This document shows positions 1-64,000 of a DNA stretch of 64,000 nt, one piece after another. This stretch comes from Streptosporangium brasiliense (lineage in GTDB: Bacteria; Actinomycetota; Actinomycetes; Streptosporangiales; Streptosporangiaceae), in the NCBI RefSeq assembly GCF_030811595.1, contig NZ_JAUSRB010000002.1, positions 5,642,001 through 5,706,000 on the forward strand, written 5' to 3'. The notes beneath the pieces were generated by a model, which was given only the letters and a program-made list of their open reading frames with translations, was not told where the DNA came from and ran no database searches. Positions within the stretch are counted from its first letter, which is position 1; each line of letters opens with the position of its first letter. The position numbers and the translations under genes are program-made.

Positions 1-132
1 CCCGGCGGGCCGGGCAGGGCCGGTCCGCCGGGATCGATGCCGGGCCGGCGCGTCCGCAGCCCGTGACGGCCGGTGATCCCATCTCGCGCCGGTGCCCGCG
101 CGAGGGGCCGCGGGCCCCGAGCGCGCCGCCGG

Positions 133-1593
133 TCAGTAGGCGGTGGTGAAGCGCTCGCGGACGAAGGAGCCCTTCTCCAGGGCGTCGACGATCGCGCAGG
201 CGTAGTCGCCGACGGAGATGCGGCTCTCCCCGTTCTCGTCGGTGATGGGGGTGTCGCCGGCCTCGGCCCGGTAGACGCCGGTCTTCTCGCCCGGTACCAG
301 GTGCATCGGCGGCGGGCTGACGTAGGACCACTCGACCGGGGTCTCCGCCCCGCGGAGGATCTCCAGCGCCTCGGTCTGGTCGCGGGCGGTCTCCAGATAC
401 TCCGGCGGGAAGTTCGGGGAGTCCACGTAGCGCTGCCCGGGGGCGTACTCCAGGCTCCCGCCGCCGCCGATGAACATCAGGCGGTTCACCCCGGCGAGCG
501 GGAGCCCTTCGAGCAGCGCCTGGGCGCCCCGGGGCACCAGCCGGTCCGGGCCCTTGATCCCGGCCACCACGGCGTCATGCCCGGCGACCGCGTCCTTGAC
601 CGAGGCGGGGTCGGTGACGTCCATGGTGTCCCTGCCCAGCGCGGTGATCAGGTGACCCCGGGCGGCGGCCTCCCGGGCGACGGCGCCGGCGAGGTTTCCG
701 GCGGCACCGATGACTGCGATCTTCATGGGAGCGTCCTTCCGGAGGCCGTCGACGAAGTCGGCGATGAGGGGGGCGATCTCGGGGAGGTTCTCCTCGAGGG
801 CGAAGTGACCGGTGTCGAAGAGGTGGAGCTCCGCCTCCGGCAGGTCCCGGAGGTAGGCGCGGGCGCCGGCCTCCGGGAAGAAGGCGTCGCCCCGGCCCCA
901 CACGATGAGAGTGGGCGGCCGGTGGTCGCGCAGCCACTGCTGCCACTCGGGGTAGCGGGCCACGTTGGAGTGGTAGTCGAGGGCCAGGTCGACCTGGGCC
1001 TCCTTCCGGCCCGGAAGGTCCAGGAAGTGCTGGTCGAGGATCCAGCCGTCGGGGGCGACGAGCTCGACGTCGGTGGTGCCGCCCTCGTACTGGCCCCGGG
1101 TGACCGGCAGTTCGAGGATCTGCCTGACGTTGGCCTCGGCCCCCTCGACGCCGGGCCGGTTGGCGATCATGCCCCGGGCGAGGTCCGACAGGCCCTCCTC
1201 GTAGAGGTTGGCGTTCTGGACGATCAGCCCGGCGATCCACTCGGGGTGCCTGGTGGCCAGCCGGAAACCGACGGGGCCGCCGAAGTCGAAGGTGTACATC
1301 ACGAACCTGTCCAGCCCCAGCGCCGTCACGAAGCCCTCGACGACGTCGGCCAGCCGGTCGAAGGAGTAGGTGAAGTCCTCCGGGGCCTCGGTGAGCCCGA
1401 AACCCGGGTAGTCGGGGGCGATCAGCCGGTACCGGTCGCCGAGGGCGTCCATCAGCCGCCGGAACTGGTGCGAGGCCGAGGGGAAGCCGTGCAGGAGGAG
1501 GAGCGCGGGCGCGTCCGCCGGGCCGGTCTGCCGGTAGAAGACACGGACTCCGTCGACGTCCACATACCGGTGTGCCACACGAGGGGTGTTCAT
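133..1593 (-). CDS. alpha/beta-hydrolase fused to NmrA-like NAD(P)-binding domain
   Basis: A 486-residue two-domain protein. Residues 1-289 are an epoxide hydrolase/haloalkane dehalogenase-type alpha/beta-hydrolase: oxyanion motif HGFP at about 35-38, nucleophile Asp about 103 in FDFGGPVG, acid Asp about 236 in GRGD, and His about 263 in DTGHF. Residues 290-486 begin MKIAVIGAAGN, a Rossmann GxxGxxG motif of the NmrA/SDR-a type; stand-alone proteins of this family bind NAD(P). Start chosen at ATG 1593 because GGAGG lies 8 nt upstream; ten more in-frame codons exist upstream but have no such site. The internal ATG at 726 has AAGGA 7 nt upstream, so the second domain might also be made alone. 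Divergent from a TetR gene that probably controls it. Substrate unknown. Confidence 0.9.
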   Translation of the reverse strand: MNTPRVAHRYVDVDGVRVFYRQTGPADAPALLLLHGFPSASHQFRRLMDALGDRYRLIAPDYPGFGLTEAPEDFTYSFDRLADVVEGFVTALGLDRFVMYTFDFGGPVGFRLATRHPEWIAGLIVQNANLYEEGLSDLARGMIANRPGVEGAEANVRQILELPVTRGQYEGGTTDVELVAPDGWILDQHFLDLPGRKEAQVDLALDYHSNVARYPEWQQWLRDHRPPTLIVWGRGDAFFPEAGARAYLRDLPEAELHLFDTGHFALEENLPEIAPLIADFVDGLRKDAPMKIAVIGAAGNLAGAVAREAAARGHLITALGRDTMDVTDPASVKDAVAGHDAVVAGIKGPDRLVPRGAQALLEGLPLAGVNRLMFIGGGGSLEYAPGQRYVDSPNFPPEYLETARDQTEALEILRGAETPVEWSYVSPPPMHLVPGEKTGVYRAEAGDTPITDENGESRISVGDYACAIVDALEKGSFVRERFTTAY

Positions 1594-1726
1594 TTCACAT
1601 GCCTCCATGCCGTGATGATGCATTAGTTATAGCGGGCAAGGATCTAATGGGTCAAGTTGTGAAAGTAGCGTTAGTCGCATGCTCCATGCCGGAAGCCGCC
1701 GCCACGCCGCGCTCGAATCTTCCGGC

Positions 1727-1748
1727 TAATGCGAACAAGTTTGCGTTA
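1727..1748. promoter_or_regulatory. candidate TetR operator
   Basis: Imperfect 22-bp palindrome with half-sites TAATGCGAACA and AGTTTGCGTTA (8 of 11 positions symmetrical), in an AT-richer divergent intergenic region. Related half-sites (GCGTTAGTCGCAT at about 1669, GCATTAG at about 1620) lie toward the hydrolase gene. It ends about 15 bp before the TetR ribosome-binding site. Inferred to be the autoregulatory operator. Confidence 0.5.
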
Positions 1749-1778
1749 ATCTGGATGATGGCAGGAGGAGGGGACTTA

Positions 1779-2429
1779 ATGCAAGACGGTTCGCATTTGG
1801 AGTCCAAGCGGCGGCCGGGCGGCCGTACGGCGCGCAACCGCGCCGCCGTACTGGACGCCACGCTGGCCGAACTGGTCGAGCACGGCTACGCCGAGACGAG
1901 CATGGAGAAGATCGCGATGCGGGCGGGGGTGGCGACCTCCACCGTCTACCGGCGGTGGACCAACCTGGAGGGGGTGATCCAGGATCTGGCGCACCGGTTC
2001 GCCGACGACGCGGGCGTGCCCAACGGGGGGGAGTCCTTCCCCGATTCGGGGGATCTCGAGACCGACCTGCGGGCTCTGGCCGGGGCCTTCCTGACGATCT
2101 ACGCGCACGTGGCCCAGCGCGTCTGGCTCGACGTCATGGTGGCGGCCGCGGTCCGCGACCCGGCCGCCCGCGAAACCCTGTCGGCGGTCGTGGCCTCCCG
2201 GATCCGGGAGACCTCGCTCCTGGTCCGGCGGGCCATCGACCGTGGGGAGGTGCCCGCCGACACCGACGCGGAGGAGGTGATCCGGATGGTGGCCGCCCCG
2301 TTCTACTACCGGATGCTCGTCACCGCGGAGCCGATCGACTCCGCCCTCGCCGACCGGGTGGCCGCGATGGCCGCGCACGCGGCCCGGGCCGGGATCCTGG
2401 TGCGCCGGGCCACCCCACCGGAGCAGTAG
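1779..2429 (+). CDS. TetR/AcrR family transcriptional regulator
   Basis: 216 residues. The N-terminal helix-turn-helix is clear: RAAVLDATLAELVEHGY, then TSMEKIAMRAGVATSTVYRRW. The C-terminal part resembles the ligand-binding domain of TetR proteins that bind small lipophilic molecules. ATG 1779 is preceded by a strong GGAGGAGGGG at 1764-1773, so the longer upstream frame is not used. It is divergent from the hydrolase fusion across a palindrome-bearing region, the usual arrangement for local repression. Ligand unknown. Confidence 0.92.
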   Translation: MQDGSHLESKRRPGGRTARNRAAVLDATLAELVEHGYAETSMEKIAMRAGVATSTVYRRWTNLEGVIQDLAHRFADDAGVPNGGESFPDSGDLETDLRALAGAFLTIYAHVAQRVWLDVMVAAAVRDPAARETLSAVVASRIRETSLLVRRAIDRGEVPADTDAEEVIRMVAAPFYYRMLVTAEPIDSALADRVAAMAAHAARAGILVRRATPPEQ

Positions 2430-2439
2430 ACGGCGGGAG

Positions 2440-2503
2440 GCCGGCACGCGGTGAGGTCGGCACGCGGTGAGGCCGATACGCGGCGAGGCCGGCACGCTCC
2501 CGG
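2440..2503. repeat. 16-bp tandem repeat, about 3.5 copies
   Basis: Units GCCGGCACGCGGTGAG, GTCGGCACGCGGTGAG, GCCGATACGCGGCGAG and a half-matching fourth, directly behind the TetR stop codon. Non-coding; possibly replication slippage. Confidence 0.75.
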
Positions 2504-2552
2504 CCCGATCGCCGGACGTGCCGACCTGCTGATCATCCCCGACGGGGGTGCG

Positions 2553-2585
2553 CGTCCGCCGGCCCGGATGCCGGCCCGGCGGACG
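2553..2585. terminator. bidirectional hairpin between convergent genes
   Basis: Inverted repeat with arms CGTCCGCCGG and CCGGCGGACG (10 bp, perfect) around a 13-nt GC-rich loop, between the converging TetR and amidase genes. A second GC-rich inverted region follows to about 2625. No T-tract, as is common in high-GC actinomycetes. Confidence 0.5.
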
Positions 2586-2674
2586 GGGGCGGCCGCCGCG
2601 GCCCCCGCCTCGCGGCCGCGCCCCCGTCATCGATCACCTGCGGACGGTGAGCCGTCCGAGGCGTGCCCGGCCGG

Positions 2675-4111
2675 CTACCCGCAGTGCTCGAAGGGGCTGT
2701 CGTAGCTGGAGGCGCCGGCCTTGCCGCCCCACTTGACGCACTTGTCGGCCGCGGCGGCGCGCACCGGGCCGGCGTAGTAGGCGAAGTTGCCGGAGTCGGT
2801 GATCCGGCTGCTGCCCTGGACCTCCAGGTAGGCGCTGGTGGCCGTCGCCGTGCCGAGGGAGGTCTTCTTCACGGTGGCGACGCAGTTGTAGCCGTTGGCG
2901 CTGTTGTAGAGCAGGTAGACGGTGCCGGCCGTGCCCAGGGCGGCGGAGTCGATCACCGTGTAGCCGCTGCCGCAGACCGACTCGGGAGTGTGCGGGTTGG
3001 TGCCGCCGCCGCTGCCGCCGACGTACTGCATGTACTTGGTCCAGTCCCAGTACGGGCCGGGGTCGGTGTGGTCGTTGCCCGGGACCTCGACGTGCCCGAC
3101 GATGTGGGTGCGGTCCTTGGGGATGCCGTACCGGTCGGCGATGCTGCGGGTCAGCGCCGCAGAGGCGCGGTACATCGTGTCGGTGAACCAGGAGGCGTTG
3201 TCGACGTAGCCCTCGTGCTCGATGCCGACCGACCGGCTGTTGTAGTCACGGGCGTGCCAGGCGCGGTCCTTCTCACGGACCATCTGGGTGATGTCGCCGT
3301 CGGAGGAGCGGACGACGTAGTGCGCCGAGACCTGGGCGGCGGGATTCTGGAACCAGGAGATCGTGCCGGCGTAGGAGCCCTGGGTCACGTGGATGACGAT
3401 GCGGTCGATCGGGTCGCTCGCCGGCCGGTTGGAGACGGCGTAGTTGCTGGAGCTGGCCGGGACCCAGTGCGCCGAGGGGTAGTCGACGGCCGCGGCCGCG
3501 AAGGTCCTGTCCAGGTCCGGGGCCTTGGCGTAGTCGCCGCGGTCGGGCTGTACCGCCTGCGCGGTCACGGTCAGCGCCTGGCCGCCGGGGGTGGTGGCGC
3601 GCACGCCGGCGGCGAGCAGCTCGTAGACGGTGTCGGCGTACAGCCGGGCCACCTCGGGGGAGGAGGCGTTGCCGTACCGGGCCACCGCCGTGTACCACTT
3701 GCCGGCGTCCTTGCGGGCGGCGGCGTCCAGTCCGAGCTCGTCGGCGTAGGCGCGTAGCACCGCGGCGCCGCCGGTGATGTTGGCCGCGTCGTCGCTCTTC
3801 AGCGCCGAGAGCGGTTGTGCGGTCAGTGCGGCCGCGCGCTCCAGGGTGTGGGCGGTGGGGTTGCTGACCAGATGCATCACTCCGTAGCCGCCGCTGGCGC
3901 TGGGCTCGCCGTGGTGTCCGTCGAGGTGGGTCTCGGCGTATCCGAGGGTGACGAGCAGGTCGCGGGGGATCTCGTAGGTCGCGGCCGCGCGGGCGAAGGC
4001 GTCGGTCATGGGATCGGCCGGAGCGGCGCTCGCGGGCCGGCCCACCAGGAGCGAGAGGGGGATGAGCGAACCGGCCAGCAGCACGGCTGAACGGCGGAGT
4101 CGGGCCTGCAC
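2675..4111 (-). CDS. secreted N-acetylmuramoyl-L-alanine amidase (Amidase_2) with C-terminal 4-Cys domain
   Basis: 478 residues. Signal peptide about 1-29 (ending GRPASA). Residues about 35-165 look like a lysozyme/lytic-transglycosylase-type region (LVTLGYAETHLDG, then SASGGYGVMHL). Residues about 205-365 are an Amidase_2/PGRP domain: IDRIVIHVTQGS carries the first zinc His, SVGIEHEGY follows, and HIVGHVEVPGNDHTDPGPYW carries the late ligands. From about 372 there is a roughly 105-residue domain starting NPHTPESVCGSGY and ending SPFEHCG, with four conserved cysteines, that recurs in the next gene. GTG start 4111 has GAGGAG 5 nt upstream. Role: cleavage of the MurNAc-L-Ala bond outside the cell. 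The C-terminal domain is probably for wall binding or stability; I know no name for it. Confidence 0.92.
   Translation of the reverse strand: MQARLRRSAVLLAGSLIPLSLLVGRPASAAPADPMTDAFARAAATYEIPRDLLVTLGYAETHLDGHHGEPSASGGYGVMHLVSNPTAHTLERAAALTAQPLSALKSDDAANITGGAAVLRAYADELGLDAAARKDAGKWYTAVARYGNASSPEVARLYADTVYELLAAGVRATTPGGQALTVTAQAVQPDRGDYAKAPDLDRTFAAAAVDYPSAHWVPASSSNYAVSNRPASDPIDRIVIHVTQGSYAGTISWFQNPAAQVSAHYVVRSSDGDITQMVREKDRAWHARDYNSRSVGIEHEGYVDNASWFTDTMYRASAALTRSIADRYGIPKDRTHIVGHVEVPGNDHTDPGPYWDWTKYMQYVGGSGGGTNPHTPESVCGSGYTVIDSAALGTAGTVYLLYNSANGYNCVATVKKTSLGTATATSAYLEVQGSSRITDSGNFAYYAGPVRAAAADKCVKWGGKAGASSYDSPFEHCG
2679..3000 (-). repeat. near-identical 322-bp direct repeat, copy A
   Basis: Encodes the C-terminal 4-Cys domain of the amidase. 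It aligns without gaps to 4193-4514 in the next gene and is nearly identical over long runs, whereas the rest of the two genes is unrelated. This points to recent module duplication or gene conversion. Confidence 0.85.
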
Positions 4112-4143
4112 AGATTCTCCTCAGGGAGTGGGGATCCGCTGAA

Positions 4144-4180
4144 GGGGCCGCCCCCGGCCGGTGCGGGCGGAGGCGGCCCC
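4144..4180 (-). terminator. hairpin downstream of the M23 gene
   Basis: Arms GGGGCCGCC (4144-4152) and GGCGGCCCC (4172-4180), 9 bp perfect, in the 74-bp gap between the M23 stop codon and the amidase start. It suggests that the two hydrolases are separate transcripts or are partly attenuated. Confidence 0.45.
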
Positions 4181-4185
4181 GGGCA

Positions 4186-5145
4186 TCAGCTGCCGCAGTG
4201 TTCGAAGGGGCTGTCGTAGCTGGAGGCGCCGGCCTTGCCGCCCCATTTGACGCACTTGCCGGCACCGGAGGCGCGCACCGGACCGGCGTAGTAGGCGAAG
4301 TTGCCGGAGTCGGTGATCCGGCTGCTGCCCTGGACCTCCAGATAGGCGCTGGTGGCCGTCGCCGTGCCGATCGACGAGCGCTTGATGGTGGTCACGCAGT
4401 TGTAGCCGTTGGTGTTGTTGTAGAGCAGGTAGACGGTGCCGGCCGTGCCCAGGGCGGCGGAGTCGACCACGTCGTAGCCGCTGCCGCAGACCGACTGCGG
4501 GGTGTGCGGGTTGGTGCTGCCGCCGCAGTTGTTGGAGGTCACGGTCTGGACCGGGTAGCCGAACGTGGTCCCGTTGAAGACGGCCTTCTGGATGTTGGAC
4601 GGGTAGCTGCTGCCCATCCGGACCTCGTAGTGCAGGTGGGGTGAGATGTAGTTGCCGGGCTTGCTGGTGTTGCCGACGGTGCCGATCTGCTGGCCCTGGG
4701 AGACCTGGACGCCCGCGCTCACCGAGCGCACGTTCAGGTGCGCGTAGTAGGTGGACCAGCCGCCACCGTGGTCGATCTTGACGAGGTTCCCGTATCCGTT
4801 GGTCGACCCCTGGTGGGCCGAGATGACCACCGTGCCGGCCGCGGCCGCGACGACGGGGTCTCCCAGGTCGGCGTCGGCGGTGCTACCCCGGTTGAAGTCG
4901 ATCTCCCACGACTGGTGCGCGCTGCTCGCGCTGGAGTTACCCGTCCAGCTCTGCCCGCAGGGGAAGGGCAGCTGGAAGTTCGTCGCCAGGAGGGTCGCCC
5001 CGTCGTCCGGGGCGGGATCGGTCTCGCTGCTGTTCGGCACAGGGTCCCCCAGCACCCCCGCACCGGCGCCCGGAGCCATGACGGCGCCGCCCGCGAGGCT
5101 GAGCAGCAGGGCGAACCCCACCGTGAGCACCCCTCTGAGTCTCAT
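4186..5145 (-). CDS. secreted M23 family metallopeptidase with C-terminal 4-Cys domain
   Basis: 319 residues. Signal peptide about 1-29 (MRLRGVLTVG...GAGAG). The M23 (lysostaphin/LytM) domain shows the zinc motif HQSWEIDFNRG (HxxxD type) and, about 95 residues later, the catalytic HLHYE. These are the core ligands for a Gly/D-amino-acid endopeptidase that cuts peptidoglycan stem or cross-bridge peptides. The last 107 residues (NPHTPQSVCGSGY...SPFEHCGS) are the same domain as in the downstream amidase. The ATG at 5145 was chosen over upstream in-frame codons because AAAGGA lies 5 nt before it and the signal peptide begins there. It pairs with the amidase as a wall-remodelling set. Confidence 0.92.
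   Translation of the reverse strand: MRLRGVLTVGFALLLSLAGGAVMAPGAGAGVLGDPVPNSSETDPAPDDGATLLATNFQLPFPCGQSWTGNSSASSAHQSWEIDFNRGSTADADLGDPVVAAAAGTVVISAHQGSTNGYGNLVKIDHGGGWSTYYAHLNVRSVSAGVQVSQGQQIGTVGNTSKPGNYISPHLHYEVRMGSSYPSNIQKAVFNGTTFGYPVQTVTSNNCGGSTNPHTPQSVCGSGYDVVDSAALGTAGTVYLLYNNTNGYNCVTTIKRSSIGTATATSAYLEVQGSSRITDSGNFAYYAGPVRASGAGKCVKWGGKAGASSYDSPFEHCGS
4193..4514 (-). repeat. near-identical 322-bp direct repeat, copy B
   Basis: Partner of 2679-3000; encodes the C-terminal 4-Cys domain of the M23 peptidase. A third, much diverged protein-level copy lies in the gene at 31809-32264. Confidence 0.85.
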
Positions 5146-5351
5146 GCGGATCCTTTCCACAGGTCCCGGGGGCGAAGCCTTGACCGGCACCGTGCACTGT
5201 CTGTTGGATCTCTCGAAAGGCTCTTGCTGGGGTCCAGGGTCTGGATTGCCGGTACAAAAATCATCCAAAATCTGTATAAAGGCCTATCCGGCTCATAGCA
5301 CACAACCCGATGAATGGTTGCAGCGCCTCCATACGAGGAGTAAGTGCGGTC

Positions 5352-8300
5352 ATGGTGGTTGATCAGCCCACATTCAGCGTGCTCGGTGGTTTGGACGTCC
5401 GGACCTCGGGACGCTCCCTCCGCATCGCCGGCACGAAACCCCGAATCCTGCTGGCATCGCTGTTGCTCGACGCCAACCGTGTGGTCGGCGCGGACCTGCT
5501 CGCCGAGGTGCTGTGGCCCCGGCACCGGCCGCGCTCCGCCCACGCCAACATCCGCACCTACGTGAGCTCGCTGCGCGGCGTGCTGGAGGCGGCCGGTGCC
5601 CGGATCCAGGCCCGGCCGCCCGGCTACGTGATCGAGCTGTCGACCGGCCAGCTCGACGCGCTGCTGTTCGAGGACCTGATCGCCGGGGCGCGCGCGGCCG
5701 GCCGTACGGAGGAGTCCTTCGACCGGCTCCGCCGGGCGCTCGCGCTGTGGCACGGCACCCCGCTGGCCGACCTGCCGGCCAGCCCGCTCTGGGACGGGCG
5801 GCTGCAGGCGCTGGCGGAGGTACGGCTCGCCGCCGCCGAAGAGCTGATCGCCCTGAGGATGGCCCGGGGCGAGTACACTGACGCGATCGGCGAGCTGCGC
5901 GGGCTGCTGAAGGAGCATCCCTTCCGGGAGGACCTCTGGCAGCGGCTGATGCTCGCCCTGCACTGGAGCGGACGGCAGGCCGAGGCCCTGCACGCCTACA
6001 CCACGGTCCGGCGGCAGCTGGTCGCCGAGCTCGGGATCGAACCCGGCGCGGACCTGCGCCGGGCGCACGCGGCTGTCCTGGCGGGCGAGCCCCCGCCCGC
6101 CGTGGCCGGGCCCGCCCTCCCGCCCGCCGTCGCGGCCGTGCCGCACCCCCCACCGCCCGTCGCGGCGGCCGTCTCCACCCCCCACCAGCTCCCCCCGGAC
6201 GTGCCGGACTTCACCGGCCGGGCCGAGGCCGTCGCCGTCCTCACCCGGGCGCTGTCCCCCGTGGAGCGCCCGCCGGACGGGCCGCCCCTGATCGTCGTGG
6301 TGATGGGGGCGCCGGGCGTGGGCAAGTCGGCACTGGCGGTGCACTGCGCGCACGCCGTACGGGCCGGATATCCGGGCGGGCAGCTCTACCTGGACCTCGG
6401 CGGGACCGAGCCGGTCCCGGCCGACCCGGGTGAGCTGCTGGCCGAGGCGTTGCGGGCGCTGGGGGTCGGCGAGGCCGGCCTGCCGGCCACCGTGCGCGAA
6501 CGCTCCGCCCTGTACCGGTCCCTGCTGGCCGGACGCCCGATGCTCGTCGTCCTCGACGACGCCGCCGGCGCCGCCCAGGTGCGGCCGCTGCTGCCCGGCA
6601 GCGGCTGCGCGGTGCTCGTGACGAGCCGGCGGCGGATCACGGAGCTGCCCGGCGCCCTCCGGCTCGAACTGGACGTCCTGCCGCCCGGCGAGGCGGAGGA
6701 GTTCCTGGGCAGGATCGTGGGCCCGGAGCGGCTGGAGAGGGAGCGGGAGGCCGCCGTGGCGATCCTCCGCTCCTGCGGATACCTGCCGCTCGCCGTCAGG
6801 ATCGCCGGAGCGCGGCTGGCGGGGCGGCCCGGCTGGTCGCTGGAGGTGCTGGGGCGGCGGCTGGACGACGAGTCGAACCGGCTCGGCGAGCTGCGGGCCG
6901 GCGACCTGGAGGTGCGGGTCAGCCTCGACCGGAGCTACCGGCTGCTGCCCGACGACGCGGCCCTGGCCCTGCGGGCGCTGGGCCTGCTGGGCCCGCAGTC
7001 CCTGCCCGGCTGGGTGGTCGACGCCGCGCTGGACCGGCACCGGGCCGACGACGTGACGGACGTCCTGGTCGATGTGAACCTGCTCCGGCTGGTCGGCACC
7101 GACCCGATCGGCCAGCCGCGCTACCGGCTGCACGACCTGGTCCGCTGCAACGCCAGGGAGAAGGCCGGCGGCCTCCTGGAGCGGAACGCCCTCATCAGGG
7201 TGCTCGGGGCCTGGATGGCCACCGCCGAGAGCGCCACGGCGCGGCTGCCGACCACGCTCTTCAGCCTGTCCGCGGCCGGGGCCACCCGCTGGAACCTGCC
7301 CGCCGACACCCTCGGGCGCCTGACCGCCGACCCGCTGTCGTGGCTGGACGCCGAGCACGACACGCTCGTGGGGGCGGTGCGCCTGGCCGCCGACGCGGGG
7401 CTGGCCGAGTCGGCGTGGGGGCTCGCCGCGGCCCTCGTCCCCTACTACGACCTGCGCTGCCACTTCGAGGAGTGGCAGTCCACCCACCGGGTCGCCCTTG
7501 AGGCCGCGCGCCTGGCACAGGACCGTCACGGCGAGGCGGCCATGCTCCGCGGCCTCGCCCAGGTGTGCCTCTACCAGGACCGCTACGCCGAGGCGACGGA
7601 GATGTTCCGCAGAGCCCTCACGATCTTCCACGAGCTGGGGGACGCCCGGGGCGAGGCGACCTCGATCTGCGGGCTCGGGGCGGTCAACCAGTTCTGCGGC
7701 GAGCATCTCAGGGCGCTGACCTACTTCCGGCAGGCTCTGGCCATGTTCCTGGCCATGGGCGATCAGAGCGGCGAGGCCTACGCGCGGCAGGCGATCGGGC
7801 GGGTCTGCCTGGCCTCCGGCAACCTGCACCAGGCGTCCAGATGGCTGGGCGAGGCGCTGGGGCTGGCCCGGCGGCTCGGCGACCCCCACCGGGAGGGCTG
7901 CGTGTCCATGCAGCTCGGACGCTTCCACGCCCTGGTGGCCGAGCCCGATCGGGCGATGCGCTTCCAGGGACGCGCGCTGGACATCTTCGAAGGTCTCGGT
8001 GATCTCCACTGCGGGGCCTACGCGATGCAGAACCTGGGCGGGCTCCAGGTCGTCCGCGGCGACCGGTCGCACGCCTCCGACAAGCTGGAGCGGTCGCTGC
8101 TGATCTTCCAGCGGCTCGGCGACCGGAGCGGGGAGGCGGCCACGGTCCAGACACTCGGCGAGCTGCACCGGTCGGCGGGCCGTACCCGGCTGGCACAGAA
8201 CTACCTGCATCACGCCCTGGAGCTCCGGCGCGAGCTGCGGGGCGGCGCCGACCTCGCCGGGAGTGCCGGTCCCGCGGCCCTCCCCGGCGATGGGTGGCGG

Positions 8301-8363
8301 AGCCCGGACGTGGTGCGGTCGCCGCTCGGGCTCGTACTTGACGGGAACGCCGTGGAGTGGTGA
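5352..8363 (+). CDS. AfsR/SARP-type STAND transcriptional regulator (wHTH-BTAD-NB-ARC-TPR)
   Basis: About 1003 residues. Residues 5-98 are an OmpR-like winged helix (FSVLGGLDVRTSGRSL...KPRILLASLLLDANRVV). A bacterial transcriptional activation domain follows to about 245. An NB-ARC/STAND ATPase has Walker A GAPGVGKS at 319-326 and Walker-B-like LVVLDDAAGA. From about residue 715 there are six or so TPR units (for example YAEATEMFRRALTIFHELGD). This is the AfsR architecture: an ATP-dependent switch that activates secondary-metabolite or differentiation genes in response to a signal sensed by the TPRs. The start is uncertain: ATG 5352 has GAGGAG 11 nt upstream; an in-frame ATG at 5310 is possible. 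Divergent from the M23 gene over an AT-rich gap; target genes unknown. Confidence 0.9.
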   Translation: MVVDQPTFSVLGGLDVRTSGRSLRIAGTKPRILLASLLLDANRVVGADLLAEVLWPRHRPRSAHANIRTYVSSLRGVLEAAGARIQARPPGYVIELSTGQLDALLFEDLIAGARAAGRTEESFDRLRRALALWHGTPLADLPASPLWDGRLQALAEVRLAAAEELIALRMARGEYTDAIGELRGLLKEHPFREDLWQRLMLALHWSGRQAEALHAYTTVRRQLVAELGIEPGADLRRAHAAVLAGEPPPAVAGPALPPAVAAVPHPPPPVAAAVSTPHQLPPDVPDFTGRAEAVAVLTRALSPVERPPDGPPLIVVVMGAPGVGKSALAVHCAHAVRAGYPGGQLYLDLGGTEPVPADPGELLAEALRALGVGEAGLPATVRERSALYRSLLAGRPMLVVLDDAAGAAQVRPLLPGSGCAVLVTSRRRITELPGALRLELDVLPPGEAEEFLGRIVGPERLEREREAAVAILRSCGYLPLAVRIAGARLAGRPGWSLEVLGRRLDDESNRLGELRAGDLEVRVSLDRSYRLLPDDAALALRALGLLGPQSLPGWVVDAALDRHRADDVTDVLVDVNLLRLVGTDPIGQPRYRLHDLVRCNAREKAGGLLERNALIRVLGAWMATAESATARLPTTLFSLSAAGATRWNLPADTLGRLTADPLSWLDAEHDTLVGAVRLAADAGLAESAWGLAAALVPYYDLRCHFEEWQSTHRVALEAARLAQDRHGEAAMLRGLAQVCLYQDRYAEATEMFRRALTIFHELGDARGEATSICGLGAVNQFCGEHLRALTYFRQALAMFLAMGDQSGEAYARQAIGRVCLASGNLHQASRWLGEALGLARRLGDPHREGCVSMQLGRFHALVAEPDRAMRFQGRALDIFEGLGDLHCGAYAMQNLGGLQVVRGDRSHASDKLERSLLIFQRLGDRSGEAATVQTLGELHRSAGRTRLAQNYLHHALELRRELRGGADLAGSAGPAALPGDGWRSPDVVRSPLGLVLDGNAVEW

Positions 8364-8422
8364 CCCCCTTCACTGATCATCCGGAGCGCCCGCCCGCCGC
8401 CCGCCCCCGCCGGCCGCCCGGC

Positions 8423-9397
8423 TCAGTGGTCGATGACGTGCAGGGCCTGCGAGCTGCCGCTGAGCCGGCGCGCCCCCGAGGGGGCGCACACCGCGACGTC
8501 GGCCACCCGCGCGCCGAACAGCTCGGGCAGGTAGATCGCCGGTTCGACGCAGACCGTCATCCCGGCGGCGAGCACCGTCGTGTCGCCCGGGACGAGCCAG
8601 GGGCCCTCGTCGTGGCCGAGGCCGACGCCCCGGCCGGGCCGCTCCGCGGCGTAGTGGCCGTAGCCGCTGCCCTCGATCACCTCCCGGGCGGCCCGCCCGG
8701 CCTCCGCCGCCGGCACGCCGGGCCGCAGCGAGTCGAGGGCGGCGCGCTGCGCGGCCAGGACGACCGAGTACATCGCCTCGAAGTCCTCCGGCGGCTCGGC
8801 CACCGCGAAGACGCGGGCCACCTCCGAGCAGTGGCCGCCCCATCTGCCGCACACCGAGACCAGGAGCGCGTCGCCCGGGTTGATCACGCGGTCGCACGGC
8901 ACGTGCCGGGGGACGGCGCTGTGCTCGCCGGCCGCCACGAGCACCGACAGCACCTCCTCGCACCCGGTCTCGACCATCATGGCCCACAGCCGCCGCGCCA
9001 TCGCGCGCTCGGTGGTGCCGAACCAGGCCAGCTCGCGGGCCATGAGCAGGACGGCGTCCGCCGCGGAGGCGGCGCGTTCCGTCGCCGCGACCTCCGCGGT
9101 CCCCCGGTGCAGCCGGAGCGGGGCGAGCACGGCCGAGGCCAGCACGAGCTCGGCCTCCACCCGTAGCGAGAACAGCTCCCAGGCCCGCATCTCGGAGTCC
9201 ACCCCGACGCGGCGGGCGGAGGCGGGGATGAGTGCCGCGGCCTCCAGCGGTCCGGCCGCCGCCGCCGGCGGGCCGTGGAGGTCCAGGACGAGATACCCCT
9301 CGCCCTGGCCCCCCAGGTAGCGGAAGTCGGGAGAGGGGCGCAGCACCAGGGCGTCGACCCCCTCCTCGACCATCCTGCGGCGCACCTCGTCGATCAT
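8423..9397 (-). CDS. M24-family 'pita-bread' protein, probably catalytically altered
   Basis: 324 residues with the Xaa-Pro aminopeptidase/creatinase fold. Landmarks are GDALLVSVCGRWGGHCSEVARVF, LRPGVPAAEAGRAAREVIEGSGYGHY, GRGVGLGHDEGP and VCVEPAIYLPELFGARVADV. In active M24 peptidases these carry Asp, Asp, His, Glu, Glu. Here the first Asp is Ser, the second is Glu, the GHG His is Arg, HE reads DE, and the final RxED Glu is Ala; only the EP(G)IY Glu is kept. So it is unlikely to be a normal dimetal peptidase and may be a creatinase-like metal-free hydrolase or a pseudoenzyme. Last gene of the transporter operon, with ATGA overlap to the ATPase. Context suggests it acts on the imported compound. 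Confidence 0.85.
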   Translation of the reverse strand: MIDEVRRRMVEEGVDALVLRPSPDFRYLGGQGEGYLVLDLHGPPAAAAGPLEAAALIPASARRVGVDSEMRAWELFSLRVEAELVLASAVLAPLRLHRGTAEVAATERAASAADAVLLMARELAWFGTTERAMARRLWAMMVETGCEEVLSVLVAAGEHSAVPRHVPCDRVINPGDALLVSVCGRWGGHCSEVARVFAVAEPPEDFEAMYSVVLAAQRAALDSLRPGVPAAEAGRAAREVIEGSGYGHYAAERPGRGVGLGHDEGPWLVPGDTTVLAAGMTVCVEPAIYLPELFGARVADVAVCAPSGARRLSGSSQALHVIDH

Positions 9398-10308
9398 GCA
9401 GGCCCGTGCAGCCAGCACGCGACGGGACCGAAGTCGGGCTCGCGCTCCCGGCAGACGTCCATCGCCACCGGGCAGCGCGGGTGGAACCGGCAGCCGCGGG
9501 GCGGGTCGGCCGGATCCGGCACGTCCCCGGACAGCTCCGCCGGGAGCACCCCGGCGCCGTCGGGCGCGGGGATCGCGCCCAGCAGCGCCTTGGTGTACGG
9601 ATGACGGGGCTCGGCCCACACCTCGGCGGTCCGCCCCATCTCCACGATCTTCCCGAGGTACATCACCGCGATCCGGTCGGCGATCAGCCGTACCACCGAC
9701 AGGTCGTGGCTGATGAACAGCAGGCCGGCGCCCGAGGAGACCGCGAGGTCCCGCATCAGCGTGGCCACCTGGGCCTGTGCCGAGGCGTCGAGCGCGGAGA
9801 TCGGCTCGTCGCCGATCAGCAGGTTCGGCCGGGCGGCGAGCGCCCTGGCGATCGCGATCCGCTGCCGCTGGCCGCCGGAGAACTCGTGCGGGTGGCGGGC
9901 GGCGAACTCCCGGGGCAGCCCGACCCGCTCCAGCAGGTCGGCGGGGGCGGTCACGGTGTCGCCCGCCGTACGCAGCCCGTCGGCGATCTGCGCGCCCACC
10001 CGGCGCCGGGGGTTCAGCGAGGCGTAGGGATCCTGGAACACCATCTGGATCCCGGCCAGTGCCCGGTCCCTGCGGCGCAGGCCGAGCGGGGTCACCGGCC
10101 GCCCCTCGAAGGTGATCGACCCGGCGGCGGCCCGGTTGAGCCCGCACACCGCGCGGGCCAGCGTCGACTTGCCGCATCCGGACTCGCCGACGAGCCCGAC
10201 GACCTCGCCCGCCGCGACGGTCAGACTGGCCCCGGCCACCGCCCGTACCAGGGGGCGGCCCGGGGTGCGATGCTCGACGACGAGGTCGTCCACGATCAGC
10301 AGTGTCAT
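9394..10308 (-). CDS. peptide/oligopeptide ABC transporter ATPase (DppF/OppF-like)
   Basis: 304 residues. Walker A GESGCGKST, Q-loop MVFQDPYASLNP, signature FSGGQRQR, Walker B LLIGDEPISALD, H-loop FISHDLSVV. The C-terminal oligopeptide-transporter extension contains the Cys motif CRFHPRCPVAMDVC, typical of this subfamily. It forms the ATPase heterodimer with the next gene; ATGA overlap with it at 10305-10308. Supplies energy to the inner-membrane permeases. Confidence 0.93.
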   Translation of the reverse strand: MTLLIVDDLVVEHRTPGRPLVRAVAGASLTVAAGEVVGLVGESGCGKSTLARAVCGLNRAAAGSITFEGRPVTPLGLRRRDRALAGIQMVFQDPYASLNPRRRVGAQIADGLRTAGDTVTAPADLLERVGLPREFAARHPHEFSGGQRQRIAIARALAARPNLLIGDEPISALDASAQAQVATLMRDLAVSSGAGLLFISHDLSVVRLIADRIAVMYLGKIVEMGRTAEVWAEPRHPYTKALLGAIPAPDGAGVLPAELSGDVPDPADPPRGCRFHPRCPVAMDVCREREPDFGPVACWLHGPA

Positions 10309-11078
10309 GAGGTCTCCCCGGGCAACGACTCCAGCAGGGCACGGGTGTAGGGGTGGCGCGGCTCGCGCAGCACCTGGCCGCGCGGTCCGGTCTCCACGAC
10401 CAGGCCTTCCTTCATCACGCTCACCTCGTCGGCGACCGCCGACATCACGCCGAGGTCGTGGGTGACGAGCAGTACGGCCAGGCCCAGGTCGTCGCAGAGG
10501 CCGCGCAGCAGTCGCAGCACGCCGGCCTGGACGGTCACGTCGAGAGCGGTCGTGGGCTCGTCGGCGATGAGCACCTTCGGCGAGCAGGCCAGGGCGATCG
10601 CGATCGCGATGCGCTGGCGCATGCCGCCGGAGAACTGGTGCGGGTAGCGGTCGATCGCCGCCTCGGGCCCGGGGATGCGCACCTGGCCCAGCAGCTCGAC
10701 GGCCCTGGCCCGCGCCTGTTTCCGGTCGAGCCCCAGGTGGTGGCGCATGTGCTCGGTGAGCTGGCGGCCGACCGAGAGCATCGGGTGCAGGCTGGTCGCC
10801 GGGTCCTGGAAGACCATGGCGACCTCACCGCCGCGCACCGTGTTCAGCTCCTTGGGCGCCATCGTGAGCAGGTCGCGCTCTCCCAGGGCGATCCGGCCGG
10901 TGGTGCGGGCGCCGTGCGGGAGCAGCCCCAGCACGGCCAGGCCCGTCATCGTCTTGCCCGAGCCGCTCTCGCCGGCCAGACCGTGCACACGGCCGGCCCG
11001 CAGGTCGAGGTCGACGCCGCGCAGGATCTCCCTGCCGCCGATGGAGACCTTCAGGTCGGAGATGGCCAGAAGGGTCAC
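10305..11078 (-). CDS. peptide ABC transporter ATPase (DppD/OppD-like)
   Basis: 257 residues from a GTG start ([15 protein letters not shown]). Walker [22 protein letters not shown], signature FSGGMRQR, Walker [13 protein letters not shown], switch His [10 protein letters not shown]. It lacks the long Cys-rich C-terminal tail found on its partner. The GTG start overlaps the stop codon of the upstream permease (GTGA, 11075-11078). A longer open frame extends upstream but is antisense to nothing conserved and overlaps the permease gene. Confidence 0.92.
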
Positions 11079-11914
11079 AGCGCACGCTCCTTGATGGCGC
11101 GGGCCGTCCGCGGGTCGAGGGCGTCGCGCAGCGTGTCGCCCAGGAAGTTGAAGGCCAGCACGACGGTCAGGATGGCCAGACCGGGGAAGGTCGCCACCCA
11201 CCAGCTGTCGAAGACCTCCACGCCGGAGGCGACCATCGCGCCCCACTCGGGGGACGGGGGCTTGGCGCCGAGCCCGAGGAAGGACAGGCCGGACAGCAGC
11301 AGCAGCGCGGTGCCGATGTCGAGGGTGGCCAGCACCAGGATCGGCCCGGTGACGTTCGGCAGCACGTCCACCCGGAGCGAGCGCCAGGCGGAGAAGCCGA
11401 GCAGTCGCCCGCTCAGCACGAACTCGCGCTCGCGCACGCCCAGCACCAGGCCGCGGGTCACGCGGGCGTAGGCCGGCCAGGCGACGACGAGTACGGCGAG
11501 CACGGCGTTGGTGAGGCTCGCGCCGAGCGCGGCGGCGACGACCATGGCCAGGATCACGGTGGGGAAGGCGAAGACGAGGTCGGCGAGCCGCATGATCGTC
11601 TCGTCGACCCACTTGCCGAAATATCCGGCGCAGGCGCCCAGCAGGCCGCCGACCAGCACCGAGAGCACGACCAGCAGCAGCGTCAGCGGGATCGACAGGC
11701 GCGCGCCGTACATCACCCTGCTCAGGATGTCGCGGCCGAGCTGGTCGGTGCCGAACCAGTGGCCCGGGCCGGGCGGGGCCAGCCGCGGCAGGTCCTGGGC
11801 GAGCGGATCGTGCGGCGCCAGCAGCGGGGCGGCCAGCGCGATCACGATCCAGGCGAGCGCGATCACCCCGCCGACGATCGCCAGCGGCTGCCGCCATGCT
11901 TGGGGGAGTTTCAC
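11075..11914 (-). CDS. peptide ABC transporter permease (DppC/OppC-like)
   Basis: 279 residues from GTG 11914 (VKLPQAWRQPLAIVGG). About six membrane helices. The N-terminal OppC-type segment ends HWFGTDQLGRDILSRV, and the EAA loop region lies around AYARVTRGLVLGVREREFVLSGRLLG. The start codon overlaps the previous stop codon (GTGA), so translation is coupled. With the DppB-like protein it forms the membrane channel. Confidence 0.93.
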   Translation of the reverse strand: MKLPQAWRQPLAIVGGVIALAWIVIALAAPLLAPHDPLAQDLPRLAPPGPGHWFGTDQLGRDILSRVMYGARLSIPLTLLLVVLSVLVGGLLGACAGYFGKWVDETIMRLADLVFAFPTVILAMVVAAALGASLTNAVLAVLVVAWPAYARVTRGLVLGVREREFVLSGRLLGFSAWRSLRVDVLPNVTGPILVLATLDIGTALLLLSGLSFLGLGAKPPSPEWGAMVASGVEVFDSWWVATFPGLAILTVVLAFNFLGDTLRDALDPRTARAIKERAL

Positions 11915-13008
11915 TGGAGTCTCACTCTGGGGTCGATGACGCCGTACAGCACGTCGACGATCAGGTTGATGACGAGGTAGACCCCGCCCACCACCAGGCC
12001 GACGCCCATCACGGCGGGCAGGTCGAGGGTGGTCGCGCTCTTGTAGGCGTACTGGCCCACGCCCGGCCAGGCGAAGATCGCCTCGACGAGCACGGTTCCC
12101 GACAGCAGGCTGCCGAAGGCCAGGCCCGCGACCGTGATGATCGGCACCAGCGCCGAGCGCAGCACGTAGCGGAACAGGATCACCCGGGGCGGCAGGCCCT
12201 TGGCCCGCGCGGCGCGCACGTAGTCCTGGCCCAGCACCTCCAGCACCGCCGACCGGGTGAACCGGGTCAGCAGGCCGATCGTGTAGAGGGCCAGCACCAG
12301 CGCGGGGGTGATGAGGTGGCCGACCGCCGAGGAGAACACGTCCCACTGCCCCGCCAGCGCGGAGTCGACCGTGTACAGCCCGGTGACCTGCGGGGGCGGG
12401 CTCATGCCCGGATCGATCCGGCCGCTGCCCGGAGTGACCTGCAGCCGGTAGAAGAAGACGTAGAACGCCGTCAGCGCCAGCCAGAAGGTCGGCACGGAGA
12501 TGCCGATCAGGCTGATGACCCGGAGCACGTGGTCGGAGAGCCGGTCCCGGCGCAGCGCCGCGATCACGCCGAAGGCCACACCCGCCACGAGGGAGATCAG
12601 GATCGCGGCGCCGGCCAGTTCGAGCGTGGCCGGCACGGACTCCGCCAGGTCGTCGAGGACCGGGCGGTGGCTCTGCTGGCTCGTCCCGAGGTCGCCCTGG
12701 AGGACCCCCTGAAGGTGCAGCAGGTACTGCTGGGGGAGCGGCTTGTCCAGGCCGTGCTCGGCCCGCCACTGCGCGACGATCGCCGGGTCGCCCAGGGCCC
12801 GCTGGCCGAGGTTGGCCGAGACGGGGTCGCCGGGGACCATGTTGGTCAGGACGAAGGTGACGAGCGTGATGCCCACCGCCAGCAGGAGCGCCGTGAGCAC
12901 CCGGCGGGCCAGGAAGCGGACCAGCGGACTCCGGCGGCCGGTACGGCCCGGCGGCTTGCGCCGGGCCGTACCCTCCTTCAGGTCCTCGTTACTTGAGGTC
13001 GGCGACAT
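11911..13008 (-). CDS. peptide ABC transporter permease (DppB/OppB-like)
   Basis: 365 residues. After a basic 30-residue N terminus comes the conserved VRFLARRVLTALLLAVGITLVTF segment, then NMVPGDPVSANLG, six predicted helices and the EAA motif LEVLGQDYVRAARAKGLPPR. ATG 13008 overlaps the end of the binding-protein gene by 20 bp; an ATG that far inside is plausible but the true start could be slightly downstream. Confidence 0.92.
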   Translation of the reverse strand: MSPTSSNEDLKEGTARRKPPGRTGRRSPLVRFLARRVLTALLLAVGITLVTFVLTNMVPGDPVSANLGQRALGDPAIVAQWRAEHGLDKPLPQQYLLHLQGVLQGDLGTSQQSHRPVLDDLAESVPATLELAGAAILISLVAGVAFGVIAALRRDRLSDHVLRVISLIGISVPTFWLALTAFYVFFYRLQVTPGSGRIDPGMSPPPQVTGLYTVDSALAGQWDVFSSAVGHLITPALVLALYTIGLLTRFTRSAVLEVLGQDYVRAARAKGLPPRVILFRYVLRSALVPIITVAGLAFGSLLSGTVLVEAIFAWPGVGQYAYKSATTLDLPAVMGVGLVVGGVYLVINLIVDVLYGVIDPRVRLQ

Positions 13009-14593
13009 CGACAGTCCACACCGGGTGGAACTCCAGGCCGGTGACGGACTTGGCCGTCACGATGTTCTGGCTCGGCTGGATGAGCGGGACGAACGGGCCC
13101 GAGGCGTTGAGCTTGGTCTGCACGTCGACGTAGGCCTGCTTCCGGGCCTCGTCGCCGATCGTGGTGGCCGCCTTCTCGCCGGCCGCCTCCAGCTCCTTGT
13201 CGGCGCCGGCCTTCCAGCCGGCCCGCAGGCCCACGAGCTTGCCCGGTAGGAAGGACAGGTAGTCGCTGGGGTCGGGGTAGTCCGGACCCCAGTACCACAG
13301 GCCCAGCTCCTCCTTGCCGTTGCGGTAGTTGTCCAGGGCCGTGGTGATCGGCGCGGGCGCCAGCTCCACGGTGATGCCGACCTCCTTGAGGTTGGCCTGG
13401 ACCCGCTCGGCGAGCGGCTGGAAGGACAGGCCGTTGACGGTCAGCTCGCTGGGGTACTCCAGCTTGACCGTCGGGTCGGCCACGCCGCTCTCCTTGAGAG
13501 CCGCCTTGGCGCCCTCGATGTCGCGCTTGGCCGCCTGCTCCGGCGGGAGCGCGCCCAGCAGCATCGAGGGGATCACCCCGGGAGCCTGCACCGAGCCCTC
13601 GCCGGCCAGCTCCAGCAGACCCGCGTAGTCGACGCCCTTCCGCACGGCCTCGGCGAACTTGGGGTTGGAGGTGACCTTGCTGACCGCGGGGTTCTGGTTG
13701 GCGAGCAGGAAGATCACGTTGGCCGAGGCCGTCTTCTTGACCGTCAGGTCACCGGTGATCCCGGCGACCTGGTCCCCGGAGAGGTTCAGCGCGACCTGGC
13801 TGTCGCCACGCGAGATGTTGAGCTTCTGGGTCGCGGCCTCGACGTTGCGGAGCACGACCTTGTCGTAGACGGGCTTGTCCGGGCCCCAGTACTTGGCGTT
13901 CGCCTTGAGCACGACCTGGGTGCTGACGTTGAACGACTCGATCGTGTAGGGACCCGAGCCCGCCGAGGCGGAGTTGAGGTACTGCTCGGCCTTGTCGCCG
14001 GCGTCCGTGGTGGCGCCGTGCTCCTTGGCCACCTTGGAGTTGAGGATGCCCAGCGCGGGGTTGGGCAGGATGTACGGCAGCGCGGGGTTGGCGCTCTTCG
14101 ACGTCAGCGTGATCGTGTCCGCGCCGGTCTTGGCCACCTCCACCCCGTCGAGCAGGAACGACGGGGTGCCCTTCATGTCGCGCACGCGGTTCAGCGAGAA
14201 GACGACGTCGTCGGCGGTGACCGGCGAGCCGTCGGCGAAGGTGGCGCCCTGGCGGAGCTTGAGGGTCAGCTCCTTGCCGTCGTCGGACAGTTCGAACGAC
14301 TCGGCGAGGGCGGGCACCGGCTTGGTGACGTCGGAGCCCTCGAAGGTGAGGAGGGTCTCGTAGGCCGCCTTACCGATGATCAGGCCGGTCGGCTCGTAGG
14401 TGCGCCCGGGGTCGGCCGTCTTGAGGTCGAAGGAGGTGTCGATCACGAGCGTCTTGGCGGCGGCGGTGCCGCCACCGCTCTGGGACGTCGTGGACGAGCC
14501 GCCGCTGGAGCAGGCGGCAAGGGCGAGGGCGCCGGTGAGCAGCACCGGCAGCAGGGCTGCCTTCGCTCCGGGGCGCCGTGAACGGGTCGCCAT
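12989..14593 (-). CDS. peptide-type ABC transporter substrate-binding lipoprotein (SBP family 5)
   Basis: 534 residues. Lipoprotein signal with lipobox LALAAC, followed by a flexible Ser/Gly linker (SSGGSSTTSQSGGG). Family 5 signatures include LVIDTSFDLKTADPGRTYEPTG and FADGSPVTADDVVFSLNRV. First gene of the five-gene transporter cluster, with GGAGG 7-8 nt before the ATG. It delivers an oligopeptide or related cationic ligand to the permeases; the ligand cannot be read from the sequence. The divergent Lrp/AsnC regulator suggests amino-acid-responsive control. Confidence 0.93.
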   Translation of the reverse strand: MATRSRRPGAKAALLPVLLTGALALAACSSGGSSTTSQSGGGTAAAKTLVIDTSFDLKTADPGRTYEPTGLIIGKAAYETLLTFEGSDVTKPVPALAESFELSDDGKELTLKLRQGATFADGSPVTADDVVFSLNRVRDMKGTPSFLLDGVEVAKTGADTITLTSKSANPALPYILPNPALGILNSKVAKEHGATTDAGDKAEQYLNSASAGSGPYTIESFNVSTQVVLKANAKYWGPDKPVYDKVVLRNVEAATQKLNISRGDSQVALNLSGDQVAGITGDLTVKKTASANVIFLLANQNPAVSKVTSNPKFAEAVRKGVDYAGLLELAGEGSVQAPGVIPSMLLGALPPEQAAKRDIEGAKAALKESGVADPTVKLEYPSELTVNGLSFQPLAERVQANLKEVGITVELAPAPITTALDNYRNGKEELGLWYWGPDYPDPSDYLSFLPGKLVGLRAGWKAGADKELEAAGEKAATTIGDEARKQAYVDVQTKLNASGPFVPLIQPSQNIVTAKSVTGLEFHPVWTVDVADLK

Positions 14594-14664
14594 TCTGTGT
14601 CCTCCGAAAATGGGCCGTGTAGACGTTTGGTCGCCGATCGTCCAGGATTGTCCGGCAAAAAGTC

Positions 14665-14684
14665 CAGCTCATGGGGTTAAGCTG
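14665..14684. promoter_or_regulatory. candidate Lrp-type operator in divergent promoter region
   Basis: CAGCT and AGCTG arms separated by 10 nt in the 113-bp gap between the transporter operon and the Lrp gene, next to an AT-richer stretch. Only 5-bp arms, so weak evidence. Confidence 0.3.
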
Positions 14685-14706
14685 AGACGAATCTGGCATA
14701 AGGGGT

Positions 14707-15357
14707 ATGGAGATGACCGAAATATCAAGGAACGCGGCCCAGGAAGGCGGTCAACCTGGACGGATCGGCATCGGCCTGGAGCTCGACGCGACACACCTGA
14801 AGATCCTTGAGGTGCTGCGCGAGAACGGCAGGATCTCCGTGGCTGCTCTCGCCGAGCGGGTCGGCATCTCCCGGGCCAACGCCTACACGCGCTTCGAGGC
14901 GCTGCGCGCCGACGGCGCGATCAAGCGGTTCACGGCGGAGATCGACCACGTCCGCACAGGTCTCGGCATCACCGCGTTGATCTTCGTGACCGTCCGGCAG
15001 CAGATGTGGCGCCAGTTCCGCGCCCAGCTCGCGGCGATGCCCGAGGTGGAGTACTGCGCGATCACGACGGGCCAGCACGACGCGATGATCCAGGTCCGGA
15101 TGGCCGACGTCGCCGCCGTGCACGCCATGGTGACCGAGCGGCTGGCCAACATCCCCGCGGTCAAGGCCACCGAGACCGTCTTCATCCTGGACGAGGTGCT
15201 CAAGCGCCCCTACGTCCTGCCGAGCGACCGCGGTCCCGGCCGCTCCCCCCGCCGTCCCGCCGACCCCGCCGCGGCCCCCGGGGGAGAGGTGCCCCTGGGC
15301 AAGATGCGCTTCGTGGGCGCGGCCGAGGGCCGCGCCCAACTCCAGCAGGACGTCTGA
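14707..15357 (+). CDS. Lrp/AsnC family transcriptional regulator
   Basis: 216 residues. HTH LDATHLKILEVLRENGRISVAALAERVGISRANAYTRFEALRADGAI, then the RAM/AsnC ligand-binding domain (LGITALIFVTVRQQMW, YCAITTGQHDAMIQVRMADV). About 45 residues of Pro/Arg-rich C-terminal tail go beyond the usual 150-165 residue family length. Divergent from the peptide transporter operon, which it most likely controls. The start could also be the ATG two codons downstream (14713). Confidence 0.92.
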   Translation: MEMTEISRNAAQEGGQPGRIGIGLELDATHLKILEVLRENGRISVAALAERVGISRANAYTRFEALRADGAIKRFTAEIDHVRTGLGITALIFVTVRQQMWRQFRAQLAAMPEVEYCAITTGQHDAMIQVRMADVAAVHAMVTERLANIPAVKATETVFILDEVLKRPYVLPSDRGPGRSPRRPADPAAAPGGEVPLGKMRFVGAAEGRAQLQQDV

Positions 15358-15455
15358 CACGCGGGCCTGCCCCCCGGCGGCAGCGCCGGAAGGCGGTCCG
15401 GTGGGGGCGCGTCCCGGAGCGGGGCGGCCCCGGGTGCGCGCTCCCCGTCAGGCGG

Positions 15456-15815
15456 TCAGGACGGCAGGACCTCGGTGCACACGCTCACGTGCGTCGTGTC
15501 GTCCCCGGCGAACTGGAACTCCTCGACCAGGCGCAGCCGGCCGTCGGGGAGGGGCTCGGCGCGGCTGGCGCTCTGCCCGCCGGCGCGCTCGCCGTTCTTG
15601 AGCAGGTGGACGTAGGTGATCTCCAGGCGGTCGCCGTCCCTGGTGCCGACGAAGCGCCCGTGGACCACGGTGTCGCCGGTGTAGTCGCCCCAGATGATCC
15701 CGCCGGACTCCCGGTAGGCGAACTCGGTGGGCCCGTCCGGGTCCACCGCGCTCGCCGTCGAGCTGACCATGACGAACCTGCGGTCGTTGAGGTTGAGAAG
15801 GTCGTTGTCGTTCAC
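15456..15815 (-). CDS. small cytosolic protein of an actinobacterial family sometimes annotated 'n-acetylglutamate synthase'
   Basis: About 119 residues from GTG 15815. Recognisable motifs are LNDRRFVMVSS, EFAYRESGGIIWGDYTGDTVVHGRFVG, LEITYVHLLKNGE and LPDGRLRLVEEFQF. Database entries with this pattern often carry the acetylglutamate synthase label, which I regard as unsupported: no GNAT fold or CoA motif is visible. A longer upstream frame exists but looks non-coding. Start uncertain (poor ribosome-binding site). Function unknown. Confidence 0.7.
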   Translation of the reverse strand: MNDNDLLNLNDRRFVMVSSTASAVDPDGPTEFAYRESGGIIWGDYTGDTVVHGRFVGTRDGDRLEITYVHLLKNGERAGGQSASRAEPLPDGRLRLVEEFQFAGDDTTHVSVCTEVLPS

Positions 15816-16072
15816 GTCTCCGCATCGTGCCGTTCCGTGGGCCGGCCGCAACCGAGGCTGGACATTCCGGCGCGCAGGAGGGGCAAGATCGATGATCCGT
15901 CCAGCCGGGCGTCCGTCCGGAGGGGATCGGCGAGATCCGGCTTCCCCGTTCGCGCCGAGCGCGCCCGTCTGCCGGTGACGGATCATCGGTCCATGAGGGT
16001 GAACATTCATCCACTCCGCCGACACTTCGAGCCGTCGCCGTCCATCGGCCGCTCGACCGGGGGAAGCCCCAC

Positions 16073-16189
16073 ACCGAGGTCTGCAAGCCGCTGAGTCCGG
16101 GACATGGTCCCAAGCTGTTCTTCACCCCGGCCGAGTGGGACGCCTTCCTCAACGGCGTGAAGGCCGACGAGTTCGATCGCCGCCATTGA
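16073..16189 (+). pseudogene. remnant of a DUF397 protein (C-terminal end only)
   Basis: The frame ending at the TGA 16187-16189 reads GPKLFFTPAEWDAFLNGVKA then DEFDRRH. This is the classic C terminus of DUF397 proteins (xDPDGPxLxFTPAEWxAFVxGVKxGEFD). The conserved N-terminal half (WRKSSRS...CVEVA...VRDSK) is missing or scrambled upstream, leaving only about 30 recognisable residues. DUF397 genes normally sit beside an XRE regulator, which is absent here. Confidence 0.7.
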
Positions 16190-16198
16190 GGCTGCCAT

Positions 16199-16250
16199 CC
16201 TCCCTTCTGTCGTGATTTCGGCTTGTTGTGAGGTCATGACAGAAGGGAGG
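16199..16250. terminator. long inverted repeat between converging genes
   Basis: Arms of 17 bp with a single mismatch: CCTCCCTTCTGTCGTGA (16199-16215) and TCATGACAGAAGGGAGG (16234-16250), with an 18-nt loop. It lies between the DUF397 remnant and the 3' end of the toxin gene. Probably a bidirectional terminator. Confidence 0.6.
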
Positions 16251-16274
16251 GGGCTCACCGGCTCCGTGTCTTCG

Positions 16275-16595
16275 CTACTGGAGCATGCCGAGGACGGTGT
16301 GCAGGGCGTCATCGATCTCTTCGATCTCGACTGGATCCAGGCGTCCCGCGAAGTCGCCCAGGCGGTGAGGGGCGACAGCCGTGGTCTGCTCGACCATGAT
16401 GCGTGTCTGCTTGCCGAGAAGTTCGACTTCGGGGCGGAAAGGCGCGGGAGGCGCACTGGCCGAGGTCGGGGCGATGAGCACGGTGGAGAGATGGGTCAGG
16501 AAGTCTGACTGGAGGATCACGGCGAAACGCTCGCCTCGTTGCTCATGGGCCATCGCGTCACGAGGGGCGCGCAGCCGATACACGTCACCACGCAC
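16275..16595 (-). CDS. MazF/PemK-like toxin
   Basis: 106 residues. RGDVYRLRAP, QRGERFAVILQSDFL, STVLIAPTSASAPPAPFRPEVEL and QTRIMVEQTTAV match the MazF/PemK (CcdB-like fold) endoribonuclease family. The R-x-x-x-x-V-Q loop and the Thr/Ser after VLIAPTS fit the active-site region. GTG start 16595 overlaps the antitoxin 3' end by 11 bp, the standard arrangement for co-translation. Expected role: mRNA interferase held inactive by the upstream gene product. Confidence 0.85.
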   Translation of the reverse strand: MRGDVYRLRAPRDAMAHEQRGERFAVILQSDFLTHLSTVLIAPTSASAPPAPFRPEVELLGKQTRIMVEQTTAVAPHRLGDFAGRLDPVEIEEIDDALHTVLGMLQ

Positions 16596-16815
16596 GCAGG
16601 TGCTCCGTGTCCTTCATGATTGCTTCTGCTTCGGCCCTGTCGGCGGGATCGTTGGCCAGCCTCTCGGCTGCGACTCGGGCCAGCTCCATGCGGTGGAGAC
16701 GCTGAGCGATGACGAGCGCTTCGCGGACGGCCTCGGTTGCGGAACGGCCGTCGGAGGTCAGCTCGTTCAGCGCCTTCTCGGCCTTGGCGTCCAGATCAAC
16801 AGTCAACATGCCCAT
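16585..16815 (-). CDS. ribbon-helix-helix antitoxin partner of the MazF-like toxin
   Basis: About 76 residues from ATG 16815 (MGMLTVDLDAKAEKALNELT); ATG 16809 is the alternative. A beta strand followed by two helices (SDGRSATEAVREALVIAQRL) fits an RHH DNA-binding antitoxin, and the acidic/Ala-rich C-terminal tail would wrap the toxin. Located immediately upstream of and overlapping the toxin gene. Expected to autoregulate the pair. Confidence 0.8.
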   Translation of the reverse strand: MGMLTVDLDAKAEKALNELTSDGRSATEAVREALVIAQRLHRMELARVAAERLANDPADRAEAEAIMKDTEHLRAW

Positions 16816-16914
16816 ATCTTCACTGTACGGCCAGGCCTCTCGCAGGGCTTCGACCGAATTCCGCAATCATGTCGATGCTCAGGGTAATCAGATCTCGAGG
16901 AAAGGAAAGTGATC

Positions 16915-16998
16915 ATGTCCCCCGTGCGTCACGAGAAGGTCTTCGAGGACGCCATCGAGTCGGCGGTGCCTACTGCCGCCTTCTTGAACGGCTGGTGA
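16915..16998 (+). pseudogene. 5' stub resembling a type I restriction R-subunit
   Basis: A 27-codon frame (MSPVRHEKVFEDAIESAVPT then AAFLNGW, TGA) preceded by AGGAAAGGA at good spacing. The pattern HExxFExAIExxLxxxGW is the N-terminal signature of HsdR-type proteins. Nothing homologous follows the stop codon; TsaD begins on the other strand soon after. It looks like the promoter-proximal end of a deleted restriction gene. Confidence 0.5.
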
Positions 16999-17084
16999 GT
17001 GAGGGGCCTGCAGTCGCGTGATCGTGGAAGAGCTCCCCTGCGGCCGCGATGAATCAGCGCCGGAAAGGGGCCGCACGGACGGGG

Positions 17085-18113
17085 TCAGAGACGGTCCGGG
17101 GTGAGGGAGGCCCGGGTCAGCGGGGCCGAGGGGTCGGCGGCCAGGTCGAAGGGGGAGGGCGGGGCGCCCGCGGCGACCAGGAGACCCCCCACGGCGGCGA
17201 TCATCGCGCCGTTGTCGGTGCACAGCCGCGGGGACGGGATCCGCAGCGTGACGCCCGCGGCGCCGCACCGCTCGGCGGCGACCCGCCGGAGCCTGTGGTT
17301 CGCGGCGACCCCGCCGACGATCACCAGCGTGTCCACGCCGTGGGCCCGGCAGGCGTCGACGGCCTTGCGGGTCAGGACGTCGACCACGGCCTCCTGGAAG
17401 GAGGCGGCGACGTCCGGCACCGAGAACCCAGGACCGTCCCGCTCCACGTGCCGGGCGACGGCGCTCTTGAGCCCGGAGAAGGAGAAGTCGTAGCCGGCGC
17501 CGAGCATCGCGCGGGGGAAGTCGATCGCCCGGGGATCTCCGTCCCGTGCGGCCCTGTCGACGGCGGGACCGCCGGGGTAGGCGAGCCCGAGAATCCGCGC
17601 GATCTTGTCGAACGCCTCTCCCGCGGCGTCGTCGCGGGTGTCGCCGAGGTGGACGATCGGATCGCGTGCCAGGTCGCCGAGGAGCAGCAGCGAGGTGTGG
17701 CCGCCCGACACGATCAGCGCGACGGACCGCCGGGGCAGCGGACCGTGCTCCAGGGTGTCGGCGGCCACGTGCCCGGCCAGGTGGTGCACGCCGTACAGCG
17801 GCCGGTCCCAGGCGAGCGCGTAGGCCTTCGCGGCGGCCAGGCCGGTCTGCAGCGCGGTCGCCAGGCCGGGTCCCGAGGTGACGGCGACCGCGTCCAGCTC
17901 CGCGGGGCCGATCCCGGCCTGCCGGAACGCGGCCTCCACGCACGGGACCAGCGACTCCAGGTGCGCCCGGGCGGCGATCTCCGGCACCACTCCGCCGTAG
18001 CGCGCGTGCTCGTCCATCGAGGAGGCCAGCGCGGCGCCGATGAGCCTCCCGTCGGCCACGATTCCGACACCGGTCTCATCGCACGAGGTCTCGATCCCCA
18101 GAACGACCGCCAT
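17085..18113 (-). CDS. tsaD: tRNA N6-threonylcarbamoyladenosine transferase TsaD (Gcp/Kae1)
   Basis: 342 residues, normal family length. ASKHA fold with [14 protein letters not shown] at the N terminus, metal ligands in HHLAGH (about 110), SGGHTSL, nucleotide motif [17 protein letters not shown], and C-terminal [10 protein letters not shown] and TDNGAMIA. It transfers the threonylcarbamoyl group to A37 of ANN-decoding tRNAs, acting with TsaB and TsaE. The usual actinobacterial neighbours tsaE, tsaB, rimI and groES are absent; instead it is bracketed by a toxin-antitoxin pair and gene remnants. It may be a second copy. GAGGGTGGC precedes the ATG. Confidence 0.93.
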
Positions 18114-18131
18114 GCCACCCTCTTATCGCGA

Positions 18132-18146
18132 GTAGTTTGCAACTAC
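18132..18146. promoter_or_regulatory. MarR/HxlR-type operator-like palindrome upstream of tsaD
   Basis: GTAGTT-TGC-AACTAC, perfect 6-bp arms, 19-33 bp upstream of the tsaD start. Such TAGTTGCAACTA-like sites are typical of MarR-type binding. No MarR gene lies in this part of the window. Confidence 0.4.
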
Positions 18147-18183
18147 GAATGATAGGCGACAAGACGTGCCGGCGTTGTCCGGC

Positions 18184-18227
18184 CACGGACCGGGACCGGC
18201 TCGGTCACGGACCGGGACCGGCTCGGC
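18184..18227. repeat. 22-bp tandem duplication
   Basis: Two copies of a unit beginning CACGGACCGGGACCGGCTCG, at 18184-18205 and 18206-18227, in the gap between tsaD and the next gene. Non-coding. Confidence 0.8.
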
Positions 18228-18310
18228 CACCGAGCCGGGCGAGTTCCCGCGGTCAAGGCGGGTACGGCTGCGGTCGGAGGACGCCGGGCTCCGCGCTCCT
18301 GGCAGGCCGG

Positions 18311-18760
18311 TCAGGCGCCGCGCCGGTCGTTCAGCTTCACCGCCACCTCCCGGGCGAGCTGCCCGAGCTGCTCCTTGGGGTAGACGCCGCACAGCTCGTC
18401 CAGCAGCGCGGCCACGACGAACCTCTCCGTGTCGTCCAGCAGCGCGAGCCGGTCCCCGGTCCCGTTCTTCTCGATCCAGGTGCGCAGGAAGGCCTCGTAG
18501 CCTTCGCGGGGGATCGGCTGCCCGTTGGTGTCGCGCACCGTGATGGCCGGCCGGGCCGAGTCGAAGCCGTACAGTCCGGCTCGACGCCCAGCCCGTAGGT
18601 ACCAGACCGCGTCCACCATGGCGTCCGCGCGCTCCTGCTCGGTCAGCTCCTCCCACGTCGGGTGGAGCATCCCCTCGTGGGCGAGCTGCTGGCGCGCCGC
18701 GGCGAGCCGCTCGGCGTGCTCGCGCTCGGCATCGTCGGCGTATGGGAAGGCGATGGGCAC
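18311..18760 (-). CDS. hypothetical protein
   Basis: 149 residues from GTG 18760, which has AGAGGA 8 nt upstream. Mostly helical and acidic: DAEREHAERLAAARQQLAHE, WEELTEQERADAMVDAVWYLRAG, TERFVVAALLDELCGVYPKEQLGQLAREVAVKLNDRRGA. No membrane segment, signal or Cys motif. I do not recognise the family. The same frame runs open upstream into the arginine-deiminase remnant, but the ribosome-binding site and loss of similarity argue for the start given. Confidence 0.7.
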   Translation of the reverse strand: MPIAFPYADDAEREHAERLAAARQQLAHEGMLHPTWEELTEQERADAMVDAVWYLRAGRRAGLYGFDSARPAITVRDTNGQPIPREGYEAFLRTWIEKNGTGDRLALLDDTERFVVAALLDELCGVYPKEQLGQLAREVAVKLNDRRGA

Positions 18761-18964
18761 GGGGGCTGTCCTCTCCGCCGGGCGTATTCGGATACTGGTC
18801 CCGACGTATGTGCGGGGGTACGTTTTTTCCGCCCTCAGCATTGCAGACTCCGCGGCTCCCGAGAGGACCTTGCCCCATCTTCGGGGCGTCTGTCGGATCG
18901 CCTGCGACACCCTGACCTGCCGTAGGACGCGAGGGCCGCGACCGGGCTGCAGAGGCCGTACAGG

Positions 18965-19122
18965 CTGCGCCCGGCGGACCCGCAGCACGTCGTAGAGCAG
19001 ATCGTCTTTCCGGAGGGTGTCAGCCGCTTCGGGCTCAGCCCCGGACGGTGAACGATCACCTTCCGGAGCCTGCCGACCTCCGGACCGACCCCGTACTCCG
19101 TCCCGTACTCCGTGGCCGTCAC
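18965..19122 (-). pseudogene. arcA: frameshifted 5' fragment of arginine deiminase
   Basis: From GTG 19122 one frame reads VGPEVGRLRKVIVHRPGLSP then KRLTPSG, the conserved N terminus of arginine deiminase (VGRLRxVIVHRPGLELxRLTP). At about 19009 the similarity switches frame (consistent with one missing base) and continues KDDLLYDVLRVRRAQ, matching (D)ELLFDDVLWVxRAQ. After that similarity is lost. Only about 55 of some 410 codons remain, so this is a dead remnant. Confidence 0.75.
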
Positions 19123-19363
19123 GCCTCCCGTCCGTGAACCAGCCCCATGTCCGCAGGCGCACGGCGGAGCCCGCACGTGATTCCAGGAAGACCGGTGAAC
19201 CCACGGCGGCCCATGCTGACTACGCGACGGTGATCCCCCGGGTCACCCTTGCCGGGCCGCGTATCCGGGCTGGGTACCAAGGAAACCCTCTCTACCAGCG
19301 CATATGTGGCTGCATGCCCCAATCGTGATCCGCCCGGGCCGCGCGGATGATTCGGGTCGCGGA

Positions 19364-21352
19364 TCAGTTGGTGTGGGGGTTGGGGAGATGGTCGCCCACG
19401 TGGCCGATCCAGATCTTGCCGGTGCTGCCGCCCGAGTCGTCGTGGAAGTGGATCCGGGGCGCCGGACAGCCGCCTTTGCGGATCTTGATGTGTGCCTCCA
19501 TCAGCACCTTGCCCGAGGGGTGCACCTCCAGAGGGACGGCGAAGGTCCGCCTCATGCTGTATTTGCCGTTGGTGTTCACGGTCCGGGACTCGCTCATGGC
19601 GACCATCCCCGCCGGGATCGTGAGCCGGGCGGCGCTCCTGCACCAGTCGAAGAACCCGCCGGCGAACTCGCCCGACGACCTGGCCCGCGCGAACGCGTCC
19701 AGCGCCCGTAGGGCGTCCCAGGTCTTGGAGGCCCAGACCCGCGCGAGCGTGGGGTAGGCGAGGTCGAGTTTCGCCGCCTCCGTGTCGGTGTCGCCGATCT
19801 CCACGTGGGCAAGCGTCTCCCGGGCCATGTTCAGGGCGTCCATGAGACTCGTCGGCTCGAACGCGGGCCTGTCGGCGGACAGGCCGAAGGCGGGCTGGCC
19901 GGCCTCGGCCAGCCTGGCCTCCAGCCAGTGGACCCGCTCCTGGAGTTTGCGGGCGCCCGCGACGGCCTCGGCGTATTCCTGCTGGAGGATCTCGTGCTCG
20001 GCGCGGAGCCGGTCGATCTCGCCCGCCGTACGGCCGTTGCCGCCCTCCGGTCCGGCCGGAGGGCGGTCGCGGCCCGGCCGTACGGCGATGAGATCGCGCA
20101 GTCCATCGACACGCGCGCCGAGGGTGCGCATCTGGCGCAGGATCTCCCTGTTGTCCGTCCCGTTCCCCGCCGACGAGACCGTGAGGTCGAGCGCCGCGTC
20201 GAGCTCTCCCCGCAGCTCCTTGACCACGACGGCGGCGACCGCCTGGGCGAGCTCGGCCACCTCGGAGGCGGGCCGTCCGGTCCCGGCGTCCTCCGGCTCC
20301 GTGGCGGCCGCGGCGTCCTCCGGCCCCGCGGCAGCCCCGGCGGCCCCGGCGGCCACGGCGGGCTCCTCGACGGGCACGGCCGTCGCGGCGACGGGTCCGG
20401 GACGGACGGTCATCGCCATCATCCGGCGGCGCAACTCCTCCCGGGCCGAGCCGGCCGGCGCCGGTCTCGGCGCCACCGCCGCGGCGATGTCGCCGGGCTG
20501 CGCCTTGCCCGCCAGGATCCTGGAGACCACCTGGTAGGCGCGCTGGAGGTCGTCGGGGAGGGGACGGCGGGCGGTCTCGCCGATGGCGCCGCCCGCCACC
20601 AGTTCGAGGGCCTGACCGCCCTGTCTGCGGAGCATCGGGCCGCCCATCGGACGGTGCCGGTAGGGGTAGCACTCGGCGGCCGGATCGAAGGGCGCCACGT
20701 AGGTGCGGATGCCCGCGCCGAACACGCCGAGCTCGGAGCCCATCGTCCCGTTGAAGCGGTCCTGGGCGCGTAGGTCGGCGAGACGCACGACCACGCCGGC
20801 CCCGGCGACCGCACCGGCCAGGTGCTCGGCCCTGGCCCGGACGCCCTGCGGATCCTGTGGGTCGGCCGACACGACGATCACCGGGACCCGGCGGTCGCGC
20901 TCGGCGAGCAGGTGGACCAGCCGGTGGACGCCGTCCTCGTCGACCGCGTCCGCGGTGTCCGTCAGGTGCACCGCTCCGTCGGTGATCCGCGCGGTACGCA
21001 GGTACGCCTGGACGAAGTCCGGGGCGTGCCCGTCGTGGCTCTCGCCGTCCCCCTCGACCCGGACGACCACCCAGCCGGTCATCCCGGCCACCGACTCCGC
21101 GTAGGTGACCTGCGTGCGCAGCGGCCCTCTCCCGCCGGTCTCCTCCAGGACATACCGGCCGCAGTCGACTTTGCGGTCCATGCGGGCCCTGACGCCGTCC
21201 GCCTCGAACTCCTGAGAGGGCCTGCCCTGCTCCGGCGCGGGGAGTCCCTTCGTCACGAGCCAGTCTCCGAAGGTACGGCGGAGCCGGAGGGAGATGGGGG
21301 CGGTCTTGTCGCGGAGGACCGCTTGGTAGAGACGATTCGAGTTCGGGGGCAT
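19364..21352 (-). CDS. large multi-domain protein of unknown function with coiled coil and conserved C-terminal module
   Basis: 662 residues from ATG 21352. Residues about 1-270 form an alpha/beta region (NRLYQAVLRDKTAPISLRLR, FGDWLVTKGLPAPEQG, VPVIVVSADP). About 270-400 contains an HxRPMGGP segment and an Ala/Pro/Glu-rich low-complexity linker. About 405-545 is predicted helical/coiled coil (EILRQMRTLGARVDGLRDLI, EIDRLRAEHEILQQEYAEAV). The last 110 residues are compact and rich in conserved-looking aromatics and His: TWDALRALDAFARA, GFFDWCRSA, then APRIHFHDDSGGSTGKIWIG and HVGDHLPNPHTN. No signal peptide. The layout (sensor-like N terminus, coiled coil, small C-terminal module) resembles bacterial conflict or effector proteins, but I cannot name it. 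Confidence 0.8.
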   Translation of the reverse strand: MPPNSNRLYQAVLRDKTAPISLRLRRTFGDWLVTKGLPAPEQGRPSQEFEADGVRARMDRKVDCGRYVLEETGGRGPLRTQVTYAESVAGMTGWVVVRVEGDGESHDGHAPDFVQAYLRTARITDGAVHLTDTADAVDEDGVHRLVHLLAERDRRVPVIVVSADPQDPQGVRARAEHLAGAVAGAGVVVRLADLRAQDRFNGTMGSELGVFGAGIRTYVAPFDPAAECYPYRHRPMGGPMLRRQGGQALELVAGGAIGETARRPLPDDLQRAYQVVSRILAGKAQPGDIAAAVAPRPAPAGSAREELRRRMMAMTVRPGPVAATAVPVEEPAVAAGAAGAAAGPEDAAAATEPEDAGTGRPASEVAELAQAVAAVVVKELRGELDAALDLTVSSAGNGTDNREILRQMRTLGARVDGLRDLIAVRPGRDRPPAGPEGGNGRTAGEIDRLRAEHEILQQEYAEAVAGARKLQERVHWLEARLAEAGQPAFGLSADRPAFEPTSLMDALNMARETLAHVEIGDTDTEAAKLDLAYPTLARVWASKTWDALRALDAFARARSSGEFAGGFFDWCRSAARLTIPAGMVAMSESRTVNTNGKYSMRRTFAVPLEVHPSGKVLMEAHIKIRKGGCPAPRIHFHDDSGGSTGKIWIGHVGDHLPNPHTN

Positions 21353-21754
21353 GAGGCACGTTATCCAGCCATGTGAGGGTACGGCCTGCCGAATGAGGAG
21401 AGCCGTGCCCGAATGGTGGGGCGGGGGGGTCGGCCGGCGGCCGGGCCGGGCCGGCCGGGGACCGGCCGTGCGGTCATGCTCCGGTGCGGAGAGGCGGCCG
21501 GCGGTTCCGGAGGGCCGGCTCCCGGGCAGCTCACCGTCCTGGCGGATCGTCACCGTGTCAGGGGGATCGCGGCCCTCGGACCGTGACGGGCCGCGCCGCG
21601 CGGGCGGTCACGGCCGGAGGCCGGTCACCGGCGGTTGTCCGGCACCGGGTGGTGGGCCGCCGGTCCTGGCCGTGGCCGGGCGCAGGCATGACTTCCGGCA
21701 CCGGGCGGTGGGGGCCCGGTGCCGGGCGGCCTGTCCGGCGCTGGCGCCGTCGTG
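21353..21754. other. non-coding, low-complexity GC-rich stretch
   Basis: No frame with recognisable content. Contains recurrent GTCACGGCCGG-, CCGGCACCGGG- and CGGTGCCGGGCGG-like words, possible stem-loops downstream of the 94-residue secreted peptide gene. Confidence 0.5.
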
Positions 21755-22039
21755 TCAGTTGTCGATGCCGCCGCCGCTGCCGCCGCGGGTTACGCTGTCG
21801 TCGCTGATGCCGCCGCCGCCGCCACCGCCACCGCCGCTGCCGTGCCGGGCGTAGCACCTGGCCGGATTCTTGTGCTTCGAGCAGGGCTTCGCCGCCGAGA
21901 CGAGGGTGGAGGCCGTGGAGACGGTGGAGGCCATGGGGACGGTGTCGGCGCCGGCGGGCTGAGCCGGCACCGTCGCGGGCACGATGAGCGCGGAGGCCCC
22001 TATCACCCCGGATACGAGAGCGTTCCTGACTTTGATCAT
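21755..22039 (-). CDS. small secreted Gly-rich peptide
   Basis: 94 residues. Signal peptide MIKVRNALVSGVIGASALIV with AQPAGA as probable cleavage site. The mature part of about 60 residues has Ala/Ser/Thr-rich repeats (STVSTASTLVSAA), then KPCSKHKNPARCYARHG with a single Cys pair, then a run of nine glycines and a GGSGGGIDN end. GGTGAGC precedes the ATG. Could be a disulphide-bonded secreted peptide or surface protein; no family recognised. Upstream 22040-22337 has no gene. Confidence 0.7.
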   Translation of the reverse strand: MIKVRNALVSGVIGASALIVPATVPAQPAGADTVPMASTVSTASTLVSAAKPCSKHKNPARCYARHGSGGGGGGGGGISDDSVTRGGSGGGIDN

Positions 22040-22337
22040 GACAGCTCACCCCATGTCTAATCAGTTGCGCCCTGGGCGATGCCCGGGCTGGCGGAATGCC
22101 GGACCGGTGCCGCACACGGCACCGATGCGGCGGAGAGCCGGAATTCCACGGTAGACGGCGGGCGCTCCGGGGGTCATCCAGGTGCGTCCAAAGCCTTGGG
22201 AGGCTCCGATTACCCTCCGGTGACGGACAGGCACGGCAGGAGGGGGTCCGGTCACACACGGTTATCGTCGCTGACCGGAGGCCCGGGGCCCGAAGGGGTG
22301 CCGCCGGGACCGGATCGCAATGTCCCGGTAGGTCGCC

Positions 22338-22498
22338 GCGGCCGCTCCGTTCCCGGCCGCTCCCGGTGACCCGCTCCCGGCCGCTTCCGGCTGCTTCTGG
22401 CCGCTCCTGGTGACCCGCTCCCGATGGCTTCGCTTCCGGCTGCTCCCGATGACCCGTTCCCGGCAGCCAGTTCCCGGCGGTCCGCTCCCGGCCGCCGG
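22338..22498. repeat. degenerate GCTCCCGG-type repeat cluster
   Basis: At least ten variants of GCTCCCGGCCGCT / GCTCCCGGTGACCC / GCTTCCGGCTGCT follow each other directly behind the TetR stop codon at 22499. Non-coding and probably slippage-derived. Confidence 0.65.
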
Positions 22499-23263
22499 TC
22501 AGCCGGCGGTCTCTGCGCCGCGCTCGGCGGCGAGCCGGAGGGTCTCCTCCGACAGCGGCGCGAGCAGCAGCGCGGCGACCAGGTCGACGAGGTGGCTGAC
22601 GAACAGCCGGTCGTCGGGGTGCGGCCCCGAGCGGGCCCGCCGGCCGAGCTCCACCATGGTGAACCGGATGGCCACCAGCCGCCGGTGCAGCCGGACCGCG
22701 TCCTCCTGGAGCAGCGGCGCGGCCAGCCGCCGCCAGCGGTGGATGCTGGCGGCGGGGTCGTCCTGCTCCGCCGTGGCCAGTGAGGCTCCCGGGTGGCCGA
22801 TGAGCTCGGCCATGATGCGCAGGTAGGCCGGGCCGCCGTCGGGGTCGGCCAGTTTGGCGGCCGGCGGGCGGACGAGGGCGGCGGCCAGCGCGAGCACCTG
22901 GGGATACGCCGGTGGGCCGGAGGGCGGGCGCGTCCGCGGGTCCGTGGGCTCGGCGCCGGTGGGCTCGGCGGCTGGTGTCCCGGTGTCGGTGGGCGAGGGC
23001 GTCCGCGGCTGTCCGGGGCCGCCGCCTCTCTCGTAGTCGTCGAGCATGGCGTGCCGTCGCGCGTCCACGTCGCCGCCGTGCTTGCCGAGTACGGCGCGGA
23101 GCAGCCCGGCCCGGTCTCCGAAGTGGTACTGCAGCGCGGTCGCGTTGCGCGCCCCCGAGGTCCGGACGATCTCGTTCAGGCTGACGGCCCCGATGCCCCG
23201 GGTGGAGAACAGCTCCTCCGCCGCGGTGATCAACCGCTCCCGGGTCCCAGCCGGCCGTGTCAT
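22499..23263 (-). CDS. TetR/AcrR family transcriptional regulator
   Basis: 254 residues from ATG 23263 (a GTG four codons upstream is possible). HTH region: TRERLITAAEELFSTRGIGA, VSLNEIVRTSGARNATALQYHFGDRAGLL. A Pro/Thr/Glu-rich linker of about 50 residues (PSPTDTGTPAAEPTGAEPTD) sits before the ligand-binding domain and is unusual for the family. Divergent from the acyl-CoA dehydrogenase, with palindromes between them; likely its repressor. Confidence 0.9.
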   Translation of the reverse strand: MTRPAGTRERLITAAEELFSTRGIGAVSLNEIVRTSGARNATALQYHFGDRAGLLRAVLGKHGGDVDARRHAMLDDYERGGGPGQPRTPSPTDTGTPAAEPTGAEPTDPRTRPPSGPPAYPQVLALAAALVRPPAAKLADPDGGPAYLRIMAELIGHPGASLATAEQDDPAASIHRWRRLAAPLLQEDAVRLHRRLVAIRFTMVELGRRARSGPHPDDRLFVSHLVDLVAALLLAPLSEETLRLAAERGAETAG

Positions 23264-23285
23264 CGCGCTTCCCACCGTTGACCGT

Positions 23286-23317
23286 TAATGCGATCACATT
23301 ATAGGTTCGCGCCGAAC
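23286..23317. promoter_or_regulatory. two palindromes in the TetR/acyl-CoA dehydrogenase divergent promoter
   Basis: TAATG-CGATCA-CATTA (23286-23301, 5-bp perfect arms) and GTTCG-CGC-CGAAC (23305-23317, 5-bp perfect arms), adjacent in the 90-bp gap. Candidate TetR operator(s) controlling both genes. Confidence 0.5.
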
Positions 23318-23353
23318 AGAACATTATTCGGACGGCCTGTCAGAGGAGGCGCC

Positions 23354-24637
23354 ATGTGGGACTTCTCCACCGAGCCGGAGTTCCAGGAGAAGCTCGACTG
23401 GATGGACGCCTTCATCCGTGACGAGGTCGAGCCGCTCGACCTGGCCTTCGGTGGGCACGCCTACCGGGACATGGACGACAGGCTGCGCGAGATCGTCGGG
23501 CCGCTCAAGCAGCAGGTCAAGGACCGGGGGCTGTGGGCCTGCCACCTGGGCCCCGAACTGGGCGGCCAGGGATACGGCCAGCTCAAGCTGGCTCTGATGA
23601 ACGAGCTCATCGGCCGGTCCGGCTGGGCGCCGGTCGTCTTCGGCTGCCAGGCGCCCGACACCGGCAACGCGGAGATCATCGCGATGTACGGCACCGCCGA
23701 GCAGAAGGAGCGCTACCTCCAGCCGCTGCTGGACGGCGAGTGCTTCTCGGCCTATTCGATGACCGAGCCGCACGCGGGCGCCGACCCGCGCCTGTTCCGC
23801 TGCCGTGCCGTACGGGACGCCTCCGGGGGCTGGGTCATCAGTGGTGAGAAGTACTTCACCTCCAACGCCTCCTCGGCGACCTTCCTGATCGTGATGGCGG
23901 TGACCGACCCCGAGGCCCATCCTTACAGGCGGATGTCGATGTTCCTCGTCCCGGCCGACACCCCGGGCGTCGAGATCCTGCGCGACATCGGCACGATCGG
24001 CGAGCGGCCCGGCCACGGCGCGCACGCCCACATCCGCTACGACGACGTCCGGGTCCCGGCGGAGGCGCTGCTGGGTGAGGAGGGTGGCGCCTTCGCCGTC
24101 TCCCAGGCCCGGCTGGGCGGCGGGCGCATCCACCACTCGATGCGCACGGTCGCGGCGGTGAAGAAGGCCTTCGACATGATGTGTGAGCGGGTGCTGTCCA
24201 GGCGGACGCACGACGGGCTGCTGGCCGACAAGCAGCTGGTGCAGGCCGCGATCGCCGACTCCTACATCCAGATCCAGCAGTTCCGGCTGATGGTCCTGCA
24301 CACCGCGTGGCTGATCGACCGGTCCTCGACCAGGGAGGCGCGCACCCAGATCGCGGCCTGCAAGGTCGCCGCCGCCCGTGTCTTCCACGACGTCGTCTAT
24401 CGCGCGATGCACATCCACGGCGCGCTCGGCGTCTCCAACGAGACGCCCCTGGCCAGGCTCTGGCAGAGCGCGCCGCTGATGGGCATCATGGACGGCCCCA
24501 CCGAGGTGCACCTGGCCTCCATCTCCCGGCGCGTGCTGCGCGGCTACTCCCCGGCCGAGGGGCCCTGGCCGACGGAGTTCCTCCCCGACAGGGTCGCCGC
24601 GGCGCGGGCCAAGTACGGGCTGCCCGAGAACGGCTGA
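23354..24637 (+). CDS. acyl-CoA dehydrogenase (ACAD10/11-like)
   Basis: 427 residues. WDFSTEPEFQEKLDWMDAFI, the FAD/substrate segment AYSMTEPHAGADP, VISGEKYFTSNASSA, and the C-terminal YRAMHIHGALGVSNETPLARLWQSAP with DGPTEVHLASISRR. Length and motifs fit the ACAD10/11-type branch. It oxidises an acyl-CoA to the 2-enoyl-CoA, passing electrons to ETF; the acyl substrate is not readable. AGAGGAGGC lies 4-5 nt before the ATG. Single-gene unit under the divergent TetR. Confidence 0.93.
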   Translation: MWDFSTEPEFQEKLDWMDAFIRDEVEPLDLAFGGHAYRDMDDRLREIVGPLKQQVKDRGLWACHLGPELGGQGYGQLKLALMNELIGRSGWAPVVFGCQAPDTGNAEIIAMYGTAEQKERYLQPLLDGECFSAYSMTEPHAGADPRLFRCRAVRDASGGWVISGEKYFTSNASSATFLIVMAVTDPEAHPYRRMSMFLVPADTPGVEILRDIGTIGERPGHGAHAHIRYDDVRVPAEALLGEEGGAFAVSQARLGGGRIHHSMRTVAAVKKAFDMMCERVLSRRTHDGLLADKQLVQAAIADSYIQIQQFRLMVLHTAWLIDRSSTREARTQIAACKVAAARVFHDVVYRAMHIHGALGVSNETPLARLWQSAPLMGIMDGPTEVHLASISRRVLRGYSPAEGPWPTEFLPDRVAAARAKYGLPENG

Positions 24638-24650
24638 CGGGCCGCGCTCC

Positions 24651-24666
24651 GGCGGCCGGCGCCGCC
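24651..24666 (+). terminator. short GC hairpin after the acyl-CoA dehydrogenase
   Basis: GGCGGC-CGGC-GCCGCC, 6-bp perfect stem, starting 14 bp behind the stop codon; no T-tract. Confidence 0.4.
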
Positions 24667-24698
24667 CCCGGCCCGCCCCGGCTTGAAGGTGGGCCGAA

Positions 24699-24727
24699 CC
24701 GCTATGTATACATTGCATACATAGCGG
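24699..24727. promoter_or_regulatory. 29-bp perfect palindrome, GntR autoregulatory operator
   Basis: Arms CCGCTATGTAT and ATACATAGCGG (11 bp, perfect) flank ACATTGC. The core TGTATAC..GCATACA is typical of FadR/FCD-type GntR operators. It ends 13 bp before the GntR start and overlaps its promoter/RBS region, so direct autorepression is expected. Confidence 0.8.
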
Positions 24728-24740
24728 CGGAAGGGGAGCG

Positions 24741-25385
24741 ATGCACGGCGACACCGTCTACCGGCGGCTGCGCGAGCAGATCGTGGCGGGGCACTACCCG
24801 CCGGGCGAGCGGCTCACCGAGCTGTCGGCGAGCGCGGCGCTGGAGGTGAGCCGCACACCCGTCCGCGAGGCGCTGCGCCGGCTGGAGAGCGACGGCCTGG
24901 TGCGGAGCACGGGCCGGGGCGTGGTGGTGACCGGGCTGTCGCCGGACTCCCTGGACCACGCCTACGCGGTGCGGGCGGCCCTGGAGACGCTCACCGCCGA
25001 GCTGGCCGCCGACCGGCAGCGGGACGGGCGGATCCCGCCCGCGGCCCTGGCGGAGCTGGAGGACAGCGCGCGCCGGCTCGAACAGGTCACCGCCGCCGGA
25101 GACCTCGACCGCGCCATCGGGCTGAACCGCGACTTCCACCGGACGGTGGCCGAGCTCGCCGGCAACCCGATCGCGCTGGAGACCCTCGACCGTCTCTGGG
25201 ACCAGATCATCGTCTCCACCCGGGCGACCCTGACCGCCCCGGAGCGTCCGGAGGCGGTGGCCGACGAGCACCGGCGGCTCCTGGCGGCGATCAGGGACGG
25301 CCGGCGCGAGCTCGCCGGCCGGATCGCCGGCGACCACGCGCGTGCCACCGGCGCCGCCCGCACCCGCACGTCCCCGGCGTCATAG
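24741..25385 (+). CDS. GntR family regulator (FadR/FCD subfamily)
   Basis: 214 residues. Winged helix VYRRLREQIVAGHYPPGERL, ALEVSRTPVREALRRLESDG, then an all-helical FCD domain with metal/ligand positions in NRDFHRTVAELAGN, VADEHRRLL and AGDHARAT. GGGGAGCG precedes the ATG. Expected to bind the palindrome just upstream and regulate the OsmC and molybdenum-hydroxylase genes that follow in the same direction (gaps 61 and 76 bp). The effector is probably a small carboxylic acid, as for most FCD proteins. Confidence 0.93.
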   Translation: MHGDTVYRRLREQIVAGHYPPGERLTELSASAALEVSRTPVREALRRLESDGLVRSTGRGVVVTGLSPDSLDHAYAVRAALETLTAELAADRQRDGRIPPAALAELEDSARRLEQVTAAGDLDRAIGLNRDFHRTVAELAGNPIALETLDRLWDQIIVSTRATLTAPERPEAVADEHRRLLAAIRDGRRELAGRIAGDHARATGAARTRTSPAS

Positions 25386-25446
25386 CGCCGGTGCGACGGT
25401 CGACGACAAGATGGCCGGCGGAAGGCCGCCGGGGAAGGAGAAGGCG

Positions 25447-25929
25447 ATGCCGAAGATTCACCACTACGAGGTGGACGTGACGTGGACCGGCAACGGCGGC
25501 ACGGGCACCAGCGACTACCGCGCCTACGGGCGGGCGCACGAGATCGGCGCCACCGGCAAGGCGCCGATCGCGGGCTCGTCCGACCCGTCGTTCCGTGGCG
25601 AGCGGGACCGGTGGAATCCCGAGGAGCTCCTGGTCGTCTCGCTGTCGCAGTGCCACATGCTCTGGTACCTCGGCCTGTGCGCCAACGCCGGCGTCGTGGT
25701 CACCGCCTACACCGACCACCCGAGCGGCACCATGGCGGAGGCTCCCGACGGCAGCGGCCGTTTCGAGGAGGTCGTGCTGCGGCCCCGGGTGACCGTCGCC
25801 GCCCCGGAGCACGCCGAGCGCGCCGCGGCGCTGCACGAACGCGCCCACGAGATGTGCTTCATCGCCAACTCCGTCAACTTCCCGGTCCGGCACGAGCCCG
25901 TCGTCGTCAGCGAGCCCCTGCCGGTGTGA
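25447..25929 (+). CDS. OsmC family protein (organic hydroperoxide/thiol peroxidase type)
   Basis: 160 residues. Two reactive cysteines in the family positions: LSQCHMLWYL and AHEMCFIANSVNFPV. WNPEELLVVSL also fits. Expected to reduce organic peroxides through a Cys pair. A strong GGGGAAGGAGAAGG lies before the ATG. It sits between the GntR regulator and the CoxL-like gene and may protect against peroxide or reactive by-products of that oxidation. Confidence 0.9.
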   Translation: MPKIHHYEVDVTWTGNGGTGTSDYRAYGRAHEIGATGKAPIAGSSDPSFRGERDRWNPEELLVVSLSQCHMLWYLGLCANAGVVVTAYTDHPSGTMAEAPDGSGRFEEVVLRPRVTVAAPEHAERAAALHERAHEMCFIANSVNFPVRHEPVVVSEPLPV

Positions 25930-26005
25930 GCGGCGCCCGGCCGGCTTGAGGCCGTACGGCACGGCGGTCTTGGCGCGGGCCCTGACGGCGCTCACAATCA
26001 GGGCC

Positions 26006-28294
26006 ATGAGCGATGGTCATCCGTATGTCGGCACCCGGGCCCCCCGCCGAGAGGACTCCCGGCTGCTGACCGGACAGGGCAAGTTCGTCGGCGACGTCCG
26101 CCTTCCCGGCATGGCGTACGCGGTGGTCGTCCGGAGTCCCATAGCGCACGGCCGGGTCACGCGACGTGCCGTCAAGGCCGCCCTGGCGGCCGACGGGGTG
26201 CTGGACGTCATCACCGCCGAGGACGCGGCCGCGGTCCGGCTGCCGTGCGTGTCCCTGGCGCCGGGACAGCGTGAGATCTCCTACCCGGCGCTGGAGGAGG
26301 CGATCCGCTACGCCGGGCAGCCGCTCGCCGTCGTCGTGGCGCGGACCGCGGAGGCCGCCCATGACGCGGCCGGGCTGGTCGACTTCGAGTTCGGCGAGCT
26401 GCCCGCCGTGATCGGGGTGGAGGCGGCGCTCGACGGCGGCGCCGCACTGCTGTACCCCGACTGGGGCACCAACCTGGTCACCGACTTCGCGGTCGGCGAC
26501 ACCGACTGCGAGGAGGCGATCGCGGGCGCGGCCCACGTGGTGGACATGACGTTCCGGCTCGGCAGGGCGGCGCCCAGCCCGGTCGAGCCGCGCGGGATCG
26601 TGGCGGCCTACGCCGAGGAGACGCTGACGGTCTGGGCCGCCACCCAGGCCCCCCACCACGTGCGCGACCACGCGGCCGAGGCGCTCGGGCTCTCCCACCA
26701 CCGGGTGCGTGTCATCGGCTGCGACGTCGGCGGAGGGTTCGGCGCCAAGGAGCACCTCTATCCCGACGAGGCGCTGGTCTGCCTGGCCGCGATCCGCCTC
26801 GGCCGGCCCGTGACATGGACCGAGTCGCGCAGCGACCACCTCGTCGCCACCCTGCCCGCCCGCGACGCCGTGCACCGGGGCCGGCTGGCGCTGGAGGCGG
26901 ACGGCCGCTTCGTCGCGCTGCACTGCGACATCCTCGGGGACCTGGGCGCCCACCCGTCGAACGTCGGCATCTCCCCCCTCGCCGTGTCGGCCATCATGCT
27001 GCCCGGGCCCTACCGGTTCGACAGGGCCGGGGCGCGCCTGCGCGCCGCCGTCACCACCACCACGCCGACCGGCTCCTACCGGGGGTTCGGCCAGCCCGAG
27101 GTGACCTGGACCAGGGAACGGCTGATCGACGAGGCGGCCCGGCGCCTGGGGCTCGACCCCGTCGAGATACGGCTGCGCAACATGATCGGCCCCGAGGAGC
27201 TGCCCTACTCCACCCGCACCTGGCAGTCCTACGACTCGGGCGACTACCCCCGCGCCCTGCGCACGCTGCGCGAGATCGCGCGCGCCAGGCCGTCACACGA
27301 CGGGCGCAGGCGCGGTGTGGGGTTCTCCTGCCACGTGGAGGCGACCGGCCTGGGACCGTCCATGGGGATGAAGGCGGCGGGCCAGGCCGCAGGCGGGTTC
27401 GAGACCGCGATCGTGCGGATGGACCTCGACGCCTCGGTCGTCGTGCACGCCGGGGTGGTGGGCATGGGACAGGGCATCGAGACCACCCTCGCCCAGCTCG
27501 CCGCCGACGGGGTGGGCGTGCCGCTGGAGCGGGTCCACGTGGTGCTCGGCGACACCTCCGCCACGCCGTACTCCTCCGTCGGCTCGATCGCCAGCCGCTC
27601 CCTCGTGGTCGGCGGCGGGGCCCTGAACCGGGCGGCCGGCCTGCTGCGCGACAGGATCGTGGCCATCGCCGCCCACCAGCTGGAGGCGGCCCCGGAGGAC
27701 CTGGAGATCGCGGACGGCGCCGTACAGGTGAAGGGCGACCCCGGCGCGCGCCGCACCCTTCGGGAGATCGCCACCTCCGCCTGGCGCGGCTGGGACCTGC
27801 CCGCGGGGATGTCACCGGGCCTGGAGGAGCGGGTCACCCACGACCCCAGCGCCTACACCTACGCCTACGGCGCCCACGCGGCGGCCGTGGCGGTCGACGA
27901 GGAGACCGGGGCCGTCGAGGTCGAGGGCTACTGGGTGGTCGGCGACTCCGGCGTGCTGGTCAACCCGGCGATCGTCGAAGGCCAGCTGAGGGGCGGGATC
28001 GCGCAGGGGATCGGGATGGCGCTGACGGAGGAGGTCGTCTACTCCCCGGACGGGCAGCCGTCGGCGGACTATCTCCTGCCGACGGTCCGGGAGATCCCGG
28101 AGATCGGGATCGTCCTGCTGGAGACCCCTTCCCCCATCACTCCCGGCGGCATGAAGGGCGCGGGCGAGGCGGGCACGATCGGCCCGCCCGCGGCCGTCGG
28201 CAACGCGGTGGCCGCGGCCCTGCCCGAGATCGCCGGCCGGATCACCGCCACCCCGCTGACCCCGCAGGTCCTCTGGTCCCTGCTCGCCCGCTGA
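26006..28294 (+). CDS. xanthine dehydrogenase family, molybdopterin-binding (CoxL-like) subunit, stand-alone
   Basis: 762 residues. YVGTRAPRREDSRLLTGQGKFVGDV is the canonical N terminus of large (Mo) subunits. Further motifs: DVGGGFGAKEHLYPDE, SYRGFGQPEVTW, GMGQGIETTLAQ, GDTSATPYSSVGSIASRS, and the active-site Glu in GGMKGAGEAGTIGPPAAVGNA. The form I CO-dehydrogenase loop AYxCSFR is absent, so it is not a true CO dehydrogenase but another hydroxylase (aldehyde, purine, or aromatic/heterocyclic). The FAD (CoxM) and 2Fe-2S (CoxS) subunits that should accompany it are not nearby. GntR-OsmC-CoxL probably form one transcript. Confidence 0.92.
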   Translation: MSDGHPYVGTRAPRREDSRLLTGQGKFVGDVRLPGMAYAVVVRSPIAHGRVTRRAVKAALAADGVLDVITAEDAAAVRLPCVSLAPGQREISYPALEEAIRYAGQPLAVVVARTAEAAHDAAGLVDFEFGELPAVIGVEAALDGGAALLYPDWGTNLVTDFAVGDTDCEEAIAGAAHVVDMTFRLGRAAPSPVEPRGIVAAYAEETLTVWAATQAPHHVRDHAAEALGLSHHRVRVIGCDVGGGFGAKEHLYPDEALVCLAAIRLGRPVTWTESRSDHLVATLPARDAVHRGRLALEADGRFVALHCDILGDLGAHPSNVGISPLAVSAIMLPGPYRFDRAGARLRAAVTTTTPTGSYRGFGQPEVTWTRERLIDEAARRLGLDPVEIRLRNMIGPEELPYSTRTWQSYDSGDYPRALRTLREIARARPSHDGRRRGVGFSCHVEATGLGPSMGMKAAGQAAGGFETAIVRMDLDASVVVHAGVVGMGQGIETTLAQLAADGVGVPLERVHVVLGDTSATPYSSVGSIASRSLVVGGGALNRAAGLLRDRIVAIAAHQLEAAPEDLEIADGAVQVKGDPGARRTLREIATSAWRGWDLPAGMSPGLEERVTHDPSAYTYAYGAHAAAVAVDEETGAVEVEGYWVVGDSGVLVNPAIVEGQLRGGIAQGIGMALTEEVVYSPDGQPSADYLLPTVREIPEIGIVLLETPSPITPGGMKGAGEAGTIGPPAAVGNAVAAALPEIAGRITATPLTPQVLWSLLAR

Positions 28295-28393
28295 CCCCGC
28301 AGACGCTCTTCCCTCCTCACCCGACGACCCCGCTCACTCGACGACCCCGCTCACCCGACGACCCCGCGGGTCCTCTGGTCCCTGCTCACCCGC
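28267..28393. repeat. duplicated 3' end of the CoxL-like gene
   Basis: The last 25 nt of the coding end (28267-28291, GGTCCTCTGGTCCCTGCTC...) recur at 28369-28393 with one mismatch, separated by a 17-bp tandem repeat. Indicates a local duplication at the gene end. Confidence 0.8.
28316..28366. repeat. 17-bp tandem repeat, three copies
   Basis: Unit CTCACCCGACGACCCCG repeated exactly head to tail (28316, 28333, 28350), with one T/C change in the middle copy. Non-coding, between the CoxL-like gene and the converging TPR gene. Confidence 0.9.
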
Positions 28394-28492
28394 CGTCCCC
28401 GGCCGGTGAGCGGGCCGGGCGGGACGCCCCTGCGGCGCCGGCCCGGCCGGCCCGGCGCCGCAGGGGCGCGGCCGACCGGCCAGGCTCGGCTC

Positions 28493-28951
28493 TCAGACGG
28501 CCCGCAACCGGTCCGCCAACCGGTCCAGCCCCCCCTTGATCATCTGTCCGTACCCGTCGTCGCCGAGGGCGCTCACCGAGGCTCGTCCGCGATCGAGGTG
28601 GTCCCGCGCGCGTTCGAGGTCGCCCAGCTTCCGGTAGACCTCCCCGAGGTTGAGGTGCAGGGACGGGTAGAAGCCGGCCACGGGGCCGGTGGCGCCCGCC
28701 TGCCGGGCCCGTTCGTCGGTGACCAGGTCCGCCGCCTCCAGCGCCCGCAAGTCCCAGACCAGCTCCTCGTGCGGGTCGTCCTGGGCGTCGGCCATCGAGT
28801 GGGCGAGCGCGCAGCGGTGCAGCGGATCGCCGGTGGCGCCGATCTCCTCCCAGAGGCCGGAGAACAGCCGGCGGGCCTCTTCCCGCCTGCCGCTCTGGTT
28901 GAGCTCGATGCCCCGGCCGATCTCGGTCATGATCGCGTCGGGTCCGGTCAT
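28493..28951 (-). CDS. small TPR-like protein
   Basis: 152 residues from ATG 28951 (GAGGAGGGA 4 nt upstream). Helical repeats: NQSGRREEARRLFSGLWEEI, LHRCALAHSMADAQDDPHEELVWDLRALEAADLV, LHLNLGEVYRKLGDLERARDHLDRG. Two to three TPR-type hairpins. Cytosolic adaptor or scaffold of unknown partner; families like this are common in Streptomyces and relatives. Confidence 0.85.
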   Translation of the reverse strand: MTGPDAIMTEIGRGIELNQSGRREEARRLFSGLWEEIGATGDPLHRCALAHSMADAQDDPHEELVWDLRALEAADLVTDERARQAGATGPVAGFYPSLHLNLGEVYRKLGDLERARDHLDRGRASVSALGDDGYGQMIKGGLDRLADRLRAV

Positions 28952-29097
28952 GCGGTCCCTCCTCAAGGTGGTGGTAGTGATCGCCGACAGTAGCGGCGGC
29001 CACCGACATCAGCCCGCGCGGAGATCCCGCGCCCTCGCGCGGGGACCGGGACGGGACGGCGGCCACGGCGCCCGGACAGGGGAGGCCGCCCGCGTCC

Positions 29098-29574
29098 TCA
29101 CCGCGGCAGCGTCCGTGACAGGTGCTCGGCCAGCCCCTCGGACGCGGCCCGGACCATCTCCAGCACGTCGGCGAAGCCCTCGCGGCCGCCGTAGTAGGGG
29201 TCGGGCACCTCGGCCCCCGGCGGCGCGGCCGGGTCGAAGGAGCGGAACAGCCGCACGTCCGAGCCGGCCGGCGCCAGGCGGCGCAGCGCCCGGAGGTTCT
29301 CGGCGTCCATCGCCAGCACCAGGTCCACCTGACCGAACCAGCCGGCCAGGAACTGCCTGGCACTGTGCGAGGAGCCGTCATAGCCGTTGTCGGCCAGCAT
29401 CGCCGCGGCCCGCTCGTCCATCGGGGAGCCCTGATGCCAGCCGCCCGTGCCCGCGCTGTCGACCGAGACGACATCGCCCAGCCCGTGGTCGGCCAGGGTC
29501 TTCCTCAGCACCACCTCGGCCATCGGGGACCGGCAGATGTTTCCCAGGCACACGACACATATGCGATAACTCAT
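29098..29574 (-). CDS. low-molecular-weight protein tyrosine phosphatase
   Basis: 158 residues. P-loop CLGNICRS (C-X5-R, Cys9 and Arg15), the general acid Asp in VPDPYYGG about 110 residues later, and the SAGTGGWHQGSPMDERA segment are all intact, so it should be active on phosphotyrosine (or phosphoarginine) substrates. ATG 29574 has only GTGGGG close by, a weak site. Codirectional with the YihY gene upstream (74-bp gap). Confidence 0.93.
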   Translation of the reverse strand: MSYRICVVCLGNICRSPMAEVVLRKTLADHGLGDVVSVDSAGTGGWHQGSPMDERAAAMLADNGYDGSSHSARQFLAGWFGQVDLVLAMDAENLRALRRLAPAGSDVRLFRSFDPAAPPGAEVPDPYYGGREGFADVLEMVRAASEGLAEHLSRTLPR

Positions 29575-29648
29575 CCCCACAGGATGCCGCCGCCGGGCAC
29601 CGCGTGAGCACGGCGGACCCGCGCGACGCCGCCCGTGACCGGCCGGCT

Positions 29649-30707
29649 CTACCGGATCCGGGGCCGGCGCCACCACCGCGCCAGCCCCCGTGCGGCCTCG
29701 GCGGCGGCCGTGCCGACGGCGCCCACCAGCGGTTCCCGCTCCTCCTCGGCGGTGGGGCCGGGGTCCGGCCCGACCGGCTCCCGGTTTCCGCCGCGGCACG
29801 CCTCCAACTGCGCGGCGAAGGCCAGCCCGAGAAAGAGCGCCGTCGAGCTGAGGAAGGACCACAGCAGCAGCGCCATGACGGCGGTGAGCGGGCCGTAGGT
29901 GGCGCCGAAGGTGCCGCTGCGCTCGATGTAGAGGGCCAGCAGGAGGGTGAACGCCGTCCACAGGACGAGGGCGACCAGGGCGCCGAAGGCCAGCCAGGTG
30001 TGGCCCGGCTGCCTGCGCCGGGGGGCGGCACGGAACAGCACCGAGGCGGACAGCAGGGCCAGCAGGAATCCGACCGGCCAGCGGACCAGCGTGAACGCCG
30101 CCAGCATGTCCTCGCCCCAGCCGTAGACCTGGGCGAGCGCTCGCCCGATCGCCCCGCCGCCGACCATCACCACGAAGCCCACCGTCATGAAGGCGCCGGC
30201 GGAGACGGCCATCAGCAGGGCCCTGCCGTACTTGCGGTGGAACGGGCGGTCGCGCTCGACGCCGTAGATCCGGTTGGCCCCGCGCTCCACCTGGGCCATG
30301 GCGCTGGTCAGCGAGACCAGCGCGGTGACCAGGCCGAGCCACAGGGCGAGGGCGCCCCCGGCGTGGCCCGCCTGCCGGTGGCTGTCGGCGAGCACGTCCT
30401 TGACCGCCTCCACCCCGGCGCCGGGCGCGATCCGGCTCAGGGTCAGCTCCAGCACCTGGCCGAGCTGCTCCTGGTTGAGCACCGAGCTCAGCCCGACCAG
30501 CGCGATGGCGCCGGGGATGATGGACAGGCACACCTGCAGGGCCAGCGCACGCGAGTTGGTCATCCCGTCGCCGTACCTGAACCTGGCGAAGGAGTCACGG
30601 ATGAGGTGCCATCGGCCGTACTTGCGCAGGGTCACCCACGCGTGGTCGGCGGAGAGCTCCTCGCCGCTCATACTCCGTGTCTGCGGCACTTTCGTCGCGG
30701 TTCCCAT
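29649..30707 (-). CDS. YihY/BrkB family inner membrane protein
   Basis: 352 residues. The N terminus MGTATKVPQTRSMSGEELSA is the pattern seen in actinobacterial BrkB/YihY proteins, which is why ATG 30707 was chosen over the internal ATG 30671. Six membrane helices, for example ALALQVCLSIIPGAIALVGL, ALALWLGLVTALVSLTSAMA and FGALVALVLWTAFTLLLALY. The cytoplasmic C-terminal tail is charged and Pro/Arg-rich. Function of the family is unsettled (the RNase BN label is historical). Confidence 0.9.
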   Translation of the reverse strand: MGTATKVPQTRSMSGEELSADHAWVTLRKYGRWHLIRDSFARFRYGDGMTNSRALALQVCLSIIPGAIALVGLSSVLNQEQLGQVLELTLSRIAPGAGVEAVKDVLADSHRQAGHAGGALALWLGLVTALVSLTSAMAQVERGANRIYGVERDRPFHRKYGRALLMAVSAGAFMTVGFVVMVGGGAIGRALAQVYGWGEDMLAAFTLVRWPVGFLLALLSASVLFRAAPRRRQPGHTWLAFGALVALVLWTAFTLLLALYIERSGTFGATYGPLTAVMALLLWSFLSSTALFLGLAFAAQLEACRGGNREPVGPDPGPTAEEEREPLVGAVGTAAAEAARGLARWWRRPRIR

Positions 30708-31039
30708 ATCGGGGAGCCGGCTACCCGGCCAGCGGCTTTGTGAACCAATTGCCCGATAATGACCTTTAACTGGCCCTCCGGGAGACCGCCCGGCCCGGCG
30801 ACCTTCCACATCTCGGCGGCCACGGAGTGGGCGGACTCCTCCCGTACGGCCCGCCTCCGGCGATGGCCTCGGCGGCGACCCAGGCGCAGTGCGAGCCGAG
30901 GGCGGCGCCCTGTCTCCGCCCTCATCGAGCGCCGTCTGTCTTGGTGCGCGGTTGAAAGGGACTCGTCCGCGCCTGTGCGCCCGGACGTCCGGCTCCTCCG
31001 GTGGTGGGAGCCGAGGATCCATGGGCCGCGCCGTCCGTC
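30708..31039. other. intergenic, no confident gene
   Basis: On the minus strand one frame reads EESAHSVAAEMWKVAGPGGL then PEGQLKVIIGQLVHKAA (about 30840-30740), which has coding-like composition, but it has no start codon with an RBS and I recognise no family. It may be another decayed gene. Confidence 0.35.
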
Positions 31040-31087
31040 CGTCAACATTGGTTGACAGGGCCATCATGTCAACTTAGATTGACATTC
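31040..31087 (+). promoter_or_regulatory. consensus promoter for a leaderless mRNA with two overlapping operator boxes
   Basis: Two 18-bp boxes share the pattern YGTCAA-N6-TTGACA: CGTCAACATTGGTTGACA (31040-31057) and TGTCAACTTAGATTGACA (31067-31084). The TTGACA ending box 1 (31052-31057) is a perfect -35; exactly 17 nt later TAGATT (31075-31080) fits -10. The ATG at 31088 is 7 nt beyond the -10, so transcription should start at or beside the start codon. A regulator on these boxes would block the promoter. Confidence 0.7.
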
Positions 31088-31840
31088 ATGAGAGGCACCC
31101 TACTGGCCGCCCCGCCGCCCGCCGGCGGCCCGTCACGGCCGGATCACGCCCATGCGACGACGAGACGGCTGCTCGCCTGCGGTGCGGTCGCCGGCCCGCT
31201 GTTCGTCGCCGCGTTCCTCGTCGAGGGCGCGACCCGCGCCGGCTACGACCCGCTGCGCCATCCGGTCAGCTCGCTCGCGCTCGGAGACTCCGGATGGACC
31301 CAGAGCGCCGCCTTCATCGTCACGGGCCTGCTGACGCTCGCCTTCGCCGCCGGCCTGCGGCGGGTGCTCCGGGGCGCCGAGGGGCCGGCCCGGGGCTCGG
31401 TCTGGGGGCCGGCGCTGATCGGCGTGTGGGCGGTCCAGCTGATCGGCGCCGGGATCTTCACCACCGACCCGGTGAGCGGCTATCCGCCGGGGACCCCGGA
31501 CAGGCTCGTGGAGTACGGCAGCGCTCACGCCGCCGTCCACGACCTGATCGCGCTGCCCGGCTTCGCGGCGCTGGCCGCGGCCTGCGTGGTGTTCGCCCTC
31601 CGCTCCGCCGCGCGCCGCGAGCGCGCATGGGCGATCTACTCGGCCGCCAGTGCCGTCGCCTTCGTGGGCGCGTTCATCCTGGCCACCGTCGCGTTCGAGC
31701 AGGCCGCCGGGCTGGTCGAGCTCGGCGGGCTCTTCCAGCGCGTCGCGGTCACCGTCGGTCTGGGCTGGCTCACCCTGCTGGCCGTCCGCGCCCGGCGGGC
31801 CCACAGTGTCAGCCGCCGCAGTGGCCCTCGGGAATACTGA
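31088..31840 (+). CDS. DUF998 family integral membrane protein
   Basis: 250 residues with about six membrane helices: LLACGAVAGPLFVAAFLVEG, AAFIVTGLLTLAFAAGL, LIGVWAVQLIGAGIF, LPGFAALAAACVVFAL, IYSAASAVAFVGAFILATVA, VAVTVGLGWLTLLAV. The DUF998 signature YDPLRHPVSSLALGDSGWTQ and FTTDPVSGYPPGTP are present. No Shine-Dalgarno; the transcript is probably leaderless. Its 3' end overlaps the convergent secreted-protein gene by 32 bp. Function unknown. Confidence 0.88.
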   Translation: MRGTLLAAPPPAGGPSRPDHAHATTRRLLACGAVAGPLFVAAFLVEGATRAGYDPLRHPVSSLALGDSGWTQSAAFIVTGLLTLAFAAGLRRVLRGAEGPARGSVWGPALIGVWAVQLIGAGIFTTDPVSGYPPGTPDRLVEYGSAHAAVHDLIALPGFAALAAACVVFALRSAARRERAWAIYSAASAVAFVGAFILATVAFEQAAGLVELGGLFQRVAVTVGLGWLTLLAVRARRAHSVSRRSGPREY

Positions 31841-32264
31841 CGGCGTAGCTGGTGTAGCCCCCGCTCTTGAAGGTGTAGCCGTTCGTCCAGACGCACTTGC
31901 CCGCGCCGGCACCTCTGATGGGACCCGCGTAGTACTTGAAGGTGCCGTTCTGCTCGTAGGGCGTGTTACCGATGATCATCTTCACGCCGGTCTTGGTGGC
32001 CACCCCAACGGACACACTTTTGATCGTGACCGCGCAGTTGTAGCCGTTGGAGTTGTTGTAGAGCAGGTACACCTTGCCGCCGGAGTCGCCGTTCAGGTGC
32101 GTCAAGTTCCTGGAATCGATCACATGGCAGCCCGGACCGCAGACCTCCTCAGGGGTGTACGGATTGGCGGCGGCGTGCGCGGTCCCCGCCGAGGTGGGCA
32201 GCGCGCCCGCCCCCAAGGCTGCCGCCATGACCAGCCTGAGCGCCCTGCCTCGAGTGGGCGGCAC
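31809..32264 (-). CDS. small secreted protein consisting of the 4-Cys domain alone
   Basis: 151 residues; signal peptide about 1-31 (LVMAAALGAGALPTSAGTAHA). The mature part, about 115-120 residues, is a single copy of the domain found at the C termini of the amidase and M23 peptidase in the first 5 kb. Shared features: ANPYTPEEVCG, GGKVYLLYNNSNGYNCAVTI, FKYYAGPIRG, GKCVWTNG and final EGHCGG, with an extra Cys in CGPGC. The stand-alone occurrence suggests that the domain folds independently and acts outside the cell. GTG 32264 has a weak RBS; ATG 12 codons in is possible. Confidence 0.85.
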   Translation of the reverse strand: MPPTRGRALRLVMAAALGAGALPTSAGTAHAAANPYTPEEVCGPGCHVIDSRNLTHLNGDSGGKVYLLYNNSNGYNCAVTIKSVSVGVATKTGVKMIIGNTPYEQNGTFKYYAGPIRGAGAGKCVWTNGYTFKSGGYTSYAVSIPEGHCGG

Positions 32265-32290
32265 CCGTCCGCGGAGGCGGCGCCGGACCG

Positions 32291-32392
32291 GGCGCCGACG
32301 GTTACACCGGCGGTCAGTCCGGCGCCGCTGAGGACCTGGGCGGTGACCAGGACGATCAGGACGCGGCGCCGCGCCCGGCCTGTCCGGGTCAG
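32291..32392 (-). pseudogene. N-terminal remnant of an MFS transporter
   Basis: The frame directly behind the metallo-hydrolase stop codon reads TRTGRARRRVLIVLVTAQVL then SGAGLTAGVTVGA. This is the first transmembrane helix motif of MFS exporters (LVxAQVLSGxGLAAGxTVGALL). It lacks a start codon and similarity ends after about 34 residues. Likely a deletion scar. Confidence 0.5.
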
Positions 32393-33198
32393 CCCAGGTC
32401 GCCCAGGTCCAGGCGGTCAGCCAGTCCGGCGGCGGTGAAGGCGGCCACCAGTTCGTCGCGGCCCTCGGTGAAGTGGGCCCAGCTGTCGTAGTGGACGGGG
32501 ACCACCCGGCGGGCGCCGAGGATCCTGGCGGCCTCGGCGGCCTGGGCGCTGTCGAGGACGATCAGCGCGCCGTCGAAGAGGACGGGGAAGCGGGGAGCCC
32601 CGGCGAAGAGGATGGCGGTGTCCACCGGGCCGAAGCGCGCGGCGATCTCCTTGACCAGGTCGAGCGAGGCGTTGTCGCCGCTGACGTAGACCGTGGGCAG
32701 GCCTTCGCCGGTCAGGACGAATCCGACGACCTGACCGGTGACCGGTTCGACCCCCTCGCGTGCGCCGGGCCCGTGAATGGCGGGCACGCCCGTCACGGTG
32801 ATCCTGCCGCCGCCGGGGCGGTCCAGTTCGATCGACTCCCAGTCGGCCAGCCCCTTGGCCCCGTCTCCCAGGCGGTGTCCGCCACCTGGCGTGGTGAGGG
32901 TGAGCGGGACGTCGGCGAGCAGGGCTCGGCCGGAGTCGTCGAGGTTGTCGGGGTGCTCGTCGTGGGAGAGCAGGACCACGTCGACGCGGCCGAGGTCGGC
33001 CGGCGCGGCCGAGGAGGGCGCGGTCTTGGTCAGGATCGGGGGGCCCGACCTCTGGTGGTCACCGGGAGCGTAGTAGTCGCCGGGAGCGTCGAAGGTCGGG
33101 TCGGTGAGAAACCTCAACCCGCCGTAGTCGAAGAGAGCGGTCGGGCCGCCGAAGACGCGGACGGGGAACTGCTCATGGGTGGTGCCGGTAGCAGACAC
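32389..33198 (-). CDS. MBL-fold metallo-hydrolase
   Basis: 269 residues. Metal-binding LLSHDEHPDNLDD (HxxHxD type), AIHGPGAREG, YVSGDNASL and VPVHYDSWAHFTEG follow the UlaG/RomA-like order of the metallo-beta-lactamase fold. No signal peptide. Hydrolase of unknown substrate. Divergent from the ABATE/CGNR regulator across three copies of an 8-bp half-site, so it is probably the regulator's target. Confidence 0.9.
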   Translation of the reverse strand: MSATGTTHEQFPVRVFGGPTALFDYGGLRFLTDPTFDAPGDYYAPGDHQRSGPPILTKTAPSSAAPADLGRVDVVLLSHDEHPDNLDDSGRALLADVPLTLTTPGGGHRLGDGAKGLADWESIELDRPGGGRITVTGVPAIHGPGAREGVEPVTGQVVGFVLTGEGLPTVYVSGDNASLDLVKEIAARFGPVDTAILFAGAPRFPVLFDGALIVLDSAQAAEAARILGARRVVPVHYDSWAHFTEGRDELVAAFTAAGLADRLDLGDLG

Positions 33199-33210
33199 GA
33201 AGGAACTCCC

Positions 33211-33267
33211 TCACGGATGAAGTCTTATCTATCCGTGAAGTGACCGTAGTTGTTCATCACGGATGAA
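33211..33267. promoter_or_regulatory. three TCACGGAT half-sites in the divergent promoter
   Basis: TCACGGAT at 33211-33218 (+), its reverse complement ATCCGTGA at 33231-33238, and TCACGGAT again at 33257-33264, the last within the palindrome TTCATCACGGATGAA (33253-33267). The first pair forms an 8-bp perfect inverted repeat with a 12-nt spacer. Likely operator array for the metallo-hydrolase and the regulator. Confidence 0.65.
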
Positions 33268-33289
33268 TGCAAGCCGTACCATGAGAGGC

Positions 33290-33916
33290 ATGAGGGACAC
33301 CGCGAGCGCCGAGTCTGCGCTGCCGCCCGCGCCGGGGGCGGAGCAGTACCTCGCACTCGACTTCGTCAACAGCGTCATCGCGCTGCCCGGAGGGCACTTC
33401 GTCGACCTCCTCGGCGTCCCCGCGGCGGCGCAGCGGTGGCTCGTGGAACGCGACCTCGCTCCGCCCGACGCCGGGGTGCGGGAGATGTGCGCGGCGCAGC
33501 TGCGCTCGCTGCGCGAACACCTCAGGTCGTTGTGCGCCTCCCGGGTCGCGGGGCTTCCCGCCCTGCCCGCCGCCCTGTCCGCGGTCAACGACGCGCTGAG
33601 CAGGGTCCCCACGGCCGCCCTGCTGTACTGGGACGAGAAGAACGGCCCCTACCGCGCGGCCCCGTGCCCCACCAGCGAGATCCTCGACCACGCTCTCGCG
33701 AGTCTCGCCGCCAACGCGGCCGACCTCCTCACCGGCCCCGACGCTGAGCGGCTCACCCCCTGCGGCTCCGCCCCCTGCAACCGCTACCTGCTGCGCCACG
33801 GCCGCCGCCACTGGTGCTCCACCCGCTGCGGCGACCGCGCCCGCGCCGCCCGCGCCTACGCCCGCCGCACCCAACCCCAGGACGCGCCGAAGGGGATGTC
33901 GCCGGAATACGGCTGA
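33290..33916 (+). CDS. ABATE-domain, CGNR zinc-finger regulator
   Basis: About 208 residues. N-terminal ABATE domain (YLALDFVNSVIALPGGHFVDLL). C-terminal zinc finger: LTPCGSAPCNRYLL, then RRHWCSTRCGDRARAARAYA, four cysteines with the family's CGNR replaced by CGDR. Proteins of this kind are DNA-binding stress-linked regulators in actinobacteria. Start is uncertain: ATGs at 33263, 33281 and 33290 are in frame; the first would overlap the operator array. Confidence 0.85.
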   Translation: MRDTASAESALPPAPGAEQYLALDFVNSVIALPGGHFVDLLGVPAAAQRWLVERDLAPPDAGVREMCAAQLRSLREHLRSLCASRVAGLPALPAALSAVNDALSRVPTAALLYWDEKNGPYRAAPCPTSEILDHALASLAANAADLLTGPDAERLTPCGSAPCNRYLLRHGRRHWCSTRCGDRARAARAYARRTQPQDAPKGMSPEYG

Positions 33917-34030
33917 CACGGGCCGTCCGGGGCCGGCGCGGGGACTTTTCGGGCATAGGCTGCCGGACGCCGTCAAAGCCCCGGCTGGGGGGTCGGGTAG
34001 CGATTGGACTCTCCCCTCGGGGAAGAGCCC

Positions 34031-34894
34031 ATGCTGGATCCCATGCACGAGCAACACCCGCAGGACCTGCTGCCGATCGGGGCCTTCGCCCGGCTGTCGC
34101 GGCTGAGCGTCAAACAGCTGCGCAACTACGCCGAGCTCGGCCTGCTGGAGCCCGCCTACGTCGACCAGGACACCGGCTACCGCTACTACCAGGCCGGCCA
34201 GGCCCGCCAGGCGTTGACGATCGGGCTGCTCCGGTCGCTGGATGTGCCGTTGGCGGCCATCGCCGAGGTGCTGTCGGGGACGGCGAGTGCCCTGGGGCAG
34301 GTGGAGCGGGATCTGCAGGCCGAGCTCGAGCGGCGCCGCCGTACCTTGTCGATCTTGCGGAGGGTCATGGCCGACGGCCTGCCCCAGGCGCAGATCCGGC
34401 TGGTGCGGCAGGAGCCGTTGCGGGTACGGCTGACGCGCCGCCTGGCCGCCGGCCCCGACGACATCGCCCGCGCCACCAGCGAGGCCATCGCCGAGCTGCT
34501 GGCCGCTCACCGGCCGGGCGAGACGGCCGATGAGCCGGACGGGCCGGTGAGCGGGCCCAGGATGCCGGTGGGCCGGTCAGCGGGCGGGGCGAGCGGGCCG
34601 CCGCAGTTGATCGGTCTGTTCCCGCTGGATGTGACCGATCCGGTGGAGGTCAGCGCGGCCCTGGTCACGGCCGCGCCCGGCGATGCGCTGCTGCCCGGGG
34701 GTGTGCTGGCGGCCGCCACCCATGTCGGTCCCTATGACCAGATCAACCTGACCGCCCATGCCCTGCTGACCTGGTGCGCCGAGCGCGGTCACCAGCCGGT
34801 GGGTCCGATCCGCGAGGTGTATGTGTCCGACCCGGCCGTCACCTCGCCAGACCAGCTGGTCACTCACTTGATGCTTCTGTTGGAGGAGTCATGA
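34031..34894 (+). CDS. MerR family regulator with GyrI-like effector domain
   Basis: 287 residues. MerR HTH at about 12-80: LLPIGAFARLSRLSVKQLRN, YAELGLLEPAYVDQDTGYRYY; then the dimerisation coiled coil (QVERDLQAELERRRRTLSIL). The C-terminal half is a GyrI/BmrR-type ligand domain (GVLAAATHVGPYDQINLTAHAL, VGPIREVYVSDP). BmrR/BltR-like architecture, expected to sense hydrophobic cationic drugs. ATG 34031 follows GGGGAAGAG. The stop codon overlaps the next start (ATGA). Confidence 0.92.
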   Translation: MLDPMHEQHPQDLLPIGAFARLSRLSVKQLRNYAELGLLEPAYVDQDTGYRYYQAGQARQALTIGLLRSLDVPLAAIAEVLSGTASALGQVERDLQAELERRRRTLSILRRVMADGLPQAQIRLVRQEPLRVRLTRRLAAGPDDIARATSEAIAELLAAHRPGETADEPDGPVSGPRMPVGRSAGGASGPPQLIGLFPLDVTDPVEVSAALVTAAPGDALLPGGVLAAATHVGPYDQINLTAHALLTWCAERGHQPVGPIREVYVSDPAVTSPDQLVTHLMLLLEES

Positions 34895-35418
34895 CTGTCG
34901 CCACCGCTCATTACGGGCCTACCACCTGCCTGAACGTCACCGGGATGGGTGAGCCCGGCGGGGCCGAGCATGCCGGCGCCATTGGGGCTCTGTATGCCGT
35001 CGCAGGCGCGATGGGCGTGCCGATGCCTCCGATGGAGGGCCGCTGGTGGGTGGAGAGCGACCAGCCGCCGCTGACGGTGCCGCGTGAGCAGTGGCGCTGG
35101 CACCTACTGTTGCCGCTGCCCGCCGTGCCGGAGGCGGGGGCGCTGGAGCGGGCGCGTGAGGCGGTCCGTGCTTCCGGCGCGGCGGTCGACCGGGTGCAGG
35201 TGGTCACCTTCACCGAGGGTGAGTGCGTGGAGGTGCTGCACGAGGGGCCCTACAGCGAGGAGGCGCGCTCGCTCAAGCTCCTCGACGAGCACATGGCCGA
35301 GCACGGCCTGGTCGCCAACGGCCCGCACCACGAGATCTACCTCACCGCGTTCGACGTCCCGGAGCCGAGGACCGTGCTGCGTCAGCCGGTACGGCACGCC
35401 GCGGGGGGGCGGGGATGA
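34891..35418 (+). CDS. stand-alone GyrI-like small-molecule-binding protein
   Basis: 175 residues. The second half reads VVTFTEGECVEVLHEGPYSE, EARSLKLLDEHMAEHGLVAN, HHEIYLTAF, the beta-helix-beta pattern of GyrI-like domains (LHxGPYxE, HEIYL). Translation is coupled to the MerR gene by ATGA overlap with GGAGGAG upstream. Probably binds the same class of ligand as the regulator, acting as sponge, carrier or hydrolase; some GyrI-like proteins are hydrolases of cyclopropanoid or cationic compounds. Confidence 0.88.
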   Translation: MTVATAHYGPTTCLNVTGMGEPGGAEHAGAIGALYAVAGAMGVPMPPMEGRWWVESDQPPLTVPREQWRWHLLLPLPAVPEAGALERAREAVRASGAAVDRVQVVTFTEGECVEVLHEGPYSEEARSLKLLDEHMAEHGLVANGPHHEIYLTAFDVPEPRTVLRQPVRHAAGGRG

Positions 35419-35583
35419 GCTGGTCCTGAACGGCTGACGGCGCGGCGGGCGGGTTCTTCGGGGCCAAGGCGTCGTGCCGCAGACCAGGACCTGTCCCGGC
35501 CGTCAACTTCATGTGGCAGGGGGGCAGCTCACAGAGGCAGGGGCGCTGGTCGCGTTCGCCAAGGGGGGATGGAGGCCGGGGAC

Positions 35584-36195
35584 TCAGGGGTTCGGGTGCC
35601 CGGCGGCGCCGTCGGGCAGGGCGTCGAGCCAGCGGGTGAGGCGGTTCCCCTCGCGGGTCATGATCTCCGGGTCGCGCAGGGCATTGGCCAGCAGTGACAT
35701 GCCCTGGTAGGCGCCGACGAGCGCGATCGCGAGGCCGCCGGGGTCGGGCAGTCCCAGCTCGCGGAATTGGCGTTCCACCCAGTCCAGCAGCGACCGGATG
35801 AGCCTGCCCGCTTCCAGGTCCATGTCCCCCTCCGCGCGTTTGTCGAGCTCGACGGCCAGGGTGCCGGTGGGACAGCCATAGCGGGCCGCGACGTCGCGCT
35901 GGCCGACCCACGTGCCGACCAGGGCCTTGAGGCGTCCGAGCGGGTCGGGGAGCCTGTCGAGCTCGCCGGTGAGTTCCGCGAGGTATCCGGAGTGCTCGGC
36001 CAGGGCGGCCTGGACCAGCTCGTCCTTGGTCTTGAAGTAGTAGTACACGTTTCCGACCGGGACGTCGGCGGCGTGGGCGATGTCGGCGATGGTGGTGCGC
36101 TCCACGCCCTGCTGGTGCAGGACCCGGGCGGCGGCGGCCGTCAGCCGCCGTCGCTTGTCGGCCCCCCGCTCCCGGGACTTCGTTGAGTCAGTCAC
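35584..36195 (-). CDS. TetR/AcrR family transcriptional regulator
   Basis: 203 residues from GTG 36195. HTH RRRLTAAAARVLHQQGVERT, TIADIAHAADVPVGNVYYYFKTKDEL; the C terminus is typical of TetR_C domains (GCPTGTLAVELDKRAEGDMD). Divergent from the NAD(P)-binding oxidoreductase at 36275 with an imperfect palindrome between; likely its repressor. Confidence 0.92.
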   Translation of the reverse strand: MTDSTKSRERGADKRRRLTAAAARVLHQQGVERTTIADIAHAADVPVGNVYYYFKTKDELVQAALAEHSGYLAELTGELDRLPDPLGRLKALVGTWVGQRDVAARYGCPTGTLAVELDKRAEGDMDLEAGRLIRSLLDWVERQFRELGLPDPGGLAIALVGAYQGMSLLANALRDPEIMTREGNRLTRWLDALPDGAAGHPNP

Positions 36196-36243
36196 CCCAC
36201 TAACTGTAGACGCGTGCCCGTCGGGATGTGCTACCGTCCACCT

Positions 36244-36265
36244 AAGTAAGTCAGCTAACTAACTT
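36244..36265. promoter_or_regulatory. TetR operator-like palindrome
   Basis: AAGTAAGTC-AGCT-AACTAACTT, 7 of 9 arm positions symmetrical, ending 9 bp before the oxidoreductase ATG and so overlapping its translation start region. Confidence 0.5.
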
Positions 36266-36274
36266 GGAGACGAC

Positions 36275-37135
36275 ATGATCGTGGTAACGGGAGCGACCGG
36301 GAACGTCGGGCGGACGCTGGTGCGGCTGCTGGCCGAGGCGGACGAGCCGGTGACGGCCGTGTCGCGGAAGATCACCGGGGCCGACGTCCCGCGGGGAGTG
36401 CCGGCCGTCGCCGCCGACCTGGCCGACCCGGCGAGCCTGCGGCCCGCCCTCGACGGAGCCGATGCGCTCTTCCTGCTGATCTCCGGCGACTTCACGTCGG
36501 CCGCCGAGAACCCGAGCGGCGTCGTCGGTGACATCCTCGGCGAGGCGAAAGCCGGCGGAGTCGGACGGATCGTGCTGCTGTCCTCCCAGGGAGTCGTGAC
36601 CCGCCCGGACTCCTCCTCCCACGGGAGCACGGGACGGTCGATCGAGGAGGCCGTCCGGCACTCAGGTCTGGACTGGACGATCCTGCGGCCCGGTGGCTTC
36701 AACTCCAACGCCTACGCCTGGGCCGAGTCGGTCCGCGCCCGGCGGACCGTCGCCGCGCCGTTCGGTGACGTCGGCCTGCCGTTCATCGACCCGGCCGACA
36801 TCGCCGAGGTCGCCGCTGCGGCCCTGCGCGAGGACGGTCACGCGGGCCGGGTCTACGAGCTGACCGGGCCCGCTCTCACCACGCCGCGGCAACGAGCCGA
36901 GGCGATCGGCGACGCGCTCGGTGAGCCGGTCCGGTTCGTCGAGCAGACCCGCGACGAGGCCCGCGCGGAGATGCTGCGGTTCATGCCCGGACCCGTGGCC
37001 GAGACGACCCTGGCCATCATCGGCGAGCCCGTCCCTGCCGAGCAGCGCGTCAGCCCGGACGTCGAGCAGGTCCTCGGCCGCGCGCCCCGCACCTTCGCCG
37101 ACTGGGCCCGGCGCCACATCGCCGCCTTCCGGTAG
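36275..37135 (+). CDS. NmrA-like NAD(P)-binding oxidoreductase (atypical SDR)
   Basis: 286 residues. GATGNVGRTL dinucleotide motif at the N terminus, ALFLLISGDF, VLLSSQGVVT (in place of the usual catalytic Tyr-x3-Lys), LDWTILRPGGFNSNA and PFIDPADIAEVAA. This is the NmrA/azoreductase-like SDR-a pattern, often with NADPH-dependent quinone or redox-sensing roles. Regulated by the divergent TetR. The downstream 46-bp tandem duplication includes the stop codon. Confidence 0.9.
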   Translation: MIVVTGATGNVGRTLVRLLAEADEPVTAVSRKITGADVPRGVPAVAADLADPASLRPALDGADALFLLISGDFTSAAENPSGVVGDILGEAKAGGVGRIVLLSSQGVVTRPDSSSHGSTGRSIEEAVRHSGLDWTILRPGGFNSNAYAWAESVRARRTVAAPFGDVGLPFIDPADIAEVAAAALREDGHAGRVYELTGPALTTPRQRAEAIGDALGEPVRFVEQTRDEARAEMLRFMPGPVAETTLAIIGEPVPAEQRVSPDVEQVLGRAPRTFADWARRHIAAFR

Positions 37136-37212
37136 GACCGGCAGTGGCGCGGTCGGCCCCGGCCGGGCCGCCTTCCGGTAGGACCGGCAGCCGCGCGGTC
37201 AGCCCTGGCCGG
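37121..37212. repeat. 46-bp tandem duplication including the gene's stop codon
   Basis: Copy 1 (37121-37166) starts GCCGCCTTCCGGTAGGACCG inside the last codons of the oxidoreductase; copy 2 (37167-37212) differs at a few positions. Same kind of gene-end duplication as at 28267-28393. Confidence 0.85.
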
Positions 37213-37358
37213 GCCTCTTCGGGCCGGCATCCACCCCGCCACGCCGGTCACGCCGCGGCCGCGGGACCGGCTGAAAGTGGTTTGCCCGGGGTGCGGAGGG
37301 GTTGTTAGCATCGCGGCGGCGTGAGAGACGCCTGGTCATCGTGTGGTGAGGGAGGTCG

Positions 37359-37418
37359 ATGAATATGGCTGCCGGCAGCCGTTTTCAGCGTTCCTTCCTC
37401 CGGTCCGACCGAGCTTGA
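37359..37418 (+). CDS. possible 19-codon leader ORF upstream of the acetyltransferase
   Basis: ATG 37359 is preceded by GGGAGG at ideal spacing and encodes MNMAAGSRFQRSFLRSDRA followed by TGA, 37 bp before the acetyltransferase start. Arg-rich second half (four Arg). It could be a regulatory leader peptide or a coincidence. Confidence 0.35.
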   Translation: MNMAAGSRFQRSFLRSDRA

Positions 37419-37455
37419 GCGCGGTCCGGGTCGTTCCAACGATCAGGAGTTCCAC

Positions 37456-37974
37456 ATGTCTTCCTTCTTCCCGATGACCGACATCGATCTGGTCACCGAC
37501 CGCCTCGTCCTGCGGCGGTGGACGCCCGGCGAGGTCACCGCCGTCCTGGACGGCGCCCGGCAGGTCCACTGGGCCGAGGACTTCCCCGCCGAGGGCGATC
37601 AGGTCATCGTCGGACTGTTCGCCGACAACCCCGCATGGCTGGGGGAGTACGGGCACCGTCAGATCATCGAGCGGGCCGGCGGCCTGGTCGTCGGCTCGAT
37701 CGGCCTGTTCTGGCCGCCTGGCGAGGGCGCCCTCGAGATCGGGTACGGCATCGTCGCCTCCCGGCGGGGGCGCGGCTACGCCCCCGAGGCCACCCGCGCG
37801 CTGACCGAGTTCGCCTTCACCGCGCCGGGCGTCCACATGGTCCACGCCACCGTGGAGCTGTCGAACCCGTCCTCTATCCGGGTGCTGGAGAAGGCCGGCT
37901 TCCGGCGCTGGAGCACTGAGGCCGAGGAGAACACGGCCCGATACCGCGCCACGGCACCGGCTCCGGCTCAGTAG
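37456..37974 (+). CDS. GNAT family N-acetyltransferase (RimJ/RimL type)
   Basis: 172 residues. LVTDRLVLRRWTPGEV start, acetyl-CoA binding GYGIVASRRGRGYAPEATRA (R/QxxGxG/A), and the RimJ/L-type ending VHATVELSNPSSIRVLEKAG. Acetylates an amine, for example a protein N terminus or an antibiotic; substrate not inferable. AGGAG six nt before the ATG. Followed by a strong terminator. Confidence 0.92.
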   Translation: MSSFFPMTDIDLVTDRLVLRRWTPGEVTAVLDGARQVHWAEDFPAEGDQVIVGLFADNPAWLGEYGHRQIIERAGGLVVGSIGLFWPPGEGALEIGYGIVASRRGRGYAPEATRALTEFAFTAPGVHMVHATVELSNPSSIRVLEKAGFRRWSTEAEENTARYRATAPAPAQ

Positions 37975-37983
37975 TGACCCCAC

Positions 37984-38015
37984 GGGGCCGGCAGCGGTGT
38001 CCCGCTGCCGGCCCC
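37984..38015 (+). terminator. strong hairpin terminator after the acetyltransferase
   Basis: GGGGCCGGCAGCGG-TGTC-CCGCTGCCGGCCCC: 14-bp perfect stem with a 4-nt loop, 10 bp behind the stop codon. Confidence 0.8.
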
Positions 38016-38197
38016 GGCCCTTCCCCTGGCGGATCCGCCCCCCCAGAGCGCCTGACATCCCGCTGCTCACCCTCTCCATCGCTGTCTTCTCCGAGGTCGC
38101 CTCGGTCCCGTGAGAACAGGCCGGCGACCTCAGCCGGTCAGCCCGATGGCCGGGCTCCCGTCGGTGGGGTGCCCGGCCGTCGAGACGGTGGGGGTGC

Positions 38198-38545
38198 TCA
38201 GGCGGCGTATCCCAGTGCCAGGGCGGCGACCACCGGCACCAGATACAGCAGGGGGAAGGGGATGTGCGAGTACGAGCGTGCCCGGATCACGGTGATGACG
38301 GCTCCGGTGAAGTACAGCACCAGACCGATCCCGGCCAGGACGCCGATGACCGGGACGGAGAGGCCGGCCAGCAGCCCCGCCGCCCCCGCGGCCTTGGCCG
38401 CGCCGAGCCAGGGCCACCACGAGCGGGGGACGCCGTAGTCGCTCAGGGGCTCCACGACCCACTTGGCCCGCATGAAGATGGACAGAGCCGAGAAGCCCAC
38501 CCATGCGGCGGCCAGAACAGTGACGACGACGTAGGCGGTGGACAT
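38198..38545 (-). CDS. DoxX-like membrane protein
   Basis: 115 residues with four membrane helices: STAYVVVTVLAAAWVGFSAL, GAAKAAGAAGLLAGL, VIGVLAGIGLVLYFTGAVIT, LLYLVPVVAALALG. The W-x(4)-G-x3-A/K pattern in WWPWLGAAKAAGAAGLL is the DoxX signature. GAGGAGC lies 8 nt before the ATG. Function in actinomycetes unknown. Confidence 0.88.
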   Translation of the reverse strand: MSTAYVVVTVLAAAWVGFSALSIFMRAKWVVEPLSDYGVPRSWWPWLGAAKAAGAAGLLAGLSVPVIGVLAGIGLVLYFTGAVITVIRARSYSHIPFPLLYLVPVVAALALGYAA

Positions 38546-38660
38546 CAGGAACGCTCCTCATCAGGGGGTGCCGGTGGGGATCCACCGGCCGGGTGTGTTT
38601 CAGGTCCTCACTGCCTCGACCCCGTGGGGCGCGTGAGTGTGACAGGACGGCGGAAAATTC

Positions 38661-38985
38661 TTCAGCGGCCGACGCGGTCGTGTGGACGGCGGGCGTGCAG
38701 GCCGGTCCGCTCGCCTCGCATGTCCCCGGCGACCGGGACCGGCTGAGCCGCCTGATGGTCGATCGGCGGCTGCGAGCCTTCGGGGACGTATTCGCCGCAG
38801 GCGACGCCGCCGCCCGGGCCGACCCGGACCACTACGCCCTGCAGCGCTGCCGGCACGCCATCCCCATGGGGAAGGTGGCCGGACACAACGCCGCCGCCGA
38901 CCTGCCCCGGCTGCCGCTGATGGACTTCGCGCCGCCCCCGTACGTCCCCTGCCTCGATCTCGGGGCCGACGGACCGGAGATTTGA
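38661..38985 (+). pseudogene. C-terminal remnant of an FAD-dependent NADH:quinone oxidoreductase (Ndh-like)
   Basis: The frame reads ADAVVWTAGVQAGPLASHVP, LRAFGDVFAAGDAAARADPD, QRCRHAIPMGKVAGHNAAAD and PYVPCLDLGADGPEI. These match the FAD-binding end of type II NADH dehydrogenase-like proteins (VFAAGDAA, M(G)xxAGHNAAADL). The first 250 or so residues with the GxGxxG FAD and NAD motifs are missing. Remnant ends 31 bp before the bacterioferritin. Confidence 0.75.
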
Positions 38986-39016
38986 TGGATCGGGGATTCG
39001 GGGTAGGGGAGGAGAC

Positions 39017-39562
39017 ATGGCTGAATTTCTGACCGACATCAAGGAAATCCGTGCCCGGGCCCGCCAGGAGATCGACAAGGGGCCGATCACCTCGGCCTAC
39101 GGCGCCGATCTGCCCCGGGTGATCCAGGTGTGCAACGAGGCGCTGGCCACCGAGCTGGTCTGCGTCCTGCGTTACAAGCGTCACTACTACACCGCCAGCG
39201 GCCTCTACGCCGAGCCGGTGGCCGCGGAGTTCCTGGAACACGCGGCCGAGGAGCAGGAGCACGCCGACCGGCTCGCCCGGCGCATCGTGCAGCTCGGCGG
39301 CGAGCCCGACTTCAACCCCGACACGCTGTCCACCCGCGCGCACGCGGAGTACGACGCCAGCCTCGACCTGATAGAGATGATCAGAGAGGACCTGGTCGCC
39401 GAGCGGATCGCCATCGCCTCCTATACCGAGATCGTCCAGTGGCTCGGTGACGGGGACGTGACCACCAGGCGGATCTTCGAAGACCTCCTCGCCCAGGAGG
39501 AGGAGCACGCCGACGATCTCAAGGCGCTGCTGGAAAGGCTCCCCGACGCGCCCAGGCGCTGA
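39017..39562 (+). CDS. bacterioferritin-like ferritin (iron storage or DNA-protecting)
   Basis: 181 residues, four-helix bundle. Diiron ferroxidase ligands are visible in order: Glu in NEALATELVCVLRYK, ExxH in AAEEQEHADRLARRI, Glu in REDLVAERIAIASY, and ExxH in AQEEEHADDLKALL. GGGGAGGAGAC precedes the ATG. Oxidises Fe(II) and stores or detoxifies iron. Single-gene unit; an NADH oxidoreductase remnant lies upstream. Confidence 0.92.
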   Translation: MAEFLTDIKEIRARARQEIDKGPITSAYGADLPRVIQVCNEALATELVCVLRYKRHYYTASGLYAEPVAAEFLEHAAEEQEHADRLARRIVQLGGEPDFNPDTLSTRAHAEYDASLDLIEMIREDLVAERIAIASYTEIVQWLGDGDVTTRRIFEDLLAQEEEHADDLKALLERLPDAPRR

Positions 39563-39599
39563 GCCGCCCCGGGATGGGGCGCCGCGGCGCCCCACCGGC

Positions 39600-40922
39600 T
39601 CAGCCGTCCGGGATCCAGGAGCCGTGGAAACCGGCCGGGACCCGGCGCGGCAGCCGTACCGAGGCCACGCGGGTGAGGTCGGCGGCGTCGAGGACCACCA
39701 GCTCCGACCCGACGCCCGGCCCGCCGGTGACCATGGAGATCAGCCAGCCCTCGTCCTCTCCCCGGGCGTCCCCGGCCGGGACGTAGACCGCCTCGCCGGC
39801 CATCCGGTCCGGGCCCGTCTTGTGGACGGTGCTCGCCCCGCTCCGCAGGTCGTATTTGACGATCGCCTCGGAGGAGACCGCGTAGAGGTAGCGGTTGCGC
39901 TTACCGGTCCGGCCGTCGTTCAGCGTGGGGAACTCCACCCCGAGGTCGTCGAGCCGCTCCTCACGGGCGTCCTCGCCGGAGGCCAGCACATACCGGTGCA
40001 GGTGGGCCGTCCCGCGCACGGCCGCCCTGGCCGCCGGGTGGGCACTGCGGCCGAGGTCGTCCCACACGGCGGCGAACTCGGCGGGGGTGTAGCGGACGGC
40101 GTCGAGCACGACGCGGCCGGAGCCGTCCTCATGGGCGTTGGCGGTGTGGAAGACGTAGCACGGCTCGATGTCGTACCAGGTCACCTCGGCGCCGCCGGCA
40201 CGCGGCATGACCCCGAGGCGGGCTCCGTAGCGGTCGTCCCACCGGTACGGTACGCCCCCGCCCCCGGCGAGCCCCAGGTCGAAGACGACGGGCAGGTCCA
40301 TCCAGACGACGTGACCGGCGGTGATGGCGAAGTCGTGCATCATCGTCGGGCCCGGCACCGCGACCTCCCGGCTCTCCACGAGCTTCCCCTCCGCCGACAG
40401 GCGGTGGTAGGTGAGGTAGGGCGGGGTGAAGCCGTAGCCGAAGAAGAGCAGCTCGCCGGTGAGCGGGTCGCGCTTGGGGTGGGCGGTCATGGCGGTGGTC
40501 AGCAGGCCGCCGAAGTCACACGGGCCGACCGTCTCCAGCTCGGCGGTGAGCTCGTACGGCAGGCCGTTCTCGACCAGCGCGAAGATCCTGTCCCCGTGCG
40601 GGACGACGTGGGTGTTGGCGGGCACCGCGGTGAGGTCGACGGAGAGGTCGTCCCGGACGAAGGGCGCGCCCTCGGTGAGCTCGCGGGTCCGTACCCAGCG
40701 GTTGCGGTACCACTCGGCACGGCCGTCGCGCAGCCGTACCCCGTGCACCATCCCTGGCCCGGTGAACCAGTGGCCGGGATCGCGGCCGGGCAGCGGGTTG
40801 GGACCGTTGCGGAAGTAGCGGCCGGTGAGCGCGGGGGGAAGGGCGCCGCTCACCGGCAGGTCGAAGGCGTCGATCTCGTCGGGCACCGGCGCGAGGAAGC
40901 CCTGCAAGTACAGCGGAGTCAT
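39600..40922 (-). CDS. carotenoid oxygenase (RPE65/apocarotenoid dioxygenase family)
   Basis: 440 residues from ATG 40922 (GGAGGGGGGC upstream). Seven-bladed propeller with the four Fe(II)-binding histidines in order: TAHPKRDPLTGE, MMHDFAITAGHVVW, CYVFHTANAHED, and C-terminal GFHGSWIPDG. The N terminus TGRYFRNGPNPLP and GPGMVHGVRL are also conserved. Cleaves a carotenoid or stilbene-like double bond with O2. No carotenoid biosynthesis genes are nearby. Confidence 0.93.
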   Translation of the reverse strand: MTPLYLQGFLAPVPDEIDAFDLPVSGALPPALTGRYFRNGPNPLPGRDPGHWFTGPGMVHGVRLRDGRAEWYRNRWVRTRELTEGAPFVRDDLSVDLTAVPANTHVVPHGDRIFALVENGLPYELTAELETVGPCDFGGLLTTAMTAHPKRDPLTGELLFFGYGFTPPYLTYHRLSAEGKLVESREVAVPGPTMMHDFAITAGHVVWMDLPVVFDLGLAGGGGVPYRWDDRYGARLGVMPRAGGAEVTWYDIEPCYVFHTANAHEDGSGRVVLDAVRYTPAEFAAVWDDLGRSAHPAARAAVRGTAHLHRYVLASGEDAREERLDDLGVEFPTLNDGRTGKRNRYLYAVSSEAIVKYDLRSGASTVHKTGPDRMAGEAVYVPAGDARGEDEGWLISMVTGGPGVGSELVVLDAADLTRVASVRLPRRVPAGFHGSWIPDG

Positions 40923-41919
40923 GGATCGCCCCCCTCCTCCTCGACGATGGCACGCCGTGCCGGGAGGTCTCCACCGCCCGCGCATCAAGGACCGGGCAAG
41001 ACGTGACCTGACGGCGCGGGCCTCGCGCCCGCCCGCCGGGCACGGACAGCGGCTCCTCCGGCACTCGGCCTCGACATGCCAGTTGACCGTTTTTGACTTA
41101 ATGGCGCCAGACATAAATGAACGATGTTGACATCGATCGTCCGAGGCTGATACCTCTATTTAGGTAGACAGCAAAGAAATGGGGAAATTCACTGTCCGTT
41201 CTGCTGTGGGGTGCTCTGTTCGATGTGACGTAATTACTGGTCACAGCCTCGGGGTGGACGGATGGAAATGCGGCGTTAACCGTTATGCCGGTCCGCCGTC
41301 GACATTTTGGCATTTCCCTGACACCGCTCTGCTCATTTTTGTGTCCGCGCAGACGGGGACGTGTCGGAGGGCTGCGATATCGGTGAAGTCGATCCGGCCG
41401 GACGGTGTGATGGCCGGGAAATTCCGCCCTCGCCGCCCGAGTCGGGATCCATTGACGTAACAAGACTGTCGTCATGCGACCGGGGGGCCGGCGGCGCGCT
41501 CCCGGTCGAACACGTGCGAGCCGTCCCCGCGCGCGGGGGAGTTCCGCCACGCGCGCCGGATGTGTCCCCTCGCCGTCAAGAAGGCGCGCCGCAGGCGGGC
41601 CGCCGGCCGGGTGCGCCGCTCCGGCCGGCCCGGCGCCGGAAGGGGCGCGCCGGCTCCGCCCGCCCGCCGGACCGGCCGGCCGCTCCCGGCCGGCGGTGAT
41701 CTCCGCCGCCGCCCCGGGCCGTCACGGCCCGGAGACCGACACGGCCACCGGATCCAGCCGGAGGCCGTGAGCCCGCGCGTGCGCGCTCCGTGACAGACCT
41801 GGCGCGGCCCGCGCGCGTCCCGCCGTCCCTCCCGGGACGGTACGGGAGCGGCCGGCGCGCCCCCTACCGGTGACCGGCCGTCCTCCCCGGGGTGGACCCG
41901 CTCGATCAGGAAGGCAACG
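40923..41919. promoter_or_regulatory. 1-kb non-coding region with AT-rich segment upstream of the biosynthetic operon
   Basis: No convincing gene. About 41085-41470 is strikingly AT-richer than anything else in the window. It holds small palindromes: GATGTTGACATC (41123-41134), TACCT-CTATTT-AGGTA (41151-41166), and GTAATTAC inside GTGAC...GTCAC (41225-41244). 41560-41740 is extremely GC-rich and may form hairpins. Probably the promoter and regulator-binding zone of the six-gene operon starting at 41920. Confidence 0.55.
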
Positions 41920-43149
41920 ATGAGTGACACAGAGCTGTACGGCCCCCGCAAGTTCCGCAACACCCAGAAGATGCTCGCCCACAGCCAGGCCAGCTGGCAG
42001 GCCGCCGAGGACAAGGGGCTGATAGACCTCTACGTGAGAAACGGCACGGACGGAGTCCTGGCCGACGTCTCGGACGGGCGCGAGTTCGTCAACATGAGCT
42101 CCTACTCCTATCTCGGGCTGAACCGGCACCCCGCCGTCATCCAGGGAGCGATCGACGCCCTGGAGCAGGAGCGGATCACCGGGCTGGGCATCACGCCCAC
42201 CCGGATGCAGCCCGCCCTCATGAACGAGGTGCAGGAGGGGTTCTCCCAGCTGTTCGACGCCCAGTGCCTGGTCGCGCTGTCCTGCACGGTGGCCACCGCC
42301 GCCCTCCTGCCGCTCGTCTCCTCGGGTGTGCTCATCGACGGCAAGCCGAGGGTCACGGTCTTCGACAAGCGCAGCCACTTCTGCATGGACGTGATGAAAC
42401 CGGTGTGCGCCGACGAGAGCCCCGTCTTCACCAGCCCGCACAACGACATGAACTTCATCGAGGACATGTGCAAGAAGTATCCGAGGGTGGCCTACATCGC
42501 CGACGGGGCCTACTCGATGGGCGGCGTGGCCAACCTGGCCGACCTGCTGGCCCTGCAGGACCGCTACGGGCTGTTCCTGTGGTTCGACGACTCGCACTCC
42601 ATCTCCGTCTGGGGCGACAAGGGCGAGGGATATGTGAAGTCGCAGCTCGGTGAGCTGAATCCGTTGACCCTCATCACGGGCTCGCTGGAGAAGGGCTTCG
42701 GGTGCGCCGGCGGCATCATCATGCTGGGCCGGCAGAACGTCAAAAGCCTCATCAACATCTTCGCCGGGCCGATGTGCTGGTCGCAGAGCATGGGCGTGGC
42801 CAACCTCGGGAGCCTCCGGGCGTGCGTCGGCATCCACGACAGCCCCGAACTGGGCGAGCTCCAGCGCTCGCTGCAGGACAACATCAGCTATTTCGACGGA
42901 CGGGTGCCCACCGGGCTCCAGGGCAGCAAGCTGCCCGTCCGGGCCCTCGCCGTCGGCGACACCGCGCTCGCCGTCCAACTGTCGAACGGCCTGTTCGGCG
43001 AGGGCTTCTACTCGGCGCCGGTCTACTACCCGATCACCTCCCGGGGCAGGGAGGGACTGCGGATCATGATCCGGGCGGACATCGACCGGGAGGACCTCAC
43101 CCGGTTCTGCGATCTCCTCGACAAAGACGTGCTGCCGCACGTGATCTGA
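41920..43149 (+). CDS. alpha-oxoamine synthase family PLP enzyme (KBL/SPT/CqsA-like)
   Basis: 409 residues. PLP fold type I, alpha-oxoamine synthase branch: VNMSSYSYLGLNRHPAVIQG, DGAYSMGGVANLADLLAL, LWFDDSHSISVWGDKGEGYV (Asp/His about 223-226), and Schiff-base Lys about 258 in GSLEKGFGCAGG. Catalyses decarboxylative Claisen condensation of an amino acid with an acyl-CoA to give an alpha-aminoketone. AGGAAGG five nt before the ATG. First gene of a tightly coupled six-gene operon; in the proposed pathway it would join the substituted succinyl-CoA-type unit to an amino acid. Confidence 0.92.
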   Translation: MSDTELYGPRKFRNTQKMLAHSQASWQAAEDKGLIDLYVRNGTDGVLADVSDGREFVNMSSYSYLGLNRHPAVIQGAIDALEQERITGLGITPTRMQPALMNEVQEGFSQLFDAQCLVALSCTVATAALLPLVSSGVLIDGKPRVTVFDKRSHFCMDVMKPVCADESPVFTSPHNDMNFIEDMCKKYPRVAYIADGAYSMGGVANLADLLALQDRYGLFLWFDDSHSISVWGDKGEGYVKSQLGELNPLTLITGSLEKGFGCAGGIIMLGRQNVKSLINIFAGPMCWSQSMGVANLGSLRACVGIHDSPELGELQRSLQDNISYFDGRVPTGLQGSKLPVRALAVGDTALAVQLSNGLFGEGFYSAPVYYPITSRGREGLRIMIRADIDREDLTRFCDLLDKDVLPHVI

Positions 43150-43985
43150 TGAACACCACATACCTGTGCAGAAGCCTGATGGTCACCTCGGCCCTGCGGA
43201 TGGACCGGTTCGTCAAGGGCCAGACCGCCGGCGCCGACATCAACCTGATCGACCTGGAGGACGCGGTCCCGCAGGCCGACAAGGAAAGGGCGCGCAACGA
43301 GTTCCTGCGGCTCGAGCGCGCCGAGGTGACCGGCACGCTGGGCCTGCGGATCAACAGCCTTCAGACCAGGGACGGCCTGGAGGATCTGATCGCGGTGCTC
43401 GACAGCCCCACCGAGCCGGACATCATCGTCGTTCCGAAGGTGGAGTCGCCGCACCAGATCGAGCACGTCGACGGCGTGCTCGGCCGGGCCGGCCGCAGGA
43501 GCCGGCTGTGGGCCCTGGTGGAGACTCCCAAGGGCGTCTCCGACGCGATGAGCATCGCCACCTGCAGCGACCGGTTGGTGGCGCTGACGTTCGGGCTCGC
43601 CGACTACGCGGCCGAGATGGGCGCCTCCATGGAGTGGGAGGCCATGCTCTTCGCCCGGTCGCAGGTGGTGACGGCCGCCCGGGGCGCCGGGATCGACGCG
43701 GTCGACGCGCCCACCTTCGACCTCGACGACCTCGGGCTCCTGCGCGCGGAGTCGCGCAGGTCGGCCGACATGGGATTCAGCGGGAAGATCGCGATCCATC
43801 CCCGCCAGCTCCCGGTGATCAACGAGATCTACAGCCCCACCGCCCAGGCCGTGGAGTGGGCGCAGGAGGTGGTCTCCACGTTCGAGCGCGAAAGCGCAGG
43901 CATCCTGACCGTCGGCAGCCTGATGGTCGGACCCCCGTTCTTGAAGAAGGCGCGGAGCATTCTGGCGCTTGTGGAGGATGAATGA
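43149..43985 (+). CDS. HpcH/HpaI aldolase / citrate lyase beta (CitE)-like enzyme
   Basis: 278 residues, TIM barrel. CRSLMVTSALRMDRFVKGQT, INLIDLEDAVP (metal Glu/Asp), LRINSLQTRDGLEDL, IVVPKVESPHQIEHVDG, LWALVETPKG, LTFGLADYAAEMGAS, and MGFSGKIAIHPRQLPVINEI are all typical CitE/malyl-CoA lyase features. Forms or cleaves a C-C bond beta to a CoA thioester, with a 2-oxo acid as partner. Start ATG overlaps the previous stop codon by one base (TGATG). Proposed to make a malyl-CoA-like intermediate. Confidence 0.92.
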   Translation: MNTTYLCRSLMVTSALRMDRFVKGQTAGADINLIDLEDAVPQADKERARNEFLRLERAEVTGTLGLRINSLQTRDGLEDLIAVLDSPTEPDIIVVPKVESPHQIEHVDGVLGRAGRRSRLWALVETPKGVSDAMSIATCSDRLVALTFGLADYAAEMGASMEWEAMLFARSQVVTAARGAGIDAVDAPTFDLDDLGLLRAESRRSADMGFSGKIAIHPRQLPVINEIYSPTAQAVEWAQEVVSTFERESAGILTVGSLMVGPPFLKKARSILALVEDE

Positions 43986-44494
43986 AAGACGTCCAGGCGT
44001 TCCAGCACCTCGGCGGGCGCCGCTACCGCGAGAACCGTGGCGTGTTCTACGACGAGTTCGAGGTCGGGGACATCATCGAGCACCGTCCGGGACGGACCGT
44101 CACCGAGACCGACAACGTCTGGCAGTCCCTGCTCGCGCTGAACAACCACCCCCTGCACATCGACCACGCCTACGCGCGCACCACCGAGTTCGGCCGGCCG
44201 CTGGTGTCGAGCCTGGTGACGCTCTCCATCGTCGGCGGGATGAGCACCAACGGGACCAGCGCCAAGGCGATCGCCAACCTGGGCTGGGAGAGCATCCGGC
44301 TGCCCAACCCCGTCTTCGTCGGGGACACGCTCTACGCGGAGACGGAGGTCGTCGCCATGAGGCCGTCCCGCTCGCGGCCGACCGCCGGCATCGTGACCTT
44401 CGAGACGAAGGGCCTCAAGGACGACGGCACCCTGGTGGTGGTCTTCACACGGTCGGCGCTGATCCCGCTGGGCGGCGGGATCGACCCGGCATGA
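43982..44494 (+). CDS. MaoC-type (hot-dog) dehydratase
   Basis: 170 residues. FYDEFEVGDIIEHRPGRTVT, ETDNVWQSLLALNNHPLHID (hydratase motif with catalytic Asp/His region), FGRPLVSSLVTLSIVGG, NPVFVGDTLYAETEV. Closest in pattern to mesaconyl-CoA hydratase/MaoC-like enzymes that act on branched dicarboxylyl-CoA. ATGA overlap with the aldolase gene. Follows the aldolase logically: dehydration of its hydroxyacyl-CoA product. Confidence 0.92.
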   Translation: MKDVQAFQHLGGRRYRENRGVFYDEFEVGDIIEHRPGRTVTETDNVWQSLLALNNHPLHIDHAYARTTEFGRPLVSSLVTLSIVGGMSTNGTSAKAIANLGWESIRLPNPVFVGDTLYAETEVVAMRPSRSRPTAGIVTFETKGLKDDGTLVVVFTRSALIPLGGGIDPA

Positions 44495-45429
44495 CGGCCC
44501 TCAGGGTCGTCGGCGGCGCCGAGATCGAGGCGGGCGCCGACCTGCGTGAACTGATCGGGGACATGGAGAGCTCGCTACGCGACGACGTGCGCCGCCACTC
44601 CGTCACCCCGGCCAGGTTCATGGAGGTCCGCGACAGCCCCTACTCGGTCTTCGGCGCCATGCCGTCGATGAGCGACCCGCACGACCTGTTCGTGACCAAG
44701 GTCGCCGCGCTGGTCGACGCGGGCGGCGGGGCGGCGCCGGGCAGGACCACCGTCAACGCGGTGGTGGTGGTGTTCTCGATCAGCACCGGCGAGGCGCTGG
44801 CCGTTCTCGACGGCGCCGCCCTGACCGACGTCAAATGCGCGGCGATCACCGGCCTGGTCACCGACCTGTGCGCGACGCCGCACGCCCGGACCCTCGGCGT
44901 GGTCGGGACGGGCGCGCTCGCCCTGCAGCAGGTGCGCGGGGCCGCCGCGGTCAGGGACCTCGACCGGGTGACGGTCTACGGCCGCGACCCGGACCGGGCC
45001 GGCCGGTTCGCCGACCGCGCGCGGCGCTCACTCGGCGGCGCGGTGGAGGTGGCCGTCACCTCCTCGCTCCGCGAGGCCGTCGAGGGCCAGGACGTCGTCT
45101 GCACCGCCACGACGTCGAGCGAGCCGCTGCTGACCGGCTTCGACCTCCCGCCGCCGGTGCACGTCAACTGCATGGGCTCCCACACCCCCGAGTCCCGGGA
45201 GGTGAGCGCCGAACTGCTGGAGAGCAGCGTCCTGCTGGTGGAGGACCGCGCGACCGCGGTCCGCGAGGCCGGGCACCGGCACCACCGGGCTCTGGAGCTG
45301 GAGGAGGCGCTGCGCCGGGGGCCCGAGCTGCGCGCGGCACGGACGGTCTTCAGCTCGGTGGGCCACGGGTTCCTGGACCTGGAGACCACCGCGCACATCC
45401 TGAAGCGGCTGGGCGGTGCGCGTCGGTGA
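44491..45429 (+). CDS. ornithine cyclodeaminase / mu-crystallin family dehydrogenase
   Basis: 312 residues. Rossmann domain with LGVVGTGALALQQVRGAAAV, preceded by the Lys/Asp substrate region (FVTKVAALVDAG, TDVKCAAITGLVTDLC). Later motifs: DVVCTATTSSEPLL, VHVNCMGSHTPESREVSAEL, VLLVEDRATAVREAGH and FSSVGHGFLDLETTAHI. NAD(P)-dependent member of the OCD/alanine dehydrogenase/ketimine reductase group. In this operon it could reduce an imine, ketone or enoyl intermediate. ATGA overlap upstream. Confidence 0.9.
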   Translation: MTALRVVGGAEIEAGADLRELIGDMESSLRDDVRRHSVTPARFMEVRDSPYSVFGAMPSMSDPHDLFVTKVAALVDAGGGAAPGRTTVNAVVVVFSISTGEALAVLDGAALTDVKCAAITGLVTDLCATPHARTLGVVGTGALALQQVRGAAAVRDLDRVTVYGRDPDRAGRFADRARRSLGGAVEVAVTSSLREAVEGQDVVCTATTSSEPLLTGFDLPPPVHVNCMGSHTPESREVSAELLESSVLLVEDRATAVREAGHRHHRALELEEALRRGPELRAARTVFSSVGHGFLDLETTAHILKRLGGARR

Positions 45430-46832
45430 CCCTCACCGCGCGCCGCTCCGGCGGCCTGCTGGCCGCGATGCTGTGCGCCATGACCGTGCAGCCGATCGCG
45501 CAGACCATGGTGGTGCCGATCCTGCCGTCGCTGGCCGGCGAGTTCGCCGTGTCCGCCTCCGACGTCAGCTGGGTGATGACCGCCAACCTGCTGGCCGCCG
45601 CGGTGCTCACCCCGATCCTCGGCCGGCTCGGCGACCTGCACGGCCGCCGACGCCTGCTGCTGCTGTCGCTGCTGGGCACGGTCGCCGGCTCGGTGCTGGC
45701 GGTCTCGACCCACTCCTTCGCCCTGCTGCTGGTGGCGCGGGCGCTGCACGGGATCGGCGGGGGCGTGCTGCCGCTGGCGTTCGGCGTCATCCGGGCCGAG
45801 CTCCCCCCGGAGCGGGCGGCCCGCGGGATGGCCATGGTCAGCACCAGCATGGGCATCGGCAGCGGTCTCGGGGTGGTGGCCGCCGGTCTGCTGATGGAGT
45901 GGTGGGACTACCGGGCGGTCTTCTGGCTGCTGCTCGTGCTCGGACTGCTGGCGGCGGCGGCGGTCGCGCTGTCCGTCCCGGCCGACCGGGGGACCGACCG
46001 GGAGGGGGGCGGGACGAGCCCGCTGGCGGCCGTCACCCTGGCTGTCTGGCTGTGCGCGCTGCTGGTCGCGGTCAGCCAGGGCAACGGCTGGGGATGGACC
46101 GGCACCCGGGTTCTCGGACTGCTGTCGGTGGCCGCGGTGGTCTGCGCCCTCTGGCTCCGGGTCGAGAGCAGGACGCGTCACCCGCTGATCGACCTGAGGA
46201 TGCTGGCCCGGCCGACGGTCGCGCTCACCAACCTCGCCGCCACGCTGACCGGCTTCGGCATGTACGGCGCCTACATCGTGATGACGTCCTTCGCCCAGGT
46301 GCCGCAGGAGTACGGCTTCGGCTTCTCGGCCACCGTGCTGATCGCGGGCCTGATGCTGCTGCCGAACTCGGCCGGCAACCTGGCCGCCGGCACGCTCGCC
46401 GCCGCGCTGATCGCCCGGCGCGGCCCGCGGACGCCGCTGGTGCTCGGCGGCCTCCTCGGCGCGGCGGCGATGGCCTTCCTGACCGTCCGGCACGGCTCGG
46501 CGGTCGACCTCTACCTGGCCGGCGGCGTGTTCGGGCTCGGCACCGGCCTGGCCTTCGCCGCCATCCCCGTCTACGTCAACAGCGCGGTGCCGCCCGGGCA
46601 GACCGCCGTGGCCAACGGCACGAACGCCGTGCTGCGCACCATCGGCGCCGCCGCCGGCAGCGCGGTGACCGGCGCGGTGCTCGCCGGTGACACGGTCGCG
46701 GGCACCGCGTCCCCGACGCTCCACGCCTACCAGGCGGCTTTCATGATCACAGCGGCCGGGTTCCTGGCCGCCGCCGCCGTGCCGTTCGCCATCCGGTCCC
46801 GGCCGGTCCCCGTCCATGAGGAGATCTCTTGA
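45426..46832 (+). CDS. MFS transporter (DHA2-type exporter)
   Basis: 468 residues from GTG 45426, overlapping the dehydrogenase stop codon (GTGA). Thirteen to fourteen helices. Early motif A GRLGDLHGRRRLLLLSLLG, TM4-5 LLLVARALHGIGGGVLPLAFGVI and motif C-like SMGIGSGLGVVAAGLLMEWWDYRAVFWL place it with drug:H+ antiporters. Likely exports the product of the operon and gives self-protection. Confidence 0.92.
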   Translation: MTLTARRSGGLLAAMLCAMTVQPIAQTMVVPILPSLAGEFAVSASDVSWVMTANLLAAAVLTPILGRLGDLHGRRRLLLLSLLGTVAGSVLAVSTHSFALLLVARALHGIGGGVLPLAFGVIRAELPPERAARGMAMVSTSMGIGSGLGVVAAGLLMEWWDYRAVFWLLLVLGLLAAAAVALSVPADRGTDREGGGTSPLAAVTLAVWLCALLVAVSQGNGWGWTGTRVLGLLSVAAVVCALWLRVESRTRHPLIDLRMLARPTVALTNLAATLTGFGMYGAYIVMTSFAQVPQEYGFGFSATVLIAGLMLLPNSAGNLAAGTLAAALIARRGPRTPLVLGGLLGAAAMAFLTVRHGSAVDLYLAGGVFGLGTGLAFAAIPVYVNSAVPPGQTAVANGTNAVLRTIGAAAGSAVTGAVLAGDTVAGTASPTLHAYQAAFMITAAGFLAAAAVPFAIRSRPVPVHEEIS

Positions 46833-48403
46833 GTTCTGCAGGCCAACCCGCGTCGGGCATCTCCCGCCGGGCGATGCTGAAGGCCGGTGGCGCCGTCGTC
46901 GGCGGGTATGTGGGAGGGACCGCCGACGCCACCGCCGCCCGCGCGCACGCGGCGGTGGAGCCGCCCTCGCCCGCCCCGGCGGCCCGGGTGACGGTGAGCG
47001 GCACGGACCCGGTCGCCCTCGCCGCCGAGATGATCAAGTTCGACACCTCGCACGCCGGGCGCAGCGGCTCGGACACCGGCGGCGGTGCCGTGACCCTGGC
47101 GCACGCCCGCATGCTGGAGGGCCTGTGGCGGTCCGCGGGCGTGCCGACCGAGCTCGTCCCGACCCCCAAGGCCGACAACGTGCACCTCATCGCCAGGGTC
47201 ACCGGCAGGGGAGACCGCCCGCCGCTGCTCTTCATGGCCCACTCCGACGTGGTCACGGTGGAGCGGAGCCGCTGGAGCCGCGATCCCTACGGCGGCGCCG
47301 TCGAGGACGGCTGGCTCTACGGCCGCGGGGCCGTGGACATGAAGGGCGCCTCCGCCGCGTTCATGGCCGCCCTCCTGCGGCACGTCCGGGAGGGCGCGGA
47401 GTTCGACCGGGACATCATCTTCCTGTCCGACTGCGACGAGGAGGGCGGGCCGTACGGCGCGCAGTGGCTGGTGGACAACCACTACGACAAGGTCACCGCC
47501 GGAGTGGCCGTCACGGAGGGCGGCTGGGTGCTGAACCAGTCGGACGGCACGACCCCCATGCTCGCGTCGCTGTCCTGCCGGGACCGGGTCTCCCTCCTCC
47601 TGGAGCTGACCGCCACCGGTGTCACGACGCACTCCTCGCACCCGGACGACGGGCCCGCCGTCGGGCGGCTGGGCGGCGCCCTGGCCCGGCTGGCCCGCCA
47701 CCGGCCCGCGATCGGGCTGAGCGACCTGGTCAGGGAGTACTTCACGGTGCTCGCCCGCAGCACCCGCGACCAGGAGTTCTCCAGGGCGATCACCCGGCTG
47801 CTGGCGGCCGGGACCCAGCAGGAGCGGGACGCCGCGGGGGCCAGGGTCATCGAGCTCAGCGACTACCCGTGGGTGCACACCCCGATGCTGCGGGCCACGC
47901 TGTCGTTCCTCGGCCAGCAGGCCGGTTACTACACCAGCATCGTGCCGTCCACGGCCCGTGCCGACGTGCGCGTGGGTTTCGTCCCCGACGGCGAGGACCC
48001 CGCCCGGGTGGTCGCCGAGATCCGCCGCCTGGTGGCCGAGTGGTCGGTGACGGTCCGGGTGGTCGGCCGCCCCGACGAGACGGAGGAGCAGATCCTCGCC
48101 CGGGTGCGCAAGACGCTCTCCCGGCCGACCTCCCCCGTCACCACCGACGTGTACGACATGTGGAAGCGGGCCGCGCGCGAGACGTATCCCGGCATCGGCG
48201 TGGTCCCGTCGCAGTTCGAGGCGAACACGAGCGCGGGCCCCTGGCGTGACAAGGGGATCCCGGTCTACGGGCTGTATCCCTACGCCGTCGACGGCGACAC
48301 GGTGACCCGGATGCACGGCGACGACGAGCGCGTCAGGGTGACGGCGCTGCGCACCGGCACCGACATGGTCTACCGGATGCTGGCCGGGATGCGGACGGGC
48401 TGA
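46829..48403 (+). CDS. Tat-exported M20 family metallopeptidase
   Basis: 524 residues from a TTG start that overlaps the transporter stop codon (TTGA) with GAGGAG upstream. Twin-arginine signal ISRRAMLKAGGAVVGGY with ARAHA cleavage. Zinc ligands: FMAHSDVV, GRGAVDMKG, DCDEEGGPYG and a late His region (VTRMHGDDERV). Typical of M20A carboxypeptidase/acylase enzymes that remove a C-terminal residue or N-acyl group. Export in a biosynthetic operon suggests extracellular maturation of a secreted precursor, or hydrolysis of a competitor peptide. Confidence 0.92.
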   Translation: MSSAGQPASGISRRAMLKAGGAVVGGYVGGTADATAARAHAAVEPPSPAPAARVTVSGTDPVALAAEMIKFDTSHAGRSGSDTGGGAVTLAHARMLEGLWRSAGVPTELVPTPKADNVHLIARVTGRGDRPPLLFMAHSDVVTVERSRWSRDPYGGAVEDGWLYGRGAVDMKGASAAFMAALLRHVREGAEFDRDIIFLSDCDEEGGPYGAQWLVDNHYDKVTAGVAVTEGGWVLNQSDGTTPMLASLSCRDRVSLLLELTATGVTTHSSHPDDGPAVGRLGGALARLARHRPAIGLSDLVREYFTVLARSTRDQEFSRAITRLLAAGTQQERDAAGARVIELSDYPWVHTPMLRATLSFLGQQAGYYTSIVPSTARADVRVGFVPDGEDPARVVAEIRRLVAEWSVTVRVVGRPDETEEQILARVRKTLSRPTSPVTTDVYDMWKRAARETYPGIGVVPSQFEANTSAGPWRDKGIPVYGLYPYAVDGDTVTRMHGDDERVRVTALRTGTDMVYRMLAGMRTG

Positions 48404-48553
48404 CGGGTGACGTCCCGGTGCCGCCTTCCCCAAGGCCGGCAGGCGGAGCGTCGACGCATGGTCCGGGGCCGCGACGGTGACCGCCCCGGGCCCCGGGCCG
48501 GGGCGCCGGGTACGGCGCCGGCGTTCCGGCACCTCCGGTCGGCGCGGACCCGG

Positions 48554-48585
48554 AGGCCGTGCGCGGCCTGAGCCGCGCACGGCCT
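48554..48585. terminator. bidirectional terminator between the biosynthetic operon and lsr2
   Basis: AGGCCGTGCGCGGC-CTGA-GCCGCGCACGGCCT: 14-bp perfect stem with a 4-nt loop, between the converging M20 and Lsr2 genes. Confidence 0.8.
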
Positions 48586-48601
48586 GGGGCGTTTCCTCGG
48601 C

Positions 48602-48985
48602 TCAGGAGTCGAGGGCCGTCTCCTGCTCCGCCGGCCGCGCGTCGGGATGGGCGGAGACGAACAGCTCCACGACCTCGTCGGGGATCTTCCCTCGAGAGGG
48701 AACCTCCAGCTCCTGCTCGCGCGCCCATTCACGCACGTCGGTGTGGGTGTATCCCTGGAGTCGGGGACCGGTGTCGGCGGCCTTCCTCGAACGCGTGGCC
48801 TGCTTGACCTCGCGGGCGTTCTCCAGGACCTTCTCGATGAAGGTGAGGGCGTCGCTGAGCCGCTGCTGATTGGCGTCGGACAGGTCGATGGCGAAGGTCC
48901 GGTTCAGCAACGGGAACTCCCGCCGCACCACGTCATCGCCCTCGGAGTGGTCGAGGTCGTCGACCAGTATTACCTTCTGCGCCAC
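48602..48985 (-). CDS. lsr2: Lsr2-type nucleoid-associated protein, divergent paralogue
   Basis: 127 residues from GTG 48985 (AAAGG about 8 nt upstream). N-terminal dimerisation domain VILVDDLDHSEGDDVVRREF, RTFAIDLSDANQQRLSDALTF; C-terminal DNA-binding domain VREWAREQELEVPSRGKIPDEVVELF. The minor-groove motif RGR of canonical Lsr2 is RGK here, and several N-terminal positions differ (DHSEGD for DGSEAD). Lsr2 silences AT-rich, horizontally acquired and secondary-metabolite genes; this copy lies right beside such an operon. Confidence 0.9.
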   Translation of the reverse strand: MAQKVILVDDLDHSEGDDVVRREFPLLNRTFAIDLSDANQQRLSDALTFIEKVLENAREVKQATRSRKAADTGPRLQGYTHTDVREWAREQELEVPSRGKIPDEVVELFVSAHPDARPAEQETALDS

Positions 48986-49247
48986 TTGCAGCCCTTTCCG
49001 GTGAAACTCCGTCTGTCTGGACCGTGGCATCCTACTGAGGATCCACCGGAACGCTGACGTTCTTGATCCGCCTTTCGCCAAGGCAGGGTGCTTCACCGGC
49101 TCTCGATCCGGGGCCGCCGCGCCGGCCGGTCCCGGCCGCTCGGCGGGCCCGTTCCGTGACCGCGATTGGACGACGGCACAACGGATCGAGCCCGGGTTCG
49201 TCGTGGAGACCGAAGAAGCGGTAATGGGCCAGGTCTAACGTTCGGAC

Positions 49248-51221
49248 ATGCCTCGCCTCTCTCTCAGCGACCTCTACCGCATCGCGGTGCCGGGAGACCC
49301 CCGGCTGCACCCCGGCGGGAGCACCGTGGCCTACACGGTGACCACCGCCGACCGGGAGCCGGACGAGAACCGGTCCGAAATCTGGCTCGCCGCCCCCGGA
49401 GCCGAGCCACGGCGTCTGACGGGCGGCCCGCACGACTCCTGCCCGCGCTGGTCGCCCGAAGGTCGTGAGCTGGCCTTTCTCCGCCCCGTGGACGGGAAGC
49501 CGCAGATCCACCTGCTGCCGATGGACGGCGGCGAGCCCCGCGTCCTCACCACGGCGTCGCTGGGCGCGGGCGCGGCGGTCTGGTCTCCCGACGGCAGCAG
49601 GATCGCCTATGCCGCGCCGTCCGGCGACCTCGATCCGCACGCCCCGGTCGTGGCCGACCGCCTGGACTACAAGGCCGACGGCGCGGGCCTGCTGCGTGGC
49701 CTGACCACGCACCTGTTCGTGCTGGAGGTGGCGACGGGGGAGACTCGGCAGATCACCTCTGGGGACTTCCACACCGGTGAGCCGTCCTGGTCGCCGGACG
49801 GGCGGCGGCTGGCCTTCGCCACGAGCATGGAACCCGACCGCGACCTGGTCGTCAGCGGCGCGGCCTACTCGGTGGACGCGTCGGGCGGCGAGCCCGAGCG
49901 GCTCACCGACGCCGGTGTGATCTGCACGGGGGTCTGGTGGCTGGGTGAACGGCTGCTGATCACCGGATACGTCGGCGCGCCCGTCGGGCACACCCGGCTG
50001 TTCAGCCTCGAGGCGGACGGGCCGGTGGAGATCGGGGCCGGACTCGACCGCAATGTCATGCCGGGCGCCCCGGGCTATCCCGGTGCGGCGCCCCAGCTCG
50101 CGGGAGACGAACTGATCTTCTGCGCCCGCGACGGAGGCTTCACCCACCTCTACCGCGCTCCCGGTGAGAAGATTATCGGCGGGGATCAGGTGATCTCCGG
50201 AGTCAGCGCCGTCGGGAGCAGGATCGCCTATGTCGCCGCGACCCCGTACAGCGCGGGAGAGGTTTATCTCGCGGACTTCACCGCAGACCGAACCGATACC
50301 TCGTCAGAGGATATTTCGGTTGTATCCGGTGTGATAGCGCCGGATACAACCGGCGGGGCCTCGGCCGGTGTGACCGGGGGAGTCCCGGCCGTGACGAAAC
50401 TGTCGGCGTACGCGCTCGCCGACGTCGAGCTGTTCACCCCGCGAAGCCGTACCTTCACCGCCCCCGACGGGACGCCGGTCGAGGCGTTCGTGCTGCGGGA
50501 CGAGAGTCTCACCGGCCCCGGGCCGCTCCTGCTGGACGCGCACGGCGGCCCGCACAACGCGTGGGCCCCGGTCTTCGACGGGGTTCACCTCTACCACCAG
50601 GCGCTCGCCGCCCGGGGCTGGACCGTGCTGACCGTCAACCCGCGCGGCAGCGACGGGTACGGCGAGGCCTTCTACACCGCAGCCCTCGGCGCCTGGGGGA
50701 TCGCCGACACCGACGACTTCCTGAACCCGATCGACGCGTTGGTCGCTGAGGGCGTCGCCGATCCCGACCGGCTCGCGGTGACCGGCTACAGCTACGGCGG
50801 CTACATGTCCTGCTGGCTGCCGACCCGGACCGACCGCTTCAAGGCGGCCATCCCCGGCGGATGCGTCAGCGACCTGGCCAGCATGGCGGGCACCTCCGAC
50901 GCCGGGCACCTCCTGAAGGTCTACGAATGCGGCGGCGACGTCGAGAAGCAGTCACCGATGAGCCACGTCGCCCAGGTGACCACGCCGACCCTGATCCTCC
51001 ACGGTGACAGCGACGACCGCTGCCCCGTCGGCCAGGCCGAGCAGTGGTTCGCCGCCCTGCGCGAGCAGGGCGTTCCGGTCCAACTGGTCCGCTACCCGGG
51101 TGGTTCCCACCTGTTCATTCTCAACGGCCGCCCGTCCCATCGGGTGGACTACAACGAAAGGGTCATCAAGTGGCTGGAGCAGTGGATCCCGGTCGATGGA
51201 ACGTCCGCCTCGGCGAGCTGA
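49248..51221 (+). CDS. prolyl oligopeptidase family (S9) serine peptidase
   Basis: 657 residues. N-terminal beta-propeller (repeats like WSPDGSRIAYA, WSPDGRRLAFATS), C-terminal alpha/beta-hydrolase with Ser in GYSYGGYMS, Asp in HGDSDDRCPV and His in PGGSHLF. Cytosolic (no signal). Acyl-peptidyl/dipeptidyl-type hydrolysis of short peptides, probably those imported by the downstream transporter. No clear Shine-Dalgarno. Overlaps the following gene by 52 bp. First gene of a run of nine codirectional genes. Confidence 0.92.
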   Translation: MPRLSLSDLYRIAVPGDPRLHPGGSTVAYTVTTADREPDENRSEIWLAAPGAEPRRLTGGPHDSCPRWSPEGRELAFLRPVDGKPQIHLLPMDGGEPRVLTTASLGAGAAVWSPDGSRIAYAAPSGDLDPHAPVVADRLDYKADGAGLLRGLTTHLFVLEVATGETRQITSGDFHTGEPSWSPDGRRLAFATSMEPDRDLVVSGAAYSVDASGGEPERLTDAGVICTGVWWLGERLLITGYVGAPVGHTRLFSLEADGPVEIGAGLDRNVMPGAPGYPGAAPQLAGDELIFCARDGGFTHLYRAPGEKIIGGDQVISGVSAVGSRIAYVAATPYSAGEVYLADFTADRTDTSSEDISVVSGVIAPDTTGGASAGVTGGVPAVTKLSAYALADVELFTPRSRTFTAPDGTPVEAFVLRDESLTGPGPLLLDAHGGPHNAWAPVFDGVHLYHQALAARGWTVLTVNPRGSDGYGEAFYTAALGAWGIADTDDFLNPIDALVAEGVADPDRLAVTGYSYGGYMSCWLPTRTDRFKAAIPGGCVSDLASMAGTSDAGHLLKVYECGGDVEKQSPMSHVAQVTTPTLILHGDSDDRCPVGQAEQWFAALREQGVPVQLVRYPGGSHLFILNGRPSHRVDYNERVIKWLEQWIPVDGTSASAS

Positions 51222-52495
51222 TCGCCGAATACGAGGTTCCCGGTGCGAGCTTGGCCTTCCTGCACGAGGGCGAGGTCCACGAGTTCGCCGCGGGCGTGCT
51301 CAACGTGGCCACCGGGGTGGAGGTGACCACCGACTCGCTCTTCCAGATCGGCTCGGTCAGCAAGGTGTGGACCGCCACCCAGATCATGCTTCTCGTCGAG
51401 CAGGGCAAGCTGACGCTCGACACCCCGGTCCGCGAGGTCCTGCCGGAGTTCCGGGTCGCCGACCCGGAGGTGACCAAGACCGTCACGATCAGGCACCTGC
51501 TCTCGCACACCTCCGGCATCGACGGGGACCTGTTCCTCGACACCGGCCGGGGTGACGACTGCGTCGAGAAATATGTCGAGGCCTGCGCGGACCTCGCGCA
51601 GAACCACCCCCTCGGCGCCACCCAGTCGTACTGCAACTCCGGCTTCATCATCGCCGGGCGCGTCATCGAGCGCCTCACCGGCAAGGTGTGGGACGCCGCG
51701 CTGCGCGAGCAGATCAGCGAGCCGCTCGGCCTGACCCACACCTGGACCCTGCCGGAGGACGTCCTGCGCTTCCGCGGCGCCATGGGCCACATGGACGGGG
51801 CGCCCGCTCCCGTCTGGGGCCTGATGCGCTCCTGCGGCCCGGCCGGGCTGATCTGTGCCCGCCCCGCCGACGTCGTCGAGTTCGCCCGCGCCCATCTGGG
51901 CACGGGGCTGCTCGCCGACCCGCAGGCGATGTGGGAGCCGCAGGTGGACATCCCCAACCCGTACACCCTCGGGAAGCAGTGGGGGATCGGCTGGATCCTG
52001 GACGAGTGGCAGGGCCACCGGATCATCTCCCACGGCGGCAACACCATCGGCCAGGCGGCCATGCTCTGGGCCGTCCCCGATTCGGGCACGGTGGTGTGCG
52101 TGCTGGCCAACGGCGGCCACACCGCCGCCTTCCAGCACGCCCTGGCCACCGAACTCTTCGACGAGTTGCTGGGCCTGGCCGTGCCGCCCGTGCTGGGACC
52201 GCCGGCCGAGCCGTTCGAGACCGACGTCGACAGGTACGCCGGCGTCTACGAACGGGTGGGCAGCCGGCTGACGCTGACGGTCCGCGACGGCCGGCTCTGG
52301 CTGTACGGCGAGGCCACCGGCGGCCTCGCCGATCAGATGCCGCCCATGGAGTTCGAGCTCGTCCCGGTGGACGACACCACCTTCGTCGGCCGCCCGGAAG
52401 GGGAGCCCCAGTGGCTGTCGGCCGTCTTCTACGAACTCGCCGACGGCTCGCCGTACGTCCACCTCGGCGTGCGCGCCACGCCCAAGATCTCCTGA
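51170..52495 (+). CDS. beta-lactamase-fold serine hydrolase (PBP4*/class C-like), tandem copy 1
   Basis: 441 residues from GTG 51170 (GAAAGGG seven nt upstream, inside the peptidase gene). Active-site SVSK in FQIGSVSKVW, YCN in QSYCNSGF, HGG in ISHGGNTIGQ (third motif). A C-terminal lipocalin-like domain follows (DRYAGVYERVGSRLTLTVRD). No signal peptide, so it works in the cytosol. Relatives include D-aminopeptidases, D-amino acid amidases and esterases; context with D-amino acid genes favours a D-peptidase role. Confidence 0.9.
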   Translation: MAGAVDPGRWNVRLGELIAEYEVPGASLAFLHEGEVHEFAAGVLNVATGVEVTTDSLFQIGSVSKVWTATQIMLLVEQGKLTLDTPVREVLPEFRVADPEVTKTVTIRHLLSHTSGIDGDLFLDTGRGDDCVEKYVEACADLAQNHPLGATQSYCNSGFIIAGRVIERLTGKVWDAALREQISEPLGLTHTWTLPEDVLRFRGAMGHMDGAPAPVWGLMRSCGPAGLICARPADVVEFARAHLGTGLLADPQAMWEPQVDIPNPYTLGKQWGIGWILDEWQGHRIISHGGNTIGQAAMLWAVPDSGTVVCVLANGGHTAAFQHALATELFDELLGLAVPPVLGPPAEPFETDVDRYAGVYERVGSRLTLTVRDGRLWLYGEATGGLADQMPPMEFELVPVDDTTFVGRPEGEPQWLSAVFYELADGSPYVHLGVRATPKIS

Positions 52496-52504
52496 GGAGT
52501 CACG

Positions 52505-53845
52505 ATGATCACTGACCTGCAGAAGCGCCTCGACGAGGTGGCCGCCGAACACGGCGTGCCCGGCGCCGCCATCGCGGTCTGGGCGGACGGCGAGCTCGTC
52601 GAGGCCGCCACCGGAGTGGTGAACAGGAACACCGGCGTGGAGACGACGGTCGACAGCGTCTTCCAGGTCGGCTCCACCACCAAGGTCTGGACCGCCGCGC
52701 TGGTGATGCAGCTCGTCGACGAGAAACTGGTCGAGCTGGACCGGCCGGTCCGGGACTACCTGCCGGAGTTCGCCGTCGCCGACGGCGCGGAGAAGGCCAT
52801 CACGGTCAGGCACCTGCTCACGCACACCGGCGGTTTCGACGGCGACCTGTTCGAGGACACCGGGCGCGGCGACGACTGCCTGGACAAGTATGTGGAATTT
52901 CTGCACGGCGCGGGTCACGTACACGCCCCGGGAGCCCTGTTCTCCTACTGCAACGCCGGGTACTGCGTGCTCGGCGCCCTGGTCGCGCGGATGCGCGGCA
53001 CCACGTGGGAGCGGGTGATGCGCGAGCGCCTGCTGGACCCGCTCGGCGCCACGCACTCGGCCCTCCTGCCCGAGGAGGCCATCCTGTTCCGGGCGGCGGC
53101 CGGTCACATCGGCCCCGAAAACACCGTCCACCACACGTGGGGCATGCCGCGCTCCAACGCCCCCGCGGGCTCGACCATGTGCCTGGCCCCGCGCGAGCTG
53201 GTCCGTTTCGGTCGGATGTTCGTCGCCGGAGGCCTGACGGAGGACGGCACCCGGCTGCTCTCGGAGGAGTCGGTCACGGCCATGCGGACCCGGCAGGCCG
53301 ACGTGCCGGGGATCTCCGGGCTGCTCGCCGACCGCTGGGGCCTGGGGTTCGAGTTGTTCGACTGGGGCGGCGAGGTCTACGGTCACGACGGTGGCACGAT
53401 CGGGCAGAGCACGTTCTGGCGGGTCGTGCCGGGAGCGGACTTCGCGATCGCGATGAGCACCAACGGTGGCGACTTCCTCGGCCTGCTCGTCGACGTGGCG
53501 CTGCCGGTGATACGCGAGGCCACCGGGCTCACGGTCCCGGACTTCCCGGTCCCGGCCGAGACGCCGCAGGCCGTGGACCTCACGCCGTACACCGGCAGGT
53601 ACGAGGGGCCGATGCTCGCCTACGAGGTGACCGAGGGGGACGGCGGCCTGGACGTCACCTTGATCCCTGGCGAGTTCATGACCAAGTCGGGCACCCCGCG
53701 CACCACCACCCGCTTCGTCCACCACTCCGACCATTCCTTCGTCACGGCGGAGCCGAAGGGCGGCGGGCACGAGACGATCACCTTCGTGATGAAGGACGGC
53801 CGCGCCGCCTACATCCACAACGGAAGGGCCCTGCCCCGTGCGTGA
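52505..53845 (+). CDS. beta-lactamase-fold serine hydrolase, tandem copy 2
   Basis: 446 residues. STTK in VGSTTKVW, YCN in FSYCNAGY, HDGG in YGHDGGTIGQ, and a C-terminal lipocalin-like domain. Strongly similar to the preceding gene through the first 120 residues (for example the shared TGRGDDC), so a tandem duplication. GAGGAG lies 4-5 nt before the ATG. Cytosolic. The pair may split substrate range over different D-peptides. Confidence 0.9.
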   Translation: MITDLQKRLDEVAAEHGVPGAAIAVWADGELVEAATGVVNRNTGVETTVDSVFQVGSTTKVWTAALVMQLVDEKLVELDRPVRDYLPEFAVADGAEKAITVRHLLTHTGGFDGDLFEDTGRGDDCLDKYVEFLHGAGHVHAPGALFSYCNAGYCVLGALVARMRGTTWERVMRERLLDPLGATHSALLPEEAILFRAAAGHIGPENTVHHTWGMPRSNAPAGSTMCLAPRELVRFGRMFVAGGLTEDGTRLLSEESVTAMRTRQADVPGISGLLADRWGLGFELFDWGGEVYGHDGGTIGQSTFWRVVPGADFAIAMSTNGGDFLGLLVDVALPVIREATGLTVPDFPVPAETPQAVDLTPYTGRYEGPMLAYEVTEGDGGLDVTLIPGEFMTKSGTPRTTTRFVHHSDHSFVTAEPKGGGHETITFVMKDGRAAYIHNGRALPRA

Positions 53846-54707
53846 CATGCTGCGGGAGGCGTTCGACGACGCGGACGTGGAGGGCTTCATCCACGTCCGC
53901 GACGTCGACGGCGACGCCGAGATCGGCCTCGGCCCCGACGAGCCGGTCGTGCTCGCCTCGGTGTTCAAGATTCCGATCGTCCTGGAGTACGCCCGGCAGG
54001 CCGCGGCCGGGACCCTGGAGCGCACCGAGCGGCTGACCGTCACCGCGGCCGACAAGGACGGCGGCATCGGCACCTCCGGCTGTGCCGACGACATCTCGCT
54101 CACCCTGCGCGACCTGGCCCACTTCATGATGACCATGAGCGACAACGCGGCGACCGACGTGCTGCTGCGCCGGGTCGGGCTGGACAACCTGCACGCCACC
54201 CTGCGCGAGCTCGGCCTGAAGCGCACCCACCTGATCGGCGGCTGCGCCGAGCTGCTCGGGAGCGTCGTGGTCGAGCTCGGCCTCTCCGGGCTCTCCGACG
54301 AGGAGGAGCTCGCCGGGGTGAGCGAGGAGCGGATCCGGGCGCTGGCGGTCCGCGATCCGGAGCGGACGACCTCGAGCACGCCCCGTGAGACCACGACCCT
54401 GCTGAGCCTGATCTGGCGGGACGAGGCCGGCCCCGCGGAGGCCTGCGCGGAGGTGCGCAGGATCATGGGCAACCAGATCTGGCCGCACCGGCTCTCCTCG
54501 GCGTTCGGCGACGAGGTGAAGGTCTCCGGCAAGACCGGGACCCTCTGGGGCATCCGCAACGAGGCAGGCGTCGTGGAATACCCGGACGGGCGGCGCTACG
54601 CCGCCGCGGTCTTCCTCCGGACCACCTCGCTCGGCTTCCGGGATCCCAAGGCCGACGCGGCGATCGGCCGCGCCGCCCGTATGGCCATCGATCACCTACG
54701 GGCGTGA
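53838..54707 (+). CDS. class A beta-lactamase-like serine hydrolase lacking an obvious ExxLN motif
   Basis: 289 residues from GTG 53838 (8-bp overlap upstream). SxxK in LASVFKIPIV, SDN in MTMSDNAATD, KTG in KVSGKTGTLW, and TSSTPRETTTLL. Between SDN and STP, where class A beta-lactamases have Glu166 in ExxLN, no such motif appears; several Glu residues (DEEELAGVSEE) occupy the region. No signal peptide. It is therefore doubtful as a beta-lactamase and more likely a cytosolic D-peptidase/amidase, consistent with the two preceding genes. Confidence 0.88.
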   Translation: MRDMLREAFDDADVEGFIHVRDVDGDAEIGLGPDEPVVLASVFKIPIVLEYARQAAAGTLERTERLTVTAADKDGGIGTSGCADDISLTLRDLAHFMMTMSDNAATDVLLRRVGLDNLHATLRELGLKRTHLIGGCAELLGSVVVELGLSGLSDEEELAGVSEERIRALAVRDPERTTSSTPRETTTLLSLIWRDEAGPAEACAEVRRIMGNQIWPHRLSSAFGDEVKVSGKTGTLWGIRNEAGVVEYPDGRRYAAAVFLRTTSLGFRDPKADAAIGRAARMAIDHLRA

Positions 54708-54736
54708 TGTCGCTCTATGTCCGTTATCGTGAGCGG

Positions 54737-56320
54737 ATGATTGATCGGCCACGAGCCAGCCTGCGACGGATTCTGGAGGATCTGGGTAGCACCGTGCTGG
54801 ACGTGGCCGCCTCCCCAGGGGAGCTCGACGTCGAGGTCACCGGGGTCCACATCTACGACCCCCTCGACGAACTGCTGCTCCCCGAGGGGGGCATCCTGCT
54901 CGCCGTCGGGGTCGACCGCGCCGAGCAGATCTGCGCCCTGCTCGACGCGGCCGGCCCGGCGGCGGGCGTCGTCGTCAAGCAACCGGTGGACGTCGACGAA
55001 CTCGTCCGCGCGAAGGTCCTGGAGACCGGGGTGGCGGTGCTGGGCCTCACCCGGGCCGCCTCCTGGGCCCAGGTGGCCGCGCTGTTGCGCTCCCTGCTGG
55101 CGGAGGGCGACCTCGCCGAGCCGGGCGAGGCCCCGGCGGACGATCTGTTCGCGCTGGCCAACGCCGTGTGCGCGCTGCTGGACGCGCCGGTCACCATCGA
55201 GGACCGGTCATCGCGGGTGCTGGCCTACTCCGGGCGTCAGGACGAGGCCGACCCGGGCAGGGTGGAGACCGTGCTCGGCCGCCAGGTGCCGGAACGGTAC
55301 CGGCGGATGCTGGAGGAGCGCGGATTCTTCCGTAAGCTCTACCAGAGCCGCGAGCCGATCTACATCGAGCTGAGCGAAGAGAGCATCAACCGGGCGGCGG
55401 TGGCCGTCCGGTCCGGTGACGAGATCCTCGGCTCCATCTGGGCCGCCGTGCGGGAGCCGCTGAGCGACCAGCGGCAGCGCGCGCTCGCCGACGCCGCCAA
55501 GATCGTCGCGCTGCAGCTGCTCCGGCAGCGGGCCGGAGCGGACACCAGGCGGCGCCTCCGCGCGGACCTGCTCTCCACCGTGCTGGCAGGTGGCAAGGAC
55601 GCGGCCGAGGCCGCCGGAAGGCTCGGCGTGGCCAGCGAGCGGCTGTGCGTGCTCGCCGCCCAGCTCAGCGGTGGATCCCACACCGACGCCGCGCACCGGG
55701 AGAGCGACCGGCAGCGGTTCTGTGACGCGCTCGCCCTGCACGTCGGGGCCATCCATCCCAAAGCCGCCGCCGCGCTGGTCGGCTCGGTGGCCTACGCCGT
55801 ACTGCCGTTGCACGCCGGTGGCGACGAGGAGGCGCGGGCCGTACGCGTCGCCGAGAGCTTCCTCGTCCGGGTCGGCCCCCGGCACGCGGCCAACATCGGC
55901 GTGGGGCGCCTGGCGGGCAACCTGACCGAGGTGGCCCGGTCACGGGCCGACGCCGACCGGGCGCTGCGGGTACTGCGCGCCCGCGAGGTGTCCGGCGCGG
56001 TCGCCGGCTACACCGGCGTGCACTTCGAAGCGCTGCTGTTGCAACTGTCGGACCTGGCCAAGGCCGAGGAGCAGGCGCCCACCGGGCCCTACGAACGGCT
56101 CATGGCCCACGACGCCGAGCACGGCAGCGAGCTGGTCGCCACCCTGCGGGCCTATCTGGACGCGTTCGGCGACGTCAACGCGGCCTCGGCCAGGGTGCAC
56201 GTGCACGCCAACACCTTCCGCTACCGGTTGAAGCGGCTCGCCGAGATCAGCGGCCTCGACCTGGCCGACCCCGATGCGCGGCTGACCGTGATGCTCCAGA
56301 TGCGGATCTTCGGGCGATGA
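54737..56320 (+). CDS. PucR family transcriptional regulator
   Basis: 527 residues from ATG 54737. GTG 54704, overlapping the previous stop codon, is the alternative and would add 11 residues. N-terminal PucR-like domain (VTGVHIYDPLDELLLPEGGILLAVGV), a central GAF/CdaR-GGDEF-like region, and the C-terminal PucR HTH_30 domain TLRAYLDAFGDVNAASARVH, VHANTFRYRLKRLAEISGLDL. Such proteins activate catabolic operons for purines, amino acids or peptides. Position inside the operon suggests control of the peptide transporter and hydrolases. Confidence 0.92.
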   Translation: MIDRPRASLRRILEDLGSTVLDVAASPGELDVEVTGVHIYDPLDELLLPEGGILLAVGVDRAEQICALLDAAGPAAGVVVKQPVDVDELVRAKVLETGVAVLGLTRAASWAQVAALLRSLLAEGDLAEPGEAPADDLFALANAVCALLDAPVTIEDRSSRVLAYSGRQDEADPGRVETVLGRQVPERYRRMLEERGFFRKLYQSREPIYIELSEESINRAAVAVRSGDEILGSIWAAVREPLSDQRQRALADAAKIVALQLLRQRAGADTRRRLRADLLSTVLAGGKDAAEAAGRLGVASERLCVLAAQLSGGSHTDAAHRESDRQRFCDALALHVGAIHPKAAAALVGSVAYAVLPLHAGGDEEARAVRVAESFLVRVGPRHAANIGVGRLAGNLTEVARSRADADRALRVLRAREVSGAVAGYTGVHFEALLLQLSDLAKAEEQAPTGPYERLMAHDAEHGSELVATLRAYLDAFGDVNAASARVHVHANTFRYRLKRLAEISGLDLADPDARLTVMLQMRIFGR

Positions 56321-56416
56321 AACGATGGAGTCTCCGCTTTTTCGTAGCGGCGGACGAAGCAGCACCATCGGGAAAGGGCGAGTGTGGGGCATCACCCCCA
56401 CCTTCCTGGAGTCCCG

Positions 56417-58003
56417 ATGAGAAACACAGGAGCGGCGGCCGTGCTCGGCGCCCTCGGCCTGTTCGCGACCGCGTGCGGCGGCGCGGCGGACCCGCCGTCG
56501 GGCGGACCCGCCGCCGGCGGCACCTTCACCTTCGCCATCAGTGCCGATCCCGGAGTGCTCGACCCGGCCATGGGCATACTCTCGGTCACCAACGCGGTGC
56601 TGTCGCTGGCCTACGACACGCTGGTCCAGATCACGCCCGACGGGAAGATCGTTTCAGGACTGGCCGAGAAGTGGGACGTCAAACCCGACTCGGTGACCTT
56701 CACCCTCCGCAAGGACGTCACCTGTTCCGACGGTTCCAAGCTCACCCCCGCCGACGTGGCCGCCAACGTCGACCACATCACCGATCCGGCCACCAAGTCG
56801 CCCGTCAACGGCGTGCTGGTCCCCACGGGGATGAAGGCCGAGGCGGACGACGCGGCGGGAACGGTGACGCTCTCGACCCCGAAGCCGTTCAGCTTCATCC
56901 TGGAGAGCAGCACGCAGCTGTTCGTGGTCTGCGGCAAGGGGGTCAAGGACCGCTCGGTGGTGGCCCGCGCCACCTCGGGTTCCGGGCCGTACACGCTCAC
57001 CGAGGCGGTGCCCAGCGACCACTACACCTTCCAGGTCCGTAAGGACTACGTCTGGGGGCCGGACGGCGCCACCACGAAAGAGCCCGGCCTGCCCGCCAAG
57101 ATCGTGATGAAGGTCGTGCCGAACGAGCAGACCGCCGCCAACCTGCTGATCTCCGGCGGCCTCAACGGCGCGGTCGTCCTCGGCGCCGACCGCGCCCGGC
57201 TGGAGGCCACGCCGGGGATCACCAAGATCATCAAAGGCATGGGCAACGGGCAGTTCTTCTACCACCAGGGCGACGACCGCCCCGGCAAGGACCCGGCGGT
57301 GCGTAAAGCCCTCACCCAGGCGGTCAACCTCAAGGAACTCGCCGGCATCGCCACCGGCGGCACCGGCCGCCCCGCCACCGGGCTGGTGATGGATCCACGG
57401 CCGTGCCAGGGCGACACCGTCACCGGCCACGTCCCGGCCTTCGACGAGGCCGCGGCGGCCGCCGCGCTGGACGCCGCCGGCTGGAAGACCGGCGCCGACG
57501 GCATCCGCGCCAAGGACGGCCGGAAGTTGACCCTGCGGCTGGTCTACGCCACCACCAAAGGAACGGGGGTGGAGGCCGCGGCCGAATACCTCGCCGCCGC
57601 GTGGAAGAAGGCGGGTGCCGACGTCAAGCTGAACGGCATCATCGATGCCAAGCTCTCGGAGACGCTCAACGCCACCCAGGACTGGGACGTCATCTGGCTG
57701 CCCATCGGCGCCCCGTTCCCCAGCCAGCTCGTCGGTTTCCTGTCCGGCCCGGCCGCGCCGAAGGGCGCCAACTTCGCCCACCTGGCCAATACCCGCTACG
57801 AGAAGGCGGTGGCCGAGGCCGTGCTCAAGCCGGGCGAGGAGGGCTGCAAGCTCTGGCGGGAGGCGGAGTCGGCGCTGTTCGACAACGCCGACCTGGTGCC
57901 CGTGGTGGAGAACACCATGATGGTCGCGGCGAAGAACGCGAAGTTCGACGTGATAGGGAACATGTTCCTGCCGCTGTCCGTCCGGATGACCGAGGCGGGC
58001 TGA
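56417..58003 (+). CDS. peptide-type ABC transporter substrate-binding lipoprotein (SBP family 5), second system
   Basis: 528 residues from ATG 56417 (GGAG upstream). Signal peptide with lipobox LFATAC. FTFAISADPGVLDPAMGILS, SDGSKLTPADVAANVDHI and the C-terminal VVENTMMVAAKNAKF are family-5 features. Binds a peptide-like ligand, plausibly D-amino-acid-containing given the neighbours. The next gene starts directly at its stop codon. Confidence 0.92.
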   Translation: MRNTGAAAVLGALGLFATACGGAADPPSGGPAAGGTFTFAISADPGVLDPAMGILSVTNAVLSLAYDTLVQITPDGKIVSGLAEKWDVKPDSVTFTLRKDVTCSDGSKLTPADVAANVDHITDPATKSPVNGVLVPTGMKAEADDAAGTVTLSTPKPFSFILESSTQLFVVCGKGVKDRSVVARATSGSGPYTLTEAVPSDHYTFQVRKDYVWGPDGATTKEPGLPAKIVMKVVPNEQTAANLLISGGLNGAVVLGADRARLEATPGITKIIKGMGNGQFFYHQGDDRPGKDPAVRKALTQAVNLKELAGIATGGTGRPATGLVMDPRPCQGDTVTGHVPAFDEAAAAAALDAAGWKTGADGIRAKDGRKLTLRLVYATTKGTGVEAAAEYLAAAWKKAGADVKLNGIIDAKLSETLNATQDWDVIWLPIGAPFPSQLVGFLSGPAAPKGANFAHLANTRYEKAVAEAVLKPGEEGCKLWREAESALFDNADLVPVVENTMMVAAKNAKFDVIGNMFLPLSVRMTEAG

Positions 58004-59056
58004 GTGGCCGGAACCTCTCGTCCCCCCGCCGGTGGCCGCCTGCTCGCCGACCGCGCGTTCTTGAGCCGGATGCTCTCCGCGCGGGCGTTCTCCGGCCGGG
58101 CGTCTTCTGGCCGGGTGCGCGGCGCGTTCGTGCTGCGGCACCTCGTCCGGTTCGTGATCTCGCTGGCCGCGCTGCTCGTCGCGTCCTTCGCGATGATCCA
58201 TCTGATCCCGGGTGACCCGGTGCGCGCGGCGCTCGGCCCCACCGCGCCGGTAGAACTGGTCGCCGCGAGGCGCGCGGCACTCGGGCTGGACCAGCCGATC
58301 CTGAGCCAGCTGGCCTCCTATGTCCGCAACGTGCTGGGCGGGCAGTTCGGCACGTCGTTCCTCAGCGGGGAACCGGTCGGCGAGGTCATCGCCGCCCGCC
58401 TCCCCAGCACGCTCGCCCTGGCCCTGCTCGCGACGGTCTTCGCCATGCTCGTCGCGGTGCCGCTCGGGATGTGGGCGGGCATCCGCACCGAGAACGGCCG
58501 CAACCGGGGCACCGACGCGGCCTTCACCTCGGTGACCGGCACAGCCGTCGCCGTCCCCGAGTTCCTCTACTCCATCGCCCTGGTGGCCGTGTTCGCGATC
58601 GGGCTCGGCTGGTTCCCTCCCGCGGGCAAGGGCGGGCCCGTGTCCTATGTGCTGCCGATCCTCGCCCTGGCCATCGCGCCGGCGGCGATGATCGCCCGCA
58701 TCTCCCGGGCCGAGACACAGCGGGAGCTGGGCAGCGACTACGTGCGCCTGGCACGTGCCAAGCGGCTGCCCGCCGCCCGGCTGTACGTGCGGCACGTCCT
58801 GCCCAACACGCTCACCGCGACCCTCACCATGGGAGGGCTGCTGCTCACCGGTCTGATCGCCGGAAGCGTGCTGGTCGAGTACGTCTTCGCGTGGCCGGGG
58901 CTGGGCATGCGGATCGTGGAGTCGATCACCCAGAAGGACTATCCGGTCGCCCAGGGCGTGATCCTCGTCTACGGCGTGATCGTGCTCACGGTGAACTTCC
59001 TCGTCGACCTGCTGCTCGGCGTGCTCGACCCCACGTCCGCCCTGAAGGAGAGCTGA
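58004..59056 (+). CDS. peptide ABC transporter permease (DppB-like), second system
   Basis: 350 residues from GTG 58004, immediately after the previous stop codon. An unusual Ala/Arg/Ser-rich N-terminal extension of about 40 residues precedes the usual FVLRHLVRFVISLAALLVAS; a later start is possible. MIHLIPGDPVRAALG and the EAA loop ETQRELGSDYVRLARAKRLP are conserved. Its stop codon overlaps the next ATG by one base (TGATG). Confidence 0.9.
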   Translation: MAGTSRPPAGGRLLADRAFLSRMLSARAFSGRASSGRVRGAFVLRHLVRFVISLAALLVASFAMIHLIPGDPVRAALGPTAPVELVAARRAALGLDQPILSQLASYVRNVLGGQFGTSFLSGEPVGEVIAARLPSTLALALLATVFAMLVAVPLGMWAGIRTENGRNRGTDAAFTSVTGTAVAVPEFLYSIALVAVFAIGLGWFPPAGKGGPVSYVLPILALAIAPAAMIARISRAETQRELGSDYVRLARAKRLPAARLYVRHVLPNTLTATLTMGGLLLTGLIAGSVLVEYVFAWPGLGMRIVESITQKDYPVAQGVILVYGVIVLTVNFLVDLLLGVLDPTSALKES

Positions 59057-60882
59057 TGCGGCAGCTGCTGCGTACCCCCGCCGGGCTGGCCGGGACCACG
59101 CTGGTGGCGCTCATGGTGGGCCTGGCGATCGTCGGGCCGCCGATCTGGGGCGCCGAGGCCCAACGCATCGACCCCGCGGTGATCCTCCAGGGGGCCTCGG
59201 CCGCGCATCCGCTCGGCACCGACAACCTGGGCCGCGACATCCTTGCCCGGGTGCTGGTCGCCGGTCGGCTCTCGCTCGGCCTCGCCCTGATGGCCACGCT
59301 CATCGGCGCGACCACCGGGATCCTGCTCGGCGCGCTCCCCTCGGTGCTGCCCCGCCGCGCCGCCCGGCTGGTCACCGGTACGGTGAACGCGCTGGTCGCC
59401 TTCCCCGGGCTGCTGCTGGCCATGTTCACCGCGGTGATCGCGGGGCTGGGCGCACGAGGCGCCGTGCTGGGCATCGGCGTCGCCATCGCGCCCGGCTTCG
59501 CCCGGCTCACCCAGACGCTCGCCGCGTCGGTCGCCGGGGCCGACTACGTGTCGGCCGCCCGCATGCTCGGGGTTCCCCGACGGCTGATCATGACACGCCA
59601 CGTCCTGCCCAACATCGCCGAGCCGCTGATCCTCAACCTCACCCAGGCGCTGGGCGGCGCGCTGCTCGGGCTCGCCGGCATGTCCTTCCTCGGCCTGGGC
59701 GTGCAGCCGCCGTCGTTCGACTGGGGACGGCTGCTCTTCGACGGCTTCAGCCGCATCTACGCCACCCCCGCCGTCGCCCTCGGACCCGCCGCCGCGGTGG
59801 CGCTCGCGGGCATCGGATTCAACCTCCTGGGAGACGCCCTGGCGCGCGCCGCGTCGCGCACCGCCGTACCGGCGGGCAAGGCCGTCCCGAGGTCCGCTCC
59901 CGCGCCCGGAGAGCTCGGGGAGCCCGATCAGGAGGCGGTCCTGGAGGTGCGGGACCTCACCGTCACCTTCCCCGGGGGCGTGACGCCGGTGCGCGGGGTG
60001 TCGCTGACCGTCGCGCCCGGTGAGATCGTCGGCCTGGTGGGGGAGTCGGGCAGCGGCAAGAGCCTGACCGCGTCGGCGATCGGCGGCCTGGTGCCCTACC
60101 CGGGCGAGGTGGACGCGGCACGGCTGCGGCTGTGCGGCGCCGACCTCGGTGCGCTGCCGGAACAGCGACGCCGCAAGCTGCTCGGCACGTCGCTGGCGAT
60201 GGTCTTCCAGGACCCGATGGCCTCGCTCAACCCGGCGCTCAAGGTCGGCGGGCAGCTCGCGGAGGTGGCGACCGTGCACCAGGGCGCGAGCCGCACCGAG
60301 GCCAGGACCAGGGCCGTGGACCGGCTCGGGCACGTGCGCATCCCGGAACCCGGCAGACGGGCCCGGCAACACCCGCACGAGCTGTCCGGCGGCATGCGGC
60401 AGCGCGTGGTGATCGCGATGGGCCTGATGGGCACGCCACGGCTGATCATCGCCGACGAGCCGACCACCGCACTCGACGTGACCGTGCAGCGGCAGATCCT
60501 GCGCCTGCTGCGCGAGGTGACCGACGAGACCGGCGCGGCGACGCTGTTCATCTCCCACGACATCGCCGTCGTCGGGGAGCTGTGTCACCGGGTCGTGGTG
60601 ATGTACGCGGGCCGGGTGGTCGAGGAGCTGCCGGTCGAGAAGCTGGCCTCCGACGCCGCGCACCCCTACACCCGTGCGCTGGTCGCCTCGCTGCCCGGCA
60701 TGGACACCGACAGATCCCTGCCGCTGGCCAGCATCTCCGGACGCCAGCCCTCGCCCGCCGAGATCGGCGACGGATGCGCCTTCGCGGACCGCTGCGCCCT
60801 CGCGACCGACCGCTGCGCCGAGCGCCCGCCCCTGATTCCGTACGGCGAGGCGCATCGCGTCGCCTGCTGGGAGGCTTCATGA
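59056..60882 (+). CDS. fused peptide ABC permease-ATPase (DppC + DppD in one chain)
   Basis: 608 residues. About 1-275 is a DppC-like permease (GTDNLGRDILARVLVAGRLS, EAA-type LAASVAGADYVSAARMLGVP, GLAGMSFLGLGVQPPS). After a short Pro/Ala linker (about 276-295) comes a full ATPase: Walker [22 protein letters not shown], signature LSGGMRQR, Walker [22 protein letters not shown], and the Cys tail CAFADRCALATDRC. The frame is continuous with no stop codon between the parts. ATGA overlap with the next ATPase. Confidence 0.92.
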   Translation: MRQLLRTPAGLAGTTLVALMVGLAIVGPPIWGAEAQRIDPAVILQGASAAHPLGTDNLGRDILARVLVAGRLSLGLALMATLIGATTGILLGALPSVLPRRAARLVTGTVNALVAFPGLLLAMFTAVIAGLGARGAVLGIGVAIAPGFARLTQTLAASVAGADYVSAARMLGVPRRLIMTRHVLPNIAEPLILNLTQALGGALLGLAGMSFLGLGVQPPSFDWGRLLFDGFSRIYATPAVALGPAAAVALAGIGFNLLGDALARAASRTAVPAGKAVPRSAPAPGELGEPDQEAVLEVRDLTVTFPGGVTPVRGVSLTVAPGEIVGLVGESGSGKSLTASAIGGLVPYPGEVDAARLRLCGADLGALPEQRRRKLLGTSLAMVFQDPMASLNPALKVGGQLAEVATVHQGASRTEARTRAVDRLGHVRIPEPGRRARQHPHELSGGMRQRVVIAMGLMGTPRLIIADEPTTALDVTVQRQILRLLREVTDETGAATLFISHDIAVVGELCHRVVVMYAGRVVEELPVEKLASDAAHPYTRALVASLPGMDTDRSLPLASISGRQPSPAEIGDGCAFADRCALATDRCAERPPLIPYGEAHRVACWEAS

Positions 60883-61571
60883 TCATCAAGAATCTGACGG
60901 TGCGGTTCGGTGCCTTCACCGCCGTCGACGACGTCACGCTGGAGGTCCCGGCCGGGGCGATCGTCGGTCTGGTGGGGGAGTCGGGCTCGGGCAAGTCCAC
61001 GCTGGCCAGGGCGGTGAGCGGGCTGGTGCCGTACACCGGTGAGATCGTCGGTGGCGATCCGCGGCGGATCCAGATGGTCTTCCAGGATCCCTACGCCTCC
61101 CTCGACCCGCGGATGACCGTGGGCGCGTCGGTGGCCGAGGGACTGCGGGTGCCCCGCGCCGCCCGCCAGGGGGAGGTGGAACGGCTGCTGTCGCTGGTGT
61201 CGCTGCCGATCTCGCTCGCGGTGCGCTACCCGCGTGAGCTGTCCGGCGGCCAGCGCCAGCGGGTGGCGATCGCCCGGACGCTGGGCGCGGACCCCGAACT
61301 GCTGGTCGCCGACGAGATCACCTCCGCCCTGGACGTCTCCGTCCAGGGCGCGGTGCTCAACCTGATCCGCTCGCTGCGCGAGGAACTCGGGCTGTCGATG
61401 CTGTTCATCTCGCACAACCTCGCCGTGGTCCGCTACGTCTCCGACGTCGTCGCGGTGATGCACCACGGCAGGCTGGTCGAGGCGGGGCCGACGGAGGAGG
61501 TGGTGGGCTCGCCCAAGGAGGCCTACACCCGCTCCCTGATCGAGGCGGTACCCCGCCTCGGACACGCCTGA
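60879..61571 (+). CDS. peptide ABC transporter ATPase (DppF-like), short form
   Basis: 230 residues. Walker [30 protein letters not shown], Walker B LLVADEITSALD (Pro of DEPT replaced by Ile), FISHNLAVV. It lacks the roughly 70-residue oligopeptide-transporter C-terminal extension, which its fused partner carries. Last gene of the left-hand operon; a very strong terminator follows. Confidence 0.92.
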   Translation: MIIKNLTVRFGAFTAVDDVTLEVPAGAIVGLVGESGSGKSTLARAVSGLVPYTGEIVGGDPRRIQMVFQDPYASLDPRMTVGASVAEGLRVPRAARQGEVERLLSLVSLPISLAVRYPRELSGGQRQRVAIARTLGADPELLVADEITSALDVSVQGAVLNLIRSLREELGLSMLFISHNLAVVRYVSDVVAVMHHGRLVEAGPTEEVVGSPKEAYTRSLIEAVPRLGHA

Positions 61572-61714
61572 CGGGCGGCCGGCCGGCCGCCCGCATGGGA
61601 CTTCCCTGTCATCCACCACGGCACCGTCCGCGATGCGGACTTCGACAGCGTCCGGGGCATGGAGCCCACGCTGCCGTGCTCTTCCCCGGCCCGCCTCACT
61701 CCGGGACGGGAGGC

Positions 61715-61759
61715 GTCTCCCCCCGGGTGAGAGGGATCACCTCTCACCCGGGGGGAGAC
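61715..61759. terminator. perfect 20-bp bidirectional terminator hairpin
   Basis: Arms GTCTCCCCCCGGGTGAGAGG and CCTCTCACCCGGGGGGAGAC are exact reverse complements around the loop GATCA. Located between the convergent ABC-transporter operon and the racemase operon, 16 bp from the latter's stop codon. Confidence 0.92.
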
Positions 61760-61775
61760 ACTCTCGTGTGAGACG

Positions 61776-62876
61776 TCAGAGGGCGATCCACTCGGTGGAG
61801 GTGGTGACCTCGTCCAGGAGGTCGGAGATCGGGTCGATGCCGATGCCGGGGGTGGTGGGCACGTCGAGGTGGCCGTCGCTCAGCTCGAAGGGCGTGGTGA
61901 TGTCGGTGGCGTAGTAGCGGCGGGAGGCGGAGGTGTCGCCGGGCAGGGTGAAGCCGGGCATCGCGGCCAGGGCGAGGTTGGCGGCGCGGCCGATGCCGGT
62001 CTCCAGCATGCCGCCGCACCACAGGGCGACGCCGTGGGCGCGGGCCAGGTCGTGGATGCGGCGGGATTCGAGGTAGCCGCCGACCCTGCCGGGTTTGACG
62101 TTGATGATGGAGCAGGAGCCCAGGGTGATCGCGGCGGCGGCGTGGGCGGCCGAGTCGATGGACTCGTCCAGGCAGAGCGGGGTGGTCAGGCGCTTGGCGA
62201 GCTGGGCGTGCTGGACCAGGTCGTCGTTGGCCAGGGGCTGTTCGATGAGAAGCAGGTCGAAGTCGTCGAGCTTGGCCAGGTGGGGGGCGTCGGTGAGGGT
62301 GTAGGCGGCGTTGGCGTCGACCTGCAGCAGCAGGTCCGGGCCGAAGCGTTCGCGGACGGCGCGGACGGGGGCGACGTCCCAGCCGGGCTCGATCTTGAGT
62401 TTGATGCGCAGGTAGCCCTGGGTGATGTAGTCCTCGACGGTGTCGAGGAGCTCGGGCAGGGAGTTCATGATGCCCACCGACACGCCGCAGGGCACCCGGT
62501 CGGCGGTGGCGCCGAGGAAGGAGCCCATGGACTGGCCGCCGATGCGGAGCTGGGCGTCCAGGGCGGCGGTCTCCAGGGCGGCCTTGGCCATCGGGTGGCC
62601 CTTGAAGGGGCGCAGGGCGTGGTTGACGCGGTGCGCGTCGAGGTGGGCGGGCAGGGCGGGGATCAGGAAGCGGCGCAGGACGTCGGCGGCACCGTCGACG
62701 TACTCGGGGGAGTAGAGGGGGTCGGACATGGCCACGCACTCGCCCCAGCCTTCGGCCTCGGGGGTGACGACCCGTACGAGGAGCGCGTCACGTTCGGTCG
62801 CGGTGCCGAACGAGGTGCGGAACGGCGCGACCAGCGGCATCGCGATCCGTCGCAGCTCGACTCCAGTGATCTTCAT
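61776..62876 (-). CDS. N-succinylamino acid racemase / o-succinylbenzoate synthase (enolase superfamily)
   Basis: 366 residues. Enolase-superfamily MLE subgroup: KxK with Lys159 and Lys161 in LRIKLKIEP, metal ligands Asp187 (LQVDANAAYT), Glu212 (LIEQPL), Asp237 (CLDESI), and Lys261 in NVKPGRVGG. The N terminus GVELRRIAMPLVAPFRTSFG and CGVSVGIM match the actinomycete NSAR/OSBS proteins. OSBS is a menaquinone step (menC); with a GNAT acyltransferase and an M20 hydrolase beside it and no other men genes, racemisation of N-succinyl-D-amino acids is much more likely. No good Shine-Dalgarno; a GCGGC-TTGC-GCCGC hairpin sits just upstream. Confidence 0.92.
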   Translation of the reverse strand: MKITGVELRRIAMPLVAPFRTSFGTATERDALLVRVVTPEAEGWGECVAMSDPLYSPEYVDGAADVLRRFLIPALPAHLDAHRVNHALRPFKGHPMAKAALETAALDAQLRIGGQSMGSFLGATADRVPCGVSVGIMNSLPELLDTVEDYITQGYLRIKLKIEPGWDVAPVRAVRERFGPDLLLQVDANAAYTLTDAPHLAKLDDFDLLLIEQPLANDDLVQHAQLAKRLTTPLCLDESIDSAAHAAAAITLGSCSIINVKPGRVGGYLESRRIHDLARAHGVALWCGGMLETGIGRAANLALAAMPGFTLPGDTSASRRYYATDITTPFELSDGHLDVPTTPGIGIDPISDLLDEVTTSTEWIAL

Positions 62877-63048
62877 AATGATGTGCGGCTTGCGCCGCTT
62901 CTCCCTCCCATGTCGCCGCCGTCAGGCGGACCCGTTCTTCGATTGCCGCGCGGCTCGCGCCGCGCCCTTGTGAGGCCCCGTCGGCCCGGCGGCTCGCTCA
63001 GGGGGGTCCTGGGACCCGTGCCGGATCGTCCGCCGCCGGTCGAGGAGG

Positions 63049-63828
63049 TCAAGCGTTCCGCTCCACGACGTAACAGGACTTGTCGTGGAAGCCGGTGACG
63101 CGGGCGCCCTCCCGCAGGAGGCCGCCCAGCACGTCGCGTAGGGCGTGGCGCCACGCCGTGGCCGTGGCGGGGTCGGTGTGGCGCAGCGCCTCGATGTCGG
63201 CGGGGACGGCGACCAGCACCGTCCGGCCGTCGGTCCGGCCGGCGACCGGGCGGCCGTCGCGTTCGGACAGCCCGGTCAGCGCGCCCGGCGGGATCGGCGG
63301 CCGGCACGGCACGCCCTGCGCGGCGTCCAGAGCGGGCGGCTCGGTCAGCCGCCAGACGGCCAGTACCCGGTCCGACTCGTCCCCGGTGTTGATCGCGTCG
63401 CCCATGACGCCGTAGAAGGAGGGCAGGTACTCCTCGGGACGGGCGCCGAGCTTGGCCAGGTTGAAGTGGGCGTTGCGCCGTACCAGCGGGTCGTAGGTCC
63501 AGGTGATCCGGTTCAGGTCGCGTTCCAGCGCCCAGGCGCGCTGGTGCAGCTTGAGCGCGAACCCGATGCCGCGCCCGCCGCGGGTTCCGGTGATGTGGGA
63601 GTGCAGTACCTGTCCGGCGGGCGTGCCGAGGAAGCCCACCGACGCGCCGACGATCCTGCCGTCCCGGTAGGCCCCGGCCACGTAGTTGCCCGCGTGCGAC
63701 AGCGCGCGCATCAGCTCGACGGTGATGGGCCGCTTGCCGGGCTCGGGGTTCCAGATGTCGTCGAACAGCCGGACGGCGTCCGCGAACTCCTCGAGGGAGT
63801 GCAGTTCGCGGAGCGTCACATCGCTCAT
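63049..63828 (-). CDS. GNAT acyltransferase, probable D-amino-acid N-succinyltransferase
   Basis: 259 residues. [46 protein letters not shown] (CoA loop), [40 protein letters not shown]. The last two motifs are characteristic of the acyltransferases encoded next to NSAR genes. Proposed role: succinyl-CoA-dependent N-succinylation of D-amino acids, the first and irreversible step of D-to-L conversion. ATGA overlap with the M20 gene upstream and a 172-bp gap to the racemase. Confidence 0.85.
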
Positions 63829-64000
63829 CCGAGCACCGCCTGGACCAGGCCGGTCAGCAGCGCCGTACGGCCGGGCATCTCGGCGACGACCACGTGCTCG
63901 TGGGCGGCGTGCGCGCCGCCGCCCACGGCGCCGAGGCCGTCGAGGGTGGGGCAGCCGACTCCCGCGGTGAAGTTGCCGTCGGACGCGCCTCCCACGGCCG
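63825..64000 (-). CDS. M20 family hydrolase, C-terminal end only (gene runs off the window)
   Basis: The last 57 residues are visible: [50 protein letters not shown]. This is the C terminus of M20 peptidases of the carboxypeptidase G2/desuccinylase type (GGxSDGN, GxGAHxxxEHV, with the last zinc His). Expected to be the N-succinyl-L-amino acid hydrolase that completes the pathway. Start lies beyond position 64000. Confidence 0.85.

Follow-up and report, generated by a model that had tools for sequence, protein, structure and literature searches.

A six-gene overlapping operon of Streptosporangium brasiliense resembles a ligase-less ketomemicin-type pathway with an OCD-family reductase

Introduction

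Does an operon of six overlapping genes in Streptosporangium brasiliense encode a route to a ketomethylene pseudodipeptide, and if so, which enzyme would perform its reduction step? In such compounds, a C(=O)-CH2 unit that cannot be cleaved takes the place of an amide. According to PMC11943689, natural ketomethylene pseudopeptides are known from two groups only, the arphamenines (from Chromobacterium violaceum) and the ketomemicins. The same source describes the roles of the ketomemicin (ktm) genes, whose step logic the operon considered here would share. The operon lies in what we call the window, the entire 64,000-nucleotide (nt) stretch that was analyzed (NZ_JAUSRB010000002.1, positions 5,642,001 to 5,706,000 of the forward strand; assembly GCF_030811595.1).

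Results

Organization of the operon

The operon occupies positions 41920 to 48403 of the window on the plus strand and consists of six genes, designated A to F:

A, 41920-43149, + strand: alpha-oxoamine synthase (PLP), KtmB/Alb29-type; Pfam Aminotran_1_2
B, 43149-43985, + strand: HpcH/CitE-type aldolase, KtmA-like; Pfam HpcH_HpaI
C, 43982-44494, + strand: MaoC-type dehydratase, KtmC-like; Pfam MaoC and MC_hydratase
D, 44491-45429, + strand: OCD/mu-crystallin-family reductase, putative replacement of the MDR dehydrogenase (KtmF); Pfam OCD_Mu_crystall
E, 45426-46832, + strand: MFS exporter-like protein, DHA2-like, GTG start; Pfam MFS_1
F, 46829-48403, + strand: M20 metallopeptidase, putative twin-arginine signal, TTG start; Pfam Peptidase_M20

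Adjacent genes overlap at all five junctions, by a single base between A and B (CTGATGA) and by 4 bases between B and C (GGATGAATG), C and D (GGCATGAC), D and E (CGGTGACC), and E and F (CTTGAG). The fully overlapping six-gene arrangement claimed in the preliminary description is thus borne out, as are, by their Pfam matches, the families that it assigned to the six proteins. Two promoter-like sites and one terminator-like site were found, none of which fits the operon, and a comparison with plasmids yielded no match covering 80% of the operon DNA.

A core of synthase, aldolase, and dehydratase shared with ketomemicin clusters

Gene A scores 458 bits against the PRK07505 family (cutoff, 342) and falls below the NCBIfam equivalog cutoffs for KBL (108 of 493 bits), BioF (122 of 426 bits), and ALAS (76 of 339 bits). 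Its best matches among solved structures are 8xha, 8xhd, 8xhk, and 8i7u (E values of 6e-90 to 3e-89), with the next match at 1.5e-24, and the closest solved oxoamine synthase is Alb29 of the albogrisin pathway (PDB 8XHA), whose substrates are given as L-glutamate and acyl-CoAs in PMC11906848. The product of gene A is 50% identical to its homologue (KtmB) in Micromonospora sp. ATCC 39149 and is present in 1 of 16 Streptosporangium genomes.

Gene B matches HpcH_HpaI with 117 bits, is 43% identical to KtmA of Micromonospora sp. ATCC 39149, and retains the DLED, R-x-N, ET, and AD positions in the alignment. The best NCBIfam models for genes B and C come from itaconate degradation, in which the same reaction types run in the opposite sense, but both scores lie far under the cutoffs (RipC_Ccl, 245 bits versus 375, for B; RipB_Ich, 191 bits versus 340, for C). 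The identity of C to KtmC of Micromonospora sp. ATCC 39149 is 62%.

Trees place both A and B apart from primary-metabolism enzymes, and the sequence-based part of the refutation test set in the preliminary description (A with KBL or biotin synthases, B with CitE of primary metabolism) thus does not overturn its proposal. A groups with KtmB homologues, away from KBL, ALAS, and BioF-like enzymes (starred support of 100), and B is separate from HpcH/CitE-type paralogues in the same genomes (starred support of 97).

Side by side in the window stand homologues of the aldolase, the PLP synthase, and the MaoC dehydratase that ktm clusters encode in Salinispora and in Micromonospora sp. ATCC 39149. 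Beyond this core the systems diverge: the ktm clusters also encode a dehydrogenase of the MDR type, an ATP-grasp ligase of the PGM1 type, and an amidinotransferase, for which Salinispora fenicalii queries match nothing in the window, whereas the operon instead encodes the OCD-family enzyme D, the MFS exporter-like protein E, and the M20 peptidase F with its putative Tat signal.

An OCD-family enzyme as the putative replacement of the ktm dehydrogenase

Gene D encodes a member of the OCD/mu-crystallin family (PF02423, 132 bits versus a cutoff of 24), and its nearest solved structures are mu-crystallin and pyrroline-2-carboxylate reductase. The alignment retains the Arg and Lys positions, and GSH stands opposite the GAD of lysine cyclodeaminase, such that the Asp of the cyclodeaminase, which we take to be catalytic, is absent. 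In the tree, D lies within a clade (starred support of 100) of 27 OCD enzymes borne by such clusters, with further cluster OCD enzymes falling outside.

D had been regarded as the counterpart of the ktm dehydrogenase, but the two are not homologous: KtmF of locus L044 is a zinc-type MDR (ADH_zinc), and a KtmF query from Salinispora fenicalii had no match in the window. The activities known for OCD enzymes are C=N reduction and cyclodeamination. Among the matches listed, open PMC papers included neither a C=C reductase of the OCD fold nor an OCD enzyme in a ketomethylene pseudopeptide pathway.

Related loci fall into OCD and MDR subtypes

A single-sequence scan of genome contigs with A detected no relative; a four-sequence alignment (A1) used as the query gave 101 loci, the best 80 of which were analyzed and represent the nearest part of the family only. 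Genes A, B, and C occur together within 7 kb in 61 of these 80 loci, including the ktm loci of Salinispora and Micromonospora sp. ATCC 39149. Of the 61 core loci, 25 carry an OCD enzyme alone, 28 carry an MDR enzyme alone, 1 (L027) carries both, and 7 carry neither. This split assigns the window to a second, widespread subtype, the 25 OCD-only loci occurring in both actinobacteria and proteobacteria. A phylogeny-aware test for exchange between OCD and MDR gave a P value of 1 with 3 starred independent pairs, too small a number to be informative.

The order A-B-C-D is a recurrent four-gene unit, present also in Micromonospora sp. RP3T (L025), Agrobacterium rubi (L026), and a plasmid of Rhizobium lusitanum (L013), and this recurrence argues that the operon is not a chance assembly. 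In L025 and L026, the same genes stand in the same order, A is 63% and 58% identical, respectively, to that of the window, and A and B each fall in a starred clade with the window sequence; neither locus, however, has a homologue of F, or of E at an E value of ≤1e-4. In L026, A is preceded by genes for a weak ATP-grasp protein, a protein that binds FAD/NAD, and a membrane protein of the AbrB family, and D is followed by one for a luciferase-like monooxygenase.

Other arrangements exist. A adjoins D in Streptomyces-type loci and in six Corallococcus loci, and in the latter, D need not serve a B-C product, since B and C are absent nearby and an MDR gene lies within 7 kb. A link between a Streptomyces-type cluster containing AurF and a hydroxamate paper was dropped, as PMC5719088 concerns a different warhead pathway.

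The missing ligase

The ligase-less state attributed to the operon holds for the window and, as far as searched, for the genome. The window contains no homologue of KtmD (the PGM1-type ATP-grasp ligase) or of KtmE (the amidinotransferase), and the genome yielded no match to ATP-grasp_4 or, in a search run without a positive control, to KtmD. A missing ligase is typical of OCD-type loci: an ATP-grasp ligase occurs in 1 of 25 OCD-only loci versus 9 of 28 MDR-only loci, as counted with the core of the L019 query alone, trimmed of an over-extension of its open reading frame that matches MaoC genes, including that of the window, in another frame.

Exporter and exported peptidase

Gene E matches MFS_1 with 165 bits, and its best NCBIfam model is efflux_EmrB (156 bits, under the cutoff of 230). 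Gene F matches Peptidase_M20 with 90 bits; its translation contains SRRAMLK near the N terminus, presumably a twin-arginine signal, and AHSD, DMKG, DEEG, and MHG, which we take to be motifs of M20 metallopeptidases. No homologue of F was detected at an E value of ≤1e-3 in the 101 loci searched, so the six-gene order is known only from this window and appears in none of the loci seen.

Of the 26 loci with an OCD enzyme, 11 have a metallopeptidase of the M20, M24, or M28 type within 7 kb, as against none of the 28 MDR-only loci, the 7 loci with neither reductase, or the 19 loci lacking A+B+C, but this association is a lead only, because the queries were drawn from OCD loci and several matches are near-copies of one Streptomyces-type cluster.

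Discussion

On balance, we favor the reading that the operon encodes a variant ketomemicin-type carbonylmethylene (ketomethylene) pathway whose product is exported as a free pseudodipeptide. Homology and gene order, together with the trees, support the carbonylmethylene-type core of the earlier proposal; the part that does not stand is the type of dehydrogenase. By analogy to ktm, B would join an amino acid-derived alpha-keto acid to acetyl-CoA, forming a substituted malyl-CoA by the reverse of a RipC-type lyase reaction, and C would dehydrate this to a substituted mesaconyl-type CoA. D would then reduce the C=C bond, giving a 2-substituted succinyl-CoA. Finally, A would couple this thioester to an amino acid, releasing CO2, and so form a 5-amino-4-oxo acid, i.e., a ketomethylene pseudodipeptide.

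OCD-family reductases deliver hydride to the carboxylate-bearing carbon of R-C(=NH)-COO-, and D may target the corresponding carboxylate-bearing carbon in R-C(=CH-CO-SCoA)-COO-. In a variant of this scheme, D would follow A and act on an aminoenone or imino-ketone tautomer. Against C=C reduction by D stand the activities known for OCD enzymes, the six Corallococcus loci, and L027 with its two reductases. Because no peptide ligase follows, the substrate of E is probably the free pseudodipeptide. Such a product has precedent, since arphamenines are free pseudodipeptides of the ketomethylene kind; no arphamenine gene cluster appeared among the literature matches listed. Outside the membrane, F would most likely act as a member of the peptidase class imitated by the product, serving in self-protection or as a copy of the target.

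The role of D admits a different and rather doubtful interpretation, in which it is a true imine reductase acting after A, with A condensing an unsaturated or diamino substrate and D reducing the resulting aminoketone imine, as a tautomer or ring, so that the outcome is not a plain ketomethylene dipeptide but a cyclic amine or an aminoketone with a defined configuration. Solved members of the OCD family include C=N reductases, and the adjacency of A and D in the Corallococcus and Streptomyces-type loci is as this interpretation would have it. However, D follows C rather than A in the window and in L025, L026, and L013, and a search confined to MDR and OCD enzymes found nothing else in the 25 OCD-only loci that could remove the double bond made by C. 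For F, a role in maturation, removing an N-terminal group from the exported product outside the cell, is unlikely: an exporter gene followed by an exported-peptidase gene in the same overlapping operon would suit it, but the operon encodes no ligase or acyltransferase family able to attach such a group.

That the entire operon is instead catabolic, combining an itaconate- or citramalate-like lyase and hydratase with a housekeeping oxoamine synthase, an importer, and a nutrient-releasing peptidase, is very improbable. The RipC and RipB models are indeed the best NCBIfam matches of B and C, but their shortfall, the separation of B from its HpcH/CitE-type paralogues, the position of A in the KtmB/Alb29-type group, and its rarity in the genus all speak against catabolism, and no CoA-transferase family is represented among the six genes.

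Returning to the variant ketomemicin-type pathway, we tentatively suggest, as one possibility, a second, widespread ketomethylene branch in which OCD-fold enzymes, recruited more than once, serve as C=C reductases, either directly or via an imine tautomer. This branch would make mostly ligase-free pseudodipeptides and tend toward self-protection by metallopeptidases, the window being the first case seen in which a single overlapping operon also encodes an exporter and an exported peptidase. Ketomethylene pseudopeptides are of interest as protease inhibitors. If the reduction is indeed catalyzed by an OCD-fold enzyme, a large enzyme family would gain a new type of activity, and the peptidases encoded beside such pathways would indicate the targets of their products.

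Operon structure and surroundings

The operon and its downstream neighbor are arranged as follows.
41920-48403, + strand: genes A (alpha-oxoamine synthase), B (HpcH/CitE-type aldolase), C (MaoC dehydratase), D (OCD/mu-crystallin-family reductase), E (MFS exporter-like protein) and F (M20 metallopeptidase with a twin-arginine signal)
48602-49096, - strand: Lsr2-type nucleoid protein gene, directly downstream and convergent

The operon is real, and its genes overlap as originally described, with 1- or 4-base start/stop overlaps at all five junctions; Pfam likewise bears out the six gene families. A purine-rich AGGAAGG lies immediately 5' of the first ATG. The operon stands isolated: the divergent ORF for a carotenoid oxygenase of the RPE65 family is 805 bases away, and the Lsr2-type gene 198 bases. 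Elsewhere in the window, a PemK/MazF-like toxin gene (16275-16866, - strand) is preceded by a small ORF that may encode its antitoxin.

Relationship to the ketomemicin enzymes

PMC11943689 assigns the ketomemicin (ktm) roles as aldolase (ktmA), PLP acyltransferase (ktmB), dehydratase (ktmC), ATP-grasp ligase (ktmD), amidinotransferase (ktmE) and dehydrogenase (ktmF). In a search of the window, the Micromonospora sp. ATCC 39149 homologues of KtmB, KtmC and KtmA matched at 50%, 62% and 43% identity; these, like ktm genes in the other loci, were named from homology class and position rather than locus tag. Queries with Salinispora fenicalii KtmD, KtmE and KtmF had no match in the window.

The trees of A and B were quick ones whose branches, many of them long, have SH-aLRT values as their sole support. 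Among the 98 rows of the A tree, 91 synthase-group rows split from 7 outgroup rows (starred support, 100), the latter being three KBL and one ALAS, all over the model cutoff, and three enzymes whose best model, BioF, scored below its cutoff. The 77-row B tree separates 67 cluster aldolases from 10 genomic paralogues typed as HpcH/CitE-type and no finer (97, starred). The phylogenetic check proposed in the preliminary description thus places A apart from KBL, ALAS and BioF-like rows and B apart from HpcH/CitE-type paralogues. Window A is nearest to that of Micromonospora sp. RP3T (L025; 95, starred) and then Agrobacterium rubi (L026; 99, starred); next out is a Bdellovibrionales bin in which no reductase was found (96, starred), and the rows following by path are MDR-type (zinc-type reductase) synthases of myxobacteria and Streptomyces. 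Window B groups with those of loci L025 and L026 (95, starred).

Recurrence of the core genes

Among the best 80 of 101 loci with relatives of A, 61 have homologues of A, B and C within 7 kb of A, 2 further loci have A and B only, and 2 have A and C only. The order A-B-C-D recurs in L025, L026 and the plasmid locus L013 (not among the 80), and Pseudomonas loci L090 and L095 show this order with a distant OCD in the position of D. The L013 unit spans 2864-10706 of its locus on a 2.4-Mb plasmid of Rhizobium lusitanum, preceded by genes for a DmpG-like aldolase, an acetaldehyde dehydrogenase and a carbamoyltransferase. Locus L020 (genome G172) is a larger Streptomyces-type cluster with AOS, OCD, M24 peptidase, MaoC and CitE-type aldolase genes plus IPMS-like, 2OG oxygenase, AurF-like, tRNA-synthetase-like and transketolase genes; L073 and L076 are similar. 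The Salinispora mooreana locus L052 is a partial ktm cluster with only a short KtmD match, in which the aldolase and KtmF were not found, in agreement with partial clusters reported in PMC11943689.

A different reductase

Whereas ktm uses the MDR-class dehydrogenase KtmF, a zinc-type medium-chain enzyme like its counterpart in myxobacterial locus L030, the window has the OCD-class reductase D. The 61 A+B+C loci (from the best 80 of 101) comprise 28 with MDR only, 25 with OCD only, 1 with both (L027) and 7 in which neither was found (six Mycobacterium and one Bdellovibrionales bin); sequence on one side of A was shorter than 7 kb in 7, 3 and 3 of the MDR-only, OCD-only and neither loci, respectively. 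The OCD/MDR label requires four changes on the A tree, and an independent-pairs test of OCD versus MDR had just 3 starred pairs (P = 1).

The 46-row D tree has a clade (100, starred) made up of 27 OCDs encoded in clusters of Actinomycetota, Pseudomonadota and Myxococcota, and window D belongs to it. Outside this clade, the L013, L075, L090, L094 and L095 OCDs group with two ordinary paralogues (87), the L096 and L097 OCDs pair together (84), and the L027 OCD groups with ordinary paralogues. We read these placements as one main recruitment of OCD plus, with weaker branch support, a minimum of one other.

We infer from sequence comparison that D is probably a reductase and not a cyclodeaminase, because it has GSH at the position of the lysine cyclodeaminase GAD, the solved structures closest to it are those of mu-crystallin and pyrroline-2-carboxylate reductase, and the MP, K and P-x-R positions, which have a role in carboxylate binding, are kept in the alignment rows covering them. 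D would place hydride on the carboxyl-bearing carbon of a substituted fumaryl-CoA. Counting against this proposal are six Corallococcus loci (L057, L058, L060, L067, L071 and L072), in which A adjoins D without B or C nearby and with an MDR gene within 7 kb; three of the strains (CA051B, CA053C and CA040B) also carry a separate B-A-C-MDR locus. In pathways of this kind, D could act after A. An L-amino acid ligase homologue follows the A-D pair in all six; L060, the one scanned with Pfam, has this ligase and a 2OG oxygenase.

For the window operon, the carbonylmethylene-type reading of the preliminary description stands as a predicted pathway on homology, trees and recurrence, with the amendment that its reductase belongs to a different enzyme class from that of ktm.

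Ligase, exporter and peptidase

Whole loci were searched with PGM1, L-amino acid ligase and a further pair of ATP-grasp proteins, which gives lower bounds limited to these queries. A ligase was detected in 1 of the 25 OCD-only loci (L026), in 9 of the 28 MDR-only loci and in 6 of the 7 in which neither reductase was found. Because only 1 of 25 OCD-only loci has one, the absence of a ligase from the window is typical of the OCD subtype. The L025 unit is followed downstream by a gene resembling asparagine synthase. In six Mycobacterium loci (L043, L055, L059, L063, L069 and L100) and in L019 (genome G122), A-B-C is followed by a gene for an ATP-grasp protein, and no MDR or OCD reductase was found; they are a third subtype, in which the double bond may remain or another enzyme may reduce it.

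No homologue of F was detected at E <= 1e-3 in the 101 loci tested. Other loci carry comparable transporters or peptidases that are unrelated to those of the window. In L097 (Pseudomonas sp. W4I3), A and B are separated by an MFS gene. In L096 (Pseudoduganella violacea), B-C-D-A is followed by genes for an EamA transporter and for an M28 peptidase whose start is signal-like. In L061 (Burkholderia ubonensis), an M24 gene adjoins C, and D is followed by an MFS gene. There is also an M24 gene immediately after D in seven Streptomyces-type loci (L020, L073, L076, L078, L079, L081 and L099). Within a 7-kb range, such metallopeptidases were detected in 11 of the 26 loci with OCD versus 0 of 28 MDR-only loci (best 80 of 101), with queries drawn from OCD loci and loci counted that are non-independent. 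Tentatively, F might serve in self-protection or be a copy of the target.

Distribution and genomic location

At E <= 1e-60, the window's own genome is the single one among 16 of the genus with a relative of A, and 9 of 345 genomes of the order have one; at E <= 1e-40, the count for the class is 4 of 394 (own genome included in the order and class counts). Close matches to the S9 peptidase gene downstream of the operon exist in 6 of the 16 genus genomes, own included, and the surroundings of this gene were compared in four of the other five. Genomes G012 and G010 both have the flanking genes for the ferritin-family protein and the carotenoid oxygenase, at 89-94%, as well as the S9 gene, at 81%. 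In them, 4 to 5 kb separates the carotenoid-oxygenase gene from the S9 gene, and this interval has no match to A to F at E <= 1e-15. The ferritin-family gene adjoins the S9 gene in G013 and is separated from it by 5.5 kb in G006; the carotenoid-oxygenase gene was not found in the surroundings of either S9 gene. The operon is accessory and sits at a variable site of the genome.
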